64,000 nucleotides of DNA from Diphasiastrum complanatum (taxonomy: Eukaryota > Streptophyta > Lycopodiopsida > Lycopodiales > Lycopodiaceae), in the NCBI GenBank assembly GCA_029204225.1, contig CM055102.1, positions 24,955,390 through 25,019,389 on the forward strand, written 5' to 3'. The notes beneath the pieces were generated by a model, which did no database searches, was not told the DNA's origin, and saw nothing but the letters and a program-made list of their open reading frames with translations. Below are positions 1 through 64,000 of the stretch, in pieces. The position numbers and the translations under genes are program-made. The number at the start of each line of letters is the position of its first letter. Positions within the stretch are counted from its first letter, which is position 1.

Positions 1-562
1 TAGTTGCTATAGTTGAAGAACAATCCAAATATGGTTTTTGGGGATGGAATTTATGGCGTCAACCCATAGGTTTTGTAGCTTTCTTCATTTCCTCCCTAGT
101 AGAATGTGAAAGATTGCCTTTCGACTTACTAGAGGCAAAAGAGAAATTGGTTGCGGGTTATCAGACCGAGTATTGGAATTGGTTGCGAGTTATCAAACCG
201 AGTATTTAGGTATTACATTTGACTCAATCCATGTTGTTTCTTAACAAAACTTACTAAGTTCTTCATTATCTGTAACGGTTCTTTAGTCGGGCAGATGGAA
301 TCTTCCTCTCCCCCTCTTACTGAATTTTCATTAATTGGAATGGAATTTAACTAATGAAACTAGTGGGGTTTTTAGTAGCACAATAGAAAACATAATTACA
401 TTAGCAAAAGCTTGTTTATTTTTGTTTATTTCTATCGCCATGAGATGGACTCTACCCAGAGTAACAATGGATCCACTACTGGATCTTGGTTGGAAATTCA
501 TCTTGCCCGTTGCTTTGGATAATCTATTACTAACAGCTTTTTTTGAACTTTTTGTACTATGA
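1..562 (+). pseudogene. ndhA: Plastid-derived ndhA 3' exon, broken copy in nuclear DNA
   Basis: The translation matches the second exon of NdhA, a membrane subunit of the chloroplast NDH complex. It runs from [17 protein letters not shown] at the left edge to the hydrophobic C-terminus ([12 protein letters not shown], then [11 protein letters not shown]) ending at 562. The 5' exon and group II intron lie outside the window or are absent. A 32-bp tandem duplication (145-176 repeated at 177-208) shifts the frame and leads to a stop, and the middle of the exon is scrambled between about 210 and 330. The final 75 codons are open. The next genes along the strand are ndhI, ndhG, ndhE and psaC, the normal plastid order, so this is one transferred plastid segment (NUPT) rather than a local gene. 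It is a clear pseudogene. Confidence 0.88.
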
Positions 563-642
563 AATATTCATTAAAATAAACTCTTATAGATGTACAAATT
601 GATTTAATTTGTAAGGTGAAGGACACAAACCAAATACTTCAT

Positions 643-759
643 TTGAGGCAGATTGCTCCGGGACGTTTTCCCACATCATTGATTGAAGATTCTACAATTA
701 GAGCTATTTTGAGATTAACGCAATTACCTAGAAAAATTTTGGATGGATATTCTGACTAA
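643..759 (+). pseudogene. ndhI: Plastid-derived ndhI C-terminal remnant
   Basis: This short frame reads LRQIAPGRFPTSLIEDSTIR and on to a stop at 757-759. It resembles the C-terminal tail of plastid NdhI, which in plants has a similar stretch of the form NYNQIALGRLPxSVIDDYTI. The two 4Fe-4S motifs that define NdhI are missing, so most of the gene has been deleted. Its place between ndhA and ndhG is correct for a plastid operon and supports the call. About 200 bp of AT-rich spacer with no coding signal separate it from ndhG. Confidence 0.6.
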
Positions 760-959
760 AAAAAAGTCACCAATTTCTTGCACCAGGTTCATAATTAAAA
801 GTAAAAATGGAATCTATTTTTTAATCAACTTCGAATACAATAACGCATACAAGTCTCACTTCGTATCTTTGATTTGTAGGAAAAAAAATATACAAAAATG
901 AGGTAATTCCTTGTTCGAGTCAACTAATAAACCTATGATAAAGAGGATTCTACTTCATT

Positions 960-1552
960 GTGAACATAACTAATTTACCAGAACCATTGTATAAGGCTAT
1001 TTTGGTTCTTCTAGAATCAGGTGTCAATCTAGGAAGTTGAAGAGTAGTTTTATTCACACATATAGTTTATTCTATTTTTTCATTAGGATTGGTTCTCGTC
1101 CGTATATCTCTTTCATATCTCTTACTGAATGCAGATTCTGTAGCTACTATACAAAGTCTAATTTATGTTTGAACCATACATGTTGTAATTGTATTTGCTG
1201 TTATGTTGATAAATAATTCGTAATCTTTTTGTTGCTCTTCTACATATTTGACTATACGAGATGGTATTGCTTCAGCAGCTTGCGCAATCTTTTTCGTTCA
1301 CTAATTGTTGTGATTCTGAATACAACATGGTCCGAAATATCTCTAATCTTATAATCAATCAAAATCGTAGAGGAATCTTTAACGAATAACATTCAACATT
1401 TATTAACTGATTTCTCGCTTCCATTTGAACTACTTTATATAAATCTGTTGGTTGCTCTAGTAGAAGCTATTGTTATAGCTCGTCAAGAAGAAACAATTGG
1501 ATTTGAAAAAAGTGAAGCGTTAAAGACCACAGATGATTTTCCCATTTTCTGA
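960..1552 (+). pseudogene. ndhG: Plastid-derived ndhG, multiply broken
   Basis: Pieces in different frames match NdhG, a hydrophobic NDH subunit. They are an N-terminal TNLPEPLYKAILVLLESGVN-like block near 970-1035, a [15 protein letters not shown]-like helix near 1080-1130, a TSFSHILRF-type middle region with stops, and a C-terminal block ending [20 protein letters not shown] near 1420-1485. Many stops and indels separate the blocks, so no protein can be made. The usual gene ends shortly after the last block; here the frame carries on to a stop at 1550-1552. The order ndhI-ndhG-ndhE is as in plastids. Confidence 0.75.
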
Positions 1553-1627
1553 ATACTAGAAAAAACTTTGCATAACTCGTATTTATACTTAAGATATAAC
1601 TCAAGTTATATAACGAGTTAGTTCATT

Positions 1628-1933
1628 ATGTTTGGACATGAACTTTTTCCAGGTGCCCTTTTTCTCTGCATCAGACTCTACGCATTTATTGCAAGTCGAT
1701 ACATGGTCAAAGCATTTATGTGGCTTGAGTTAATTTTCAATGCAGTCAATGTTAATTTTGTAGCATCTTCCAATTATTTGGGCATTCAACAAATAAAGAG
1801 AGAAATTTTTTCCGTTTCTGTTATTGCTATTGCGGTTGTTGAAGCAGCAATTGGATTAGCCATTGTTTTGGCCATCTATCGTAATAGAAAATCGATTCGT
1901 ATCAATGAATTTGATTTGTTGAAATGGAAATAG
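1628..1933 (+). CDS. ndhE: Plastid-derived ndhE with an intact reading frame
   Basis: This is an uninterrupted 101-codon frame of the usual NdhE length, the NuoK-like membrane subunit of the chloroplast NDH complex. It contains the family core ([20 protein letters not shown] near residues 26-45) and the conserved C-terminal segment [17 protein letters not shown] followed by RIN. Three hydrophobic helices are visible. Neighbouring plastid genes in the same insertion are all broken, so the intact frame may reflect short length and chance rather than selection. In nuclear DNA, without a plastid transit peptide or a visible nuclear promoter, it is probably not expressed as a working NDH subunit. 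It could also be labelled a pseudogene. Confidence 0.72.
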
Positions 1934-2322
1934 AGTCAGTTGAATCCAGATACTTTTATACAACTATCTATTCATAGATGTTCATATGTGTATATAAAAT
2001 TACATTTTATTTTGATCAATAAATAAAAAAATATTGTTTTATAAAAAATTATTTAATAATATTTTCTTTATCTAAAAAGAATAAATTAATATATTTTTGC
2101 TATTGATTGGAACTATTGGTCATACCAGTAAGAAATTGAGTGTAAAAGTTCTTTTACTTCATCAAAAAATAGATAATAGTTCTTTTTCCTTTCATAATTC
2201 TCTACTAATATTAGGTTCACGGAAGGAATTTAATCCATGAAATATTGTCGTTGGTGATATATTATAGAATCTTACTGAATGTAAGGCTTATGATATCCAA
2301 TCAATGGAAGTCAATTAATCCA
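1934..2322. other. Plastid-derived ndhE-psaC spacer
   Basis: AT-rich DNA with runs of A and T and no open frame or RNA gene that I can see. It lies between ndhE and psaC and is part of the same plastid insertion. Confidence 0.6.
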
Positions 2323-2523
2323 ATGGCACATTCAGTAAGAACTTAGAATACATGTACTGGTTGTACCCAGTGCGCAAGGGCTTGCCCTACAGATGTATTA
2401 AAAATGATACCTTGGGCCGGATGTAAGGCCAATCAAATTGCTTCTGCTTCAAGAACAGAAGACTGTGTAGGTTGTAAAAGGCGTGAATCTGCATGTCCAA
2501 CAAGTTTTTTGAGTGTACGTGTT
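2323..2523 (+). pseudogene. psaC: Plastid-derived psaC, truncated by a copia element
   Basis: The frame encodes most of PsaC, the photosystem I protein holding clusters FA and FB. The first cysteine motif reads [12 protein letters not shown]. The second reads [12 protein letters not shown], with the third cysteine codon changed to Arg (CGT). Codon 8 is a TAG stop. The match ends at residue 67 of about 81, where the sequence runs straight into LTR sequence of the copia element. Several differences (Thr for Ile, Ala for Val, Arg for Cys) are C in place of a conserved T, as expected of unedited plastid C-to-U sites. Others are G-to-A changes typical of decay in the nucleus. Confidence 0.88.
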
Positions 2524-2631
2524 TTGATGGATTTTGATGATTCAACTTGTGCTAATCTTATGAGATCATAATCTATTGTTTCCCTCATCATTTCAACTGT
2601 TTTAGGATCCTTATTTGTTGTAATTTTCACA
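2522..2631 (+). repeat. 5' LTR remnant of copia element 1 (last 110 bp)
   Basis: This stretch matches the last 110 bp of the 3' LTR (about 7262-7371) with few differences, for example 'gatggattttgatgattcaa' against '...gatggttcaa'. It ends in TTTTCACA directly before the primer binding site. The U3 part, including the TATA region, is absent. Confidence 0.9.
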
Positions 2632-2644
2632 TGGTATGAGAGCC
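2632..2644 (+). promoter_or_regulatory. Primer binding site (initiator tRNA-Met type)
   Basis: TGGTATGAGAGCC lies immediately after the LTR end. It differs at one base from TGGTATCAGAGCC in copia element 2 (53706-53718), the common plant copia site complementary to the 3' end of initiator tRNA-Met. Confidence 0.85.
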
Positions 2645-3443
2645 TAAAGACTGAAATGAGCTAAATCCTTGGTTTTCATTCAATTTGATCACAATTTTTG
2701 ATCTAAATCTTGTGTAGATTGGATCTTAGCATCTAGCATTGATTCTAGAACTCAAAGTGAGTCAAATACATTGGAGATTGGTGTTTTGTGACTTCATTTG
2801 CAGGTGTTTAGGTGTCTAAAACCAAAGGCAAAGTTGAACTCAATTCGTATTACCAAGATAGCAAGTTTTGCTTGCTCCAAGCATTGATTTCTAAGCGAGT
2901 TTTGGAGGTGATTTCATAGAGGAGGCTTTCTAGCATTCAAGGAGAGGGAAGATCAAAGTTTTGGGGACTCTTCAAGGCTGTTCTAAGGTGTAGAGGACAC
3001 CTCCTAAAGTGATTTAGATTCAATCCAACCATTGCTTGACTTATGCACCAAATTAGATCAATTTTTCATCAATTTTGATCAATTTTTTGCTTGTGATTGG
3101 ATAGTAGATTGTGTTGCATCCTCATTAAGTTCCACTTAGATCTTTTACAAGTGATTTTGGAAGTATATTAGGTTGCTGAAATTCACTCTTGATCAGATCA
3201 TTTGGAAGCTTTAATGTTCTTCATAGAAAGAGGGGCAATTCTACTAGTATTGTCTACTTCAATCAAGCAAGTGCATTGTTTCTAGTATTCTACGATTTGA
3301 TTTTGTTAGAGATCATTCTTAGATATTTATAGGAAGTTTATTACTAATATTTTTAGGTCCCTAAGAAGTGGGATAAGGTAGATCTTCAATCAAATCAATA
3401 GAAGTAACCTTCATTTGTGTCAAGTCCTTGATTAGGAGACTAG
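2645..3443 (+). other. Untranslated leader of copia element 1
   Basis: About 800 bp between primer site and gag start. There is no long open frame. It is AT-rich with several 'atcaattttgatc' type inverted motifs near 3057-3095 that could fold. It is probably a leader with packaging function, by position only. Confidence 0.5.
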
Positions 3444-4130
3444 ATGGCATCTATAAATGCATATCTTTTGGATACTAATGAAAGGCTCAACAAAACTAAC
3501 TATTCCATATGGAAAGTTAGAATGGAATCCATCATGATCATGCAAGATCTGATGAAAGTTGTAAATGGTAAGGAGGTTGAACCTATTCATCCTCAAGAAA
3601 AAGCCAAATACATCAAGAGGTGCAATGTTGCACTACATTGCATAAAAATGAATGCTACAAATGAACTCTTAAGAGATGTAGGAGATTGCACTTCGGCTCA
3701 AGATGCTTGGGAGACTTTGCAAAATGTCTATGAATCCAAGAACCAAACTAGAATGTTAGCTTTGAAGAATCAAATCTATAGAAACTATTAAAATAAAGGA
3801 GAGAGTGCACATACTTTTGTCCTAAGAGTAAAGGAATTGAACAAAGAGCTAGCCTTCATAGGTGATCCTATCAAGGATGAAGAGCTTGTTCAACTCATAT
3901 TGAATGGACTAAGCTTTGAATTTGACAATTTGGTTCAGGGATATGCAATTATGGGTAAGCTACCCATACTTGAAGAACTCCAAGGCACACTCATGGCCGA
4001 GGAATCAAGAAGGAGCCAAATGCAAGAGAGGATGGATAGGCTTTCCATCCAAGGTGGAGATGACCAAGCTCTCTTCACCAAAGGCAAAGGCAAGTCCAAA
4101 GGCAAAGGATCAACATTCAAGAAGTCTTGA
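3444..4130 (+). pseudogene. copia element 1 gag (UBN2-type), one internal stop
   Basis: The frame starts at an ATG (MASINAYLLDTNERLNKTNY) and continues with IWKVRMES and ALHCIKMNATNELLRDV, which are typical of the plant copia gag (retrotran_gag/UBN2) fold. A TAA at 3789-3791 interrupts it after the conserved ALKNQIYRNY segment, and the match continues in the same frame (HTFVLRVKELNKEL, LILNGLSFEFDNLV). A TGA at 4128-4130 follows a lysine-rich stretch. The zinc knuckle lies just downstream in the same frame. Confidence 0.88.
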
Positions 4131-4202
4131 AAGCTTGAGGATCAAGAAGGACCCTCAAAGGCATCTCCATCAACCACCAAAGTCAAGAAGGACAAATCAA
4201 AG

Positions 4203-5249
4203 GTGAAGTGCTACTATTGTAGCAAGATGGGGAATTATGCCTCAGAATGCTTCAAGAGGAAGCAAGATCAAAGTCAATCCAACATGAGCAAAGAGGAGGA
4301 GGAGGAGAGTTCACATGAGGACTCTCTCATGTTGTCCATATTTTCTTCAACAAGCTTCAAAGGAGAAGATCCTTGGTGGATTGACTCGGGTGCTAGTTCA
4401 CACATGACTAGTAAAAGGGAGTTTTTCTCTTCTCTCTTATCTTATGATGGACCTATAAAGTCTATCTATACAGCAAATGATGAAGCTTGTAAGATTGAAG
4501 GAGTTGGTAGCATTCCCCTTTGCTTAGGATCTTCCAAAAAGATCAACATAGAAGGTGTTTTGTACATTCCTACAATAACAAAGAATCTACTAAGTGTTGG
4601 CCAAATGGTAGACAATGGTTTCAATGTTGACTTTGCTCCAAATGAATGTTTCATCAAGAATAAGGGTAAGATAGTGGCTAAGGGCACTAGACTTGGCAAA
4701 CTTTATAAGTTGGATGCATTTGTGGATACTAATGTTGTCATGTTGGCCGAGAAGAGCAAGATATCTACCTTCACCAAGGAGGATCCATCTTCCACAAGAG
4801 GGATCATGCTTGGATATGCTAGCTCAAACAAGGGCTACAAAGTCTATCTCCCATCCTTGAACAAATTTGTTGTTTCAAGGGATGTTATCTTTGATGAACA
4901 TCATATGCATATGCTTGAAGAAGGCTCAAGTGCTCCAACAATCAAGAAGAAGATGGCCGAGGAGCAAGATCTTGGTTTTGAGGAGGATCTCATGGAGGAG
5001 CAAGCACCAAACCCACCTATCACACCAAGGAGATCTTCAAGGGAAAAAGTAGAGCCATCAAGGCTCATATATCAAGGCAAAGGACAACAAGTTGAGAGTA
5101 TCTCATCCACTTCTTATGCTTTATCTAGTTTTGAAGAACCATCTAATGTTGAAGATGCATTGAACTCCAAAGAATGGTATAAAGCTATGTTGGATGAGTA
5201 TGATGCCTTGATTGAGAATGAAACTTGGTTGCTTGTTGAGAGACCTTAA
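4203..5249 (+). pseudogene. copia element 1 zinc knuckle and protease, integrase core deleted
   Basis: This 348-codon stretch continues the gag frame. It opens with a zinc knuckle at 4209-4250, CYYCSKMGNYASEC; the normal histidine of CX2CX4HX4C is Asn here, so zinc binding is probably weakened. An acidic linker precedes the aspartic protease motif WWIDSGASSHMT (catalytic Asp codon 4383-4385). The usual YIPTITKNLLSVGQ segment follows. After KLYKLDAFVDTN the protein jumps within about 15 residues to TRGIMLGYASSNKGYKVY and FVVSRDVIFDE, which in full elements lies after the integrase. The HHCC zinc finger and DDE core, roughly 300 residues, are missing in frame. It ends at a TAA inside the segment leading into RT. 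Confidence 0.88.
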
Positions 5250-6071
5250 AGGAATGTAATAGGATGCAAGTGGATCTTCAAGCTTAAGTTGAATACAAAT
5301 GGGAGTGTTAACAAACATAAAGCAAGATTAGTTGAAAAAGGTTATGCTCAAGAGAGAGGGGTAGACTATGAGGAAACTTTTGCACCCATGGCCAAGATGG
5401 TCACAATAAGGCTAATCATTGCACTTGCATCACATTTTGGATGGATCATATGTCAAATGGATGTCTCTAATGCTTTCTTGAATGGTTTTTTGGAAGAAGA
5501 TATCTATATGGAGCAGCCACAAGGGTTCATCAAGCATGGAATGGAGAACAAAGTATGCCATCTCCAAAGAAGCATCTATGGCTTGAAGCAAGCCTCGAGA
5601 TCTTGGAATTCAAGACTACATTGCTATCTTATTTCACGTTCTTTTGTTCAAAGTGAATATGATACCACTCTTTACATTAAGTTTGATGATGTTGGTATCT
5701 TACTTTTACTCATTTATGTAGATGACATCATCATTAGTGAAAATAGTGTTGATGGTATTGAAAAAATCAAGATAGGTCTATCCTTAGAGTTCAAGATGGT
5801 AGATCTAGGGTGTCTTCACTTCATCATAGGCATAGAGGTACTTAGAGGGTCTGATTTTATCTTTATAAGTCAAGTAAACTATGCTCAAAGTCTTTTGAAG
5901 AAGTTTAAGATGGAAGTATGCAAAAGTGTTGACACACCAATGGAGCAAGATGTAAAAGTGCCAAATGAAGATGATGAAAGATCCTTCATGGACATCACTT
6001 TGTTTAGGCAACTTATAGGCTCCTTAATGTGGATCACTATAAATAGACCAGATCTTAGCTTTAGTAAGTAG
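5250..6071 (+). pseudogene. copia element 1 reverse transcriptase
   Basis: The frame continues directly past the TAA at 5247-5249 with [30 protein letters not shown] and [13 protein letters not shown], all hallmarks of copia RT (RVT_2). [19 protein letters not shown] holds the first catalytic Asp, and YVDD at 5715-5726 holds the catalytic pair. [15 protein letters not shown] near the end marks the RT-RNase H connection. A TAG at 6069-6071 together with a +1 shift ends this frame. The catalytic residues are all present. Confidence 0.9.
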
Positions 6072-6072
6072 G

Positions 6073-6675
6073 TTGAGCCAAACCATGCAAAAGCCGTTGA
6101 ATATCTATTGGAAAAAGGCTAAGAGGATTCTAAGATTCTCAGGTACATTGGATTTTGGGATTCTATATAGAGGAGATGTGATTAACCTTCATGCATTTAG
6201 TGATTCAGATTTTGCAGGGGACAAGAGGGATAGGAAATTAACAAGTTCCTATTCAACTTTCATAGGAGAAGGTGTGGTTTCATGGCTTTCAAAAAAGCAA
6301 GAAACTATATCTCTATCTTCAACCGAGGCCGAGTACAAAGCTTTGACAACCACTACAAAGGAGGTACTTTGGATCAAGAGATTATTGGTGGAGCTAAAGA
6401 TCATGGATTCAGAGGAGGCACCAATTATCTACATTGACAATATATCAGCCCAACATCTTGTATCTAACCCAATCTTCCATGCAAGATCTAAGCACATTGA
6501 GATATGCCATCACTTTGTGAGAGAAATGGTGCAAGCCAAGGAGGTTGCTTTGGAGCATGCTCCAAGCAATGAATGTGTAGCTGATTTACTTACTAAACCA
6601 CTTCAAAAGACACCTTTTATGAAGTTCAGATCATCACTTGGAGTAATTAGTAAAGCAACGATTGAACCAAGCTAG
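6073..6675 (+). pseudogene. copia element 1 RNase H
   Basis: The frame is +1 relative to RT. It contains KRILRFSGTLDFGI, then DSDFAGDKRDRKLTSSY (first catalytic Asp), SWLSKKQETISLSSTEAEYK (Glu), IDNISAQHLVSNP (Asp) and ARSKHIEICHHFVRE, the RNase H motifs of copia elements. It ends with CVADLLTKPLQKTPFMKFRS and LGV before a stop. The polypurine tract and 3' LTR follow directly. Confidence 0.9.
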
Positions 6676-6680
6676 ATAGT

Positions 6681-6689
6681 GAGGAGGAG
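6681..6689 (+). promoter_or_regulatory. Polypurine tract of copia element 1
   Basis: GAGGAGGAG directly precedes the TGTT start of the 3' LTR and is the expected plus-strand primer. The same GAGGAGGAG motif precedes the LTR of copia element 2. Confidence 0.75.
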
Positions 6690-7371
6690 TGTTAAAAATT
6701 CACAATTCTAGCTTGACTAGTTTTGGTCATATGACTTGTAAATAGTTAGATGGTCATGATGTGGCTTGTAACACGTGCCAAATAGCATAGGATTCCATTC
6801 ATAAGGATGTTCTCAAGTAGACCTAAGTGTTAGAACCTTTGGAATGAGTCCAAATTATGCTTAGATACAAGAGAGAAAAAATAGGAGCTATTTTTCATAA
6901 TTTTTGCATTGTTGAGGGATCTCCAAGATTCCAACCCTAACTTGGTAGGGATGAAAGATCCACCAAAATTAGCATTAGTGATAGGTTTAGGGCTACTCAT
7001 ACCTGCCCAAAACCATAATGGATCATGTATATATAGGTGATGATATCTCACCAAAATCAATCAAGCAATTTCATGATTTTTCTCTCATAATGGTGTAATT
7101 GCTCTCTATGTTCATAATTGTTTGAGTTCTTGTGATTACTAATGATTATAGGATTGAATGTAGGTCTGGTGTACAGTACTCAGACTGTGGGAGGCCATAC
7201 TTTCACACGTGTGAAGCCTTCTTCAAGGATTTGGGCCATTTAGTGAGGTTCAAGCATAGATTTTTGATGGATTTTGATGGTTCAACTTGTACTAATCTTA
7301 TGAGAACATAATCTATTGTTTCCCTCATCATTTCAAGTGTTTTAGGGTCCTTATTTGCTGTATTTTTCACA
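6690..7371 (+). repeat. 3' LTR of copia element 1 (682 bp)
   Basis: It starts TGTTAAAAATTCACA after the purine tract and ends TATTTTTCACA, the same end as the 5' remnant. A TATA box (tgtatatatagg, about 7026-7037) is the likely core promoter, so transcription would start near 7060. A CACACGTGTG palindrome lies near 7204-7213. Confidence 0.85.
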
Positions 7372-7790
7372 GCATTTGCTTTACAATTCTCGTTAATTGA
7401 TCTTTAACCTTGCAATTTCGATTAGGAAGATACAATATCAAACCAGATTTATCGAAGAAAAGAAAGAGAGAGTATTATTTTTGACTAAACAAAGCGTATA
7501 TTGAATTACATAAATGCCTGGGCAACAACCCTTTATATAGAGAGAGTGACAACAGTTGTGAACCGTTTCAACATGAAACGACATATCACATAAAGACACA
7601 TAGTCTAATAGTTCATACATTAGCTTACGGGCCATAGGGACTTTAATTGTTGCTGACATGGCTTATTGCTTCACACTGCCACTGGATCATGGATCTGTTC
7701 ATATTAGATCTTGATCACAATGAGATAATGTGCTTGCCTTCACATAATTTTACTCCTAATCACATGCTTCTCTTTCACAATATACAGAAA
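7372..7790. other. Unassigned AT-rich flank
   Basis: No recognisable gene. It holds a short GA-rich stretch and TATA-like 'tttatatagagagag'. It may be part of an old retroelement LTR on the minus strand but nothing confirms this. Confidence 0.3.
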
Positions 7791-8510
7791 ACGCATCTAC
7801 GAAACAATGACCGTCATGCACAGCCTTCAAAGAAAGCCTTCTTTCACATCAATGATATTATGATAGGCTTCAACGTTCAAATTAGCAAATGCTCAAACAG
7901 ATAGGAAGATATGTCACGTGTCACATAATAGGCAGCACTGATCACAACGATGAAAACCGTTATGAAATTCATTTCAAAAAGGTAAATTTTCTAGATATTT
8001 TTGTATGTGTTGAGATGTTGGACAAATCATATGCCTTTAATGTCATTGAAATGAACTCAATGACATTAGAAAGCAACAATTCTTTGATTTCATATTTGCA
8101 TATGTCATCTTAAAAACAATATTTGCCTACAATTAGCAAGACATGAAAGCGAACGCATCTACGAAACAATGACTGTCAGGCACAGCCTTCAAAGGAAGCC
8201 TTCTTTCACACCAATGATATTATGATAGGCTTCAACGTTCAAATTAGCAAATGCTCAAACAGATAGGAAGATATGTCATGTGTCACACAATAGGTAGCAC
8301 TAATCACTACAATGAAAACCGTTATGAAATTCATTTCAAAAAGGTAAATTTTCTAGATATTTTGTGTTGAGATGTTGGACAAATCATATGCCTTTAATGT
8401 CATTGAAATGAACTCAATGACATTAAAAAACAACAATTCTTTGATTGCATATTTGCATATGTCAGCTTCAAAACAATATTTGCCTACAATTAGCAAGACA
8501 TGAAAGCGAA
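7791..8510. repeat. Tandem duplication, 362-bp unit, two copies
   Basis: Two copies start at 7791 and 8153 with 'acgcatctacgaaacaatga' and run in register to 'agacatgaaagcgaa'. They differ by scattered substitutions and a small deletion near 8360. Each contains 'tcattgaaatgaactcaatga', a near-palindrome. Short frames inside are not conserved between copies, so this is non-coding. Confidence 0.9.
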
Positions 8511-9770
8511 AACAAAAAGCAACTTGAAATGGCAAGGAACTAACCTATCGATTGTTCTGATGCTTTTTAACACCTTCACATATTTAGCATTTACCACAAT
8601 GACACAAAGTACAAAAGAGTTATATCTAGTGAAGCATGTAACTCAAGCTGTTTGCAAAGAATGGTGGGTATCAATTGTTTCTCAAATCTCATATTAAAAG
8701 GTTGGCATATTCCATTTATAAAACTCGACTATTGATCAAGGTGTATGTTTTGCGTCAAAAGCATGAGCTCACTATTCTAGGTTTATAAATTACATCGAAG
8801 GAAAAGCACTATGCTTTTGGGATCTTTCTATTACGACGTAGCTCTTTGCTCCAATTTAAGTCTACACAGTTCCTACCCTTCATGTAGAGCAATGGAACTA
8901 GTGGCTTATACACTTTAGTGCCCTGCATGTAGGGCAATTTTCTATAATCATCAAGTAATCTCTACCATACTTTGAAATTCAATAAAATGATGGAACTATA
9001 TGAACATGCTTTTGCGCAACATCTATAACTCAATTATCAATATTGCATAAATTTGCTTGTCTTTTAAATTTATATTCAATTAGAATGGGGACAAAATAGC
9101 TAGTTAATACTTCCTCCAAATACGAGGATCAAAAACCTCTAGAGTAGCTAGCGCTCTCTATCTCTCATTCAAGTCTTTGTCCCTCTCTCTGTAGTATACA
9201 ATTGAATAAGCCTACAGACAGCCTGTGAGAAAACTTATATACATATATGTATATATATCTCAGCGTTTGACGATTAGTCGTACAAGAAAACTGTTATCAC
9301 TTTTGACTTCTGTCAAAAATAGTCAGCACCAACGGATCAAACGAATTGTTAATTTGTATGTTAGACTGGTGTGAACCACATGAAGAATTTTATGAAATCC
9401 TGTTATGTTCATAATTTGGCTATCCTGCATGATGAGCTACAAGATATGGACGAGCATCATCGACATCAACAACCACCATTACCTTCTAAATCCTCTTAGG
9501 AGGGTGATAATATAAGACGTGTATTGCAGATGATGAGCAACACAAATTGAGGCCTGTGATGCCACTCGTGGATTCGATTTCGCTTGGCAGGTTTGTGGGT
9601 TGTAAAGCATCGGGGGCAAGAGGTTTTGCGTGGTTGCAGTCTCAAATCATTGGACATGATTTAGAGATGCGTACCCCTTTTGAAAGACGGTTGCACACTT
9701 ACGTAGACCACACAGCCAGTGGCCGTAGCTTACTATTTGTTGAGCGTTTTATACTGGAAAGTGTTTTACC
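8511..9770. other. Gene-free stretch
   Basis: AT-rich with scattered short frames, no recognised domain, and a small TA-rich run (tatatacatatatgtatatatat near 9236-9257). Two neighbouring short motifs 'ccctTcatgtaGagcaat' and 'ccctgcatgtagggcaat' (8875-8938) suggest local duplication. Confidence 0.4.
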
Positions 9771-9916
9771 ATCTTACGGTATAGCTCTATCGCTAAGTAT
9801 TATTGTTGGTAGTTGAATCAATCTTACGGTATAGCTCTATCGCTAAGTACTATTGTTGGTAGTTGAATCAATCTTACGGTATAGCTCTATCGCTAAGTAC
9901 TATTGTTGGTAGTTGG
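9771..9916. repeat. 50-bp tandem repeat, about 2.9 copies
   Basis: Units start at 9771, 9821 and 9871 with 'atcttacggtatagctctat' and are nearly identical (one T/C difference between copies). The last copy lacks the final 'aatca'. The high identity points to recent expansion. Confidence 0.93.
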
Positions 9917-11335
9917 TGGTTACTACCTACCTAACTGTGATCAAGCTCCATTCGTAGCCCAGTCCGCAGCTTTCGAGAAAAGATCTCTTTGGTTACTTGC
10001 CAACTACTGCAATCAGAAATTCAATTCCAAAGTAACGGTTCAATTTCAAGTGCAACAGGTGCTGAAGCCAGTGGAGGAGCTACTAGAAACACGAAAGAAG
10101 GCAAGTAGAAGAAGTAGAGCTTTATCGAAGATGAAAGAGAGACATAGTCAAAACTTTATTCGATTGGTCAAAATATTGTGCTATGACCACAAACTAAAAA
10201 ATTCTTTTGATCGCAGCTGGCAATTTAGGCAGGTGGAATATCTTGATTGCTTGCAAACTTGGTCGGCATGAGAGCTAAGATGTTGAATGCATGCGTTGAA
10301 GTATATTCTACTGTTCTCTAGAAAGATGTGTTACTGCTAATAAACTACCACGTTCGATCACTTTCATTCTTTCCAGAAGAAGATTTGCAGTTGTTTTATG
10401 ATTTGCAATTCAATTGTTGAACCTTGCTACATAAGAAACGCAATCCTAAAAATCAATATGCAAACTGGCAGAAGAAAAAAGATCACCAACTAAAAAAATT
10501 TACGTATTGTGGGAAGAATTTCGTGTTGATTTGGTACAAAAAAATAGATAGCACGAAGGCTTAAAGGCACTGGAAAAGAAATGCTCTCATTGATGAAAAT
10601 CCGGTCTACTCACAAGCAGAGGAAGGTTTCTGATAAGTTACGATCAACTACAACCGTTGGAAGAAGCCAACACTAATCACGGCCAAGATGAGACTTGCTG
10701 CTGAGTAGTGCGCAGCACGAGTGCGTTCTCTCCAGCTACTGGATGTTTTTTACAAGTCTGGAGCTTTTCTGTAGCTGTTGCCTCGATTTTTCTTATGGGC
10801 ACACGAAACCAACAACGATCTTGGGATTATGAAGAACCGGTCTACTCAGAAGGATATGGATACTCAGAAGGATATGAAGCTTTCAGATACTTGAGGTCAG
10901 CTACAAGCGTTGGAAGTCATAGGCAAGAATAGCACGCTTGGCAAGTCATTGTAACCAATATGGCGAAGAACATCTAGCTGCCACCACAAATAGCGCAGTA
11001 GCACACGTCAGTAGATGTGCTTTACAAACGTTCACTGGGTTTGCACACCAGAGGTTCAGTAGCATGTCAGTAGCGCCGCCGCCATCAGATTAACTCCTTG
11101 CATATCCAATTCCTCCCACACCTACATTTCATGACCATCGATTGACTGCACATCTGAGGCACATCTGAGGTTCACAATATGCAACATGCCTAGTTGACAC
11201 TCCTCATGCAATGATTCTCCTATAATCATGCCCACCACAAGTGTCTCACGCTCTTCAATCACTTAACTGCTTGAAACCCAATGACATCGACAATTGCAGC
11301 CTTCAAAGCTACACTCCAAGCTTCTCTAATTGCTT
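9917..11335. other. Gene-free stretch with dispersed repeats
   Basis: A 122-codon frame at 9903-10271 has no recognised domain and biased basic composition; I do not call it a gene. 'ccggtctactca' blocks recur at 10599 and 10838, with an 18-bp tandem repeat at about 10849-10884. The block 10975-11200 resembles 14820-15190 and is a dispersed repeat. Confidence 0.4.
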
Positions 11336-11340
11336 GGCCC

Positions 11341-11686
11341 TGTTGGTGTCAAGCAAAACAAGAGATGTGTTTGCTGACGTCAACAATCTGCCTTCCCCAC
11401 ATTTCCTATGTGGCGATCCCAAGTAGTCGTTTCTTGGCATGTAGGCGCTCCTCCTTTTCCTATAAAGGAGAGGCACATAGAGGATTACCACAATCAATCC
11501 AAACAGTAGAACTAGCTTTGTATTCTCATATGTTTTACATTCTATGTGAATCTTTGTTTTAGCAACGTTCTTGTTGTTCTATCTCTTTGCAATTGGATGG
11601 ATATAATGTAGGAAGTCATTAGCCTTTACTATTCTAGCTTTCTCTGTCTGCGCTCCCTTGGTTTCTAGCACTGATCTTCTCATATA
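11341..11686. repeat. 5' LTR of TRIM-like element
   Basis: Aligns along its length with 12418-12740. It lacks the terminal 'atccaaca' present in the other copy, and the sequence changes abruptly after 'ttctcatata'. Confidence 0.85.
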
Positions 11687-12417
11687 CCTCTCTCTGAGAT
11701 CCATGTCTCTCTCTACGTTGCAGGTGCCTGTGATGCAACAGATTCTATTGGCCTCTCTCTCAATGCATCTGTCATGCCAACGCTCTCTCCAGCCAACGCT
11801 CTCTCCAGCCAACGCTCTCTCGAACGTGCTCTTGCTCAACTCCTCTCTCTGATGTTCACGTTCTCTTCTGTAGCTGATGCAATGAGTTCTATCAGAGCTC
11901 CATTTCCTTGAACTGTGAATATCAAATTGCAGCAGAAGCGTGGAAGGAAGATGGCAGCTGGATCAAAGCTTAATCATAAAAGAAGGCAACGGTCAGGAGC
12001 AAACCGAGGATCATTATCTTGAAGAAACCAAATTGGATCACAAACTACTTCAAGCCAAAGACAACTGAATAATTGGATTGGTCTTCAATTGACAATTCTG
12101 TACATGAAAGATTGGTAACCGAGATCTGGCATCTTCAGTAAACATCTACATCAGCACTCATCAGAGCATTCAAGTTTTGAATGTGAAATTGATCTTCTAT
12201 AGCTTCAAATTCGTGTTAATGCATGATAATTGCACTTTATGTAAAGGGTGGACTTGTACGCAAAGGGCATGCAATATGCATGTATAGGGTGTGCAAGACA
12301 TATACATGGGGCATAAAGGGGCACAAAAGATCATGAGAGACACTTAGGTGAATCATAAGAAGCATTTGATGGTCATATAATTCTATTTGTAATAGATGTT
12401 TTGCTTGTGGGAGGGAT

Positions 12418-12752
12418 TGTTGGTGTCAAGCAAAATAAGAGATGTGTTTGCTGACGCCAGCAATCTACCTTCCCCACATTTCCTATGTGGCAATCCAAGG
12501 CATTCATTTCTTGGCATGTAGACGTTCCTCCTTTTCCTATAAAGGAGAGGCACGTAGAGGATTACTGCAATCCTTTGTATTCTCATCTGTTTTACATTCT
12601 ATGTAAGTCTTTGTTTTAGCAACGTTCTTGTTGTTCTATCTCTTTGCAATTGGATGGATATAACATAGGAAGTCAGCAGTCTTTACTGTTCTATCTTTCT
12701 CTGTCTACGCTCCCTTGGTTTCTAGCAGCTGATCTTCTCATATAATCCAACA
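12418..12752. repeat. 3' LTR of TRIM-like element
   Basis: Complete LTR from TGTTGGTGTCAAGC to ATATAATCCAACA, followed by the GGCCC target copy. TATA motif near 12537. Confidence 0.88.
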
Positions 12753-12757
12753 GGCCC

Positions 12758-13200
12758 TTCAAGCAACCAACGTTGCCTTCCAAGCTCCTCTTGCTTCGTC
12801 CTTCAAGCAAATGCTCGCTTCTCAACGTCAATACAACCACCACAGAGCTGCCACTCCACGGACTTCGTATACATGTATATTATATACAACATCACAACAT
12901 GCTTGCCAGGATAGCTAAATCCAGAATCTTGCCAAGAAGATCCCTTATTTGGTCACTCACCTTATAACGTTAACCACTTAACCGATAAAACTTGTGCCAC
13001 TTTAATGACTAGCTCAGACCACTACTTTATGTGGTCATCCATCGCCTATTTACAGGTCCTATGTTATGTTTACACTTGGTCTGTGACCAGTGACCTATGC
13101 ACAGATCCAGATATGTATTGGGCATAACTCCCAACACGAATGAGTTTGCCTCCATCATGTTTGATTATATCATGTGAATTGCATTTCCACGGTAGTTCTG
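12758..13200. other. Gene-free stretch
   Basis: No recognised gene, RNA or repeat boundary. Confidence 0.4.
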
Positions 13201-13330
13201 TGATCGTTCATACTCTTCCTACTCACGTGCAGCTTAGTGCAAAGGCAGTCTATCAGGAATCCTTGTGATCATTCATACTCTTCCTATTAACGTGCAGCTT
13301 AGTGCAAAGGCAGTCTACCAGGAATCCTTG
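13201..13330. repeat. 65-bp tandem duplication
   Basis: Units 13201-13265 and 13266-13330 share 'catactcttcct' and 'cgtgcagcttagtgcaaagg' with a few substitutions. No coding signal. Confidence 0.9.
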
Positions 13331-13584
13331 ACGACAGGGAACTATGGCATGATGTCATGAGAAATTGCATGTACCAATCTTGCCATTTCAATGTGTATTA
13401 TATTATCTATCAGCAATTCTAGCCAGGTGCACAAAAAAGATATACGGGAATAAAAAACAGATGAAATAGGAATTGTAAGCTATGCAGATTATATTGGACA
13501 CCTTGGACACAGCTGCTTGGGAGGTCTGAAATTGTTTTCATTAGAATAAACAAGACTCATGCAACAATGATAACCTGGTTGCTC

Positions 13585-14985
<1,401 letters not shown>

Positions 14986-14989
14986 GTGA

Positions 14990-15200
14990 AGAGTGTGCCA
15001 CATGTATCATGGCTGGCCGTCGATTTGCTACACATGTGAAGATCACAATATGACACATGGGTCTCTTTCACCAAGGAGCTTAAAGTTGGCCAGAGGCAGC
15101 GTGCCATATGTATCATGCTTGACCATCGATTGACTGTACATCTGAGGTTCACAGTATGCCACATGACTAGTCTCTTTGAGCAACGAGCTTAAAGTTGCCA
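14990..15200. repeat. Tandem repeat of about 105 bp, two diverged copies
   Basis: 'tgtgccacatgtatcatggc' (14995) recurs as 'cgtgccatatgtatcatgc' (about 15102), and both units end in 'gagcttaaagttg'. Part of the unit also occurs at 11130-11200, so the unit is dispersed as well as tandem. Confidence 0.75.
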
Positions 15201-15205
15201 TAGGA

Positions 15206-15850
15206 CAAAATTGTAAAAAAATTATACTTTTCTATCACCCTGTGTTCTATTGATAATTATGATACTGATTAGAATTTCAGTTTGTTTATATTTTAATAAT
15301 CGAAATCATAAATCTAAAAAAATGTGTTTGAAATCACTGCAAATGTATATAAATTGGAAAAATATATTTGATATAGATTCAATTATGTTATAAATTTTGA
15401 TGAATTAAATATGTAATGTTTTATCATTGCCAATTATATATTGGAGATGATCATATTCTTTTACTTGTTATTCTAATGATTGTTTTAATACAATCAAACT
15501 GAAAAATAGTTTCTAAATTGACAAGAATAAGACTAAAAAAAGAGTAATTCATTTTACAACTTTTTGTTCGCTTCAATTAATTTTAATTAGATATCCCATT
15601 ATTTGAAATTGTGTTGATTGTTTAGCGTTAGAATTTTAAATTTAAGTAGGATTTTATGAGTTTTAAATTTTAGTAATTGTTTCAATTTATATTAAAAATG
15701 TTAGTTTTCTATTATTGCATGTTAAAAAATGTGTTTATTCACAATTTCATACACAATTTGAATGGATGAAGAATTTTAGGTTTTTTAATTTTTTGGATAA
15801 AAAATAATGTGCATGTTTTTAAAATAGACTGAAAAGTGCCAAATTTTAAC
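15206..15850. other. Very AT-rich gene-free spacer
   Basis: Long A/T runs, no coding or RNA signal. It separates the repeat-rich left part from the promoter side of the AAPT gene. Confidence 0.5.
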
Positions 15851-16374
15851 AAGAATTTTTTTGAGTAATCTGCAACATTACTCGTTTGATCCGCAACGGT
15901 GTAAGAGCAAGCATTCTGATGGTGAGAAAGATTGGCACCTTCCACATAAAGGTGACCAGACCCGAACAAGGAACAATGAGGCGAGGAGAAGAAGATAGAG
16001 AAACTAAAAGAAAGGAAAAAACATGGTGACGAAGATGGGGTGAAAAATATGGCGCCACATGACTGGAGGAAACAAGCAAAGAATCCACAACATCACGATG
16101 AGTCTCACGACGTGTGCATGAAGGGGAAGCGTAGAGAGGTTGGTCCGAAGGCGAAGCATGTCTCTTTTCTCCATGACGAGCAACAGGATTATAATCCTTA
16201 AGCCTCGCTCGTCAAACCTTGCTCTCTTGAAACGTTCAAATTCAAAGAGGAGAATTAAGAGTGGAGACATTCTCCACTTACACCACCAAGGTGTTCCCAT
16301 CCAGTCGCCTCTTCCAAGGAAACATGTTTCCTCGCCAGCCGACCCATTCAACAACTTAATAATAATTTACCATC

Positions 16375-16442
16375 TCTCGAGTCTCTCTCTCTCTCTCCCT
16401 CCACACGTTCCTGGAGAGAAGGCGACTTTAATATTTTAATGA

Positions 16443-16474
<32 letters not shown>

Positions 16475-16483
16475 TCTCTCTTT
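16375..16483 (+). promoter_or_regulatory. CT-rich tract upstream of AAPT, likely promoter or 5' UTR
   Basis: Two (CT)n blocks (about 16380-16400 and 16443-16481) lie 400-500 bp before the AAPT start codon. Pyrimidine patches near transcription starts and in 5' leaders are common in plants. Placement on the gene's sense strand supports this, but no transcript start can be fixed from sequence alone. Confidence 0.4.
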
Positions 16484-16681
16484 TGCCAAGTTTGTTATGA
16501 CTGGATAAACGTGTGTGGAAAATTATGCGATCTTGTGATGCGGTAGAGCAAGATTTGCAGCATTGGATTTGATCGGTTTCGAGGAGATCTATTTTTCATT
16601 TCGTTTCCTCGGACGTGCTGACACTGTTATACTCTTCAGATACCGACCAATCTCCTGCACCACTTCGTTGCACTTATTATC

Positions 16682-16876
16682 GTAAGCTCATCTTACTTCC
16701 TGTAAATATATTGCTGCTGGTGCTTTCTGCGTTTGAGTGTGGTTTGTTTCCTTTTGTAGCAATCTTACCGATGTTTGAATGCGATCATGCACTGGTGAAC
16801 ATTGAGGTTGAGTTTTTAGTTGTAGGACTCGTAATGCCGCTCCAGCACAGGTGAATATCCACTGACTGTAAAGCAG
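16682..16876 (+). other. Possible 5' UTR intron of AAPT
   Basis: A consensus donor 'ttatc|gtaagc' at 16682 and an acceptor 'aaagcag|gcgc' ending at 16876 would remove 195 nt just before the start codon at 16888. This is inference from splice motifs only. Confidence 0.35.
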
Positions 16877-16887
16877 GCGCTGTAAGG

Positions 16888-17024
16888 ATGGGGTATATTG
16901 GAAAGCATGGCGTGGAGGCATTGCGCAGGTACAAGTACAGTGGAGTAGACAGATCCTATGTTGCAAAGTACGTGTTGCAGCCTTTCTGGAGCCGCTTTGT
17001 CACCATTTTCCCTCTCTGGTTTCC
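16888..17024 (+). CDS. AAPT: AAPT exon 1
   Basis: Residues 1-46 (last codon split). Starts with ATG in MGYIGKHG and ends FPLWF plus 'cc' before donor gtgagt. Intron 1 is 386 nt. Confidence 0.95.
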
Positions 17025-19728
17025 GTGAGTCATTGCCTTTCTTTGCTCCAAATTGTCTCTATCTTTCCTCCTTCATGTCTATTTTATCAATTTTTGGAAT
17101 GCATCTGTAAGGAGTTCTGATTTTTCAGCAACAGATTGTCGAAAACTACGACAAATGTATGCTTGCAAGGGTAGCAGCTAAGAACTGAGCGTTGACGTCG
17201 TATGGCCAAGATTTAGTTTAGGACGGCATTGATGGCATCCCAAATTGCTCATAACAAATGCTGACCATTTTTGTTTCCGCGGTTCCCATTTGTTCTGTCC
17301 GTAATGTTTTTGTCATAGATACTAGATAGCATAAGCATGGTTCGAGCTGATGCTAACTTAATACTCCTTGTTGTATGCTGCCGGACTCTACGGATTTTCA
17401 ACTACCGCAGGCCGAACATGGTAAGTCAAATCTGGCTTTTTTCCTGATCACCAATAGTAGAATAAATCCGCTACATAGAAAAGGTGTTTCATTAGTTGTT
17501 ATAGTCCTTCTGTGATGTATTGAGTCAGTCTAAGATTCAAAGAATTTATGATTTACGGAATAGACATGAGAGCAAGAATTATACCTTTATCATGGTGAGC
17601 TGGAGAATGTGCATAATGATCTGAACAAAATTTTGTTCTTTTGGTTTGGATATCGTTGCAGATTACGTTGATCGGCTTTGGCTTCATCTTGATATCGGCA
17701 TTGTTGAGTTATGTAAGTCCACAATCAGACTACTCTTCCTCACTAAAAGAAAGATAATCACAAAAGTGGACTTCTTACAGTCCATCACTGTAGCTATTTA
17801 TGCAGGCCTCATGGTGCTTTATGACAACACTAGGATTCTGACCAGCTCAGCAGAGTTTTTTCCACATATACAAACTGCTGTTTATCAATGTTGTAATGGA
17901 CTTCCGTACAATGCTAGTTGACACATGACAAAATGGGGACACTTTGTGAAAAATTTGACGGTGACAAGCTTAAATGTAAGATGTGCCGTCAAGATACCAA
18001 ATGGCAGGCTAGCCTTCGCTTCTTTATCTAGTGTGCTAGCCGACTACTAGTAACTTGGTCCGAAGTTTACCACAACTTTCAAAAAAGATAATACATGGAC
18101 CTTAGGAGCTTTAAAAAGGTATTAGTTGTGTGTATCCCTATTTCACCCATAAATTTCTGGATCGGAGATGCTTTTAAATTTTTTTTTTGTACAATAGAAT
18201 GAGTAATGCTTTTTAGATGAGCTTCTGAATTGCGATTTGTGTCTTCATTATCATTTGGTTTAATTTGGTTTGTACTCTCTCCATTATTAATTAGGGCCGT
18301 CTTACCGAATTGAACTTGAATGCTCCAATACAGTTAGAACAATCTTCGGTTCAATTTAGCTAGTAGTAACTTCACATTTGATTGTGATCAGATATATTCG
18401 CCCCATCTTGATAGCCCACCTCCTACATGGGTCCACGTTGCACATGGGCTATTACTATTTCTATACCAGGTTAGTGTCTTTTCTTGATGATTTCGACTTC
18501 GGTTATAAATCATTTCCTAATACCATGTTTTTGAAAATACTAATTTTATGTGCTTTCACTTTGAATGTTACAAGTTCTTTCTCTTTCATCTAGATGATGA
18601 TGCTCAAGGCTTGCCTATGTCTTAGCTTTGGATTTAGTCTAATCACTTCTTTAAGCCACACCAAGACACATTCTCTTTTGATTTCATCAACATGATTTAA
18701 TCTCAGTTAAATAAAGTTGTATTGCTGAACCGATACAAGATGGCATCTTTTCCAAATTTCTAGTGATTGTTTTCATTTTATATCTCTCGATAAAATAATC
18801 TATATTGGTAGCAAAAAAGGTTAGTTAAGATATATTTGTGCATGCTTAGTTTGCTGCAAACTGAAGTAGTTTTTATGTCCTTTCAATAATGGTTGACCGT
18901 TGGTGACTTTGCAATTGCAAGTAGCCACCTAGTGCTTATGTAGGGCTTCTTGCCTTTTCTAGGCCCTTGATCTCTAGCAAGCCTTGGCTTGTTGCTAATT
19001 AAAGTAGGCAACCAATGTCGACAAGAGAGAGAACACCATATGATTATGGTTTGAGGTGGCAAATGAAGGAAGAAATAGTCATGGGAAGACAAGGCCGAAC
19101 GCCAAACAATACTTCTCAAGGAAGAGACTTGGGAGAAAGTGCAGAATAAGTTAGAGCTAGGATAAATTGGAACCAAAGAATCAGGATATGCCACTAGCAG
19201 AACCGGAAGTGTTAAGAAGCTCCTTCATTGCAAATGTGTTCTTTGCTTCCATCTCAAAAGGATCCACCATATTGCCATGTGTCTGTCCCATAAGACCCTA
19301 CTCCCATGCGATGATTTGAAGTATGCCAAAATTTGCACCACCTATACACTGCAAAAAATAAGGTAAAAAAAGCGTCGTGACAAATACTATGATGGCATAA
19401 CATGAGGTACTAAAGTTACTTTCATAGTCAATAAGACATTCATAGTTTTGTACTTCACAAAACGCCACCCTAAATACATTTTGCATGCATTGCAAAAATG
19501 CCGCAAGTAACGTATTATTTTTTGGTAGTATTGAAAAAAACTCCTCTTTGGGTAGACTTACTTGATATGAGAATAAACTATAAAAGAGTGGAGTTAGTTC
19601 TTTAAGACGGGGGGTTGGGACATGCCAAGCAATCCTTAGTACTACTTCATTTGCTCAAAAAAAAACTTCAGTACCAATTAACCTTGCCTAAGCAATTTCA
19701 GTCCTTAGAATGAATGAGGGAATCAGGG

Positions 19729-19787
<59 letters not shown>

Positions 19788-22720
19788 TTTATTAAGTCTT
19801 TTCCATGCCAAAAGGCATATAAGACTAGGAAATGTGCATGCGTATGTGGTAATAGTGGGAGCATATGAAACATCTCCAAAACAATAACGAAAGAAGCATG
19901 TCTAGATACTATAATAAATGCCACCTCACCAAAGGACATAACTGGCGGATCAATCCTTTTTCGAAATACCCTGAAACCTCCCGGTCTCAATAGCCAACTG
20001 ATGGGATGATAAGTGGAGTTGGCCCAATGTGAATCTGAGGCTATGTGATAATCTTGAGTCCAAATACTGTGGCAAAACTGGGAACCCCTGCTATGTCTAG
20101 CTCAATGAAATAAGTCTGATAACTCGATATCTCTAGTCTTATGGGACTTCATTCTCTTGGTGGCCATAAGGACCATATCAGAGGTGAAGAAGGTGAACTT
20201 AGATGGTCGAAGAGAGAAAAAGAAAGACAGAAAGATCTTTATTAATGTCCTTGAAATACCCTAAGGTACATAGGACTGATAATAGGTACATGTCGATTAT
20301 GCACAGTAGGAGCTTAAAAGCTTAATCAAAAGAAACAATAACTACAAATACAGAAACTACATGTGGTGAGAGACTGGCACAATCACTATAAAGTCCTAAT
20401 CCAAGGATCCTACTCTAAGCATGCCAAATCAAGTCTTCATCCAACCGGAATAAAGATTAAGGCCAAAAATTTTCGTGTATTCTACGCACAAACACCTCCT
20501 AAAATGAATCAAAGAATCATTTATAAAGGTTGTGACTTATAAGCAACACATATCATCAATAATAAGATTATATTGTTGATAACGACAACTAACTCAGAAG
20601 GATCACTCCTGACTCTGTTAGCTGTATTGGATTTAGAAAATATTTGAATGTATAGGTGTGGATCCAAAACACCACATTCAATCTGATTCTAATTCCACCT
20701 AGTTCTACAAGCAACTTCTCATAGGGAAATCACTTTTACCTAACGAGAAATTGTCTCTATACAATTCTCATCAATATGCCTATGTTTTTTTTTACCGACT
20801 AGTTTATGCATGCATTAAACCTCAATCCAAGGAATACATTGTAAATCCACAGGATTAGAATTTTGCGTAAAGAAATTATGATCTTACACAATGATTCACA
20901 ACAGAGCATATCTCCAAATTTCATCCCATCTGTAACCATTACTGTTACAACTGAGAATCCTGTACTCAGTTTACTCTAACAGAGTCATTTCTCATAGAGT
21001 ACTATTTTGCAATCAAAATCTCAACCGGAGATTATCTCAAAAGAATATATTGCAAAAGTAAATTTCCTAGTTCTGATACAAACTTGTGATCAACAAACTT
21101 CTCTACTACAAGAGTGTTTTCTAGCTTTCTTCTCTTATATCTTCCGACTAGATATCTACTATAATCCTTAGAGGATTTCTGTAATATCAAAATATCTTAT
21201 CGTTCCCGATTCAAGAAGCAGGTCCTCAACTATTCAAGTAATGGATTCCTCCTGGAATCTTTGATAGATGTTTCTCTGCTCAATTCTTCCTACTTCTCCC
21301 CCTTTTAACAGTCTGGGACGTTGTGCAAGCTAAAATAGCTCGCCCAACGGTTTATCCAGTCAACAACAACTTTCGGGTGTTTTAGTTTTTTTTTTTAATT
21401 GCCGGCTTTTTTTTTTTTTTTATCGATAAGTAGCCCAAGTTGTATAATTTAATGGCTTGTAATTGATTGAATAGATTTTGCATTTGGCTGTTTCTGTTTA
21501 TTGCTTTGATGAAGTTCCAACACACCCTTGCCCAAAGTTTGTAACAATGTGTTAAAAACCTTTAGGGGGGGTCATCACTGTTAGGTGATGCCGGGAGAAT
21601 TTCTGAGGAAACGGGAAAATTCTCCCACCCCACAGGAACTTCACACATATCCATTTGCTTATCTTAACCAAAAAATTACATTTAGTTAAGAATCATTGCG
21701 GGTATAATTTCTCTAACAAAGCAATGTCCAAAAACGTAGTTTTTAACAAACCATAACATGTTATTAAAAATTATACCAATGAACAATGCAAATGGATTTA
21801 AAAAGCGATAACTTGCCAAAAACAAACCCTTTACGTGCATTGAATCAGTTCATTCAATTTTTTGACCCATTATATTCAACAAAAAATTTAACTGCATTAG
21901 CAAAATGATAGTCCGTAATGCCTATAAGTAGCCCATGGAACTTAAAAAAAAAACTGAAAACCGAGAAACCTTACTTCAAAATCATAATTAGCCTGAAACT
22001 TCTAGGGAGCTCATAAATATTATAGAGGGCTCCCATGAGACAAGTTTAAATAGAATGTAACTATTTGCAAGGTAGTCATCGAGTCATATCTTGAGACATA
22101 TATGAAAAAGTCTGCGATGGAGTTGGGTGATTCTAACAACAAAAATGAGACTATGGCATGCCTAGCTAAACTAATGTAGCTCATGATATAGAATGAGACT
22201 ATCAAGCTACTCCATGAGGTTTGAAGGAGGACATGATAGTGGCCAAAGTAGATGAGGGTGCTGATGATGTAGTATTTCAAGATGACTGTCGATGGGCCTT
22301 TGGGTAAGGTGGACTTGGCGTGGCAACATGGTGCCACATCAGAGCGTGCTAGCTGAGATAGAATTTTTGGACTGTTTGTAGGAACATTTGCCTCATCCAC
22401 TCTTTGTGCCATATTCATTTTATGAGTCACCATGGGAGAAGCATGAGTCGATAGGTGGATGCAACATTTCTCTAGCATCGGCCACAGTGATATGGCATGT
22501 GTCACTCCTCAAGTGAAACATATCTTTGATCATCAAATACGATTTCATGAAATGCAACATACTTGGCTGGTTGCAAAAGAGGCAGTAGTAACTCTCTCAA
22601 ACCTCATACTCGAGAGGGCATTGGCAGATAGAATGCTCCTTTGGCTTAGTCACTCCCATGGTACACGTATTGACAGACCTTGTCCTTATTTGGTATCCCT
22701 GGAAGTGCACAACTTCTACC

Positions 22721-22789
<69 letters not shown>

Positions 22790-22853
22790 GAATAGATTTT
22801 ATTAACGTCTTTTGGTACCAAAAGGTACATAAGACAAACAAGAGAGTACAAGC

Positions 22854-22888
<35 letters not shown>

Positions 22889-25800
22889 TGATTTTGTTCC
22901 AAGTGCAACTAATCTTGTCATCCAAGACATGGTTAGAGTGTTCAAAGGTCCATACAATCAAAGTAAGAAGTTTGTGCTTGTTTCATCTTGTTTCCCACTA
23001 ATTCGCTTTTTTATTCTATTCAGACATTTGATGCGGTTGATGGGAAACAAGCAAGGCGTACAAATTCTTCCAGTCCACTTGGAGAGCTTTTCGACCATGG
23101 TAGGAACCCAACAAGGCAGATTTTTAAAGTAGTTATAGCAACATTTGCATTCAATTTGTATTGAGCCGTGAGCGTTAAATATTTAACTTTGTTATACTAC
23201 TCTGTTAGTGCATAATGGCAACCTTCTCTTCTCTACTTTTTTGTATCAGGTTGTGATGCCCTTTCATGTGCGGTATGTATAAATTCTACACTCATGTACA
23301 ACCTTTGCTAGAAATTTCAAGTTTTCAATCCGAAGCTGTGTTCAAATTTAGCCACTACAACTCTCTTCCTAATGTTAGTGAAAATTGTTTATTTGAAGCT
23401 TCTACATTTGATATTTTATTTGAGGTTAGCCACGTGTCACATTGTGCTTTGATGTAGTTTGAGACTATGGCATTCGGAGCATCAGTGATGAGTGGAAGTA
23501 TGATCCTTTGGTTTTGGGCGATTGCTGCTATTCCTTTCTACTCAGCTACATGGGAACAGTAAGTTAGGAGCCATCTTTAATTACTATTTCTTAACAAAAT
23601 CTGCAATAAGGTCAGTCATCTATAGATGGTAAGCAATTTTGGGCTTGATTCCTTATGTGTATAGAGGCAGCCGGATTACCAAGTGTAATCCGGCTCACAA
23701 AATCTCCCCAAAATCATGAAAAGGAGTTTATGTTCTTAACCTCTTGCTGCTGATGTCAGCACCAAGAAAGCTACTGATGTAAACTTCTTGCCGCTAATCA
23801 TTAAAAGGAAAAAGTGTTATATGTTGTGGATCCTGCTAGGGTTTGCTGGTTCTGCTCGGGAACATTGCTCACTGTACTAGGCGCACCGGGTTCTTGGGCG
23901 AAACCAACAATAATCTAACAATATAAATGGGCTCTTTTGAGTCCAAGTTCCATAAAACATAATCCAGAGAATCGTATGAGGCCCCAACTTGATCATTATT
24001 CATACATCGGTTACTACAGTAAATGTTTTTTCATCAAATACTCTTGTTTGGCTGTGGGGGGTCTTTTCAAATCGACAAAGGTTAGAGTTACCCCATCATC
24101 CTTTTGACATGAATAGCATTTGACACTCACAAGGCTTTCTTTAATTCGATTGAAACTGTGATATAAGTGTTTCAAAAGCCCAGTGATCAGGGAGCATGAA
24201 GATGCGGCTTTTCTGGATGTGCCATGTGTTCCCAGGCTGGTCCTGGTTAGGAACTACTTTTTAAAGACTCAAGAACAAGAAAATCAAGCAGAAACAAAAT
24301 GTTTTGGTATAGCTTAGAAACCCGTTCTTATGTTCTGGAACATACTGTACGTTCCGTACAGTATGTTCCAGAACGTACTGGGTTGGAACTGTTTTTCTTT
24401 TTTAATTCATGCCTTCCAATGCTATTTGAAAACCTTCTTCTCTAGTCTCACATGTCTTTTTAGCAACCTGAAAAAGAATCCTCCCGGACGACTAATACTC
24501 ATACAAAGGACATAGCAGCAAGTGATCATCTCCTTCAAACTGTATTCTAAGCATACAATCAGAGGTATTTTTTTAGTCATCTCTGCTTCATTCTACTCAT
24601 AAACTGTGCGATCGCACTCTGATTTTGCAAATCAATGATGCTTAAGAACTAATATGGGCTCCTGTAAGTACTTTTGTTCTCCATATATGATCATTGTATT
24701 GATCACTATTCTCTAAAGGTCTAGTTTTCTAGTTGGAGTCGGGGCAACTGGGAGCACTTTCCTGGGTGCATAAGCAAACAAATCTTATGCTCCAAGTTGT
24801 CGCAAAAGTGCATAATAAGCACCACAGAACTCAACAAGCTCCTTCGGAGGCACAGGAAGTACCCTAGCAACTACGACGGTACGGCAGGTTGTGGAACTGC
24901 TCATCTGTTCACGACACACTTTCCAAATTTTACACACACTTTCATAAGTGAATCAAATGAAGAGAAATCGTTCTTTCAGCAGGTAAACTCAGGTGAATCA
25001 TTCTTTCAGCATGGGAACAAGAATTGAGAATCAGTATTGCTTTTCTCCTTTGTAGAAAAATACGTATTTAAAAAAAAATAATTCGGTCCAGTTCCAGAAT
25101 GGAATGGGCAACTATTCTTGATCTTTAATTTATATGGCATAAAGGTAGAATTTACCCTCTATTTTTGTGTATATGCTATAATCAACAAAGATGCCTTTAA
25201 AAGAAGTAGCATCTTCCTTCTTCCTTACTTCTAAAGGAACGTGTACATAACAAGTACATCCAAAAAATTTCAAATCACTAAGATTTGGCTTTTTGCCATA
25301 CAATGCTTCATAAGGTGTGAGTCCTTCAATGGCACTATTAGTCATTCTATTACATAGAAAGTTTGCACATAAAATAGCTTCTCCCCTAAATGTAATAGGA
25401 AGAGATGCATCTAATCTCAATGCTTTAGCACACTCACATAGTGTTCTATTTTTCCTCTTGGCCACCCCATTTTGTTGTGGGGTGTATGTGCAAGTAAACT
25501 CTCTTCTAATGCCATTAGTTTGACAAAATTTGTACTTTGAAACACTTGGGAACTCTGTTCAAAAGGCGATGTTTTTGTAAAAATAATAATTTCAGCATGG
25601 CTAGCATCTTGCATGTTTATTTCTGTTGTAAAGAGTCAGAAAGGCTTGCTCTCCATAGATTGCTGAATTGCTTACATTGTTTTTGATTTTTAGAAAGGAT
25701 GACCTCAGTATCTATAAGGGTGTCATGAATGAGACTCTATTTGTGTTAAGGATTTTAATTTCAGCAATTCTGCAGCTTTTTCTGTTCAAACTTCAACCCA

Positions 25801-28399
25801 AGAATTAAGCTAGTTAATTCCTCTGGTTTCTTGAGGCACTTAAATATCCTCAATTTATTGTTTTGCGAAGTTTCTTAATAAAACCTTTTTTTTTTCTCTA
25901 CTTGACTCTGATGTTGGCTGCCAAAATAATAGTTTCTTCACCAATGCGTTGATACTACCGGAAGTGAATGGACCGACTGAAGGCCTTCTACTGATTTCTT
26001 CAGCTCATTTTTTCACCGCTATTGTTGGTATGTTCTTGCATCTAAAATGATTGGAGAGAGTCTCTTTAATAAAATTCTGAATGCTAAGATGAATGAGCTA
26101 ACACTTTTTTATTAAAACTATCAACAATATAGACAGCATTAGGAAATGTGCTTATATCTGTGAAAATATCAGTTTATAGCATGTGAGAGGATTATATGTG
26201 CGAAGTAGTCTGTGGTGCTATCTTGCTTCAAAGTGAAGGTTTTGTAGGTTCAGATGGTAAGTTTAGGTGCTACTTGTATGCTTCCTCAGATTTCAGAATA
26301 GTCAACTTCCAAACTTGAAAATGCTTACATCCTTGTTTCTAGTGTATATCATAAGAGTGTGAGCATAAAAAAAGCATGCTAACCTGAAAAGTATTTGCTA
26401 GGAGAGATGGATTAGAGTAACCCTCTACAGTAAATAGAAATAGCGACATGTGAGATGATGATGATACATGGATTTGTGGAATATACCAAGGCAAAATCGA
26501 TATTGCTACGCAACTCAGTAAATGTAGACATGCTTAGCCTTCTTATTGTACTTACCTGTAGAGAGTTAGTCCACGATCCAGTACTTAGTTGCAAACCTAG
26601 TCCTTTGTTTGGAAATAACTGGTCAGGCTGATAGAAAAGTAGGTGTGTCTCACACACACACACAGATATTTATATGTGTGTGTGTGTGTGTGGACCCAAA
26701 TGTTTTTTTTTGCCACAGTTGCTCGTCAGTTTTTAGAAATTCTCTCTGAAGAGAAGGTGATACAGCTTTTCTAGTTGTATGCTATATTCAACATACAACC
26801 TTGTTTCTCTCGTTCACGAAAGTAGACCAGTCTTGTTTAGAAATGCAGATTCTTATGGTGTCAAGGTTTCAAGTCTCTTGTAAATGGTTGGGTTGCATGG
26901 TTTGTGTTTGAGAGACTGCAGGGAGATGAAATATGGCCCCTCCCAAGAGTCAACATGCTTCCGGGTGCCTTAATTCTTGGACCACTATACCATTTTGCAG
27001 TGCCAACACAAATGCATGTGTTCCATTTAGGGCTTTGCAATTTAAACTGTTATGAGGTGCCATATTTGGACTTGAAAGCTGTGCAGGTCCTGGCTTCTGC
27101 AGGGGCTAGATGGTGGACAAAAAGTGTCAAAGAGGCCATTTGCTGGAAGGATTTTCCATCAATTATTGCAGGTAAATGCATCAGTTGCAGGGGTCTTTTC
27201 AGCAATGTGTGCCTTTGGAGCCACAATAAGATGCACATTTATTTCTCTGTTGTACTCATTTCATCACACAAGCTCTGCTTTTTCTTGGTTGTACTTGTAT
27301 TTATCCATATCATTGTCAAAATTCAATTAAGTTAGCATATCTGTTTGTATTTTGTTTTTTTTCAGTGAATGTTGCACTCATGGCGCATGTCATTGACATC
27401 TATATTTAGTTGTGAGTTTTATGAGCTCTATACCACAAGCGATTTGTAAGTTCACATGGCTTCCTAGAATATGGTCATCGTCTAGAGATGGAAGCTGATA
27501 TTGCAACTTCAGTCAATGTATTGCCAATGAGGAAGTTAGTGAGGAGTCCATCTTCAGCATTTCATGCAGCTTAGCTATTATGGAGATATGAATGGTGGAA
27601 ACATGGCTTCAGAGCATGTGGGGGATCTAGATAAGAAGTTGATACTGAAAAGCTCAGCCAATATACTGAATTATAGTTGCTCTATCATGACCTGCATCGG
27701 CAGGCAGATGTAGAGACACGGTCTGCGTGACGCCACAGGGGATCAGCTCGACACTGAAATAGAGGGGAGGAGGGAGATGATGAGCTGTTGGGGGCTGGAG
27801 AGGCATTTGGTCCTGGTTACGAGGAGGAGTTGATGTAGGAGGGGGATACAGAGGTAGAGGGTGAGGGTGAGGGTGGGGGGTGGGCATACAACATTTATTC
27901 GTAGACCACGGTGCCGAGACACGGGAGGAGCCAGCCATTCTTGCACTTGGGCGTCGAGACCTAGAAGCTCCAGGGGGGGAGTGGGCTGGGGGCATTGTTT
28001 GTAGAGGACTGGAGTATCATAGGCAGTTGAGGGCCAGGTCGACCTTGAGTTTATAGGGCCTTCCCTATAACAGTTGAGAGGGCGACCTAGGGGTAGCAGT
28101 GGAGTAGTAGTAGTTGGAGCTAGCTCGGAAGAGGGGGGTGGAGGGAGAGGGAGAGGTAGGGGATACGTCGGAGGCAGAGGTGGAGGCGGAGGCGGAGGCA
28201 GAGGGTCACCACGATGGATGACACCCTCAGCATCATCTGTTGACTCCCTATTTGGCAGTTCCCCAGACTTTGATGATTCCGACTATGAGTTATAGAGGAT
28301 GAGTTTTAGTTGTATAGTGTTTACGAGAAATTTTTATATTGTTTATCAGACATCACTATAATCCATTGCGGTGCCTTGAGCTCGACATTATATAGTCAT

Positions 28400-28442
<43 letters not shown>

Positions 28443-31400
28443 AGGGAGAGGGAGGGAGTATCAGGAATGCGCGTCCGCGTCCGGCGTCTGACACCCAAAC
28501 GCGTCCTCGGACGTGTTCATATATATATATATATATATATATAGTTTTTTTAACTCTAAAAAAAAAAAAAAAAAAGCGGACGCGTCCGGGGACCCGGATG
28601 CACCCCTGGCGCGTCTGCGTCCGGGGTCCGCCATGTTAGATATATATATATATACAATCCAGGGATGCGCGTTCGGGCCGGACGCGGGCAATCCGCGTCC
28701 CCGTCCGGCGTCCGGACCCGGACGAGCTGCCTCCTGGTTAGCCCGACGTCTGGCCGCCCTTTCCCTGACCATGATGAGCTGCCGTCGTGTGAAATTCATT
28801 CCGATCTGCTCATCCAGATCCAGCTCGACAGCGGGGACAGGACCCACAGCGGGGGCGGGTGGCTCCGGTTCCGGATTTCTCTGTCGAGTTTGTCGCAGCA
28901 TCTCTCAAATATCTGCCTCTTGCTTCCGATGCCTCTCGTTGTGCCTTCGGATATCTTCCTCAAGCTTCCTCCTGGCTTCGCACTCGGGCTTCGGTGGTAT
29001 GCGCTCTGCCATCTCGATCGACCTTCTCCTCACAGCACCCTGGTCCTTGAACACCCTCTCACAGCACCCAGGCTCTCAAACAGCCTGTCCACGGTGAGGG
29101 GAGACCAGTTCTGGAGGGATGCACAGACATTGTCAGGACTGCTTCGACCACTCTACATTGTGCTCCGCATGGCTGACAGCGAGGGGTCGACACTTGGACT
29201 GGTGTATGAGCTCATGGACCGGATTGGACAGTTCTTGCAGCTGCCCATCTTGCAGCCAGAGAGGTAAGCGGTACAGTGTTGCAATTGACCTTTATCTTTT
29301 CAGTACTTGCTAGTTTGTCTTTCTGTCAATGTTAAGCATTTTCGTAATGCCCTAAACCACATGCCCCTCACCTGCAGGATGACAGAGCTGAAGTTCATAT
29401 GGGAAACGCGGAGGAACTACTCCACAGGAGTATCCACAGCGTTGCACACATGCCGCATCCCCTCTTCCTCTCTCCGACACAAATCGCAGACAGGGAGCTC
29501 GAGTCCGATTGGCTTCAGTACATTCACAGGGTGGGTCCACACATAGGTTTGGATCCTATCAGGCTCATGGAGGAGCTCGCTGCATTTCGTTTCGGCATGG
29601 GCACATTCGGCCACCCGGCTGCCCAGGATCCAGAGAGGAGGCAGCTACCCATTACCTGGTGGACCATGTTCGGTAGCACATACCCATCTATACAGCGTCT
29701 TGCACTGCGTGTCCTTTCTTAGGTATGCATCTCATTTTATCCTCCATTTTTGTGTTTCGTTGAAGTTCCACCTCTGCCACAATGTGCTGAAGTATTTCAA
29801 TGCACGCACCACAGGACTGTGCTGCCTCCATGTGTGAGCGTAATTGGAGCACATGGGCACTCATTCACACGAGGAGAAGAAACCGGTTGTCAGTGAGTCA
29901 GTTGGAGCGGTTGGTGTTCTGTAGCACCAACGCACGTCTAGGAGGCTTCCGACCATTACGAGCGCATTGCAGGTGATAAGCTAATCTTTTATAGCATGTT
30001 GGTTGACTCCTGGTATGTTGGTTTCATTTCTTGATAAAGTTGTCTCTCTGACATGCAAATTTTAAACCTTGCAGACGAAGATATCAGATTTGGAGCGCCA
30101 GGTTGACTTGCCTACGGACAGCACCCATCCCATGCCTGCAGATGACCTGGGCACACAGTTGATGGCAGAGAGAGAGAGAGAGCTTGCCGAGATGAGAGAG
30201 AGAGAGCTTGGGCTTGAGCACAGAGAGCCCCCATTGTATGAGGCAGATGAGCCAGTGTCAGAGGATGAGCATGATGAGGATGAGCCCATTCGGGTTGTGT
30301 TTGCCAGACCGGAGAGGGATGAGGCAGATTATACAGGTGCAGGGCACACGCCATGGGCAGGGGTTACAGTTGCATCACGTGGCAGAGGTGGGACACATGG
30401 CACAGGTTATACCGGCAGACAGGCAGGGCACACAGGAGGGGGCAGTGGCATACCTACCTATGTCGACATGATGGAGGAGGCTCTTGATAGAGGGCAGAGT
30501 GGTTTAGATGCCGGTCCCGCAGATGTTTGGATGCGTGCAGCACAGAGTCATGGCCGTTACTACGACAGCACACGAGAGGAGGCACCTGATGACTTTCATT
30601 GCACAGATTGGGAGGCCATGCAGGGTCTACAGGGTGCACATGATGAGGCACGGGATGAGGCTTGGGTTGATTCAGGGTTTGGTGCACAGGATGATTCAGA
30701 GGTTGGTGCACAGGATGATTTAGAGGCTGGTGCACAGGATGAGTCCCAGAGCCCAGAGCATTTGTATTCGGATGCCCAGCTGGCCGACTTGGTTGCCACA
30801 TTGGATTCAGAGGCCCAGCAGATGCCGAGTGTCAGGGCGCCCCCATCATCTCTTGCCAGCATGCCATACACAGAGTCCCAGCCAGAGCAGCCGCATGAGG
30901 TGCCTACAGTTCCTCCAGCTCCTCAGAGGGTGTATGTGCGTCGCACAGCTCCTCCAGTGCCACCGATGCCATTTAGGCTTGCAGCCCCTCCATCGTCGTC
31001 CACTTCTACAGCACCAGGTCTCCATGGCAGGCCACCATCTGTGCCCAGGTTTTCTCTTGCAGCGCCCACATCCACAGTGGCTCCTCCAGTGGCAGCACCC
31101 ACGTCACATCCTCCTAATTTGGCAGCACCCAGGATGTACCAGTACCGGCCACCACAGCGCCCCTTTCAGTACATATCGCCATTGTACTCGCCTCCTGCAC
31201 AGCCAGTTCCTCCACCTGAAGCAGCTCCACGGGCACACATGTCGCTTTGTACATGTGATGCTTTATTTTATGTCGAATTCTATGTGCGTGTGTGAATCCT
31301 ATTTTCATTTAATTTCGTTTGAAGTGAATGCTACCTTCACATATATGCACCTACATCATGAGCACAGCAATCACCCCTACACCCCAAACGACATTTCATA

Positions 31401-34400
31401 AACACATGTAATACATCTGCATTTAAAAAAATTACAGACATTGCATCTTACATGACCAGGCTCGCGTTGCACAAAAAACAACTATGTATATATTCAACCG
31501 TTGTATCAAGATAACATCACATATACCGTCATTTTTTTAAGCAGCCATCTAGTTATTTGCTGCACCATAAATTGCCGAAAACTACATAGCAACAGTCCGC
31601 CACATACGGCTGGACCTTATCTATTCTAAACATCCCTCACTGATCCTCCACCGACTCCTCGCCCTCGTCTGGTGCATTGTTTTGTCGCTCTTGCTCTGCC
31701 TCGCGGTTAGCCCGAGCTGCCTCCTAGTTAGCCCGTCGTCTGGCCGCCCTTTCCCTGACCATGATGAGCTGCCGTCGTGTGAAATTCATTCCGATCTGCT
31801 CATCCAGATCCAGCTCGACAGCGGGGATAGGACCCACAGCGGGGGCGGGTGGCTCCGGTTCCGGATTTCTCTGTCGAGTTTGTCGCAGCATCTCTCGGAT
31901 ATCTGCCTCTTGCTTCCGATGTCTTTCGTTGTGCCTTCGGATATCTTCCTCAAGCTTCCTCCTAGCTTCGCCCTCGGGCTTCGGTGGTATGCGCTCTGCC
32001 ATCTCGATCGACCTTCTCCTCACAGCACCCTGGTCCTTGAACACCCTCTCACAACACCCTGGCTCTCAAACAGCCTGTCACCGGGCTCTCAAACAGCCTG
32101 TCACCGGCTCTCGCTTGCTCTCTCACTGTCTATCACTAGCTCTCTCACAGCCTCTAAAAATGCCGACCACAATGGCATTGTGAGTGCCTATTTATCCCCA
32201 CAGCCTGATCGGCCATGTGGATCCCCATCATCCCTCCATGTGCCTCTGTACCTGCCCCCATGTGATGCTCCCCCCTGTGTTGGTCTCCCATTGGGCCCGT
32301 GGTCTGCTCACCCACAATGCCCATGTGCCTCTGTACTCTGTCCATGTGATGCTACCCCCCTGTGTTGGTCTCCCATTGGCCCCTCGGTCTGCTGACTTGC
32401 AGTGCCCATGTGCCACTGCAACAGTCCCTTGCATCATGTACTGTACCCTCTTTTTTTACACCCTAAACCCCCTTTGTTTCCTTTTTTTTGTCCTTTTTTT
32501 GGTAGTTAATATGCAAAAATTAAATATTAAAAATATTAAAAAATAAAAAAAATATTAAAAATGGTACCACCCTGGTACCGCGGATCCCAGGGCGGTACCG
32601 TACCGGCGGTACCACTGATATGGTACCAGCGGTACCACGAGGTACTATGATATATACATATACATATACATATATATATACATATACATATACATCATAG
32701 GTACCGCGGTACCATGATGGTACCGCGGTACCACAATATAATAATATATTTATTATTTAATATTTTTTTTAATTTTTTTTTACCTAAACCTACCCGCCCC
32801 CCTCGCATTTCCTCTGAAATTTTTTTGAGCCCTCTCCGCCCTGCCATCGCTGCTGGTTTTTCTTGCCTGCCTTTGATTCCTTGCGTCGCCCATCGCCCAC
32901 GCAACGCCCTGCCTTGCATCTGATTTCCTTTGCCCTACATTCGCCCATTTTCAGCGTCTCTCCAACAGTGAACCCTGCTGTTTTTTTTCCAGCAATCCAC
33001 CCATTCCGGTGGATCCTGTCCCACTGCGTCCGCCAGTTGCCACTGTGGTTCCACCACCACCTACTGTTGCTCGCACTCCCCCAGTTTACGACTTTCTCAT
33101 GGACTCTCCGCCTCCCGAGCAGGAGCAGGCCCCAGATGCCAGTGACGAGGCCTTCCAGGATGTTGAGGAGATCCCTTCCTCCCTCCCTTCACATCCGGAT
33201 GACCACCCTACCCAGCAGTTTTTGTATCCCATGCCAGATGTCCACCCTCCACCAGTGTACCCCACTTATGCTGCTGCACCCATCCCGGCCAGTGCATCCC
33301 ACTCTCCCCATTCCACGTCTACAGCTGATGCATCCACTAGTGCCCAGGCTGTCGCGTCATCATCCATTCCCGTCACGTTTGGTGCACCGTGCTGGACGCC
33401 CGCTACCCGTCGCCCAGCTGGGAGAGTTCTTAGGCAGCAGAGCATTCGCGGCGCGCATCAGCCGCACATGGATAGAGAGGCCACACAGGCCGTGGCCAGC
33501 CTGATTTATGAGCTGAACCTTCCATTTGCCATCACCGACTCCGAGCCCTTCAGAAGGACCTTCCGCCTTGCAGAGTCTGTCAGCCCTAGCTGGAGAGTCC
33601 CTAGTTCAGAGGTTGTCCGCACACACATGCTGAGGGATAGGGTCGAGTCACTGTCTAGAGAGATGGAGCCTCTACGTCGCCACTGGGCCACTTACGGTTG
33701 CAGCATCATGTCCGATGGCTGGACTGATGTCAGGAGGAGGCCGATCCTCAACATACTGGTTCCAGCTGCATGGGCACACAGTTTTTGAGGGCAGTGGATT
33801 GCAGCAGGGGGAGGAGAGTCATATCTGCAGAGTTCATGTTTGATGTCATCAGGTCTTCCATCCTGTCCATAGGCCCACAGCATGTCGTCACAGTGGTGAC
33901 GGACAATGCCACGAACTGCATTCAGATGGGTGTACTGCTAGAGGCGGAATTCCCTCACATTGTTCATACCCCCTGTGTCGCGCACGGCATAGACCTTCTG
34001 ATGGGGGACATAGGTGCACTTCCCTGGGTTAGAGCCATCGTCCGTGAGGCCCTCTTCTTGGTGACTTTTGTCACGAGGAAGAGGCCTGTTCTTGCCATGT
34101 TCCGGGTGTTCAGCCATCTAGACCTCCGTAAGCCAGCCCCCACACGCTTTGCATTCGACTTGGTGGTCATCGACCGTCTGATCAGGTGCAGGGCGCAGCT
34201 TCTACAGATGGTTGCCAGTGATCTTTGGTGTGCCAATACATTTCCGCGCACTGAGGATGGGGAGCACTTTTCTTCCACGGTGAGGGGAGACCAGTTTTGG
34301 AGGGATGCACAGACATTGTCAGGACTGCTTCAACCACTTTACATTGTGCTCCGCATGGCTGACAGCAAGGGGTCGACACTTGGACTGGTATATGAGCTCA

Positions 34401-37400
34401 TGGACCGGATTGGATAGTTCCTGCAGCTGCCCATCATGCAGCCAGAGAGGTAAGCGGTACAGTGTTGTAATTGTTCTTTATCTTTTCAGTGTTTGCTAGT
34501 TTGTTTTTCTGTCGATGTTATGTTTTTTCGTAATGCCCTAAACCACATGCCTCTCACCTGCAGATGACAGAGCTGAAGTTCATCTGGGAGACGCGGTGGA
34601 ACTACTTCCATAGGAGTATCCACAGCGTTGCACACATGTTGCATCCCCTCTTCCTCTCTCCGACACAGATCACAGACAGGGAGCTCGAGGCCAATTGGCT
34701 TCAGTACATTCACAGGGTGGCTCCACACATGGGTTTGGATCCTATCAGGCTCATGGAGGAGCTCGCTGCATTTCGTTTCGGCATGGGCACATTCGGCCAC
34801 CCGGCTGCTCAGGATCCAGAGAGGAGGCAGCTACCCATTACCTGGTGGACCATGTTCGGTAGCACATACCCATCTATACAGCGTCTTGCACTGCGTGTCC
34901 TTTCTCAGGTATGCATCTCATTTTATCCTCCATTGTTGTGTTTCGTTGAAGACAATGTGCTGAAGTATTTCAATCCACGCACCCTAGGATTGTGCTGCCT
35001 CCGTGTGTGAGCGTAATTGGAGCACATGGGCACTCATTCACACGAGGAGAAGAAACCGGTTGTCAGTGAGTCAGTTGGAGCGGTTGGTGTTCTGTAGCAC
35101 CAACGCACGTCTCGCCAGGAGACTTCCGACCATTACGAGCGCATTGCAGGTGATAAGCTAACCTTTCATAGCATGTTGGTTGACTCCTGGTATGTTGGTT
35201 TCATTTCTTGATAGAGTTGTTTCTCTGACATGCCAATTTTAAACCTTGCAGACGAAGATATCCGATTTGGGGCGCCAGGTTGACTTGCCTACGGACAGCA
35301 CCCATCCCATGCCTGCAGATGACCTGGGCACACAGTTGATGTCAGAGAGAGAGAGGGAGCTTGCCGAGATGAGAGAGAGAGAGAGCTTGGGCTTGAGCAC
35401 CGAGAGCCCCCATTGTACGAGGCAGATGAGCCAGTGTCAGAGGATGATCAGGATGAGGATGAGCCTATTCGGGTTGTGTTCGCCAGATCAGAGCGGGATG
35501 AGGCATATGATACAGGTGTTGGGCACACGCCTAGAGCAGGGGTCAGAGGTGCATCACGTGGTAGAGGTGGGACACATGCCACAGATTATACCGGGAGACG
35601 GGCAGGGCACACAGGGGGGGCCAGTGGCATACCTTCTTATGTTGATATGATGGAGGAGGCTCTTGATAACGGGCAGACTGATTTGGGTTTACCTTCCGCA
35701 GCTGCTTGGATGCGTGCATCATAGAGCCATAGGCATTTCTATGACAGCACACCAGAGGAGTCACCAAATGACTTTGATTGTACCGATTGGGAGGCCATGC
35801 CGGGTCCGCATGGTGCACAGGATGAGGCACGGGATGTTCCCGATAATGGTGCTCATGATGAGTCCCAGAGCCCAGACCATTTGTATTTGGATGCCCAGCT
35901 GGACGACTTGATTGCAGACTTGGATTCAGAGGCCCAGCAGATGCCGAGTGTCAGGGCACCCCCATCCTCTCTAGCCAGCATGCCCTACACAGAGTCTCAG
36001 CCAGAGCAGCTACACGAGGTGCCTGCAGTTCCTCCAGTTCCTCAGAGGGTGTATGTGCGCCGCACAGCACCTCCAGTGCCACCGATATCGTTGAGGCCTG
36101 CAGCCCCTTCATCGCCATCCACTTTTGCAGCAGCAGGTCTCCATGGCAGGCCACCATCTGTGCCCAGATCTTCTCTTGCAGCACCCACATCTATAGACGA
36201 TCCTCCAGTGGCAGCACCCACGGCACATCCTCCTCCATTGGCAGCACTCACGCCACCGGCTCCTCCTTTGGCAGCACCCACAGCACATCCTCCTCCTTTG
36301 GCAGCACCTAGGATGTACCAGTACCGTCCACCACAGCGCCCCTTTCAGTACTTATCGCCGCTGTACTTGCCTCCTACAGGGACGGCCCCTCCACATCTAG
36401 TTCCTCCACCAGCAGCAGGCCCACGGGCACACACTCCTCGGACCTATCCTCCACTATCAGCTGCACAGGGACACCCATCTTTGGCTACTCTATCCCAGCC
36501 GGCCGCAGCTTGGGCTCAGCCTAGTCAGCCAGGTGATCTGCATGGGGGTGATGAGGCATTGACGGCTCCCCTCGTCCGCAAGAGGCCAGGAAGACCCAAG
36601 GGTGCACCGAACAAGAAAGGCAGGGCACAGAAACTGCCAGGGAAGAGAGGACGACCTCGCAGGGCTCCAGTTGCTGGTAGAGGTGCTGTATTATAGCCAG
36701 CTGCAGCAGGTGTTGTTGGTTTAGCCTGCTTGGGGGCTGATGCGGAGGCAGATTGGGAGGATGAGGATGACGAGTCTTCCCCCTCGGATACACAGCCCAT
36801 GCCAGTACCAGATAGACATAGATATCAGTTGCAAGAGTCAGCTCGGGGCCCTGAGTTGTCTCCGGAGCATTCATCTGAGTTTGAGGCAGAGCATTGATTG
36901 TAGCTCCGTCATTTTATTTTTAGCAGTTTGATATCATGTTCCATGTTTGGCGGCCAGATGGTCGAACGTTGTATTCAGACCAACCTTCATATTATATTTG
37001 GTGTTGGACGTATTCTATTCACTGCACAATGTGTATTTGTCAATTTGTAATTGTGATGTTCTACTTGCAGTTTTACTTCAAATGGTGTGTGCGTGTTTTC
37101 ACTTAGTTTTTAGTACAGAGTTTGAGAGCATATGCAGAACACAGAAATACAACCCCCCTGATGGCATTTCATAATCACATACATCAGATTGCAATACACA
37201 AGGCACGCATTGCACAAAAAACACACCGTACATTAATTCAACAGATGTATCAAAACTACAATACGTATTCCCGCCGCATACGGCTGGGGCTGTTCTTTAC
37301 ACCATGCCAGACACTAAATACTGCCTCATCTACTGATGAACATTAAATAACAACAGTCAGCCACATACGGCTAGACCCCATCTATGCTAAACATTTCTAC

Positions 37401-39529
37401 GGATCCTCCACAGACTCCTCGCCCTCGTCAGGTGCATTGTTCTGTCGCTCTCGCTCTGCCTCCCAGTTAGCCCGAGCTACCTCCTAGTCAGCCTGACGGC
37501 GGGCAGCCCTTTCCCTGACCATGATGAGCTGTCGTCGTGTGAAGTTCATTCCGATCTGCTCATCCAAATCCAGCTCGACAGCGGGGGCGGGGGCTACAGC
37601 GGGGGCGGGGATCTGCAGCTCTGGGTGTCTCTGCCGAGTCTCTCGCAGCATCTCTGCAATGTCTGCTTCTTGCTTCCGATGCCTTTCATTGTGCCTTCGG
37701 ACATCTTCCTCGAGCTTCCTCCTGGCTTCGCCCTCCGCCATCTCACGACACCCTGTTGCTCGAAATGACCCTCACAGCCTCTCACAGCCTCTCAATGGCT
37801 CTCACTGGCTCTCTCACAGCCCCCCTCTCACAGCCTCTCACTCGGTCTGTCACACAACCTCTCACAATGCCTCTCTCTCACAGCCTCCCACTGGCTCTCC
37901 CTCACAGCTTCTCACAATGCCTCTCACCCCCTCTCACTGGCTCTCTACTTGTCTCGTGAGTGCCTATTTAACCCCACAGTCTGTTTCCCAATTTGCTTTT
38001 GTTGATGATCCCATGTGCTACTGTACCTGCCCCATGTGCTGATCCCCCACATGCTGCACTGCGATTGGGTCCATGGTCTGCTCCTCCACAGTGCCCATGT
38101 GACGGTGTACCTGTCCGGATGTATTGCTCCCCCACATGCTGCACTCCGATTGGGTCCATGGTCTGCTCCTCCACAGTGCCCATGTGCTACTGTACCTGCC
38201 CCATGTATTGCTCCCCCACATGCCGCACTCCGATTGGGTCTGCTCTCCCACCGTGCCCCCAGTACAGTCCCCCTGTACAGTAACATCTTAGTTTTTAACC
38301 TAGTTTTAGCCTGTTAAAAGGGCTTTTTTTTTTTTTAAATAATAAAAAATATTATTTTTGTGGTGCCGCCCTGGTACCGCTGGTCTGAGGGTGGCACCAT
38401 AACCGCGGTACCACCATTATGGTACCGCGGTACCATAATGGCGGTACCACGTGCCACTATGATCTATATTAACAGGCATGAGGGTTCGGGCCAGAATGCC
38501 GCGTCCACGTCCGCGTCCGGACACGTCCGACCCCCAGACGCGGGGTCGGACGCGTCCAATTTTTTTTTTTTTTAACCTAAATAACTATACAAAAATTAAA
38601 TAAAAAAAAACGGAAGCGTCTAGACCCCCGGACGCACCCCTGGTCCGTATTTTTTAAAAAAAAATAAATTTAAGTCTAAATTTTTTTTAAAAAATTAAAA
38701 AAAAAAAAAACTGGACGCGTTCGGGGACGCAGACGCACCCTTGGCACGTCCGCGTCCAGACGCGGACGCAAATGCGGGTTCGCGTCCGGGTCCCGCTCCC
38801 TTAGATCTATAATAATATCAGGGATGCGCGTCCGGGCCGGACGCGGGCAATCAGCGGCGTCCGTACCCAGACGTGTCCGAACCTTGGATGCGTCCACATT
38901 TTTTAATTTTTTTTTTTTTGATTTTTTTAACACAAAAAAAAGCGGACGCGTTTGGACCCCCGGACGCACCCCTGGCGCGTCCGCGTCCGGACGCACGTTC
39001 GCGTCCGGGGTCCGCTACCTTAGATCTATATATATGGCAGCGATTATAGAATCCTGATTCCCGAATCGCAAATGAGCCGCCAAATTGGTTTTGCAAATAC
39101 ATTTGGTATCAGTAGAAAGAAAACACAGAGGACTAACAGTAAATGCATCTATGGTTTATCTGTGTACTATAATATACTGATTTGGACCTATAATATGCGT
39201 TTCTTTAGTTTCAGGTTCAATTTCGGTATGTAATAGGTCCAATTCTAGTACATTTCATGTCCCAAAAAAATTTGGGTGATGCTGCAACAAATCACGATAC
39301 CCTGCGAATCAGGATTCCCCCCGTTCCGGAACGCGTCCTGGAACACGAATTCCAATTTAATTTTTTCAAACTTTTTTATGCATTGCAAAAGCAAGATTTT
39401 GTTTAGGACTAGATGTTCCTGAATCACTAAACCACTGGTTCATAATGTGCTGATTAACTGATTCACTGGTAAAGGTCAACAATGAAATTATCAAGGTTTG
39501 GGAATATCAACATCGGTGAATTGGATTGT

Positions 39530-39591
<62 letters not shown>

Positions 39592-42500
39592 TCTCTCCAT
39601 CTGAGCACACAAGCATGTTCGATGTTTTCAAGCGATTCAATGGTAGAAAATCACTGATGTCTGTGCATGATTATCTCCATGCCTATTGTTATGGCAATGA
39701 TGTAATACTGGTTTATGTTTTCCTTGTGTAAATGCCAAAATGGCTGCCGGCTAACAGATATGACCGTTCAAGTACTGGTCATTTGGATTATGATGATAGT
39801 GGCTGTCACCCCCACTGTGGCATACAAGTAAGTTTAGTTCGTTTTTTGCCATCATCATTCTTAGGTTAATCATGCTAACATCAGATGGACTTGCTGTGCA
39901 TCAACTCAAAGCAGTGAGTTTTTTAGTGAATTATCAACTTGTTGATGTTTTCTTTTGCATTCTATTGGAGGTCCAACTAGTTGGTGGCATGTAGGTTCTA
40001 ACAGTCCGAAATGCTGTGCTCTGTGCAGCATCTTCAATGTATACAAGATTGTTCAAGCCAAAAACCAGAGTATGATATCAGCTTTGGCTATGGTAAGATC
40101 TAACTTCAATTTCATTGACTGCTGCAGCTATGCCTTTGTAAACAATGTGATCTCGCTGGGCTTTTCAAGTTTGCTGTTCGGTTAGCAAAAGCATTTCCGT
40201 CAAACCTAAAATTGAATCCCTTCATTGAAACGCTCTTGACAACTATTGCCTGCAACTCCTGCTCTGCCATTCAATGAAAATGAATGCCAAGTATGAAACA
40301 GATTGTAAGATAATGGAAGTTCAGCATATAAATGATCAGCTCATAGCACTAACTAGCGTGCTTCTAAACTCTGTCAAGTCATATAGCTGTGATTTCTCTT
40401 GCAGTTCCTCCCATTTTTTGCGCTCTTGGGGGGCATCACGACATGGTATGGTGCTATCCATGTCTATCTATAGTTAGATAAAACAGATTGAAACGGTCTG
40501 ATATCTTGCTGTAATAACAGATCTATTTTGTACAGAGTGGGTTCCTTTTCTTTTGGCTGTGGTTAGAACAAGTTCCTGTTTTAGAAAAAATTCAATACAG
40601 ACTCTCCAAGTTCGCACGACGGTTGGCGATTTCACATTGGTACTAAACATGAATACTTGGGCAGCTGAATTTTCTGATGTTGTGGCAGGTGTTTGTTGTC
40701 TCCATCTGACATCCTTGGAGCATACCCTTATCTTGTATTGATGGGCATCGGCCTTGACTTCGGGTATCTGGTGGTACAGAGGAATTTCTTGGAATTATAA
40801 CACCCCAGTTTCAGCTTAATAAGATACAGAGTTTTTATGCTTTTGTTTGTTTCCGAAGACTCTTAGTTTTGAATATTTACTTGTGAAGGACCAAAACTCT
40901 CCAACTCGGTGGTTTACGTTGTGTGTTACTAAAATTTTACCCTCTTACTAAAACACCTCTATGACAGAGGCCAACAATGGAGCCACCTATGATTTAGCAG
41001 AAGGTCAAGTACGGTAGCCATTTCAAGTACATGAAAAAACTAGACACTTAGAAAATGTGAATCTATCAACATAGTTGCTGCAAAATAACCAAAGCTAGTG
41101 CTTGTCTCTTTGTGATTTTAGAGCTCCTGGCACAAGTCATGAACACAATTGCAAATATGGCATCACATAAAGCATAAATGAATGAGTGACACCCACCAAG
41201 AATGGTCAATGACATCACATAAAATCAATGGCTAAGCATCTCAATAATCAAAAGGTCATAAATGAATGTCTCTGATCCCTGTTTATACTCCAAAGAACCA
41301 TAAAGGAACCTTTCAGGAAACCCTAATGCCCAATTCAAAAACAAGGGTAGCAGCAGCACTTTGGGGGGAAATAATGCACCCAATAGTTCCTTTAAATAGG
41401 CCAAAGTAATTGGTAGTGTCCTCAAAAGGGGCACAAAGTGAAGGTTCTTAACACTCCCACAGACAAAAAGATTGCTCTCAACATGGGCGTTATGAATACT
41501 AAAATTAACTACTGGTATAGTTACTGCTGTGTGCTTCAAGGCACTAGTAGGGCTCTTTGTGGTTTTCTCTCTGTTGGTTAATCTTAATTCCGAAATTGGT
41601 GAAGTCCCATACAATGTTGTTTGCTTATTTGGTATTGTAGTGGTTTCTGCTTTTAGTAGTTGAGTTCAATGATTAGCAACATTGTGTTGTGTTGTCTTCT
41701 TGTTATCGTTGAACTTTTATAGAGATCAGCCTAGAAAAGGAAATTGCATGACCTCAATAATAAGCAACCTTTGGGCTGTGTTCTCTCCTCTTAATTTGTT
41801 GAACTTGTGAGCAAAGCAACATCCTAGATAGAAACTTAATAACTGTTTTCAATAAGTAATAAATGGTGCGGTTAGAGTGTCATTTGATGGTACCACCAAT
41901 AGATGGTAAAATATCAGTATGGGTAGTGGGAAAAAGCAAAGTGCTGCATAAAGTGTATTTGCATGTGCTCTTGTAAGAGAGGTGTATTAGTAAAAGCATC
42001 CATAGATTTCCATGTGGCTTCATCAACAAGCCTTCCACCCTAATGGACAAGAAGCTAACCTAATTTGTGGTGGTGTTATTGAGTTCAAAGTTGAAGTATA
42101 GTTGCTAGTAAAGAGGGAAAAAGCTTCGGGTAGACGAAAATTTATGATGATTGGGGTTCGTCTTGGACATAGTTGCCCATTCTGGAATGTGGCCAGGGAA
42201 AAGGAAAAAAAAATTCGTAGTTTTTAGCAAAGAAAAAAAAAGCAGAAGCAGGAAAGCTGCACCAACAAGGCGTAGAGAGGGAGATTGATGATTCCAGAGA
42301 GAAGCGGACGCTGCAGAAAAAAAAAGGAGATGATGCCCAAAACAAGCAGGAAAGCTGCACCAACAAGGCGTAGAGAGACAGTGACGATTCCAAAATGAAG
42401 AAAGAAGTAAATGCCGCAGAAATGAACACTTCTCATAACAAAGGAGACGTCCAATCGTCCATGCACAAAGTCTTAGACTATGTAGCTCCATTCTTGCTGC

Positions 42501-45500
42501 AATTGTGGTAGTTGGTGATGGGCCAACTGGTGTGGAGTTTGCTGCTGAGCTCCATGATCTTGTTAATGATAATTTGCAAAAGCGCTATGTTACGAGCTCT
42601 TACGTGCTTCTTATCGGTTCTTCTTGCATCCATAACAACTCTGTTATGGTTTGTCTCTAGCTCTCTTGCTAGTTCTGCTTAACTCTACGTGACATCCACA
42701 TGCAGTCGTTTCCAGTGGGTACATAGTTCTTTTACTACTCTGCTTGCAACATGTATTTTGGAATATGCAGTTATCTTGTGTTTTAGATGGGGAAATGCAT
42801 TTCCCCACATCAACTTGTTCCCATCAAGGAAGCTTCATGCGGGAAATGGGGATGGGAAATGTTTCAGGGATTTCCAAGAATGGAAATACGTTCCCCCCAC
42901 TTGCTCAAAACACTTTTCTGTGTAGGAAAGAAGTTACATATATTAGGGAAATGAGTTTCTGTTGTAGGGACGTGTGTGCTAACGTGTTATTTGGATGACA
43001 ATCTTACAAGCATCCAATGCGTCGAATCTATTAATTATAGTGCTTTGATTAGATGTTGAATTTGGCAAATTTTCACCAAAATGCTATGATGTGGCATTTC
43101 CAATTTCCTGTCTCTCGTTTCCCATGGGGATTGGGTTTCCTTGGTGGGAAATGTTTCTCAGAACTTTGCTTATAGCTCTATGCCAATTACAGCTAGTATT
43201 ACTACACTAGCAAGGTTTGTTGGAGGTACAATGAGTATTGCTATCGCAGATTATCACTACTTTACTCTACAAAATATAATTTTGTCGCAATAGTCATTCG
43301 CTGCCCAAAATCATGGTAAACCAAAGGGATTTATTGTTAATGACTTAAGCTCCTCAATGTCATTGACATAAGGTAGAATTGTGGATTTATTCTATGGCAA
43401 TAGCTCGTTTTGGGTTACATAGGCACCATTCTAAACTTAAAGATTATACTGACATGTATAACTTGAGTGATGTACAAAAGATAAAATTAGTTCTTGCACA
43501 TGAATGATAGGGCTTTTATTTCTCAGGCGAACCATCAACAAATCATAAAGGTGGACTATTAAATTTTTCCTTGAAGGAAATGAGGACAAAAAGTCTTCTT
43601 GAAAAGGGGTCAATCATAGCATGCACAGTTTTTCATGAAGAAATCAATATACCACCATGGCATTGTGTGGAGTTTTTTTCTAGCAACGTGTCCATTATTG
43701 CACTTAAATATATTCAATTCATAGCATAAAATTTTATTTTGAATGGCCATTAGCAAGCATAGGCTTTTAGATTAGGCTTATTCTAGATAAGACTTAAAAC
43801 GTGTCCTTACTATCTCTGACAAGCCCTTGGGATAATATGCTTACATAAAAGTGGGTCAAACAAATAAGATCTTAGTGGTTTTGGAGCCTTCATAAGAGCT
43901 TGTCTACATTATGACAACATTCTCAGTGAGTTACTTGGAGTACCACTTCAACTGCAGGTTCTACCTTTACCACTAATTCTGATGTTCAATCTTTATCCAT
44001 GCATGCTCTAATTGTATGTATTGATCCTCTCAAGTTATCACTTCTCTATGCTTTATCACCACATATTTTGGTTCATCTGGTAAAATTTGATGGCAATTGG
44101 CTGGTTGTCTATGCTTGAGACCTACTTCAAGGTATATTGACACAAAGATGGGGATAAAGTCCCTATGGTTGTATATTGTTTAGCTTAATCTTGATGGAAA
44201 ACATACGAATGACATAGTGCTTCTTACTATAATCGTATGGCTTTTTGCATGATCTTTGTGTCGCTATGTTTGATCCATAGTGCCAGAGTAATACTTATGC
44301 ATATACTGCGAAGGCTTTGACATCCAAAGTTGATGTTTTGGCATAACCATTGATACATGAGATATTACCAAGGGTACCTACACCGGAGTCAGATGGGCCA
44401 CACGATCCCCTAGGTGAGACAGTATGTATCACAAGGCAGACACATGACGGTCATTCAGATCCTCCTGATGGTTCATAGGTCAGGATCGATGTCATGTGGA
44501 GCAAGTATGTTTAAATGTGGAGACATGTGACGATTGTGATGAGGTGTATATAGGCAATGTGAAATTTGAGGTACATATATCTACTACTGATTCGGCATAC
44601 AAGTGTTAGGGTGTCACAGATGTGCTACTAGATTAGTGTTGTGTGGAACAATCACAACTTGTGTATGAGGGACAAGCTCAAGATCAGCGTTATTAGACAC
44701 CTGCTTGCATACATGGTGTACCAAGATTGGATCATCTGGTTGATCTTTTGGGTTCTATTGTTTAGGCATGGGCTTATGTTCCTTTCTTTTGAGTGAAAAT
44801 GTTCCAACCGTTTTGCCTTCACTTGTCAAGCATCATGCCTCTTTGTTGACATAAAATTTGAAGTATCATCACTCCTGTAGTCTTGTTGAGGGGACGTTAA
44901 AGCCAACTAGTCTTGCTCTTTCATATTATTCATTGGTGGAGCTAGTTTTCGTTAATGTTGATTGGCGTGTAGGGTCTGTTTGGGTAGCTTGTGATCTCTT
45001 GGTACTTTGAGACTCAATATTGCTTACTGTTCTATTGCGATTTTTGTTTCTACTACTGGCTTGGGGTCAATTTTATGTATATCAGTTGAGCCTACTTCAC
45101 ATTCATTGTCCCTTTGGAAGAACTTCAATCTGTGTCAATATGTGCGTTGTCCTTTGGCACCCTTGTTCCCTTAGATCGGCACAATAAAATCCCGAAGGCA
45201 TCTTCTCACAAACATAAACAAAAAAGAACACTGTTGCAAAGTCCCCTCCCAGCCATAGCAGCATAGTAGCAGCCAATAGCTGACCATCTGGAAAGGCATA
45301 AGTGATAATCTTTTACTGTTCCTTGTCTTTGATGCAGGGTAAAATGATACTTGCACATTTGACAGATGAGCACAAGGGTTTGGTGAGAAGCATGTTCATG
45401 GTATGTATGGACTCCGCTAAGTACAATATTCAGTTTAGTAGCCTTTTGGTTGTACTCTTACAAAGTTGTGGATTGCTTCAAATCTTGATGGAATACAAAT

Positions 45501-47620
45501 AGTTGGCATATTCAAAAAACTTGGTATGGTGTTGTACTTTTCTGTGATTTTCAGACTTTACTAGTCTTTCCTCTTGCCATTGCCAACGCCTTGTTTGCAA
45601 GGTTTTTCAAAGGGTACGCGTTTTCTAACTTTGTCATATTCTGTTCCCTGGTTTGTGAGTTGAATATTTCTTCTTCATGAGAGTCAGAGCTCATTTCTTT
45701 ATCAAAATTGTGGAGGCTTGGCATTTCAACAATTACCTTTTGCCTGTACTTACTCAAGTGCATGGAATTTTCAAGCATTTAGGTTGTTGAACTTTCTAAA
45801 ACATTTAGGTTCTCTTGTAAGCACAAATTGAATGGCCAATGACTCCTCACACATATGTGAAACACTCTGTGCATTAGAATCTCAAAACCAAAGTATAGGT
45901 TAATCACTTAATCCTGGGAAGAAATTTCTGAGTTTGAAAGTGGGAAGCTATGTTGCATTACCCTTTCAACATTACCTCCCTTATGGTTATCTGTAATGGT
46001 AAGGAACAATCTTGGTTCATTCAATTTCTGTATCACAAGTAGCACCTTCGAATGAATCTTGCTGCTGATCTTTCCCCCTGAAGCTTTGATTCTCACAAGA
46101 TAAACGTCCTACAAAATAGCTTTGAGCATGCCTTCCAGGGCCTCTCCCTTTTAGCAAACCTCTTGCAATCTCACACTTCTTGGGATAGCTTCACAATTCA
46201 TCTACTGTGTTAACCATCACTCCGATCTGAAAAATTCAAGCTTTCTTTTTCCTTGAATACCAACCACCAAGAAGTTGCTACTGTAAAACAGTAAAAAGTT
46301 CATTATTTCCTTTCTACAAAGGTGAAGAAAGTGTTCTCATAGGTTAGTGACCTTCATAACACAACTCTAAAGACTTAAGGAGATTCAGTGCCCATCTCAT
46401 GTATGAAGCAGTCAATGCTCCTTCATTTAAAGGATTGACTCTGGTAACTACAGCCTCCCAAGTCTAGAAACTCCCCACTCAGATCATAGGCTGAGTCTGA
46501 AGACAGATGTAAGTGTACCTGATTCTTTGCTGTTTCTCCCACCTTCAAGTCGTTTATTTATAAATAGATGCAACCCACGTGATCCGGATCACGTTCTGAA
46601 AATTAGGATTAGGGATTTCCGGAAGGCAATTTTTGATTGATTTATTTATTTAAACTTTTTTTTGTTTGCCTTAAATTTTTTAGCAGAAATGTATAAATGG
46701 GTGGAAGTACACCTGTTTATCAGCAGTAAAATGTCAACCAAGTGCATACTGAGGGAAGCCCTTTTGAAATTGTGAGTTATTGCAACTAATTATCACTCTT
46801 AATGCTGGTTGGGTCCCAAACTCATGAATGACGAGAGGATAAGGATGAACTTGTGAAAAACTTAATAACCTACTATACGGATAAACTGTCATTAATTTAG
46901 AAATTATGACATGGATAAATGAGCTGATTTTTTCTCTGAAACTTGGATCTGACATGTGGTTGAAATTCAGCCATACAAACCTGTAAATAATCCTTGACTT
47001 GAGCTCCCAAAACTGTTCGAAGGCCTAGCTTGTTGTGAGTGTCCAAACAAAGATGGCAGTATGCATCCAGATGCTTCCGGCATGATGATTGTTTTTGGAT
47101 GTTACCATGTGTTCTTTTCCAAGAATGGATATTCAGGCAATCTAACTAATAACGTGACAAACTTATTTCATGTTTTGAGCTGCATTTGTACATCTGAGAC
47201 ATGTGTCATTAGAGATACCAAACTTGACATCCTCTGTTTCTTTTTCAGAAGCACACCCATTGACGAGAAATTTCTTCTACAAGGCTACTTGATTTACACA
47301 GGTTCAAAGTGCACTATCATACCCAGCTCAGTGCTGTTCTTCTTACAATCTTTTGGTGTAATAAATTATCAGCCGACTAAACTATGATTCTGGCATTTGC
47401 AGTGATCTTGTATTTTCACTTTGCTGTTAGTGTGATCAAAGAGATTACAGCTACACTAAATATCTACTGCTTCAGGTGAAAAAGTTTCCTCAAAAGTTAG
47501 CTGGTTTGAGATGCCATTGTTTATGTCTGTGTTTTGGAATATTTGTGTTCTGAAATATGATTCCTTGAGCTTTGCAGAATTGGCAGGAGGAAGGTTAGAA
47601 GCAAAAACAAACGATTTTAG
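16888..47620 (+). CDS. AAPT: Aminoalcoholphosphotransferase (choline/ethanolamine phosphotransferase), 18 exons, intact
   Basis: The gene product transfers phosphocholine or phosphoethanolamine from the CDP-alcohol to diacylglycerol, the last step of the Kennedy pathway, in ER/Golgi membranes. I joined 18 exons: 16888-17024, 17411-17420, 17662-17712, 18392-18469, 23024-23099, 23250-23272, 23458-23558, 25933-26027, 27103-27171, 39758-39827, 40029-40092, 40405-40445, 40689-40773, 45338-45400, 45555-45613, 47249-47301, 47403-47475, 47578-47620. They total 1191 nt, 396 residues plus stop, close to the roughly 389 of plant AAPTs. All introns are GT-AG and every phase fits. The start [20 protein letters not shown] is the family N-terminus. 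The signature DG(x)2AR(x)8G(x)3D(x)3D is complete: D95, D98-G99, A102-R103, G112, D116, D120. Several hydrophobic helices follow. Introns range from 101 to 12,586 nt and host many transposons, yet no exon is damaged, so the gene is probably active. Confidence 0.95.
17411..17420 (+). CDS. AAPT: AAPT exon 2, a 10-nt microexon
   Basis: 'gccgaacatg' between acceptor ctaccgcag and donor gtaagt. It completes Pro46 and gives Pro47-Asn48-Met49, matching the conserved PPNMIT junction of plant AAPTs. Skipping it would shift the frame. Confidence 0.9.
17662..17712 (+). CDS. AAPT: AAPT exon 3
   Basis: Residues 50-66, [17 protein letters not shown], a membrane helix. Acceptor ttgcag, donor gtaagt, phase 0 at both ends. 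Confidence 0.95.
18392..18469 (+). CDS. AAPT: AAPT exon 4
   Basis: Residues 67-92, beginning [19 protein letters not shown] and ending FLYQ. Acceptor gatcag, donor gttagt. Intron 4 behind it is 4.55 kb. Confidence 0.95.
18470..19730. other. Intron 4, left part
   Basis: No recognised gene. Short frames only. Confidence 0.4.
19732..19900 (-). repeat. SINE-like element ending in AATAAA-(CT)n, copy 1
   Basis: Read on the minus strand, the element ends gtcttatatgccttttggc, a hairpin, then CTTAATAAAG and a (CT)n tail (the plus-strand GA run at 19732-19784). The core 19785-19825 and part of the body match copies near 20237 and 22797. It resembles a SINE or LINE 3' end with a microsatellite tail. 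Confidence 0.6.
20200..20340 (-). repeat. SINE-like element, copy 2
   Basis: Minus-strand core gtcctatgtaccttagggta...ggacATTAATAAAG (20237-20276) followed by a CT-rich tail (20209-20236). The body 'aagctcctactgtgcata' aligns with copy 1 'atgctcccactatta'. Confidence 0.6.
20340..22724. other. Intron 4, middle part
   Basis: AT-rich, with poly-T runs at 21385-21421 and a 10-bp perfect inverted repeat gggagaattt/aaattctccc at 21593-21626. A minus-strand 161-codon frame (22020-22505) shows no family features. A purine-tract-like 'aaaagggggagaag' on the minus strand near 21293-21306 may mark an old LTR. Confidence 0.35.
22725..22885 (-). repeat. SINE-like element, copy 3, flanked by GA runs
   Basis: Minus-strand core gtcttatgtaccttttggta, then ccaaaagacgTTAATAAAA (22797-22835) and a (CT)n tail (GA run 22725-22786). 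The stem is near perfect: gtcttttggtacc/ggtacataagac. A second GA run (22856-22885) bounds the other side. Confidence 0.65.
23024..23099 (+). CDS. AAPT: AAPT exon 5 (catalytic motif)
   Basis: Residues 93-118, [20 protein letters not shown] then ELFDHG. It carries five of the conserved CDP-alcohol phosphotransferase signature positions including D95, D98 and D116. Confidence 0.96.
23250..23272 (+). CDS. AAPT: AAPT exon 6, 23 nt
   Basis: Residues 118-125, GCDALSCA, carrying D120, the last catalytic Asp of the signature. Acceptor tatcag, donor gtatgt. Confidence 0.94.
23458..23558 (+). CDS. AAPT: AAPT exon 7
   Basis: Residues 126-159, [20 protein letters not shown] then [13 protein letters not shown]. 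Acceptor gatgtag, donor gtaagt; final codon split (His159). Confidence 0.94.
23559..25129. other. Intron 7, left part
   Basis: No gene. Contains the perfect hairpin at 24332-24374 described separately. Confidence 0.4.
24332..24374. repeat. Perfect 19-bp inverted repeat with 5-nt loop
   Basis: GTTCTGGAACATACTGTAC, loop GTTCC, then its exact reverse complement. No mismatch in 19 bp. Confidence 0.97.
25130..25554 (-). pseudogene. Ty1-copia integrase fragment inside AAPT intron 7
   Basis: The minus frame reads [20 protein letters not shown], then [60 protein letters not shown] and [10 protein letters not shown]. This is the C-terminal half of a copia integrase and the chromodomain-like tail after it. 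The catalytic Glu of the usual NGVAERKNRT motif is Lys here, so it is dead. No gag, RT or LTR is attached. It holds the domain that both larger copia elements in this window lack. Confidence 0.85.
25933..26027 (+). CDS. AAPT: AAPT exon 8
   Basis: Residues 159-191, including [20 protein letters not shown] and SAHFFTAIV. Conserved NGPTEGL loop. Acceptor ataatag, donor gtatgt. Confidence 0.94.
26652..26692. repeat. Palindromic (CA)n-(GT)n microsatellite
   Basis: 'cacacacacacacagatatt' followed at once by 'tatatgtgtgtgtgtgtgtg'. The two halves are complementary, so the tract can fold as one hairpin. Lies in AAPT intron 8. Confidence 0.92.
27103..27171 (+). CDS. AAPT: AAPT exon 9
   Basis: Residues 191-214, [20 protein letters not shown] then IIA. 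The frame stays open past the donor (gtaaat) to about 27335, so intron retention would give a longer but truncated protein. The exon 10 join restores family similarity. Confidence 0.88.
27172..27650. other. Start of the 12.6-kb AAPT intron 9
   Basis: Open reading continues to 27335 from exon 9 but without family similarity. No other feature. Confidence 0.4.
27654..28300. other. GC-rich low-complexity block, possible transposon remnant
   Basis: Base composition changes sharply to GC-rich. A plus frame at 28074-28295 is Gly/Arg-rich ([18 protein letters not shown]) and ends acidic ([12 protein letters not shown]). A minus frame is Pro/His-rich. Composition recalls the C-terminal region of the nearby hAT transposases, but no alignment is clear. 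I do not call a gene. Confidence 0.3.
28399..28456. repeat. (GA)n and G-run
   Basis: GA dinucleotides then ten G residues and G-rich sequence directly before a GCGTCC MITE. Confidence 0.9.
28458..28637. mobile_element. GCGTCC-type MITE, copy 1
   Basis: Begins CAGGAATGCGCGTCCGCGTC, has an AT/A-rich centre, and ends GCGTCCGGGGTCCGCCATGTTAG. Layout matches 38475-38804 and 38822-39024. Repeated 'gcgtccg' motifs on both arms suggest transposase-binding subterminal repeats of a non-autonomous DNA transposon, probably hAT-like. Confidence 0.7.
28663..28722. mobile_element. GCGTCC-type MITE end, truncated
   Basis: Starts CAGGGATGCGCGTTCGGGCC, then a run of 'gcgtccg' motifs, and stops where it meets the truncated ORF2 of the hAT array. 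Only the left arm is present. Confidence 0.65.
28724..29012 (-). pseudogene. hAT-array ORF2, copy A, 3'-truncated
   Basis: Minus frame starting [10 protein letters not shown] and containing the conserved block [20 protein letters not shown]. This copy keeps Gln (CAG) where copies B and C have TAG. After [10 protein letters not shown] it runs into GCGTCC MITE sequence, so the C-terminus is lost. The upstream side is fused to truncated transposase A at about 29090. Confidence 0.75.
29090..31295 (+). pseudogene. hAT transposase A, 5'-deleted
   Basis: Exons by comparison with copy B: 29090-29263, 29378-29722, 29815-29972 and 30075-31295. It begins in the middle of the DUF659/hAT core ([16 protein letters not shown]). 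Exon 2 has a 1-nt deletion near 29420 and a TAG at 29720-29722 in place of CAG. Exon 3 carries the hAT dimerisation block ([20 protein letters not shown]) with small indels at its end. Exon 4 is open for about 400 codons: acidic, then repeats of AQDD-type motifs, then proline-rich. It ends in unrelated sequence near 31245, without the AT-hook tail of copy B. Confidence 0.82.
31637..32002 (-). pseudogene. hAT-array ORF2, copy B, unknown charged protein
   Basis: The frame of 121 codons plus stop starts [20 protein letters not shown]. Residues about 10-45 are a charged helix ([20 protein letters not shown]) likely to form a coiled coil. A proline-rich linker follows, then [20 protein letters not shown] (strongly conserved in all copies), and an acidic end [18 protein letters not shown] at 31724-31726 interrupts it; copy A has CAG there. 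An upstream ATG at 32042-32044 is also possible, but MAE is shared with copy C. A TATA-like box (gataaatagg, 32188-32197) lies about 190 bp upstream and is conserved in copy C. I do not recognise the family. Confidence 0.7.
32190..32200 (-). promoter_or_regulatory. TATA-like box of ORF2 copy B
   Basis: Minus-strand GGGATAAATAGGCACTCAC, matched by GGTTAAATAGGCACTCAC at 37955-37973 upstream of copy C. Conservation between copies supports a real promoter. Confidence 0.5.
32232..32425. repeat. Subterminal tandem repeat of the deleted hAT unit
   Basis: Two and a part copies of a unit with 'cccatgtgcctctgtac', 'tgtgttggtctcccattgg' and 'tggtctgct'. It corresponds to the 84-85-bp repeat at 38010-38262. 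Confidence 0.7.
32560..32649. repeat. 3' terminal region of the deleted hAT unit
   Basis: GGTACC-rich end: several 'ggtaccnnnggtacc' motifs closing with ggtaccacgaggtactatg. Its reverse complement starts CATAGTACCTCGTGGTACC, like the right end of the next unit. Confidence 0.65.
33009..36897 (+). pseudogene. hAT transposase B (DUF659 type) with proline-rich N-terminus and AT-hook C-terminus
   Basis: Exons about 33009-34449, 34564-34908, 34988-35149 and 35252-36897. The true start is unsure; ATG at 33099-33101 is plausible, and a 'ttttttttccag' acceptor ends at 32994. The DUF659 core is clear: [20 protein letters not shown], then [20 protein letters not shown] and [17 protein letters not shown]. 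Exon 2 ends with the W-containing C-terminal region and exon 3 is the dimerisation block ([20 protein letters not shown]). Exon 4 is acidic, then very proline-rich, then has two AT-hooks ([17 protein letters not shown]) and an acidic end. No BED zinc finger is seen between the left terminus and the core. Breaks: 1-nt deletion near 33761, TAG at 34415-34417, a missing G at the exon 2 acceptor, a GA-run shift near 35375, TAG at 35722-35724 and 36694-36696. Confidence 0.85.
36898..37396. other. Convergent 3' spacer of the hAT unit
   Basis: Lies between the ends of transposase B and ORF2 C. 'gcattgcacaaaaaacac' and 'ccacatacggctggacc'-type blocks align with 31400-31636 in the previous unit. Confidence 0.65.
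37397..37741 (-). pseudogene. hAT-array ORF2, copy C
   Basis: 114 codons plus stop. It starts [20 protein letters not shown] and keeps the charged helix, the [20 protein letters not shown] block and the acidic tail ([14 protein letters not shown]). It has the same TAG as copy B (37484-37486). Compared with copy B it lacks RIPPKPE near the start, and the linker differs ([15 protein letters not shown]), while the central block is unchanged. That pattern suggests past selection on the protein. Confidence 0.7.
38010..38262. repeat. Subterminal tandem repeat, 84-85-bp unit, three copies
   Basis: Units start at 38010, 38094 and 38179 with 'cccatgtg'. Each has 'cacatgctgcactccgattg' or a close form. 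Lies between ORF2 C and the right end, where hAT transposases usually bind. Confidence 0.8.
38340..38461. repeat. Right terminal region of the hAT unit
   Basis: Rich in GGTACC palindromes and ends gtgccactatg. See the unit entry. Confidence 0.65.
38475..38804. mobile_element. GCGTCC-type MITE, copy 2
   Basis: Starts CAGGCATGAGGGTTCGGGCC and ends GGTCCCGCTCCCTTAG. The interior has poly-T/poly-A and a second GC-rich arm, so it may be two nested copies. Next to it lie ATCTATAT (38462-38469) and ATCTATAA (about 38805-38812), a likely 8-bp target duplication. Confidence 0.65.
38822..39024. mobile_element. GCGTCC-type MITE, copy 3
   Basis: Starts CAGGGATGCGCGTCCGGGCC, has an A/T centre, and ends GTCCGCTACCTTAG followed by ATCTATAT. 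It is the most regular copy, about 203 bp. Confidence 0.72.
39049..39317. repeat. Inverted-repeat-bounded segment
   Basis: GAATCCTGATTC at 39049-39060 and its exact reverse complement at 39306-39317 bound 245 bp of AT-rich DNA. Could be a small MITE; no target duplication seen. Confidence 0.4.
39531..39600. repeat. (CT)n microsatellite
   Basis: CT dinucleotides for about 57 bp with imperfect ends, 160 bp before AAPT exon 10. The tract makes a false Ser-Leu frame. Confidence 0.95.
39758..39827 (+). CDS. AAPT: AAPT exon 10
   Basis: Residues 214-237, [20 protein letters not shown] then VAY. It matches the conserved IPTVAFN-type helix and follows the 12.6-kb intron. Acceptor taacag, donor gtaagt. 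Confidence 0.92.
40029..40092 (+). CDS. AAPT: AAPT exon 11
   Basis: Residues 237-258, [20 protein letters not shown] then M; matches the family NVYKVVRSRNGSM block. Acceptor tgtgcag, donor gtaaga. Confidence 0.94.
40405..40445 (+). CDS. AAPT: AAPT exon 12
   Basis: Residues 259-272, [13 protein letters not shown] plus 'tg' of Trp272. Matches the family PFVVLLGG helix. Acceptor cttgcag, donor gtatgg. Confidence 0.93.
40689..40773 (+). CDS. AAPT: AAPT exon 13
   Basis: Residues 272-300, [20 protein letters not shown] then GLDFGYLV. Acceptor gtggcag, donor gtacag. Intron 13 is 4.56 kb. Confidence 0.94.
40774..42240. other. Intron 13, left part, possible minus-strand LTR
   Basis: On the minus strand, 'tctgtgggag' is followed by TGTTAAGAACC (about 41445-41465) and a TATA-like 'tatttaaagg', as at the junction of a copia 3' LTR. 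No second LTR or pol is found. The rest is featureless. Confidence 0.3.
42248..42450. repeat. About 102-bp tandem duplication
   Basis: 'gcaggaaagctgcaccaaca' with 'aggcgtagagag' occurs at 42248 and 42350, each followed by similar sequence. Confidence 0.8.
42499..42588 (+). pseudogene. Fragment of a type II (alternative) NAD(P)H dehydrogenase
   Basis: Thirty codons read [20 protein letters not shown] then [10 protein letters not shown]. This is the NADH-binding loop of plant mitochondrial alternative NAD(P)H dehydrogenases (NDA/NDB type), whose consensus is [18 protein letters not shown]. The second Gly of GxGxxG is Asp here. Nothing on either side belongs to the protein, so this looks like one captured exon piece in AAPT intron 13. 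Confidence 0.8.
42600..45337. other. Intron 13, right part, old repeats
   Basis: GGGAAATG/CATTTCCC motifs cluster at 42790-43160 and may be a decayed foldback element. Around 44090-44300 scattered words (KFDGNWL, then YFK..., DKVPMVVYC...) recall a gypsy-type gag, too broken to be sure. No gene. Confidence 0.3.
45338..45400 (+). CDS. AAPT: AAPT exon 14
   Basis: Residues 301-321, [20 protein letters not shown] then M; matches the conserved GRMILAHLCDEPKGL block. Acceptor gatgcag, donor gtatgt. Confidence 0.95.
45555..45613 (+). CDS. AAPT: AAPT exon 15
   Basis: Residues 322-341, [20 protein letters not shown]. Acceptor tttcag, donor gtacgc. Confidence 0.93.
45614..47248. other. Intron 15, no feature seen
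   Basis: AT-rich intron DNA with no gene, RNA or clear repeat. Confidence 0.45.
47249..47301 (+). CDS. AAPT: AAPT exon 16
   Basis: Residues 341-359, [17 protein letters not shown]. Acceptor tttttcag, donor gttcaa. Confidence 0.92.
47403..47475 (+). CDS. AAPT: AAPT exon 17
   Basis: Residues 359-383, [20 protein letters not shown] then IYCF; matches the family LYLHFATSVIHEITEALGIYCF block. Acceptor atttgcag, donor gtgaaa. Confidence 0.94.
47578..47620 (+). CDS. AAPT: AAPT exon 18 and stop
   Basis: Residues 383-396, [14 protein letters not shown], then TAG. A short basic cytosolic tail, more basic than the usual RITRKEA ending. Acceptor ctttgcag. Confidence 0.88.
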
Positions 47621-48318
47621 CTGACTCAAGCAGTTTTTTAGCAATTCTGGGTAAAATGAAGATAATCAATGCAGAAGTTTCTATATTTAAATCCTGTTTT
47701 AGATAACCTCTTTCATATTTAAGGGTCCAAGTGCAGTGCCAGCTTCCACAAATTGCACGCTTTTGAAGGTGATTGGGCTTTATAAGTCTTTGAAAGTGTA
47801 GAACGAGTAGCTATTCCGTATACCCTTATGTGATAGAGCACACATGACACGTGCTAGTTTTTGCAATACTGGAGCCTTTTATATTAAATTGCAAAGTATC
47901 TGTTTTCCCTACTTAAGTACTTGAGATCAAGCCTCTTTCCTTCAAACTTTAATAACTTATTATTCTGATACTTAACCAAATCTTTGTAAAGTGCATTGGA
48001 TGGCAATAGCAGTTGCTATCAGGGCAATTATCTATTTTGAATGCAAATGTGGCTTAGGCGACAGGTGCTGCTATAAGGTCATTGCCGACAGATTTTTGGC
48101 ATGTATTTTAAATTCGTAGAGTGAGACCTTGAAAGTCTGTATCTTTGAAACTGAGAAATTTTGTACTCCTAGGCAATCTAAAAAGAAAAGGCAACTCTGA
48201 TATTTCTAACCTTGCCACTGAAGGGTGGGGTCTATATTTCTGTTTTCATGCATTTAGCCTCAAAATACTTCATTTCCTTGATACAAAGTCAAGGGTGATG
48301 GCTAATTGTTTATCTTGA

Positions 48319-48489
48319 CATCCAAAGTTTCTTTGGTCTCAAGTTCGAGCCTCCCCTTGGAAACCAAGAAGCATTTCCTTGATACAAAATGAGGTTGGCT
48401 TTGTTGGTTAGCTTGCCATCCAAAGTTTCTTTGGTCCCAAGTTTGAGCCTCCCCTTGGAAACCAAGAAGCATTTCCTTGATACAAAATC
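48319..48489. repeat. 97-bp tandem duplication
   Basis: 'catccaaagtttctttggtc' starts at 48319 and 48416, and both units continue with 'gagcctccccttggaaacca'. Two copies, few differences. Confidence 0.88.
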
Positions 48490-51017
48490 AGCATCTGTGA
48501 CTTGCATGAACTCTAAATCTTTCACAACTATCAATACGTCTGTCAGCATAAATGAGTTCGATAAGGAGCCAATTGAAGACATGGGAGGAATGGTATCCAC
48601 GTTTTACAGGTCGCAGCAAAGTGTTCAGGTAGTTGTTTTTTGAGATTGCACATTAGACAAACCAGGAACCTGATAAATACACAGAAGCAGAACCACAGAA
48701 GCATTCTTTGTGAATCTTAGAAAGTGTTAAGTTGAGCAATATCTCACTGTCTATTATGAACATCAGAAAAGGAGATGACTTCATCATAAATTTGAGATCT
48801 TTTTAGGAGTTTGACATTTAATGACAAAATATGGCTGGTCAGGAGTTTGTTTATGCACACAAGTAATTTGATGAGAATTTGGAAGTATTGGCCTCCAATA
48901 CGTGCAATCAAAAGGTCATTGATGCTTAGACCTTTACTGGCTGGGATCTAGAAGTGGAGGTTGTGTTTTATATGATTAAAACACTTATATGCAAATGGAC
49001 TGTTCAATGAATTTGACAATGTCTTTTTTGAAATTAATGGACAAGTTTCCAATAGACGTTCATTTACGATCATTCACCGTTAGGCAGACCTTGAGCCAGC
49101 TTTGGACACTGAATTTTTAATTTATTGTGCATTGGGAGTTAACATTATCCTTTTTGTTAGGTTGAAATAGTACTATGATAGGGCCATCATTGATAAAGCC
49201 AAGAGGTAGTGCTTAGACTTAAATCAAGAGGAAAAAGTTGCAAGGTCAAAGTTGAAGAACTTCGTAAGTGGACTTGACTAGGAGATTACATCAAAATCCA
49301 AATAATTTCTACGTGAATAGAATAGAATACTAGAAATTCCAAATCGCTATACTGGTTTGGGAGGATCACTTAACAACATTGTTCATAGCATTTTACCTAC
49401 ATATTTGTGCAACGAAAATAACAATGTAAGTGTTGTACTTGAGATTAATGGTCCCACGAGAAAGATGGCATGTTAGATGGTAGTTGCATTCTCTTTTTCA
49501 ATCACTCTCTCACATTAGAGCTAGTAAAGATCTCTTGTAAAACTTGAGAGGCGGCAATTCTCAACTAATGTAATAGCCAACATAGGTACTCTGACATTTC
49601 AGAAGCATTAATTATTGCAAGCTTATTCTAAAGCCAAACACTTTGTACATGTGCCGACTCTTTGTCCATGGAGGGCACGTAAATGGTACCACTTACATAG
49701 AAAATTATGTTGTAATCTATTGCTTTCAAATAAGCTATTGAATTAAAAAATATTACTAAAAGTATGACCAAGTATTCAAATATATTGACTAATTATGATA
49801 CTTGAAAATTCTAATGCTAGATATAAGAAATTTTTAAATAAACAACCATTTGGATGAGGTATCATAGGTATATTCAATCTTCTATACAATTTCAATGAGT
49901 TGAAACTAGTTGGTCACATCAACATTACCAACTTTCCCATGCTTTATGATACATAGTATAAGTGTAACATTTGGACATCATCATCATCAGGCATGTAAAG
50001 AAAAGGGACTACACCCATCACATTTGTAGCAACATACCATCCACACAAAAAAGAAATCTAGTAAAGCAAAGGCTTCTCTCTTATCTATTCACCAAATTTT
50101 TCTATATACATTGATATAGATTGATAGAAAATTAGATATAACGATATGTACGCCCACACAAAAGTTGTCAGCAATGGATTATTATAATGAGAAGAGAGAT
50201 GGTGGTGGTGGCAATGATGTGGAGAAGAAGACGATTATGTGAGAAATGGTGATGATGTTGAGAGAAGGAAGGCAGTCATGATTATGAAAATGATGGGAGA
50301 TGAAAAAATGGGAGTATGACTATTATGGAAAGAGGTGGAGAAGAAGATCCTAATGGTGATTATGTCGTCAATGAGAGATGAACATGTTTCCCTCATTTCT
50401 ACATTGGTGATGAGTCTAATGAATCTCATCATTGGATATTTTGGGTGTCAAATGAACATCTATTTTTCTTTGTCATGAGAGGATAGAACAATGAATTAAT
50501 GTAATGACATATTGGGAATGATCAACAAAAAAACAATTAAAAAATATGCACATCTACTCATATTGACTATGTAACACCCATGTTTATGAAATATTTATGC
50601 TTCATCTCATGGTTGAGTAGATATAATTTTTTTTTATAAGATATCTCCTTAATGTTGCATATGATCCTCTACGATTGATTTATCATTTCACATCAAATTA
50701 AAAAAAAAGTGATCATTTGACCAAAAGCCAACTCATATATATGTCGATAGTTCTTTTATACTCGAGCTCTCCTTAAGTGGCGTCTCTGGTCTTTACATTG
50801 CTTTCACATTTTTTATGGAAATGCCATTACACCACAATCATATGTGCATCATTTTTTGATGGTGATCATATGTCAAATACTATACTTTTGATATTGCCAC
50901 ATGCAAATTGAGGATTACAAGTCCATTGCGTGTCACTCCAAAACAAAAAAATGTCATTTTGTTATAACCAAGTACATTAAATTGGTCACAAATACATATC
51001 TTCCAATTGCATTCTCT

Positions 51018-51292
51018 TATGGATTCCCATTTCATGTATGGTATTATTATCTTTCATTGGATGCTTTTTGTGTGTCATGCTACCACTCTATAGTGCATTG
51101 GTTAGCAAATGGATCAATATCATATGACTTGGTCATGATGCCTATGTGTCAACGTTGCTTTCTAGCCAAGGTCCTTTCTTTCTTCTGTTGCACATATAGA
51201 TTTCCAACCACATGTATGGTATAATTATCTTTCATTGGATGCTTTTCGTGTGCCATGCTTCCACTCTATACTGCATTGGTTAGCAAATGGAT
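51018..51292. repeat. Duplicated 95-bp block, 178 bp apart
   Basis: 'catgtatggtattattatct' through 'gcattggttagcaaatggat' (51033-51112) recurs at 51211-51292 with minor changes. Confidence 0.85.
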
Positions 51293-53567
51293 CTTCAACC
51301 ACACCAAGGTTGGGGATGCAAAACTTCACTCATGTAGACTATCTACAATTGATTCATTTCTTTCATTCAACACTTGTAAATTCAATATGTGAGAATAATA
51401 ATAATGAATGCAATCATTATTATGATATATGATCTTGATGATGATGACATTTAAACAAAAATGATGAGATTTGAATGACAATGAGGATGGATGTTGAGAA
51501 TTGAAATCAAGAAAAGAAGATAAGTGATGATAATGAGCGAAGATGAATACAATAAATATCATGATGAGTGATGATGTTCATGAAGTGATAATGATCTAGA
51601 AGATTCCTAACCACCATATCTAATATTCCAAAGATCTTAAAATCCATCTAGATTCCCCATACCGTATGGGAACATATCTATTCCACCAAGCACTGGAGAA
51701 CCCATAAATTTTGTTCATGTTGGATTTACAAAATTGTGATTTAACAAGGACCACACATGGCTTACCGTCACAGTATACAACCCCTCTGGTTAGTACCAAG
51801 ATTCCCAAATCCCTCCCATCTGAGAGTTCCAACACTTAGGAATAAGACTCTATCATGTACTAACAGTATGAATGTGATCCATGTGTCAATTCGCACTTCT
51901 CATGTCACAATTTCCATTCAAAATTAGGGTCATACTCATGGTCCTATAGATATTCATATGAATTCAACAACTGGTATTATGCAATTTTTCCACAAGGATT
52001 CCAAAAATCCAAATTACATAATACAAACGCGTTCATTCACCCCAATGCCCATTTCTTCCCCCCTTAGAATTTTTGGTCCCCCAAAAAATTATTCACTTGG
52101 GATACCCATATTCCAAAGTTAAGTGCTTAAATAGCACACAGTACCAGAAAATCAAATTTCCTATTACCGGGTACTGGTCCGGAAAAAACCTACATGAGAA
52201 AATAAATAACTTGTTGTAGGTCCTAGATCCATGAACCTAGGTCATAGACTTACAATTAGGATTTATTAACAAGCAAAAATATTCCCTCAATCATATTCTC
52301 AGTTCAACTAGAGAATCGATAATTTCATCCACAATGTCGACTTAGGTAGATTCCCCAAGAATCACCCCTTTGAATCGACTACGGCTTTTACGAGAGCTAT
52401 TACGGTGCATAGATTCATAGAACTTTGGGTTATTGGCATGCAATAAACATTACCTTTACAAATAGCCATGCATCCAACAAAATGTTTGTTCCACTATCAT
52501 GCACCATCTCCTTTGAACAAAATGTAAAGACTACAAAAATTTCCATGCAACTTAAGGCCTCTCAAACCCTAACAAGGGTTTTCAAAGGAAAGTCATGCTT
52601 AAAGTGTGCAAAAGTGAAAATCTTCCACTACTCATCATGGCTGCAATAGCCACTCATGATGTTCGACCTCATTCCAAAATTGTCCTCTCTGGAAGAATGG
52701 CTCTTTAGAAATCCATCATGCAAACCCTAACCAAGAAAATGGAATTTGGTACATGAGGCCACGCCCCTCTCCACGGCTGCTATAGTAGCAACCAAGATTG
52801 TGCACTATCCTCACAATAATAATTATCCCTGCTTTTATTAATAAATGATGGGAAAACCCATGACCATACAAGAAGATTAAACTATATAAAATGATATCGC
52901 AGAACGACAAAAATGAACTAAGCTAACCAAAAGCTTAGTAAAACTAAAAATAATAAATTAATTACTCAAAACCAACTGCTTGATGTAATCACTAACTAAA
53001 ATAGATCCACTGATAGGTAATGCAGGAAGCTTCGAAGCAGCCGCTCCTGCAAATTGAGCTCGTCGAAGAATTGAAAGCGCCTATGAATGTTGTAATGCCA
53101 TAGAAATATACTGACGGCAGAAAGAAACAATGATGGAAGATAAGATAATGCTTTGCCCCTGGCGTTTCACCATAAGCTCTGCACATAAAGACAAGAAATC
53201 GTTAAATTTCTTATGAAGACAACCATAGGTTTCCAAGGCAAAGGGAAGGTGCACGATCATTATAATCCCGCTCCTTTTCTTGAGCTGCGTGAGATGCATT
53301 GGCCCCCTTTCATGCTGAGAGAACGACGAAGGTGTTGGATTTATTCCTTTACTCTCCTAAATCTCATGTTAATATAGTTCCATTCATATCGCTGCAGTTT
53401 TACATCGTCCACAACCTAGACAAGGTACACGAGAGAGTGAAGGTATAGGAATTTGTGAGGATGATGAAGGAGAAGAATAAACAGAAGAACGAATATGTGG
53501 GGGACGATACGGTGCAGGTGAAGGAAGAGATGTAACAAAATGGGCGATTCATGGCGAGGACGATTAG

Positions 53568-53705
53568 TGCTTGTTGTTTGTCAAATTGCCAATCTAGATC
53601 AACTTTTTTGTGTCTAGTTTTTTGATAGATTTTAAGTAAGCATCCAATCACTCTTGTGGATCTTTTGTAGATCCATTTATGGTCCTAAAGTACAGTACTT
53701 TCACA
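53568..53705 (+). repeat. 5' LTR remnant of copia element 2
   Basis: Matches the last 138 bp of the 3' LTR (about 57005-57142) and ends agtactttcaca. U3 and the TATA region are absent, as in element 1. Confidence 0.9.
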
Positions 53706-53718
53706 TGGTATCAGAGCC
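53706..53718 (+). promoter_or_regulatory. Primer binding site of copia element 2
   Basis: TGGTATCAGAGCC, the standard initiator tRNA-Met site of plant copia elements, immediately after the LTR. Confidence 0.9.
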
Positions 53719-54510
53719 AAGTACAAGAGCATAAGCCATTGATCTAATGCAAATCCATTTTTAGCAAGTTTGGTTGCTAAAAACTAGTATTGGGAGGGCA
53801 AGCTAGAATCTTGATTTTGGTGAGGAGATTTGATCCCAAAATTGGTAGGGGTCCAAATCCGTACAGTCCACATGTGTGGGCACCTCTGAACCTGCATTTA
53901 ATGCATGGTATTCATTTGATCCAAAAAATTTCAATTTGTGAGCTGTTGGTGTAATTTTTGGTGGAGATCCTAGGATAATCTACCGAGATCATTTGCCATT
54001 GATCAGATTTGAATTTGTTTCATGGAATCTAATTAATCTAGGCTGAGTTCAAGTCCTATTAAGGTTAAAAACAGGTCTTGAAAGTACACCAAGAAGGAAG
54101 AAAGAGATTAAGTCATTTTTTTGTCCAAAAATAGCCAAAATTGGCAAGATTTGATTGTAAGTAGATTTCACATCATCTTATCTTCATTCCAACTTTGTGA
54201 GGGAGTGCTAGAACTGAGAATATAAGTCCATTTGTTGGATTAGAAATCTAATTTGAGTGAAAAACTACAAGAGAGAGACCTTAGTGAGTTTCTAGAGACA
54301 ATCAAATCCATTTCTTGGCAAGATTTGTTTGAAAGTAGTTTTCACTTCATCTTATCTTCATTCCAGCTTTGTGAGAGAGTGATAGAACTGTGATTATAAG
54401 TCCATTTGTTGGATTAGAAATCAAATTTGAGTGAAACATTGCAAGTGTGAGACCTTTGTGAGTTTCAAGTCAATCAAATCTATTTCTTGTTTGTAGAAGT
54501 CACTAGTAAG

Positions 54511-56247
54511 ATGGGATCTGCTGGAGCATACCTTCTAGAAGCTAGTGAGAGGTTGAATTCTACAAATTATGCTATTTGGAAGGTTAGAATGGAGTCACTC
54601 TTGGTGCTCCAAGGCCTTTATGAGTTCTTGATTGAAGATGAAGATGAACCTCTAGGTGCACAGGAGTTAGCTAGATACAAGAAGAGATCTAGGCTTGCAC
54701 TTCATTGTGTGAAAATGAATGTGAACAATGATTTGTTGAGAGAAGTATCAGCTTGTACTAATGCTAAAGAGGCTTGGGAGTGTTTAAAATCAATCTATGA
54801 GTAGGATGATGCATCAAGCTCAAAGGGCAAGTCAAAGCAGAAATGCTTCTTTTGTGGAAGGAAGGGGCATTATGCATCTGAATGCTACAAGAGGCTAAGA
54901 GCACAAGTGGAGGAGGACAAACAAGGAAACCTTGCAAAGGAGGAGGAGGAGGATGAAGTAGATGTATTCTTGATGGCATCTACATCCTCACCAACAAGCA
55001 ATGGCAATTCAAGAGACAATTGGTGGATCGATAGTGGGGCTAGCTCCCACATGTCTTGTGAAAAGGACTTTTTCTCAACCTTACACTCTTTCAATGCTGC
55101 TAAAAAGTTTGTCTTTACTGCAAATGATGAAGAGTGTAGGATAGATGGTGTTGGCACCATCTCTTTGTGTCTAGAATCCTCAAAATGCATGGATCTAGGA
55201 AATGTCCTTTATGTACCATCAATCACCAAGAATATGCTTAGTGTTGGTCTACTCTTAGAAAGTGGTTTGGATGTCCACTTTAAGCATGGTGTTTGCTTCA
55301 TCTTGAAGAATAATATTTGCATTGCAAAGGGATTTAAACATGGAAGATTGTTTAAGTTGGAAGCTAGTGTTGCTTTTGAAAGAATGAGCTTGGCAAAGCA
55401 GGAGATCACTCAAGAGGAGATCTTGGAAAAGTGTGATCTTGCTTGCATTGATGAGGAGCATCAAAAGGAGGAAGATCTTGAGGATCAGTCTCAAAGCATG
55501 AGAGTTCCAAGGGAGTCCTCAATGACAATGGCCAAGTCATCACATTGCATGCAAATTGTCCATTCAAGTGTGCATCTTGCAAGGGTGGTGAGCATTGGAG
55601 AGTCTACTATCTTTGAGTACTTTTTAGATAGTATTAGTAGACATGGAGTGACTTGTTGCTTATCTTTAAGATCTATGGTGTTTAGTACTCTTTATGACAA
55701 GACAATGAAATTAGATGCTTTCAAATCTCCATTTGTTGTTGATAAAGCAATTTCATTGGATAACTTTTTTTGTAATAGTTTGAATAGTGTCATAAAAGAT
55801 GAAACATCATTTGTATTGGAAATCTTTGTGTCCACATGCTTTGAGCATGATCATTCCAATGTAAGGACCAAAGATTATCCTATTTCAATGATAGGAATAA
55901 TGGTAGTGTTTTGCTCTTCAAGTAGAGATTGTAGAATCTACTTGTTTTCAGCCAAAGAATTTGTCAATGGTGGAAATGTGATCTTTCAAGAGTGGAAGAT
56001 TTGTAAACTTGAAGAAGCACCTTTGGATCAACACCTTATTCAATTCATTGATGGTTTGGAGTCAAGTCAAGTGGAGGAGCAAGCTCAAGACCCGAGGACT
56101 CCAAGAAGAACCTTGAGTATCAAGATGGAGCCATCTAGGCTCAATCATATGGATCAAGCAAGGCAAGTTGTCTTTGGCAATATTATTTATGATGTATCTT
56201 CAAGTGCACAAAATGCCTTGGAATCCATGGCTTGGCATGATGTTTAG
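54511..56247 (+). CDS. Non-autonomous copia gag-protease polyprotein with unknown insert, one stop codon
   Basis: One frame of 579 codons from ATG at 54511 to TAG at 56245-56247, interrupted only by TAG at 54802-54804. Gag N-terminus: YLLEASERLNSTNYAIWKVR. The middle of gag is deleted, and a complete zinc knuckle follows at once (CFFCGRKGHYASEC, 54844-54885). The protease motif is WWIDSGASSHMS (Asp codon 55030-55032) with VPSITKNMLSVGLLLESGLD. Where integrase should be, about 150 residues of unknown origin (from about HCMQIVHSSVHLARVVSIGE to HDHSNVRTKDY) join to the tail after integrase (VFCSSSRDCRIYLFSAKEFV, NVIFQEW). It ends near NALESMAWHD where RT would begin. RT is absent. Confidence 0.8.
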
Positions 56248-56457
56248 TTTTGAAGTGTGCTACATGTATATAGACACATTTATGGAACATCTTGTAAGGG
56301 ATCCTCTAAGAGGTGGTGAAAGATCCTTCATGGACATCATTCTCTATTGGAGTCTCAAAAGTTCCTTGTTTGTAGCTGGATTTTTTAGACACTTCTTAAA
56401 TCTTTCATTCATCTATCAAGAGAGTTGTAAATAGATCAAGCTAAATTTGAGGAGGAG

Positions 56458-57142
56458 TGTGAAGAATTGCCAAAAAATGGCAAATCTAGCTGGATCAAAA
56501 ACCATGTAGAATAGTGTAAATTGTGTACACAAGTGGATCCCACACATGTGAGGCCATGATGCCATGTGGGAAACCCATCCTAATGTAGGTTAGGTCAAGT
56601 CAAGAGAGTTGTTCATGTCTATTTGGTGGTCATCCCTACTTTATAGGACCTACACCTAAGTTTAAGGTGAAAATTTGACCAACTAGCTACCTACCAAGCA
56701 TAACTCTAGGAAATAGACTAGGGTGAGAGTGAGTTAACTTCCTTATTACATGCTGGAAATCCACCTAACTTCAAGAAGGAAGTCGAATTTGGTATGTATT
56801 CCCTCTCTCCATAGTGAGAAGATAGAAAATTTTTGGAGCTCATTGGCAATCTCAAGCTAGTTCACTATGTACATTGAGTTTTTGTGATCCAAATGAAACC
56901 AAATCAATTTCTACTTGTTTCTCAGGTTGAAGGCCATACTACAGCCTTTAGTACACACGTGTGGGCTCGGATTTCAATGTTGATCAATGCTTTTGATTGT
57001 GAATGCTTGTTGTTTGTCAAATTGCCAATCTAGATCAACTTTTTTGTGTCTAGTTTTTTGATAGATTGTTAAGCAAGCATCCAATCACTCTTGTGGATCT
57101 TTTGTAGATCCATTTATGGTCCTAAAGTACAGTACTTTCACA
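56458..57142 (+). repeat. 3' LTR of copia element 2 (685 bp)
   Basis: Starts TGTGAAGAATTGCC after GAGGAGGAG and ends cagtactttcaca. Contains ACACACGTGTGGGC near 56953, a feature shared with the element 1 LTR. Confidence 0.87.
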
Positions 57143-57361
57143 ATTTACATTCTACGTTATTCTTCATGGCTCATTGAAATGATATGTCAATATTTTGTGA
57201 GGGAGCAAGTCATTGCAAAGGAGGTGGAGCTTCAACATGTGTCCTCAAGGAATGTGTAGCTGATATCTTCACTAAAGCATTGGGAAAGGACATGTTCATG
57301 AATCATAGGACATCACTTGGAGTGTTATCAAAGTCTATGCTAAAACTAGTTGAAGAGGGAG
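57143..57361 (+). pseudogene. RNase H end of copia element 3
   Basis: Two frames give HIEMICQYFVREQVIAKEVE with LQHVSSRN, then after a frameshift CVADIFTKALGKDMFMNHRT and SLGVLSKSMLK. These are the last residues of copia RNase H. The sequence is cut on its left by element 2, and its left half is not found on the other side of element 2. Confidence 0.85.
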
Positions 57362-57835
57362 TGTGAGAAATTCAACTAGTTTAATTATATTTGCTACACT
57401 TTTATATTTGGCAAATTGAGGCCAACTTTATATTAGATTTAGAGTTTGACTTTTCAAAGTTACTTAGTCTAAATTTCATTTGAATAAACACTTTTTGAAA
57501 GTGTGGAGAATGTAGAAGTTGAGTTTGAGTAGATTCAAATTTACATATTGGGTACATTGAATCTAGACCCAAAAATAGTAGGGTTTACTTTTTGGAGGGA
57601 AAGCCAAGTGGCCAAATAGGGTTTGGACCTATTATAAAAGGATGTAACTAATGGAGAACCAGATCTTCTCTTTTCTCTATCTCATTTCATGCTTATACAT
57701 GGCTCTCTTGGGTTCTACTATCCATCGGTGCACTATACTTGTGATTGCTTGCAAATCTATGTGTAGAATGATCTATATTTGCTATTTTCAGGTTCACATG
57801 TGTGAAATACAGTAGCTTGTTATAAATGTACAGAC
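57362..57835 (+). repeat. LTR of copia element 3, right end uncertain
   Basis: Follows the purine tract 'gaagaggga' and starts TGTGAGAAATTCAACTAG. TATA box ttataaaagg near 57632. It is related in layout to the other two LTRs, but its end could not be fixed. Confidence 0.65.
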
Positions 57836-58976
57836 AACAATAGTACTTTGTGTTTTGATTCATGTTTGATCAAGTTCTATTAGAGTTTGCATTCTATTTT
57901 TTGTGTAGATGCTAATTTTTCTACATTGGCAATTTTGGTGGAGTAGCTTGTTTTGTAACCAAAGATCTTTAGTAGATTTGGATCTGAATTGATCCCAAAT
58001 CTCTCACAAATATCACGTATTTGACCAAGCATTTTTGGTTTACCAAAAATAGCTATATCTTTATTTTTGGACATGACCAAGCACAATTTATCGTCTTTTG
58101 TGATGATAGTCCACTGATATGCCTCATATGAATGAAAACTGATATCTTCATATGAATGTTTTTTTTTACAGTAAGTCTTTTTTTAACAAATGATACGACA
58201 TTTTGCGTGTACGCGGTATCGATCTGTCGTATCATTGGCAGTATATGATATCCGAAAATGATACCGCGTATCGATCTCTGGTATTCGATGCTCAAAATTA
58301 TTATTCAGAAATGCGTAAAATGAATTGATCTTTTTTAAACACAAATTCTACATTATTTTAAGAATCTCAACCAACACAAGTGACAAAAAAATTAGTCATT
58401 ACTGAATATTGAACTATTCTCAGCTAAAGTTATCTTAAATGGCTAAAGCATCTTAAAGGAATCAAAAAATCCTTGAGAGAATAGTCACCCGTTGTGAGAG
58501 AATAGTCGCCCGCTAAGAGAGAATAATGAAAACAGAAGAATGCTATGCTCCCTAGGTCGCGTGGGAGAAAATGGGAGGTGATAAACTTTATATAGTGGTG
58601 GACACCAAATTCTAATAGAATGGATTTATAAAATTTTGAAATCCATTGATTGATGTTTTTTGAAGTCCGCAATTGAGAGCATAAGGGCCTTGGAATTTTC
58701 ATTTTAATCACCCTGGTTTGCGTTTTTCTTTTCTCTTTGTAGAGCTTCTTTTCACTATGTCTATATCCATCTCGTCATATGAGACTTCCATATCTGAACG
58801 AGAACTTTCTGTTTCCAGCTGCACAATTTCAATCTCTAGCGATGTCTTTAAAAAAATCTTAGGAAAGCACCATGAAGAGTGCAGATGTCCCTATTTTTGT
58901 GAGCTCTTATGTCGAGTCAGAGTTTCAAAATGAGCATGATGTTTTATAGAACTCGTGTTCCAAGTCAGGCTTTGAT
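57836..58976. other. Gene-free stretch with repeated GATACCGCG motifs
   Basis: 'gcgtgtacgcggtatcgatc' (58204) and 'gataccgcgtatcgatctc' (58260) form an inverted/direct repeat pair that may mark a small element. No protein recognised. 71 codons at 58718-58933 are open but Ser-rich and unconvincing. Confidence 0.35.
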
Positions 58977-59891
58977 TTGGAGGCCCCCGTTGCTAATATG
59001 GTTGAATCCTCTTTTGTTGCTTTGTCTTCTGAATCAATTATGCAATTCAATGACAATGGAGGTCAATTTGAGTGTGATATCGAAGTATCTCGTCAATGCA
59101 CATTTGGTCAATGTCTTTCAAAAACTTATCAGGATATTGATGAGAGTGCTATGAGGGAGACTGAGGATGACAATGAGGGCAACGATATTGGCGATGATGA
59201 GAATGATGCCGACACCAATGACAACGTCCAAAACTCTCGAAGAGGTGGTAAGGGATTTCATGTTGATCGACGATTTTCAAGCTATGGCCGTAGGATGAAA
59301 ACTTTTTTGTTGTCGCCATCTCAGTTAAATGTTACACTTAAGGTTGCATGTTGCAGTAATGGTTGCATAAAGAAAATAGATATTTCTAGGTTAAAGTCAT
59401 GAAGATCTTATTACCTAAGTCTTAATCAAGAAGAGCAAGAGGTGTATCTTACTTTTGCACTAAAGCCAAACATCAAAGATCAAATGGAGTACAACTTGGG
59501 ACATTCCATTGTTTGTAGAAATGCATTCAAGCATGTTCATTCTATTGGAAATTCAAGACTTGGCAGGTTGCATGAGAGCCTTTTAAAAAATTCTTCTATT
59601 TACAATCCTCAATCCAATCATGAAGTTGGTCCAGTTTGAAAGTTATTGATATCTTGGATGGAGAGGTATTTTAGTTCTCACGCCGAGATTATGCCAACTA
59701 CTAGCAGGTGGTACCTAACGGACAATTTTACAAGGCGTGAGGTTTACAATATCTACAGGGAGGAAATGGTTCTTGGAAATGAGCAATTTTTCCCTCAACG
59801 GTTTGATCAAGATCAAGGGCAAGGGGATGCAAGGCAATGTAAGATGGATATGGAATCTTCTGGGCCATTTGAAGAGGTGCAGGTGGTTTAA
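58977..59891 (+). pseudogene. Decayed frame of unknown family, possibly a transposase N-terminal region
   Basis: A single frame of 305 codons broken only by TGA at 59400-59402 and 59637-59639. In order: an acidic stretch (about 141-220 nt in: DDNEGNDIGDDENDADTNDN), a Cys-rich segment (VACCSNGCIKKIDISRLKS), then a conserved-looking part YLSLNQEEQEVYLTFALKPN and SIVCRNAFKHVHSIGNSRLG, and later SWMERYFSSHAEIMPTTSRW YLTD. The CC...C and C-R-x-A-F patterns recall zinc-binding regions in front of some eukaryotic DDE transposases, but I cannot name a family. The low number of stops suggests either recent decay or a real but partial gene. Confidence 0.5.
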
Positions 59892-60289
59892 CAAGGTTCT
59901 CAAGTAGGTCCATCTACATAATTCTTTTTTGCAAAAAAGAATTTCAAGTGATCGATCACCATTGAGGAAGAGATTCAAGAATTCCTTTCTAAACGTCCTC
60001 ATGAATCTTCTCGTGGTGGTTGGATCATAAGTTCAGAATGTTAGAAGTCAAAGCAGGTAAGTAATTTGATAAGTTAGCCACACTTGGTGAATAGCCCAAG
60101 TGGCGGAGGATTGTCTTCAAGAAAATCCCTGAGGCAATAAGGAGTTATGTGGAAAGCCCTCTCATCAATTAAGGGTGGAGCCATATTACGTCTCTATGCC
60201 AAGAAGGAGTAAATGGACAATGTGCAGATTTCCCATGGCACAAATAACGATTCATACTCGGAATTGGCCCATCATTCACCAAAGTTTCA
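59892..60289. other. Unassigned stretch after the unknown frame
   Basis: May contain further coding of the same decayed gene (short open pieces to about 60045), but no clear similarity. Confidence 0.3.
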
Positions 60290-61000
60290 ATTGGACAATT
60301 GTAGTTGACTTTCACAGAGCGTTACATAGTTATGCTTCTTGATATCCATCTTTTTCTTGCAATAATCTCTTGCCCAATGTCTTGGTTTCTAGCAATAGAA
60401 ACATTTTTCGTTTTTCTTCTTCCCTGATGACGATCCTTGATCATCTTTGTCAAGATTAGGCTTCTTCTGTTTCTTTTTGTATTTGTGCTTCCCTTTGGAT
60501 GGGGCTTGACGTGATTTCACCACTTCGTGCCTTTGCTCCTCTTACAATGTAATGTGAATATCCTCAAAGGTTTGTAGCCTCTCCCTTGATGTAATGGCAC
60601 TAGAAAACATTTGAAAGTTTTTTGATGACTCACTCAACGTTGTGTAATCCAATTCAACATTCCATATTGCCTCTCCAATTGTCATGAGTTGATCCGTCAA
60701 TTCCTTAATGCATGTGGAGAATGATCTCACACTCTCATTTTCTTCCATGTGAACATTGTGTAATTTGGTCCTTAGAAACATCATTCAGGATGACGTTGCT
60801 GTTTGATATTGAACCATGAGTGCTTCCCAAGAACCTCTCAGCATGACTTCATTGATATGTGCAATAACATGGTCCGTCATTGATAAATTAATCAAGGATA
60901 GGGCCTTTTGTGTCCTTTTATCGCATGAGCGAATATCGGTTGGAGTTGTTGTTGGTCTTGAATCACCACCTATGATGATATCCTAGAGTTCTCTCTCCAT
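60290..61000 (-). pseudogene. Ty1-copia gag fragment (element 4, minus strand)
   Basis: Minus-strand pieces read ALMVQYQTATSS, then TKLHNVHMEENESVRSFSTC with IKELTDQLMTIGE, then a Lys-rich stretch and a damaged zinc knuckle (KCFYC, stop, KPRHWARDYCKKK). These are typical copia UBN2-type gag features. Several stops. No LTR or pol in the same register, so it is an isolated remnant. Confidence 0.8.
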
Positions 61001-61893
61001 TAATATGATCTCACTTTAAACTTTTGAATACTATAGTTGGATAGCCCATCCAACTTACTTGCTTCACCAACCATTGATTCACTCAAACCCACCAATTTGT
61101 CAAAAGTGCTCAAAAACTACTGGAGACTACAACCATAGGCTAAAAGAACCTTTTGAGTACAATTGTGATGCCTAAACTTGATTATAATGACCCATCAAAA
61201 AATTCTTATTAGGCCCTGAGTCACTTAGGTAGCAAGTTTGTCAACCAGTTTTCTTCAAAACACAAAATGCTTCACGCCGCGTATTTCCAACTATGGCCTC
61301 CTTGAAAGCGGCAAATTGCTTTGAAGATTCACTGAGCATGTTCTCCGTGGTTATCACTCTGTTTTTGCCTTCCATACTTGCAAGTACCATCTGGGTATCA
61401 TCCCTTGAATTAGATACGATGCTAGTAGTAACTAAAATCAACAAAGTGGGTTATGTCAAAAATTTCAATGTATGTGTGCATTGCATGATCTATAATTATA
61501 CAAGTGTATTTACAACATGGTTTAACTAAATCACTTAGTTACAATATGTTTCATGGTCTAATCAATCTTTTAGTGAAAGCTGGCTAATCACATTATCAGT
61601 CGGTATCGAAATCCGAAAAAAAATTATACTTTAAACAATCATGAGGTCAGTATGTCAATTTGAGTTGTATAGAGCTAAGACAGAGTGTCAAGTCGAGTTC
61701 ATATCAAGATATAATGTCGAGCCAAGTCAATATCAAGAGAAAGTGTTGACCCAAACTTAACAAATTATTGTTTCTACTTTTAGTTTATTTTTTGTAGACT
61801 ATATAGTTGTGTCAAAATAGAGTGTAACTTACTAGCTATGAACTAACAATAATTTGGTTTTGGATTATCATTGGATCTATTAGAAGAAGAAAA

Positions 61894-62290
61894 TCCAACA
61901 CTCCCCCCTTAATTTAAATCCATAAATGCTTTGATTTCTAAATCCAACATAGCGCAAAATTTATTACAATTCTAAAAATCTAATGTCTTTGCAAATATAT
62001 CTGCATTCATATAGCGTGTAATCTTTGTTCAAGACTTTAATTTCTAATGTATTGGTACTTTATCTCAATATGCTTGCTCCTGGAATGGAATCTATGCTGA
62101 AGTGACAATGCAATCATAAACTGATTGTCACTAAATAGAGTAGTTGGAATATTTTGAGCAAGTACTATGTTAGATAATGAAAGTCTTGATCAGATTGTGC
62201 TTTCTTGGGAGCATGGGTAGTAGCTATATATTTTGATTCAGTGGAAGACATTTATAAAAAGGTTTGATTTTGGCTATTATTTTATTCCAC
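61894..62290 (-). pseudogene. Ty1-copia RNase H fragment with LTR junction (element 5, minus strand)
   Basis: Minus-strand words in several frames: SSTESKYIATTHAPKKA, FSDNQFMIALSLQH, and FHSRSKHIEI-like near 62080. They are in the right order for copia RNase H. At the left, 'taaggggggagTGTTGG' on the minus strand (about 61884-61900) looks like purine tract plus LTR start, with the LTR running to lower coordinates. Confidence 0.7.
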
Positions 62291-62818
62291 AACAATGTCT
62301 CCAAGTAGCAAAGTATTGAATAATAAAGCATACAAATGAATAAAAAAAAGAGAGAATAAGATGTTTATTATCAAATATAGTCATGATAGTGATTAAACAT
62401 TCAAAAAATAATCCTTTCATACAATCAGCACACATGCTCTAGTGTATGAGAGGCCATTTGGTTTTGAAGGCAAACCTACGACACTTGGTATAGGTTTTCT
62501 CGTTGGCCCTCTTGTCACAGCCGGCAGGAAAACCTACTTTTATCCATAGACAAAAACCTATAGTTTTGATTGTAATCCTAATGTAGTATTTAAAACTTTG
62601 TAGAATTATGCTAAATATTGAAAAGCATCTTGAGCCTACAGAATTTCACAAGATCTTGATGTGGGTATTAAGCAATTTCTGACATTGGAAATGTTTGGCA
62701 AGTTGAGTGCTAATACAATGCTTGTTTCTACTTTTGTTTTGCATATGATTGAAGCCATACAATTTGATTTGTATAGCATACACAATTTGGATTCATCTCT
62801 GTGTTTGAGTGATCAAGA

Positions 62819-63430
62819 TCAAGAAGGTAATGAAGCAATTGCCAAGAAGCAATTGCCAAAGTGACAATCCTTGGTAACGAGCATTGAAATTTCAAGTTTT
62901 GAGGAGTGCATTATCTTGATGTGCAAACTCCAAAGATTGTACAATCTTTGTGATTGTAAAAAGATCCCAAAATAATCACTTTTCACACCAAGGATATGGG
63001 GGGGGGGGGGGGGGGGGGTTAGAAAATCAATAATTATACTTACTAATAATAGATTCGTAGAGAGATTAGGTACATACAAAACTTTTGATAGTAGTTTGAT
63101 TTGATCATGTTGGAACTTCAATCTTACAATGCCTTCACCTTCAATAGTGTGTGTGCTATCGTCGCTAAGATGAACGAATTTCTTTGTACTGGTCATATCT
63201 TGAGTAGCTCCCGAATCCAAAAACCAAGAATTGTCAACTTTCACCTTTTGATCTTTGATCATAAACGCTCCTTCATCCATGTCGATTGTAGGAGATTGAG
63301 ATGATACTACGACTACATTCGCCTGTTGATCTGGTCACTTATTGGCATTCTTTGCTTATAGAATCCTACAATCTTGGATCTCACGATTAGTGTGTCTACA
63401 ATATGTATAGAACATCTTCTTATTTGACTA
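62819..63430 (-). pseudogene. Ty1-copia zinc knuckle and protease fragment (element 6, minus strand)
   Basis: Minus strand: a degenerate knuckle (YCRHTNREIQDCRIL near 63360-63410), then SWFLDSGATQDMTSTKKFVH, EGEGIVRLKFQHD and KVLYVPNLSTNLLLVS. This is the copia protease region. A run of about 20 G (62999-63018 on plus) interrupts it, read as polyproline. The order relative to the gag at 60-61 kb is wrong for one element, so these are separate insertions. Confidence 0.8.
62999..63018. repeat. Poly-G tract, about 20 bp
   Basis: An uninterrupted G homopolymer inside the protease fragment. Exact length may be affected by sequencing error. Confidence 0.8.
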
Positions 63431-63639
63431 TGAATTTCATAATTGTTTTTGAATTTGTGTCGGCTTCTGATTCGATGCGGAGTCCAGAGAGATTTTCTTG
63501 TCGCTTAGAACCTTTATTGACATATAGAGTGTGAGATGATGAAGTCAAAGAAGTGTTGTGACTTATTCAATTATCTTTCTGCAACAACATTGTGATAACT
63601 CTAAGCCATCTTAATACTTTCAAAAATCATATAGAGCAA

Positions 63640-64000
63640 CAGGATCAAACATTGAGGATTTATATGTAGTAATGACTCTTTTATCGAGTCTCTCTGAAGC
63701 CTATGAAACTTGGGTCATGGCCATTTCGACCCAGCAGCAAGTTACTCTATCAAGAGTCATTTCAATGCTGCTACAAGAGGAGATCAGAAGAAATACCTCC
63801 TCCACAGGCTCAGGATCTGATCCTTATGCTCTTTACACAAAGAAAAATCAGAATTTCAAGTCAAAGAAATCCACAAAATCTGATTATTCAGGAAAAAGGA
63901 GCAACATGCAGCTAGGATCAAACTTTGGCTCTGGGTCAAATTATAACTTAGGATCGAATTCTTGCTCAGAGTCATATTTGAATTTTCATTCATCATCCCA
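63640..64000 (+). pseudogene. Ty1-copia gag fragment (element 7), runs off the window
   Basis: Plus strand: VVMTLLSSLSEAYETWVMAI then QQVTLSRVISMLLQEEIRRN, followed by a Gly/Ser/Asn-rich stretch (GSNFGSGSNYNLGSNS). This is the C-terminal half of a copia gag. The zinc knuckle and pol would lie beyond 64000. Confidence 0.78.

Follow-up and report, generated by a model that had tools for sequence, protein, structure and literature searches.

A hAT transposon family with a putative second gene convergent to the transposase gene

Transposons of the hAT superfamily are usually described as single-gene elements, and a DUF659 core is typical of one of its branches. For the second proteins of other two-gene transposons, an accessory role in transposition has been proposed. 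The maize element MuDR carries two convergent genes, the transposase gene mudrA and mudrB, whose function is given as unknown in the passage that describes them (PMC3440606). Autonomous elements of the PIF/Harbinger and PHIS groups have two open reading frames, one for the transposase and one for a second product, according to an excerpt of PMC4482050. Within hAT, a DUF659 domain together with a dimerisation region is mentioned for MarorhAT-10 of the fungus Marasmius in a section of PMC9674265. Among the matches listed by a full-text search of literature outside Repbase and most subscription journals, none described a hAT element with two genes.

The window analysed here, a stretch of 64,000 nucleotides, belongs to an evidently eukaryotic genome of 1.74 Gb. 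It contains two neighbouring units (Table 1), both belonging to a large hAT family whose ends read CATAG...CTATG. Both copies are defective. In unit 2 the left end is chimeric, the transposase gene is frameshifted and stop codons occur; its first 300 bp resemble subfamily B and the remainder subfamily A, and for this reason the zinc-finger-like 5' part is missing. The preliminary description of this DNA saw the same gene pair recurring head to tail. This holds as far as the ORF2 region occurs three times (at 28723, 31713 and 37473) and unit 2 follows unit 1 after a 46 bp AT-rich repeat. Unit 1, however, is rearranged and does not represent a whole unit, because an ORF2 fragment is fused to the middle of its transposase gene and part of the 3' end of that gene is absent. 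Repeats spaced by 85 bp are present in unit 1 as well (32236-32434).

Table 1. Features of the two units, in coordinates of the window
Feature	Position	Strand	Remarks
Unit 1	28723..32649		left-truncated, rearranged copy; ORF2 of subfamily B type; right end GGTACTATG
ORF2 fragment	28723..29089	-	97% to 31713-32079; fused to middle of transposase gene
ORF2 of unit 1	31637..32002	-	subfamily B type; in-frame stop 31724-31726
Unit 2	32696..38461		more complete element; chimeric; left end CATAGGTACC at 32696, right end CACTATG at 38461
Left terminal GGTACC repeats	32696..32736		inverted match to right end, 92-95%
Transposase exon 1 (DUF659)	33009..34449	+	frame shifted near 33770; 5' zinc-finger-like part absent; donor GTAAGC at 34450
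Transposase exon 2 (predicted)	34564..34908	+	hAT dimerisation domain, first part
Transposase exon 3 (predicted)	34988..35149	+	hAT dimerisation domain, remainder
Transposase exon 4 (predicted)	35252..36696	+	Pro-rich tail with GRP motifs; premature stop here
ORF2 of unit 2	37397..37741	-	subfamily A1 type, ends ...EESVEDP; in-frame stop 37484-37486
85-bp tandem repeat, 2.7 copies	38010..38240		upstream of ORF2; candidate promoter or binding-site block
Right terminal GGTACC/CCGCGG palindromic repeats	38402..38462		

The plus-strand gene had been taken for a DUF659/hAT transposase, and this assignment is borne out. DUF659 is detected in the window in two pieces (E 1.6e-11 and 1.5e-21; 44.5 and 77.1 bits). 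In the unspliced window the hAT dimerisation match is weak (34564-35010; 18.7 bits, under the cut-off of 21.4), but the spliced model of a related copy, L042, reaches 34.3 bits for the hAT C-terminal dimerisation domain (PF05699, cut-off 21.4) and 138.8 bits for the DUF659 core (PF04937, cut-off 34.7). Apart from these two, no Pfam family scored above its cut-off in this model, a Mutator-type transposase included. The four-exon structure is a prediction, its splice model being taken from L042. Exon 4 continues in related copies to the position equivalent to 36897, and the predicted full transposase exceeds 1100 aa, with a Pro-rich tail whose GRP motifs we take to be AT-hook-like. The 5' part of full copies contains a C-x2-C...H motif (VRCRYCLVEFAASLTRLKGHL), presumably BED-like, for which Pfam gives no BED model match. 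Since the transposase introns of copies L046 and L042 are 92-99% identical, exchange between subfamilies A and B occurs in this part of the element.

Short terminal inverted repeats are present, the ends matching each other in inverted orientation over 22-26 nt with 92-95% identity. Ends CATAG...GGTACC with 8-bp target duplications had been named as a check. The GGTACC motif is enriched in the ends of related full elements, with 9 (A) and 13 (B) occurrences in the terminal 2x200 bp, compared with maxima of 3 and 2 among 300 shuffles; the A stretch counted begins about a dozen bases inside the left end. As for duplications, copy L044 is flanked on both sides by a perfect 8-bp repeat, ATTCACAC, and is the sole informative case, while no clean duplication was found in the flanks of unit 2 (ATATACAT versus ATCTATAT). 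Four further copies (L041, L042, L045 and L046) are inserted in (AT)n, surroundings that make a target duplication uninformative. Such tracts are a frequent position: 23 of 37 right ends start with ATATATAT by reading, 19 by a stricter scripted count. The family is abundant and many of its copies are near-identical. A degenerate pattern for an 11-residue stretch of ORF2 gave 1335 matches and the reversed pattern none, and in a young group an identical intact ORF2 is encoded by all of the 150 best-scoring copies.

ORF2 itself, as had been noted, is unrelated to the transposase and runs on the minus strand towards the transposase gene. Over 300 nt, the regions at 31713 and 37473 are 97% and 79% identical to that at 28723, and a stretch of 28 residues is the same in all three copies, which agrees with the central block first described as unchanged. 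The encoded protein has 114-121 aa and is rich in Arg and Glu, with a charged N-terminal half, a Pro/Ala linker, a nearly invariant basic core of ~26-27 residues and an acidic tail. Its composition suggests a highly charged, probably helical product. The computed pI is 9.2 for a 46-residue core and 5.4 for the whole protein; this overall acidity weakens a plain DNA-binding reading. Twenty members compared with Pfam matched 0 families at E<=1, Myb/SANT domains included, and PDB sequences gave no match at E<=10. One weak Pfam match of a window piece, to DUF4726 (E 0.19), did not recur and was discarded. A viral origin was considered too; none of 94 pattern-matching stretches in viral contigs was confirmed.

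Comparison between subfamilies speaks against neutral evolution of ORF2. In all pairs among A1, A2, A3, B and C (the A3 consensus being built from two copies, that of C from one) dN/dS lies between 0.14 and 0.33, the value for transposase exon 1 being 0.20. A1 and B differ by 22 synonymous changes at ~80 sites and 15 nonsynonymous changes at ~262 (dN/dS 0.17; Fisher p 5.5e-7). Control frames of the same pair give 0.95-2.5, with one exception, 0.29, in the antisense frame whose third positions coincide with those of ORF2. The close pair A1-A2 has just 8 changes and control frames from 0.28 to 2.45, and is little informative. Copies compared with their own consensus, a biased sample, show 0.19-0.48. 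When one A copy is compared with one B copy, ORF2 is 87% identical and its non-coding flanks 65% and 69%. It is unlikely that A/B exchange alone has kept ORF2 conserved, because its dS (0.34) approaches the divergence of the flanks. Codon-sized indels were dropped as evidence, since the codon alignment was protein-guided and one nucleotide alignment contained gaps of 1 and 8 nt. The substitution pattern shows purifying selection on ORF2, similar in strength to that acting on transposase exon 1.

The two genes also occur together across the assembly. Copy lists comprised the best 150 of 3399-12392 candidates and are biased samples. In such a list, 88 transposase copies had an open frame of 660-673 aa, and in 79 of these near-complete copies ORF2 lies where expected, in convergent orientation. 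For 50 the listed ORF2 lies 2.8-4.8 kb downstream; 37 of the remaining 38 were read, and 29 contained ORF2 (28 B-type, 1 A-type), 20 of them with a full frame or an in-frame deletion. ORF2 is absent from the expected place in nine copies, two of which carry it ~2.1 kb downstream. Over the whole list of 150 copies, 73 pairs within 6 kb are convergent, 7 same-strand and 2 divergent, and 52 of 57 B-type pairs share a single spacing. On one contig, C1, 34 of 66 transposase cores are convergent with an ORF2 core (4 divergent, 14 same-strand), whereas random placement yields a mean of 0.145 convergent pairs and a maximum of 2 in 1000. The preliminary description had named two outcomes that would speak against it, many intact transposase units never accompanied by ORF2 and an ORF2 that changes neutrally and independently of the transposase; neither was observed.

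Pairing is nevertheless incomplete. On C1, 32 of the 66 cores of the transposase and 44 of the 78 of ORF2 have no core of the other gene converging on them within 6 kb, and as the former have no ORF2 core nearby, not every copy requires ORF2 in cis. Deletion derivatives and fragments account for some of the unpaired cores. In 9 of 20 sampled A-type ORF2 copies for which no partner was listed, the place expected for the transposase contains no sequence of the element. Copy L041 has kept a long transposase frame and lost most of ORF2; in L052-L054, element positions 97-1361 are joined to 5018-6210, so that ORF2 is intact and most of the transposase gene is gone. Four loci of more distant DUF659 families (L047-L050), which share 37-55% identity with transposase exon 1 across the aligned stretch, contain no ORF2, the best match having E 0.78. 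The nearest of them, L049 (55%), has no minus-strand frame above 65 aa beyond position 4900, and its flanks share a single 11-bp low-complexity inverted match.

With moderate confidence we regard these elements as two-gene hAT DNA transposons in which ORF2 is a trans-acting accessory factor that aids transposition. ORF2 is held intact by selection, and therefore this hAT element probably makes a helper protein, an unusual trait among hAT transposons. An accessory protein of this hAT lineage, as first suggested, is the most likely reading given the pairing and the dN/dS values, with anti-silencing or regulation as alternatives. The plus-strand gene encodes a transposase that combines a DUF659 core with a hAT dimerisation domain and an AT-hook-like tail. 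ORF2, which has been retained through several subfamilies up to the young, near-identical group, would be an independent gene with one exon, expressed from the element's right end. Its basic core may bind nucleic acid, perhaps the GGTACC/CCGCGG palindromes at the two termini or the 85-bp repeats adjacent to the ORF2 start; alternatively, it may bind the transposase. By either route the protein would act in trans to help transposition.

A role for ORF2 in counteracting silencing, as for VANC of Arabidopsis VANDAL elements, is unlikely. Here the protein would bind the non-coding repeats of its own element in trans, remove host silencing marks and so permit a high copy number. The many near-identical copies would fit, as would the tandem repeats adjoining ORF2 (units of 85 bp, 50 bp and 10-12 bp), which lie in a stretch where A and B share only 61-69% identity; according to a passage of PMC10398659, the targets of VANC are tandem repeats that lie in non-coding regions and diverge rapidly. 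ORF2, however, has no Pfam match and therefore lacks the DUF1985/DUF287 domains of VANC, and it measures just ~120 aa. Moreover, its core hardly varies between subfamilies, unlike VANC, compared with which the transposase is much more conserved according to a figure legend in PMC5735166.

We consider it quite improbable that ORF2 lowers transposition, as a repressor or copy-number control that pairs with the transposase or occupies the ends. Its highly charged, probably helical nature would suit such a regulator, and so would its persistence in L052-L054, but these derivatives may keep ORF2 merely through keeping the right end, and repression is hard to square with the uniformly intact ORF2 in the 150 best-scoring copies of the young group. 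Mutator-like elements are known to capture host gene fragments (stated in part of PMC6446971), yet for ORF2 to be a passenger of this kind, a host gene or fragment with no role in the life cycle of the element, seems very improbable in view of between-subfamily dN/dS values close to that of transposase exon 1; besides, the core pattern written with a different Gly codon occurs in only five places, and the two that were read are C-like and B-like element copies. Although the ORF2 region has a high GC content and several antisense frames happen to be open, an accidental frame is ruled out by dN/dS and the frame controls (in the A1-B comparison, the ORF2 frame and its third-position mirror are the only ones with a predominance of synonymous changes), and as positions 28000-39500 match no Rfam family at gathering cut-offs, which sets aside a structured RNA, conservation for a DNA or RNA reason is hardly credible.

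A conserved second gene would mean that the hAT superfamily, too, has given rise to helper or anti-silencing proteins. More tentatively, and with less than even confidence, we suggest that this lineage independently evolved a MuDR/Harbinger-like two-gene layout, and that ORF2 founds a new family of small accessory proteins, needed for hAT transposition in this genome and underlying the recent spread to >1000 copies. With that many copies, many of them near-identical, and natural versions with and without ORF2, its role is directly testable by a transposition assay. The nearly invariant core of ~26 residues offers a clear mutagenesis target.

Among known systems, the VANDAL elements of Arabidopsis (VANA/VANB/VANC), as far as the passages at hand describe them, also have extra genes beside the transposase gene and tandem repeats in non-coding parts, but the present element has no VANC-type domain (DUF1985/DUF287) and its transposase is hAT-type. 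PIF/Harbinger second frames bear a Myb/SANT or YqaJ domain, absent from ORF2, and these transposons duplicate a 3-bp TWA (both from an excerpt of PMC4482050), compared with 8 bp at L044. With MuDR the element shares the layout of a convergent second gene, which is no proof of membership; MuDR belongs to another transposase superfamily, and its terminal inverted repeats of ~215 bp (from a passage of PMC3440606) contrast with the short inverted matches found here. With the DUF659 branch of hAT (Ac/Tam3/hobo) the element shares a DUF659 core, a dimerisation domain that scores above the Pfam cut-off, inverted repeats of short length at the termini and an 8-bp duplication. From that branch the element is set apart by a second, convergent frame under selection, by a predicted transposase >1100 aa long with its Pro-rich AT-hook-like tail, and by its frequent position in (AT)n.

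The window corresponds to C11:24955390-25019389 in an assembly of 1.74 Gb, evidently from a eukaryote. Two hAT-like elements lie head to tail in it; GC content is 53-54% across 28001-38000 (boundary block 45%) and 32-43% elsewhere. Unit 1 opens with an ORF2 fragment joined to mid-gene transposase sequence, and the remaining unit, with ORF2 and a right end, follows. The first 300 bp of unit 2 are of B type (99% to L042, a subfamily B locus), and unit 2 is therefore a chimera. On both sides of the units (28470-28720 and 38490-39030) there are recurring repeats, rich in GC, that contain GCGTCCGG-type words as well as runs of A/T; they would form a separate repeat family.

Coordinates of the two units and their genes (window positions)
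Feature	Position	Strand	Remarks
Unit 1	28723-32649		rearranged copy
AT-rich repeat	32650-32695		46 bp, between units 1 and 2
Unit 2	32696-38461		start CATAGGTACC, end CACTATG
Unit 2 DUF659 transposase		plus	frame shifted
Unit 2 ORF2	from 37741 toward transposase	minus	stop at 37484-37486; reading goes on to ...EESVEDP at 37397

A fuller picture of the unit was drawn from six longer loci in this genome, which form two main subfamilies. Members of subfamily A (L044-L046) share 96-97% identity with unit 2 from position 303 of that unit onward, and their 5' end, longer than that of unit 2, bears a C-x2-C...H motif. Subfamily B (L041-L043) shows 86-92% identity to unit 2 in gene regions and has a transposase open frame of 672 aa. 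Splice prediction for the L042 transposase gave four exons and a 1149-aa frame up to the stop in this copy; the spliced model scored above the Pfam cut-off for DUF659 (138.8 bits) as well as for the hAT dimerisation domain (34.3 bits), and no BED model matched it. Elsewhere, one transposase copy (G000:C7:27971422-27972063) lies within a listed open frame of 3915 aa, far beyond the usual 672. Another locus, L049 (C16:8263900-8271399), contains a DUF659 protein gene with 55% identity to the element transposase over 331 aa; its start resembles a zinc finger, one exon resembles the dimerisation domain, and the tail is AT-hook-like. Recognisable ORF2 or element ends were not found at this locus, which may represent either a host gene that arose by domestication or an older family.

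L044 is flanked by a perfect 8-bp target duplication, ATTCACAC; L041, L042, L045 and L046 are located within (AT)n tracts. Such microsatellites are a very frequent site of the elements, both between the two window units and at the right ends read, which suggests target preference. Directly after the right end, ATATATAT was found in 23 of 37 cases by manual reading and in 19 by a stricter script rule (some loci were counted with both of two ends, and one element appears twice, as L013 and as L046). GGTACC sites within the terminal 2x200 bp number 9 in subfamily A and 13 in B; shuffled sequences reached at most 3 and 2.

The preliminary description had suggested two convergent genes in a hAT family, and the arrangement proves real. 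The open frame measures 660-673 aa in 88 of the best 150 of 12392 transposase candidates, and 79 of these 88 have ORF2 at the expected convergent place. In 50, an ORF2 among the best-150 matches (scored from 3399 first-look candidates for type A and 3748 for type B) lies on the opposite strand, 2.8-4.8 kb downstream. As for the other 38, ORF2 is mostly deleted in L041, and the remaining 37, examined as 1-kb stretches, contained ORF2 in 29 cases (28 B-type, 1 A-type; 20 with a full-length frame or in-frame deletion) and lacked it in 8. At two of the nine misses (C21:11859874 and C1:80879519) ORF2 is situated about 2.1 kb downstream. The other 62 of the 150 copies stand outside this count; a partner among listed ORF2 matches was found for 4 of 17 with frames of 690-723 aa and 16 of 45 of other lengths. 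Subfamily B looks very young, since its best 150 ORF2 candidates all encode the same protein of 121 aa, and among the 150 top-scoring transposase copies about 100 are tied at one score.

Because the best-150 transposase set is biased toward well-preserved copies, a pattern census was also used. A degenerate pattern for an 11-aa ORF2 core peptide, which would also tolerate Ser in place of Arg and Phe in place of Leu, had 1335 matches in the genome; at each of the 100 places listed, the translation is the core peptide itself. A pattern for an 11-aa transposase core, also slightly wider, had 1356 matches, and the reversed patterns had none. Contig C1, fully covered by coordinate-ordered match lists, has 66 transposase cores and 78 ORF2 cores, of which 34 each are joined in convergent pairs no more than 6 kb apart, compared with a mean of 0.145 and a maximum of 2 in 1000 random placements; 4 divergent and 14 same-strand pairs were also counted. 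Unpaired were 32 transposase and 44 ORF2 cores, so that either gene is often present without the core of the other. When 20 of the 85 B-type ORF2 copies lacking a transposase among listed matches were tested, element sequence occupied the expected transposase place in 19, two of which (L117, L125) have 5'-end-region sequence there, i.e. are shortened elements. The same held for 11 of 20 tested among 135 such A-type copies (sequence from the ORF2 end in L144 and L146), with none in 9. Deletion derivatives L052-L054 (C514:19014; C5:32130795 and 32133916) join element positions 97-1361 to 5018-6210, having lost most of the transposase gene and kept ORF2 intact. On C5, three ORF2 copies stand in tandem at about 3.1 kb spacing.

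Judged from substitution patterns, with indel lengths set aside, ORF2 is under selection, and the neutral change that would speak against an accessory ORF2 protein was not observed. We aligned 93 ORF2 sequences and compared the consensuses of groups A1 (50), A2 (5), A3 (2) and B (36). Between A1 and B there are 22 synonymous changes on 79.7 sites and 15 nonsynonymous ones on 262.3 (dN/dS 0.17; Fisher p 5.5e-7); every pair among the four groups gives 0.14-0.25, and subfamily C, one copy (L152) picked up via a pattern with a different Gly codon, gives 0.23-0.33 against them. Control frames yielded 0.95-2.5 for A1-B, except the antisense frame sharing ORF2 third positions (0.29), 1.06-1.85 for A2-B (mirror frame 0.36) and 1.35-3.17 for A3-B (mirror frame 0.30); for A1 and A2, which are closely related and differ by 8 changes, they ranged uninformatively from 0.28 to 2.45. 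Transposase exon 1, compared between single A and single B copies, gives 0.19-0.21. Within ORF2, dN is higher in the N-terminal half for 9 of 10 pairs (not A1-A3), dS being mostly higher there too; dN/dS is 0.14-0.38 in the N-terminal part and 0.07-0.28 from VELDLDEQ on. Copies against their own consensus give 0.19-0.48, values biased because most A loci were chosen as best protein matches.

L046 and L042 are 87% identical in ORF2, 69% in its leader and 65% in the intergenic stretch. Their transposase introns are 92-99% identical, which points to recombination or conversion across the subfamily boundary and agrees with the chimeric make-up of unit 2. Sequence exchange has thus occurred there; as a cause of ORF2 conservation it is argued against by the ORF2 dS of 0.34.

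The ORF2 protein is 114-121 aa long, and Arg and Glu each account for about 17% of it. Its computed pI is 5.4 for the whole protein, while the 46-residue core, taken from the B form, has 9.2; searches of Pfam, PDB sequences and viral contigs returned no match. Its start lies near the right end of the element, adjoining 85-bp repeats. Selection on a small second protein, this position and the palindromic ends together suggest an accessory factor, as originally supposed, which might act on the element ends or on the transposase.

The best reading is that this hAT family carries a second gene, convergent with the transposase and under selection; full-text searches of literature outside subscription journals and Repbase listed no two-gene hAT. 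Comparable layouts are known outside hAT: two convergent genes in MuDR (PMC3440606) and a second ORF in PIF/Harbinger (PMC4482050). ORF2 of this hAT family matches no Pfam family at all.
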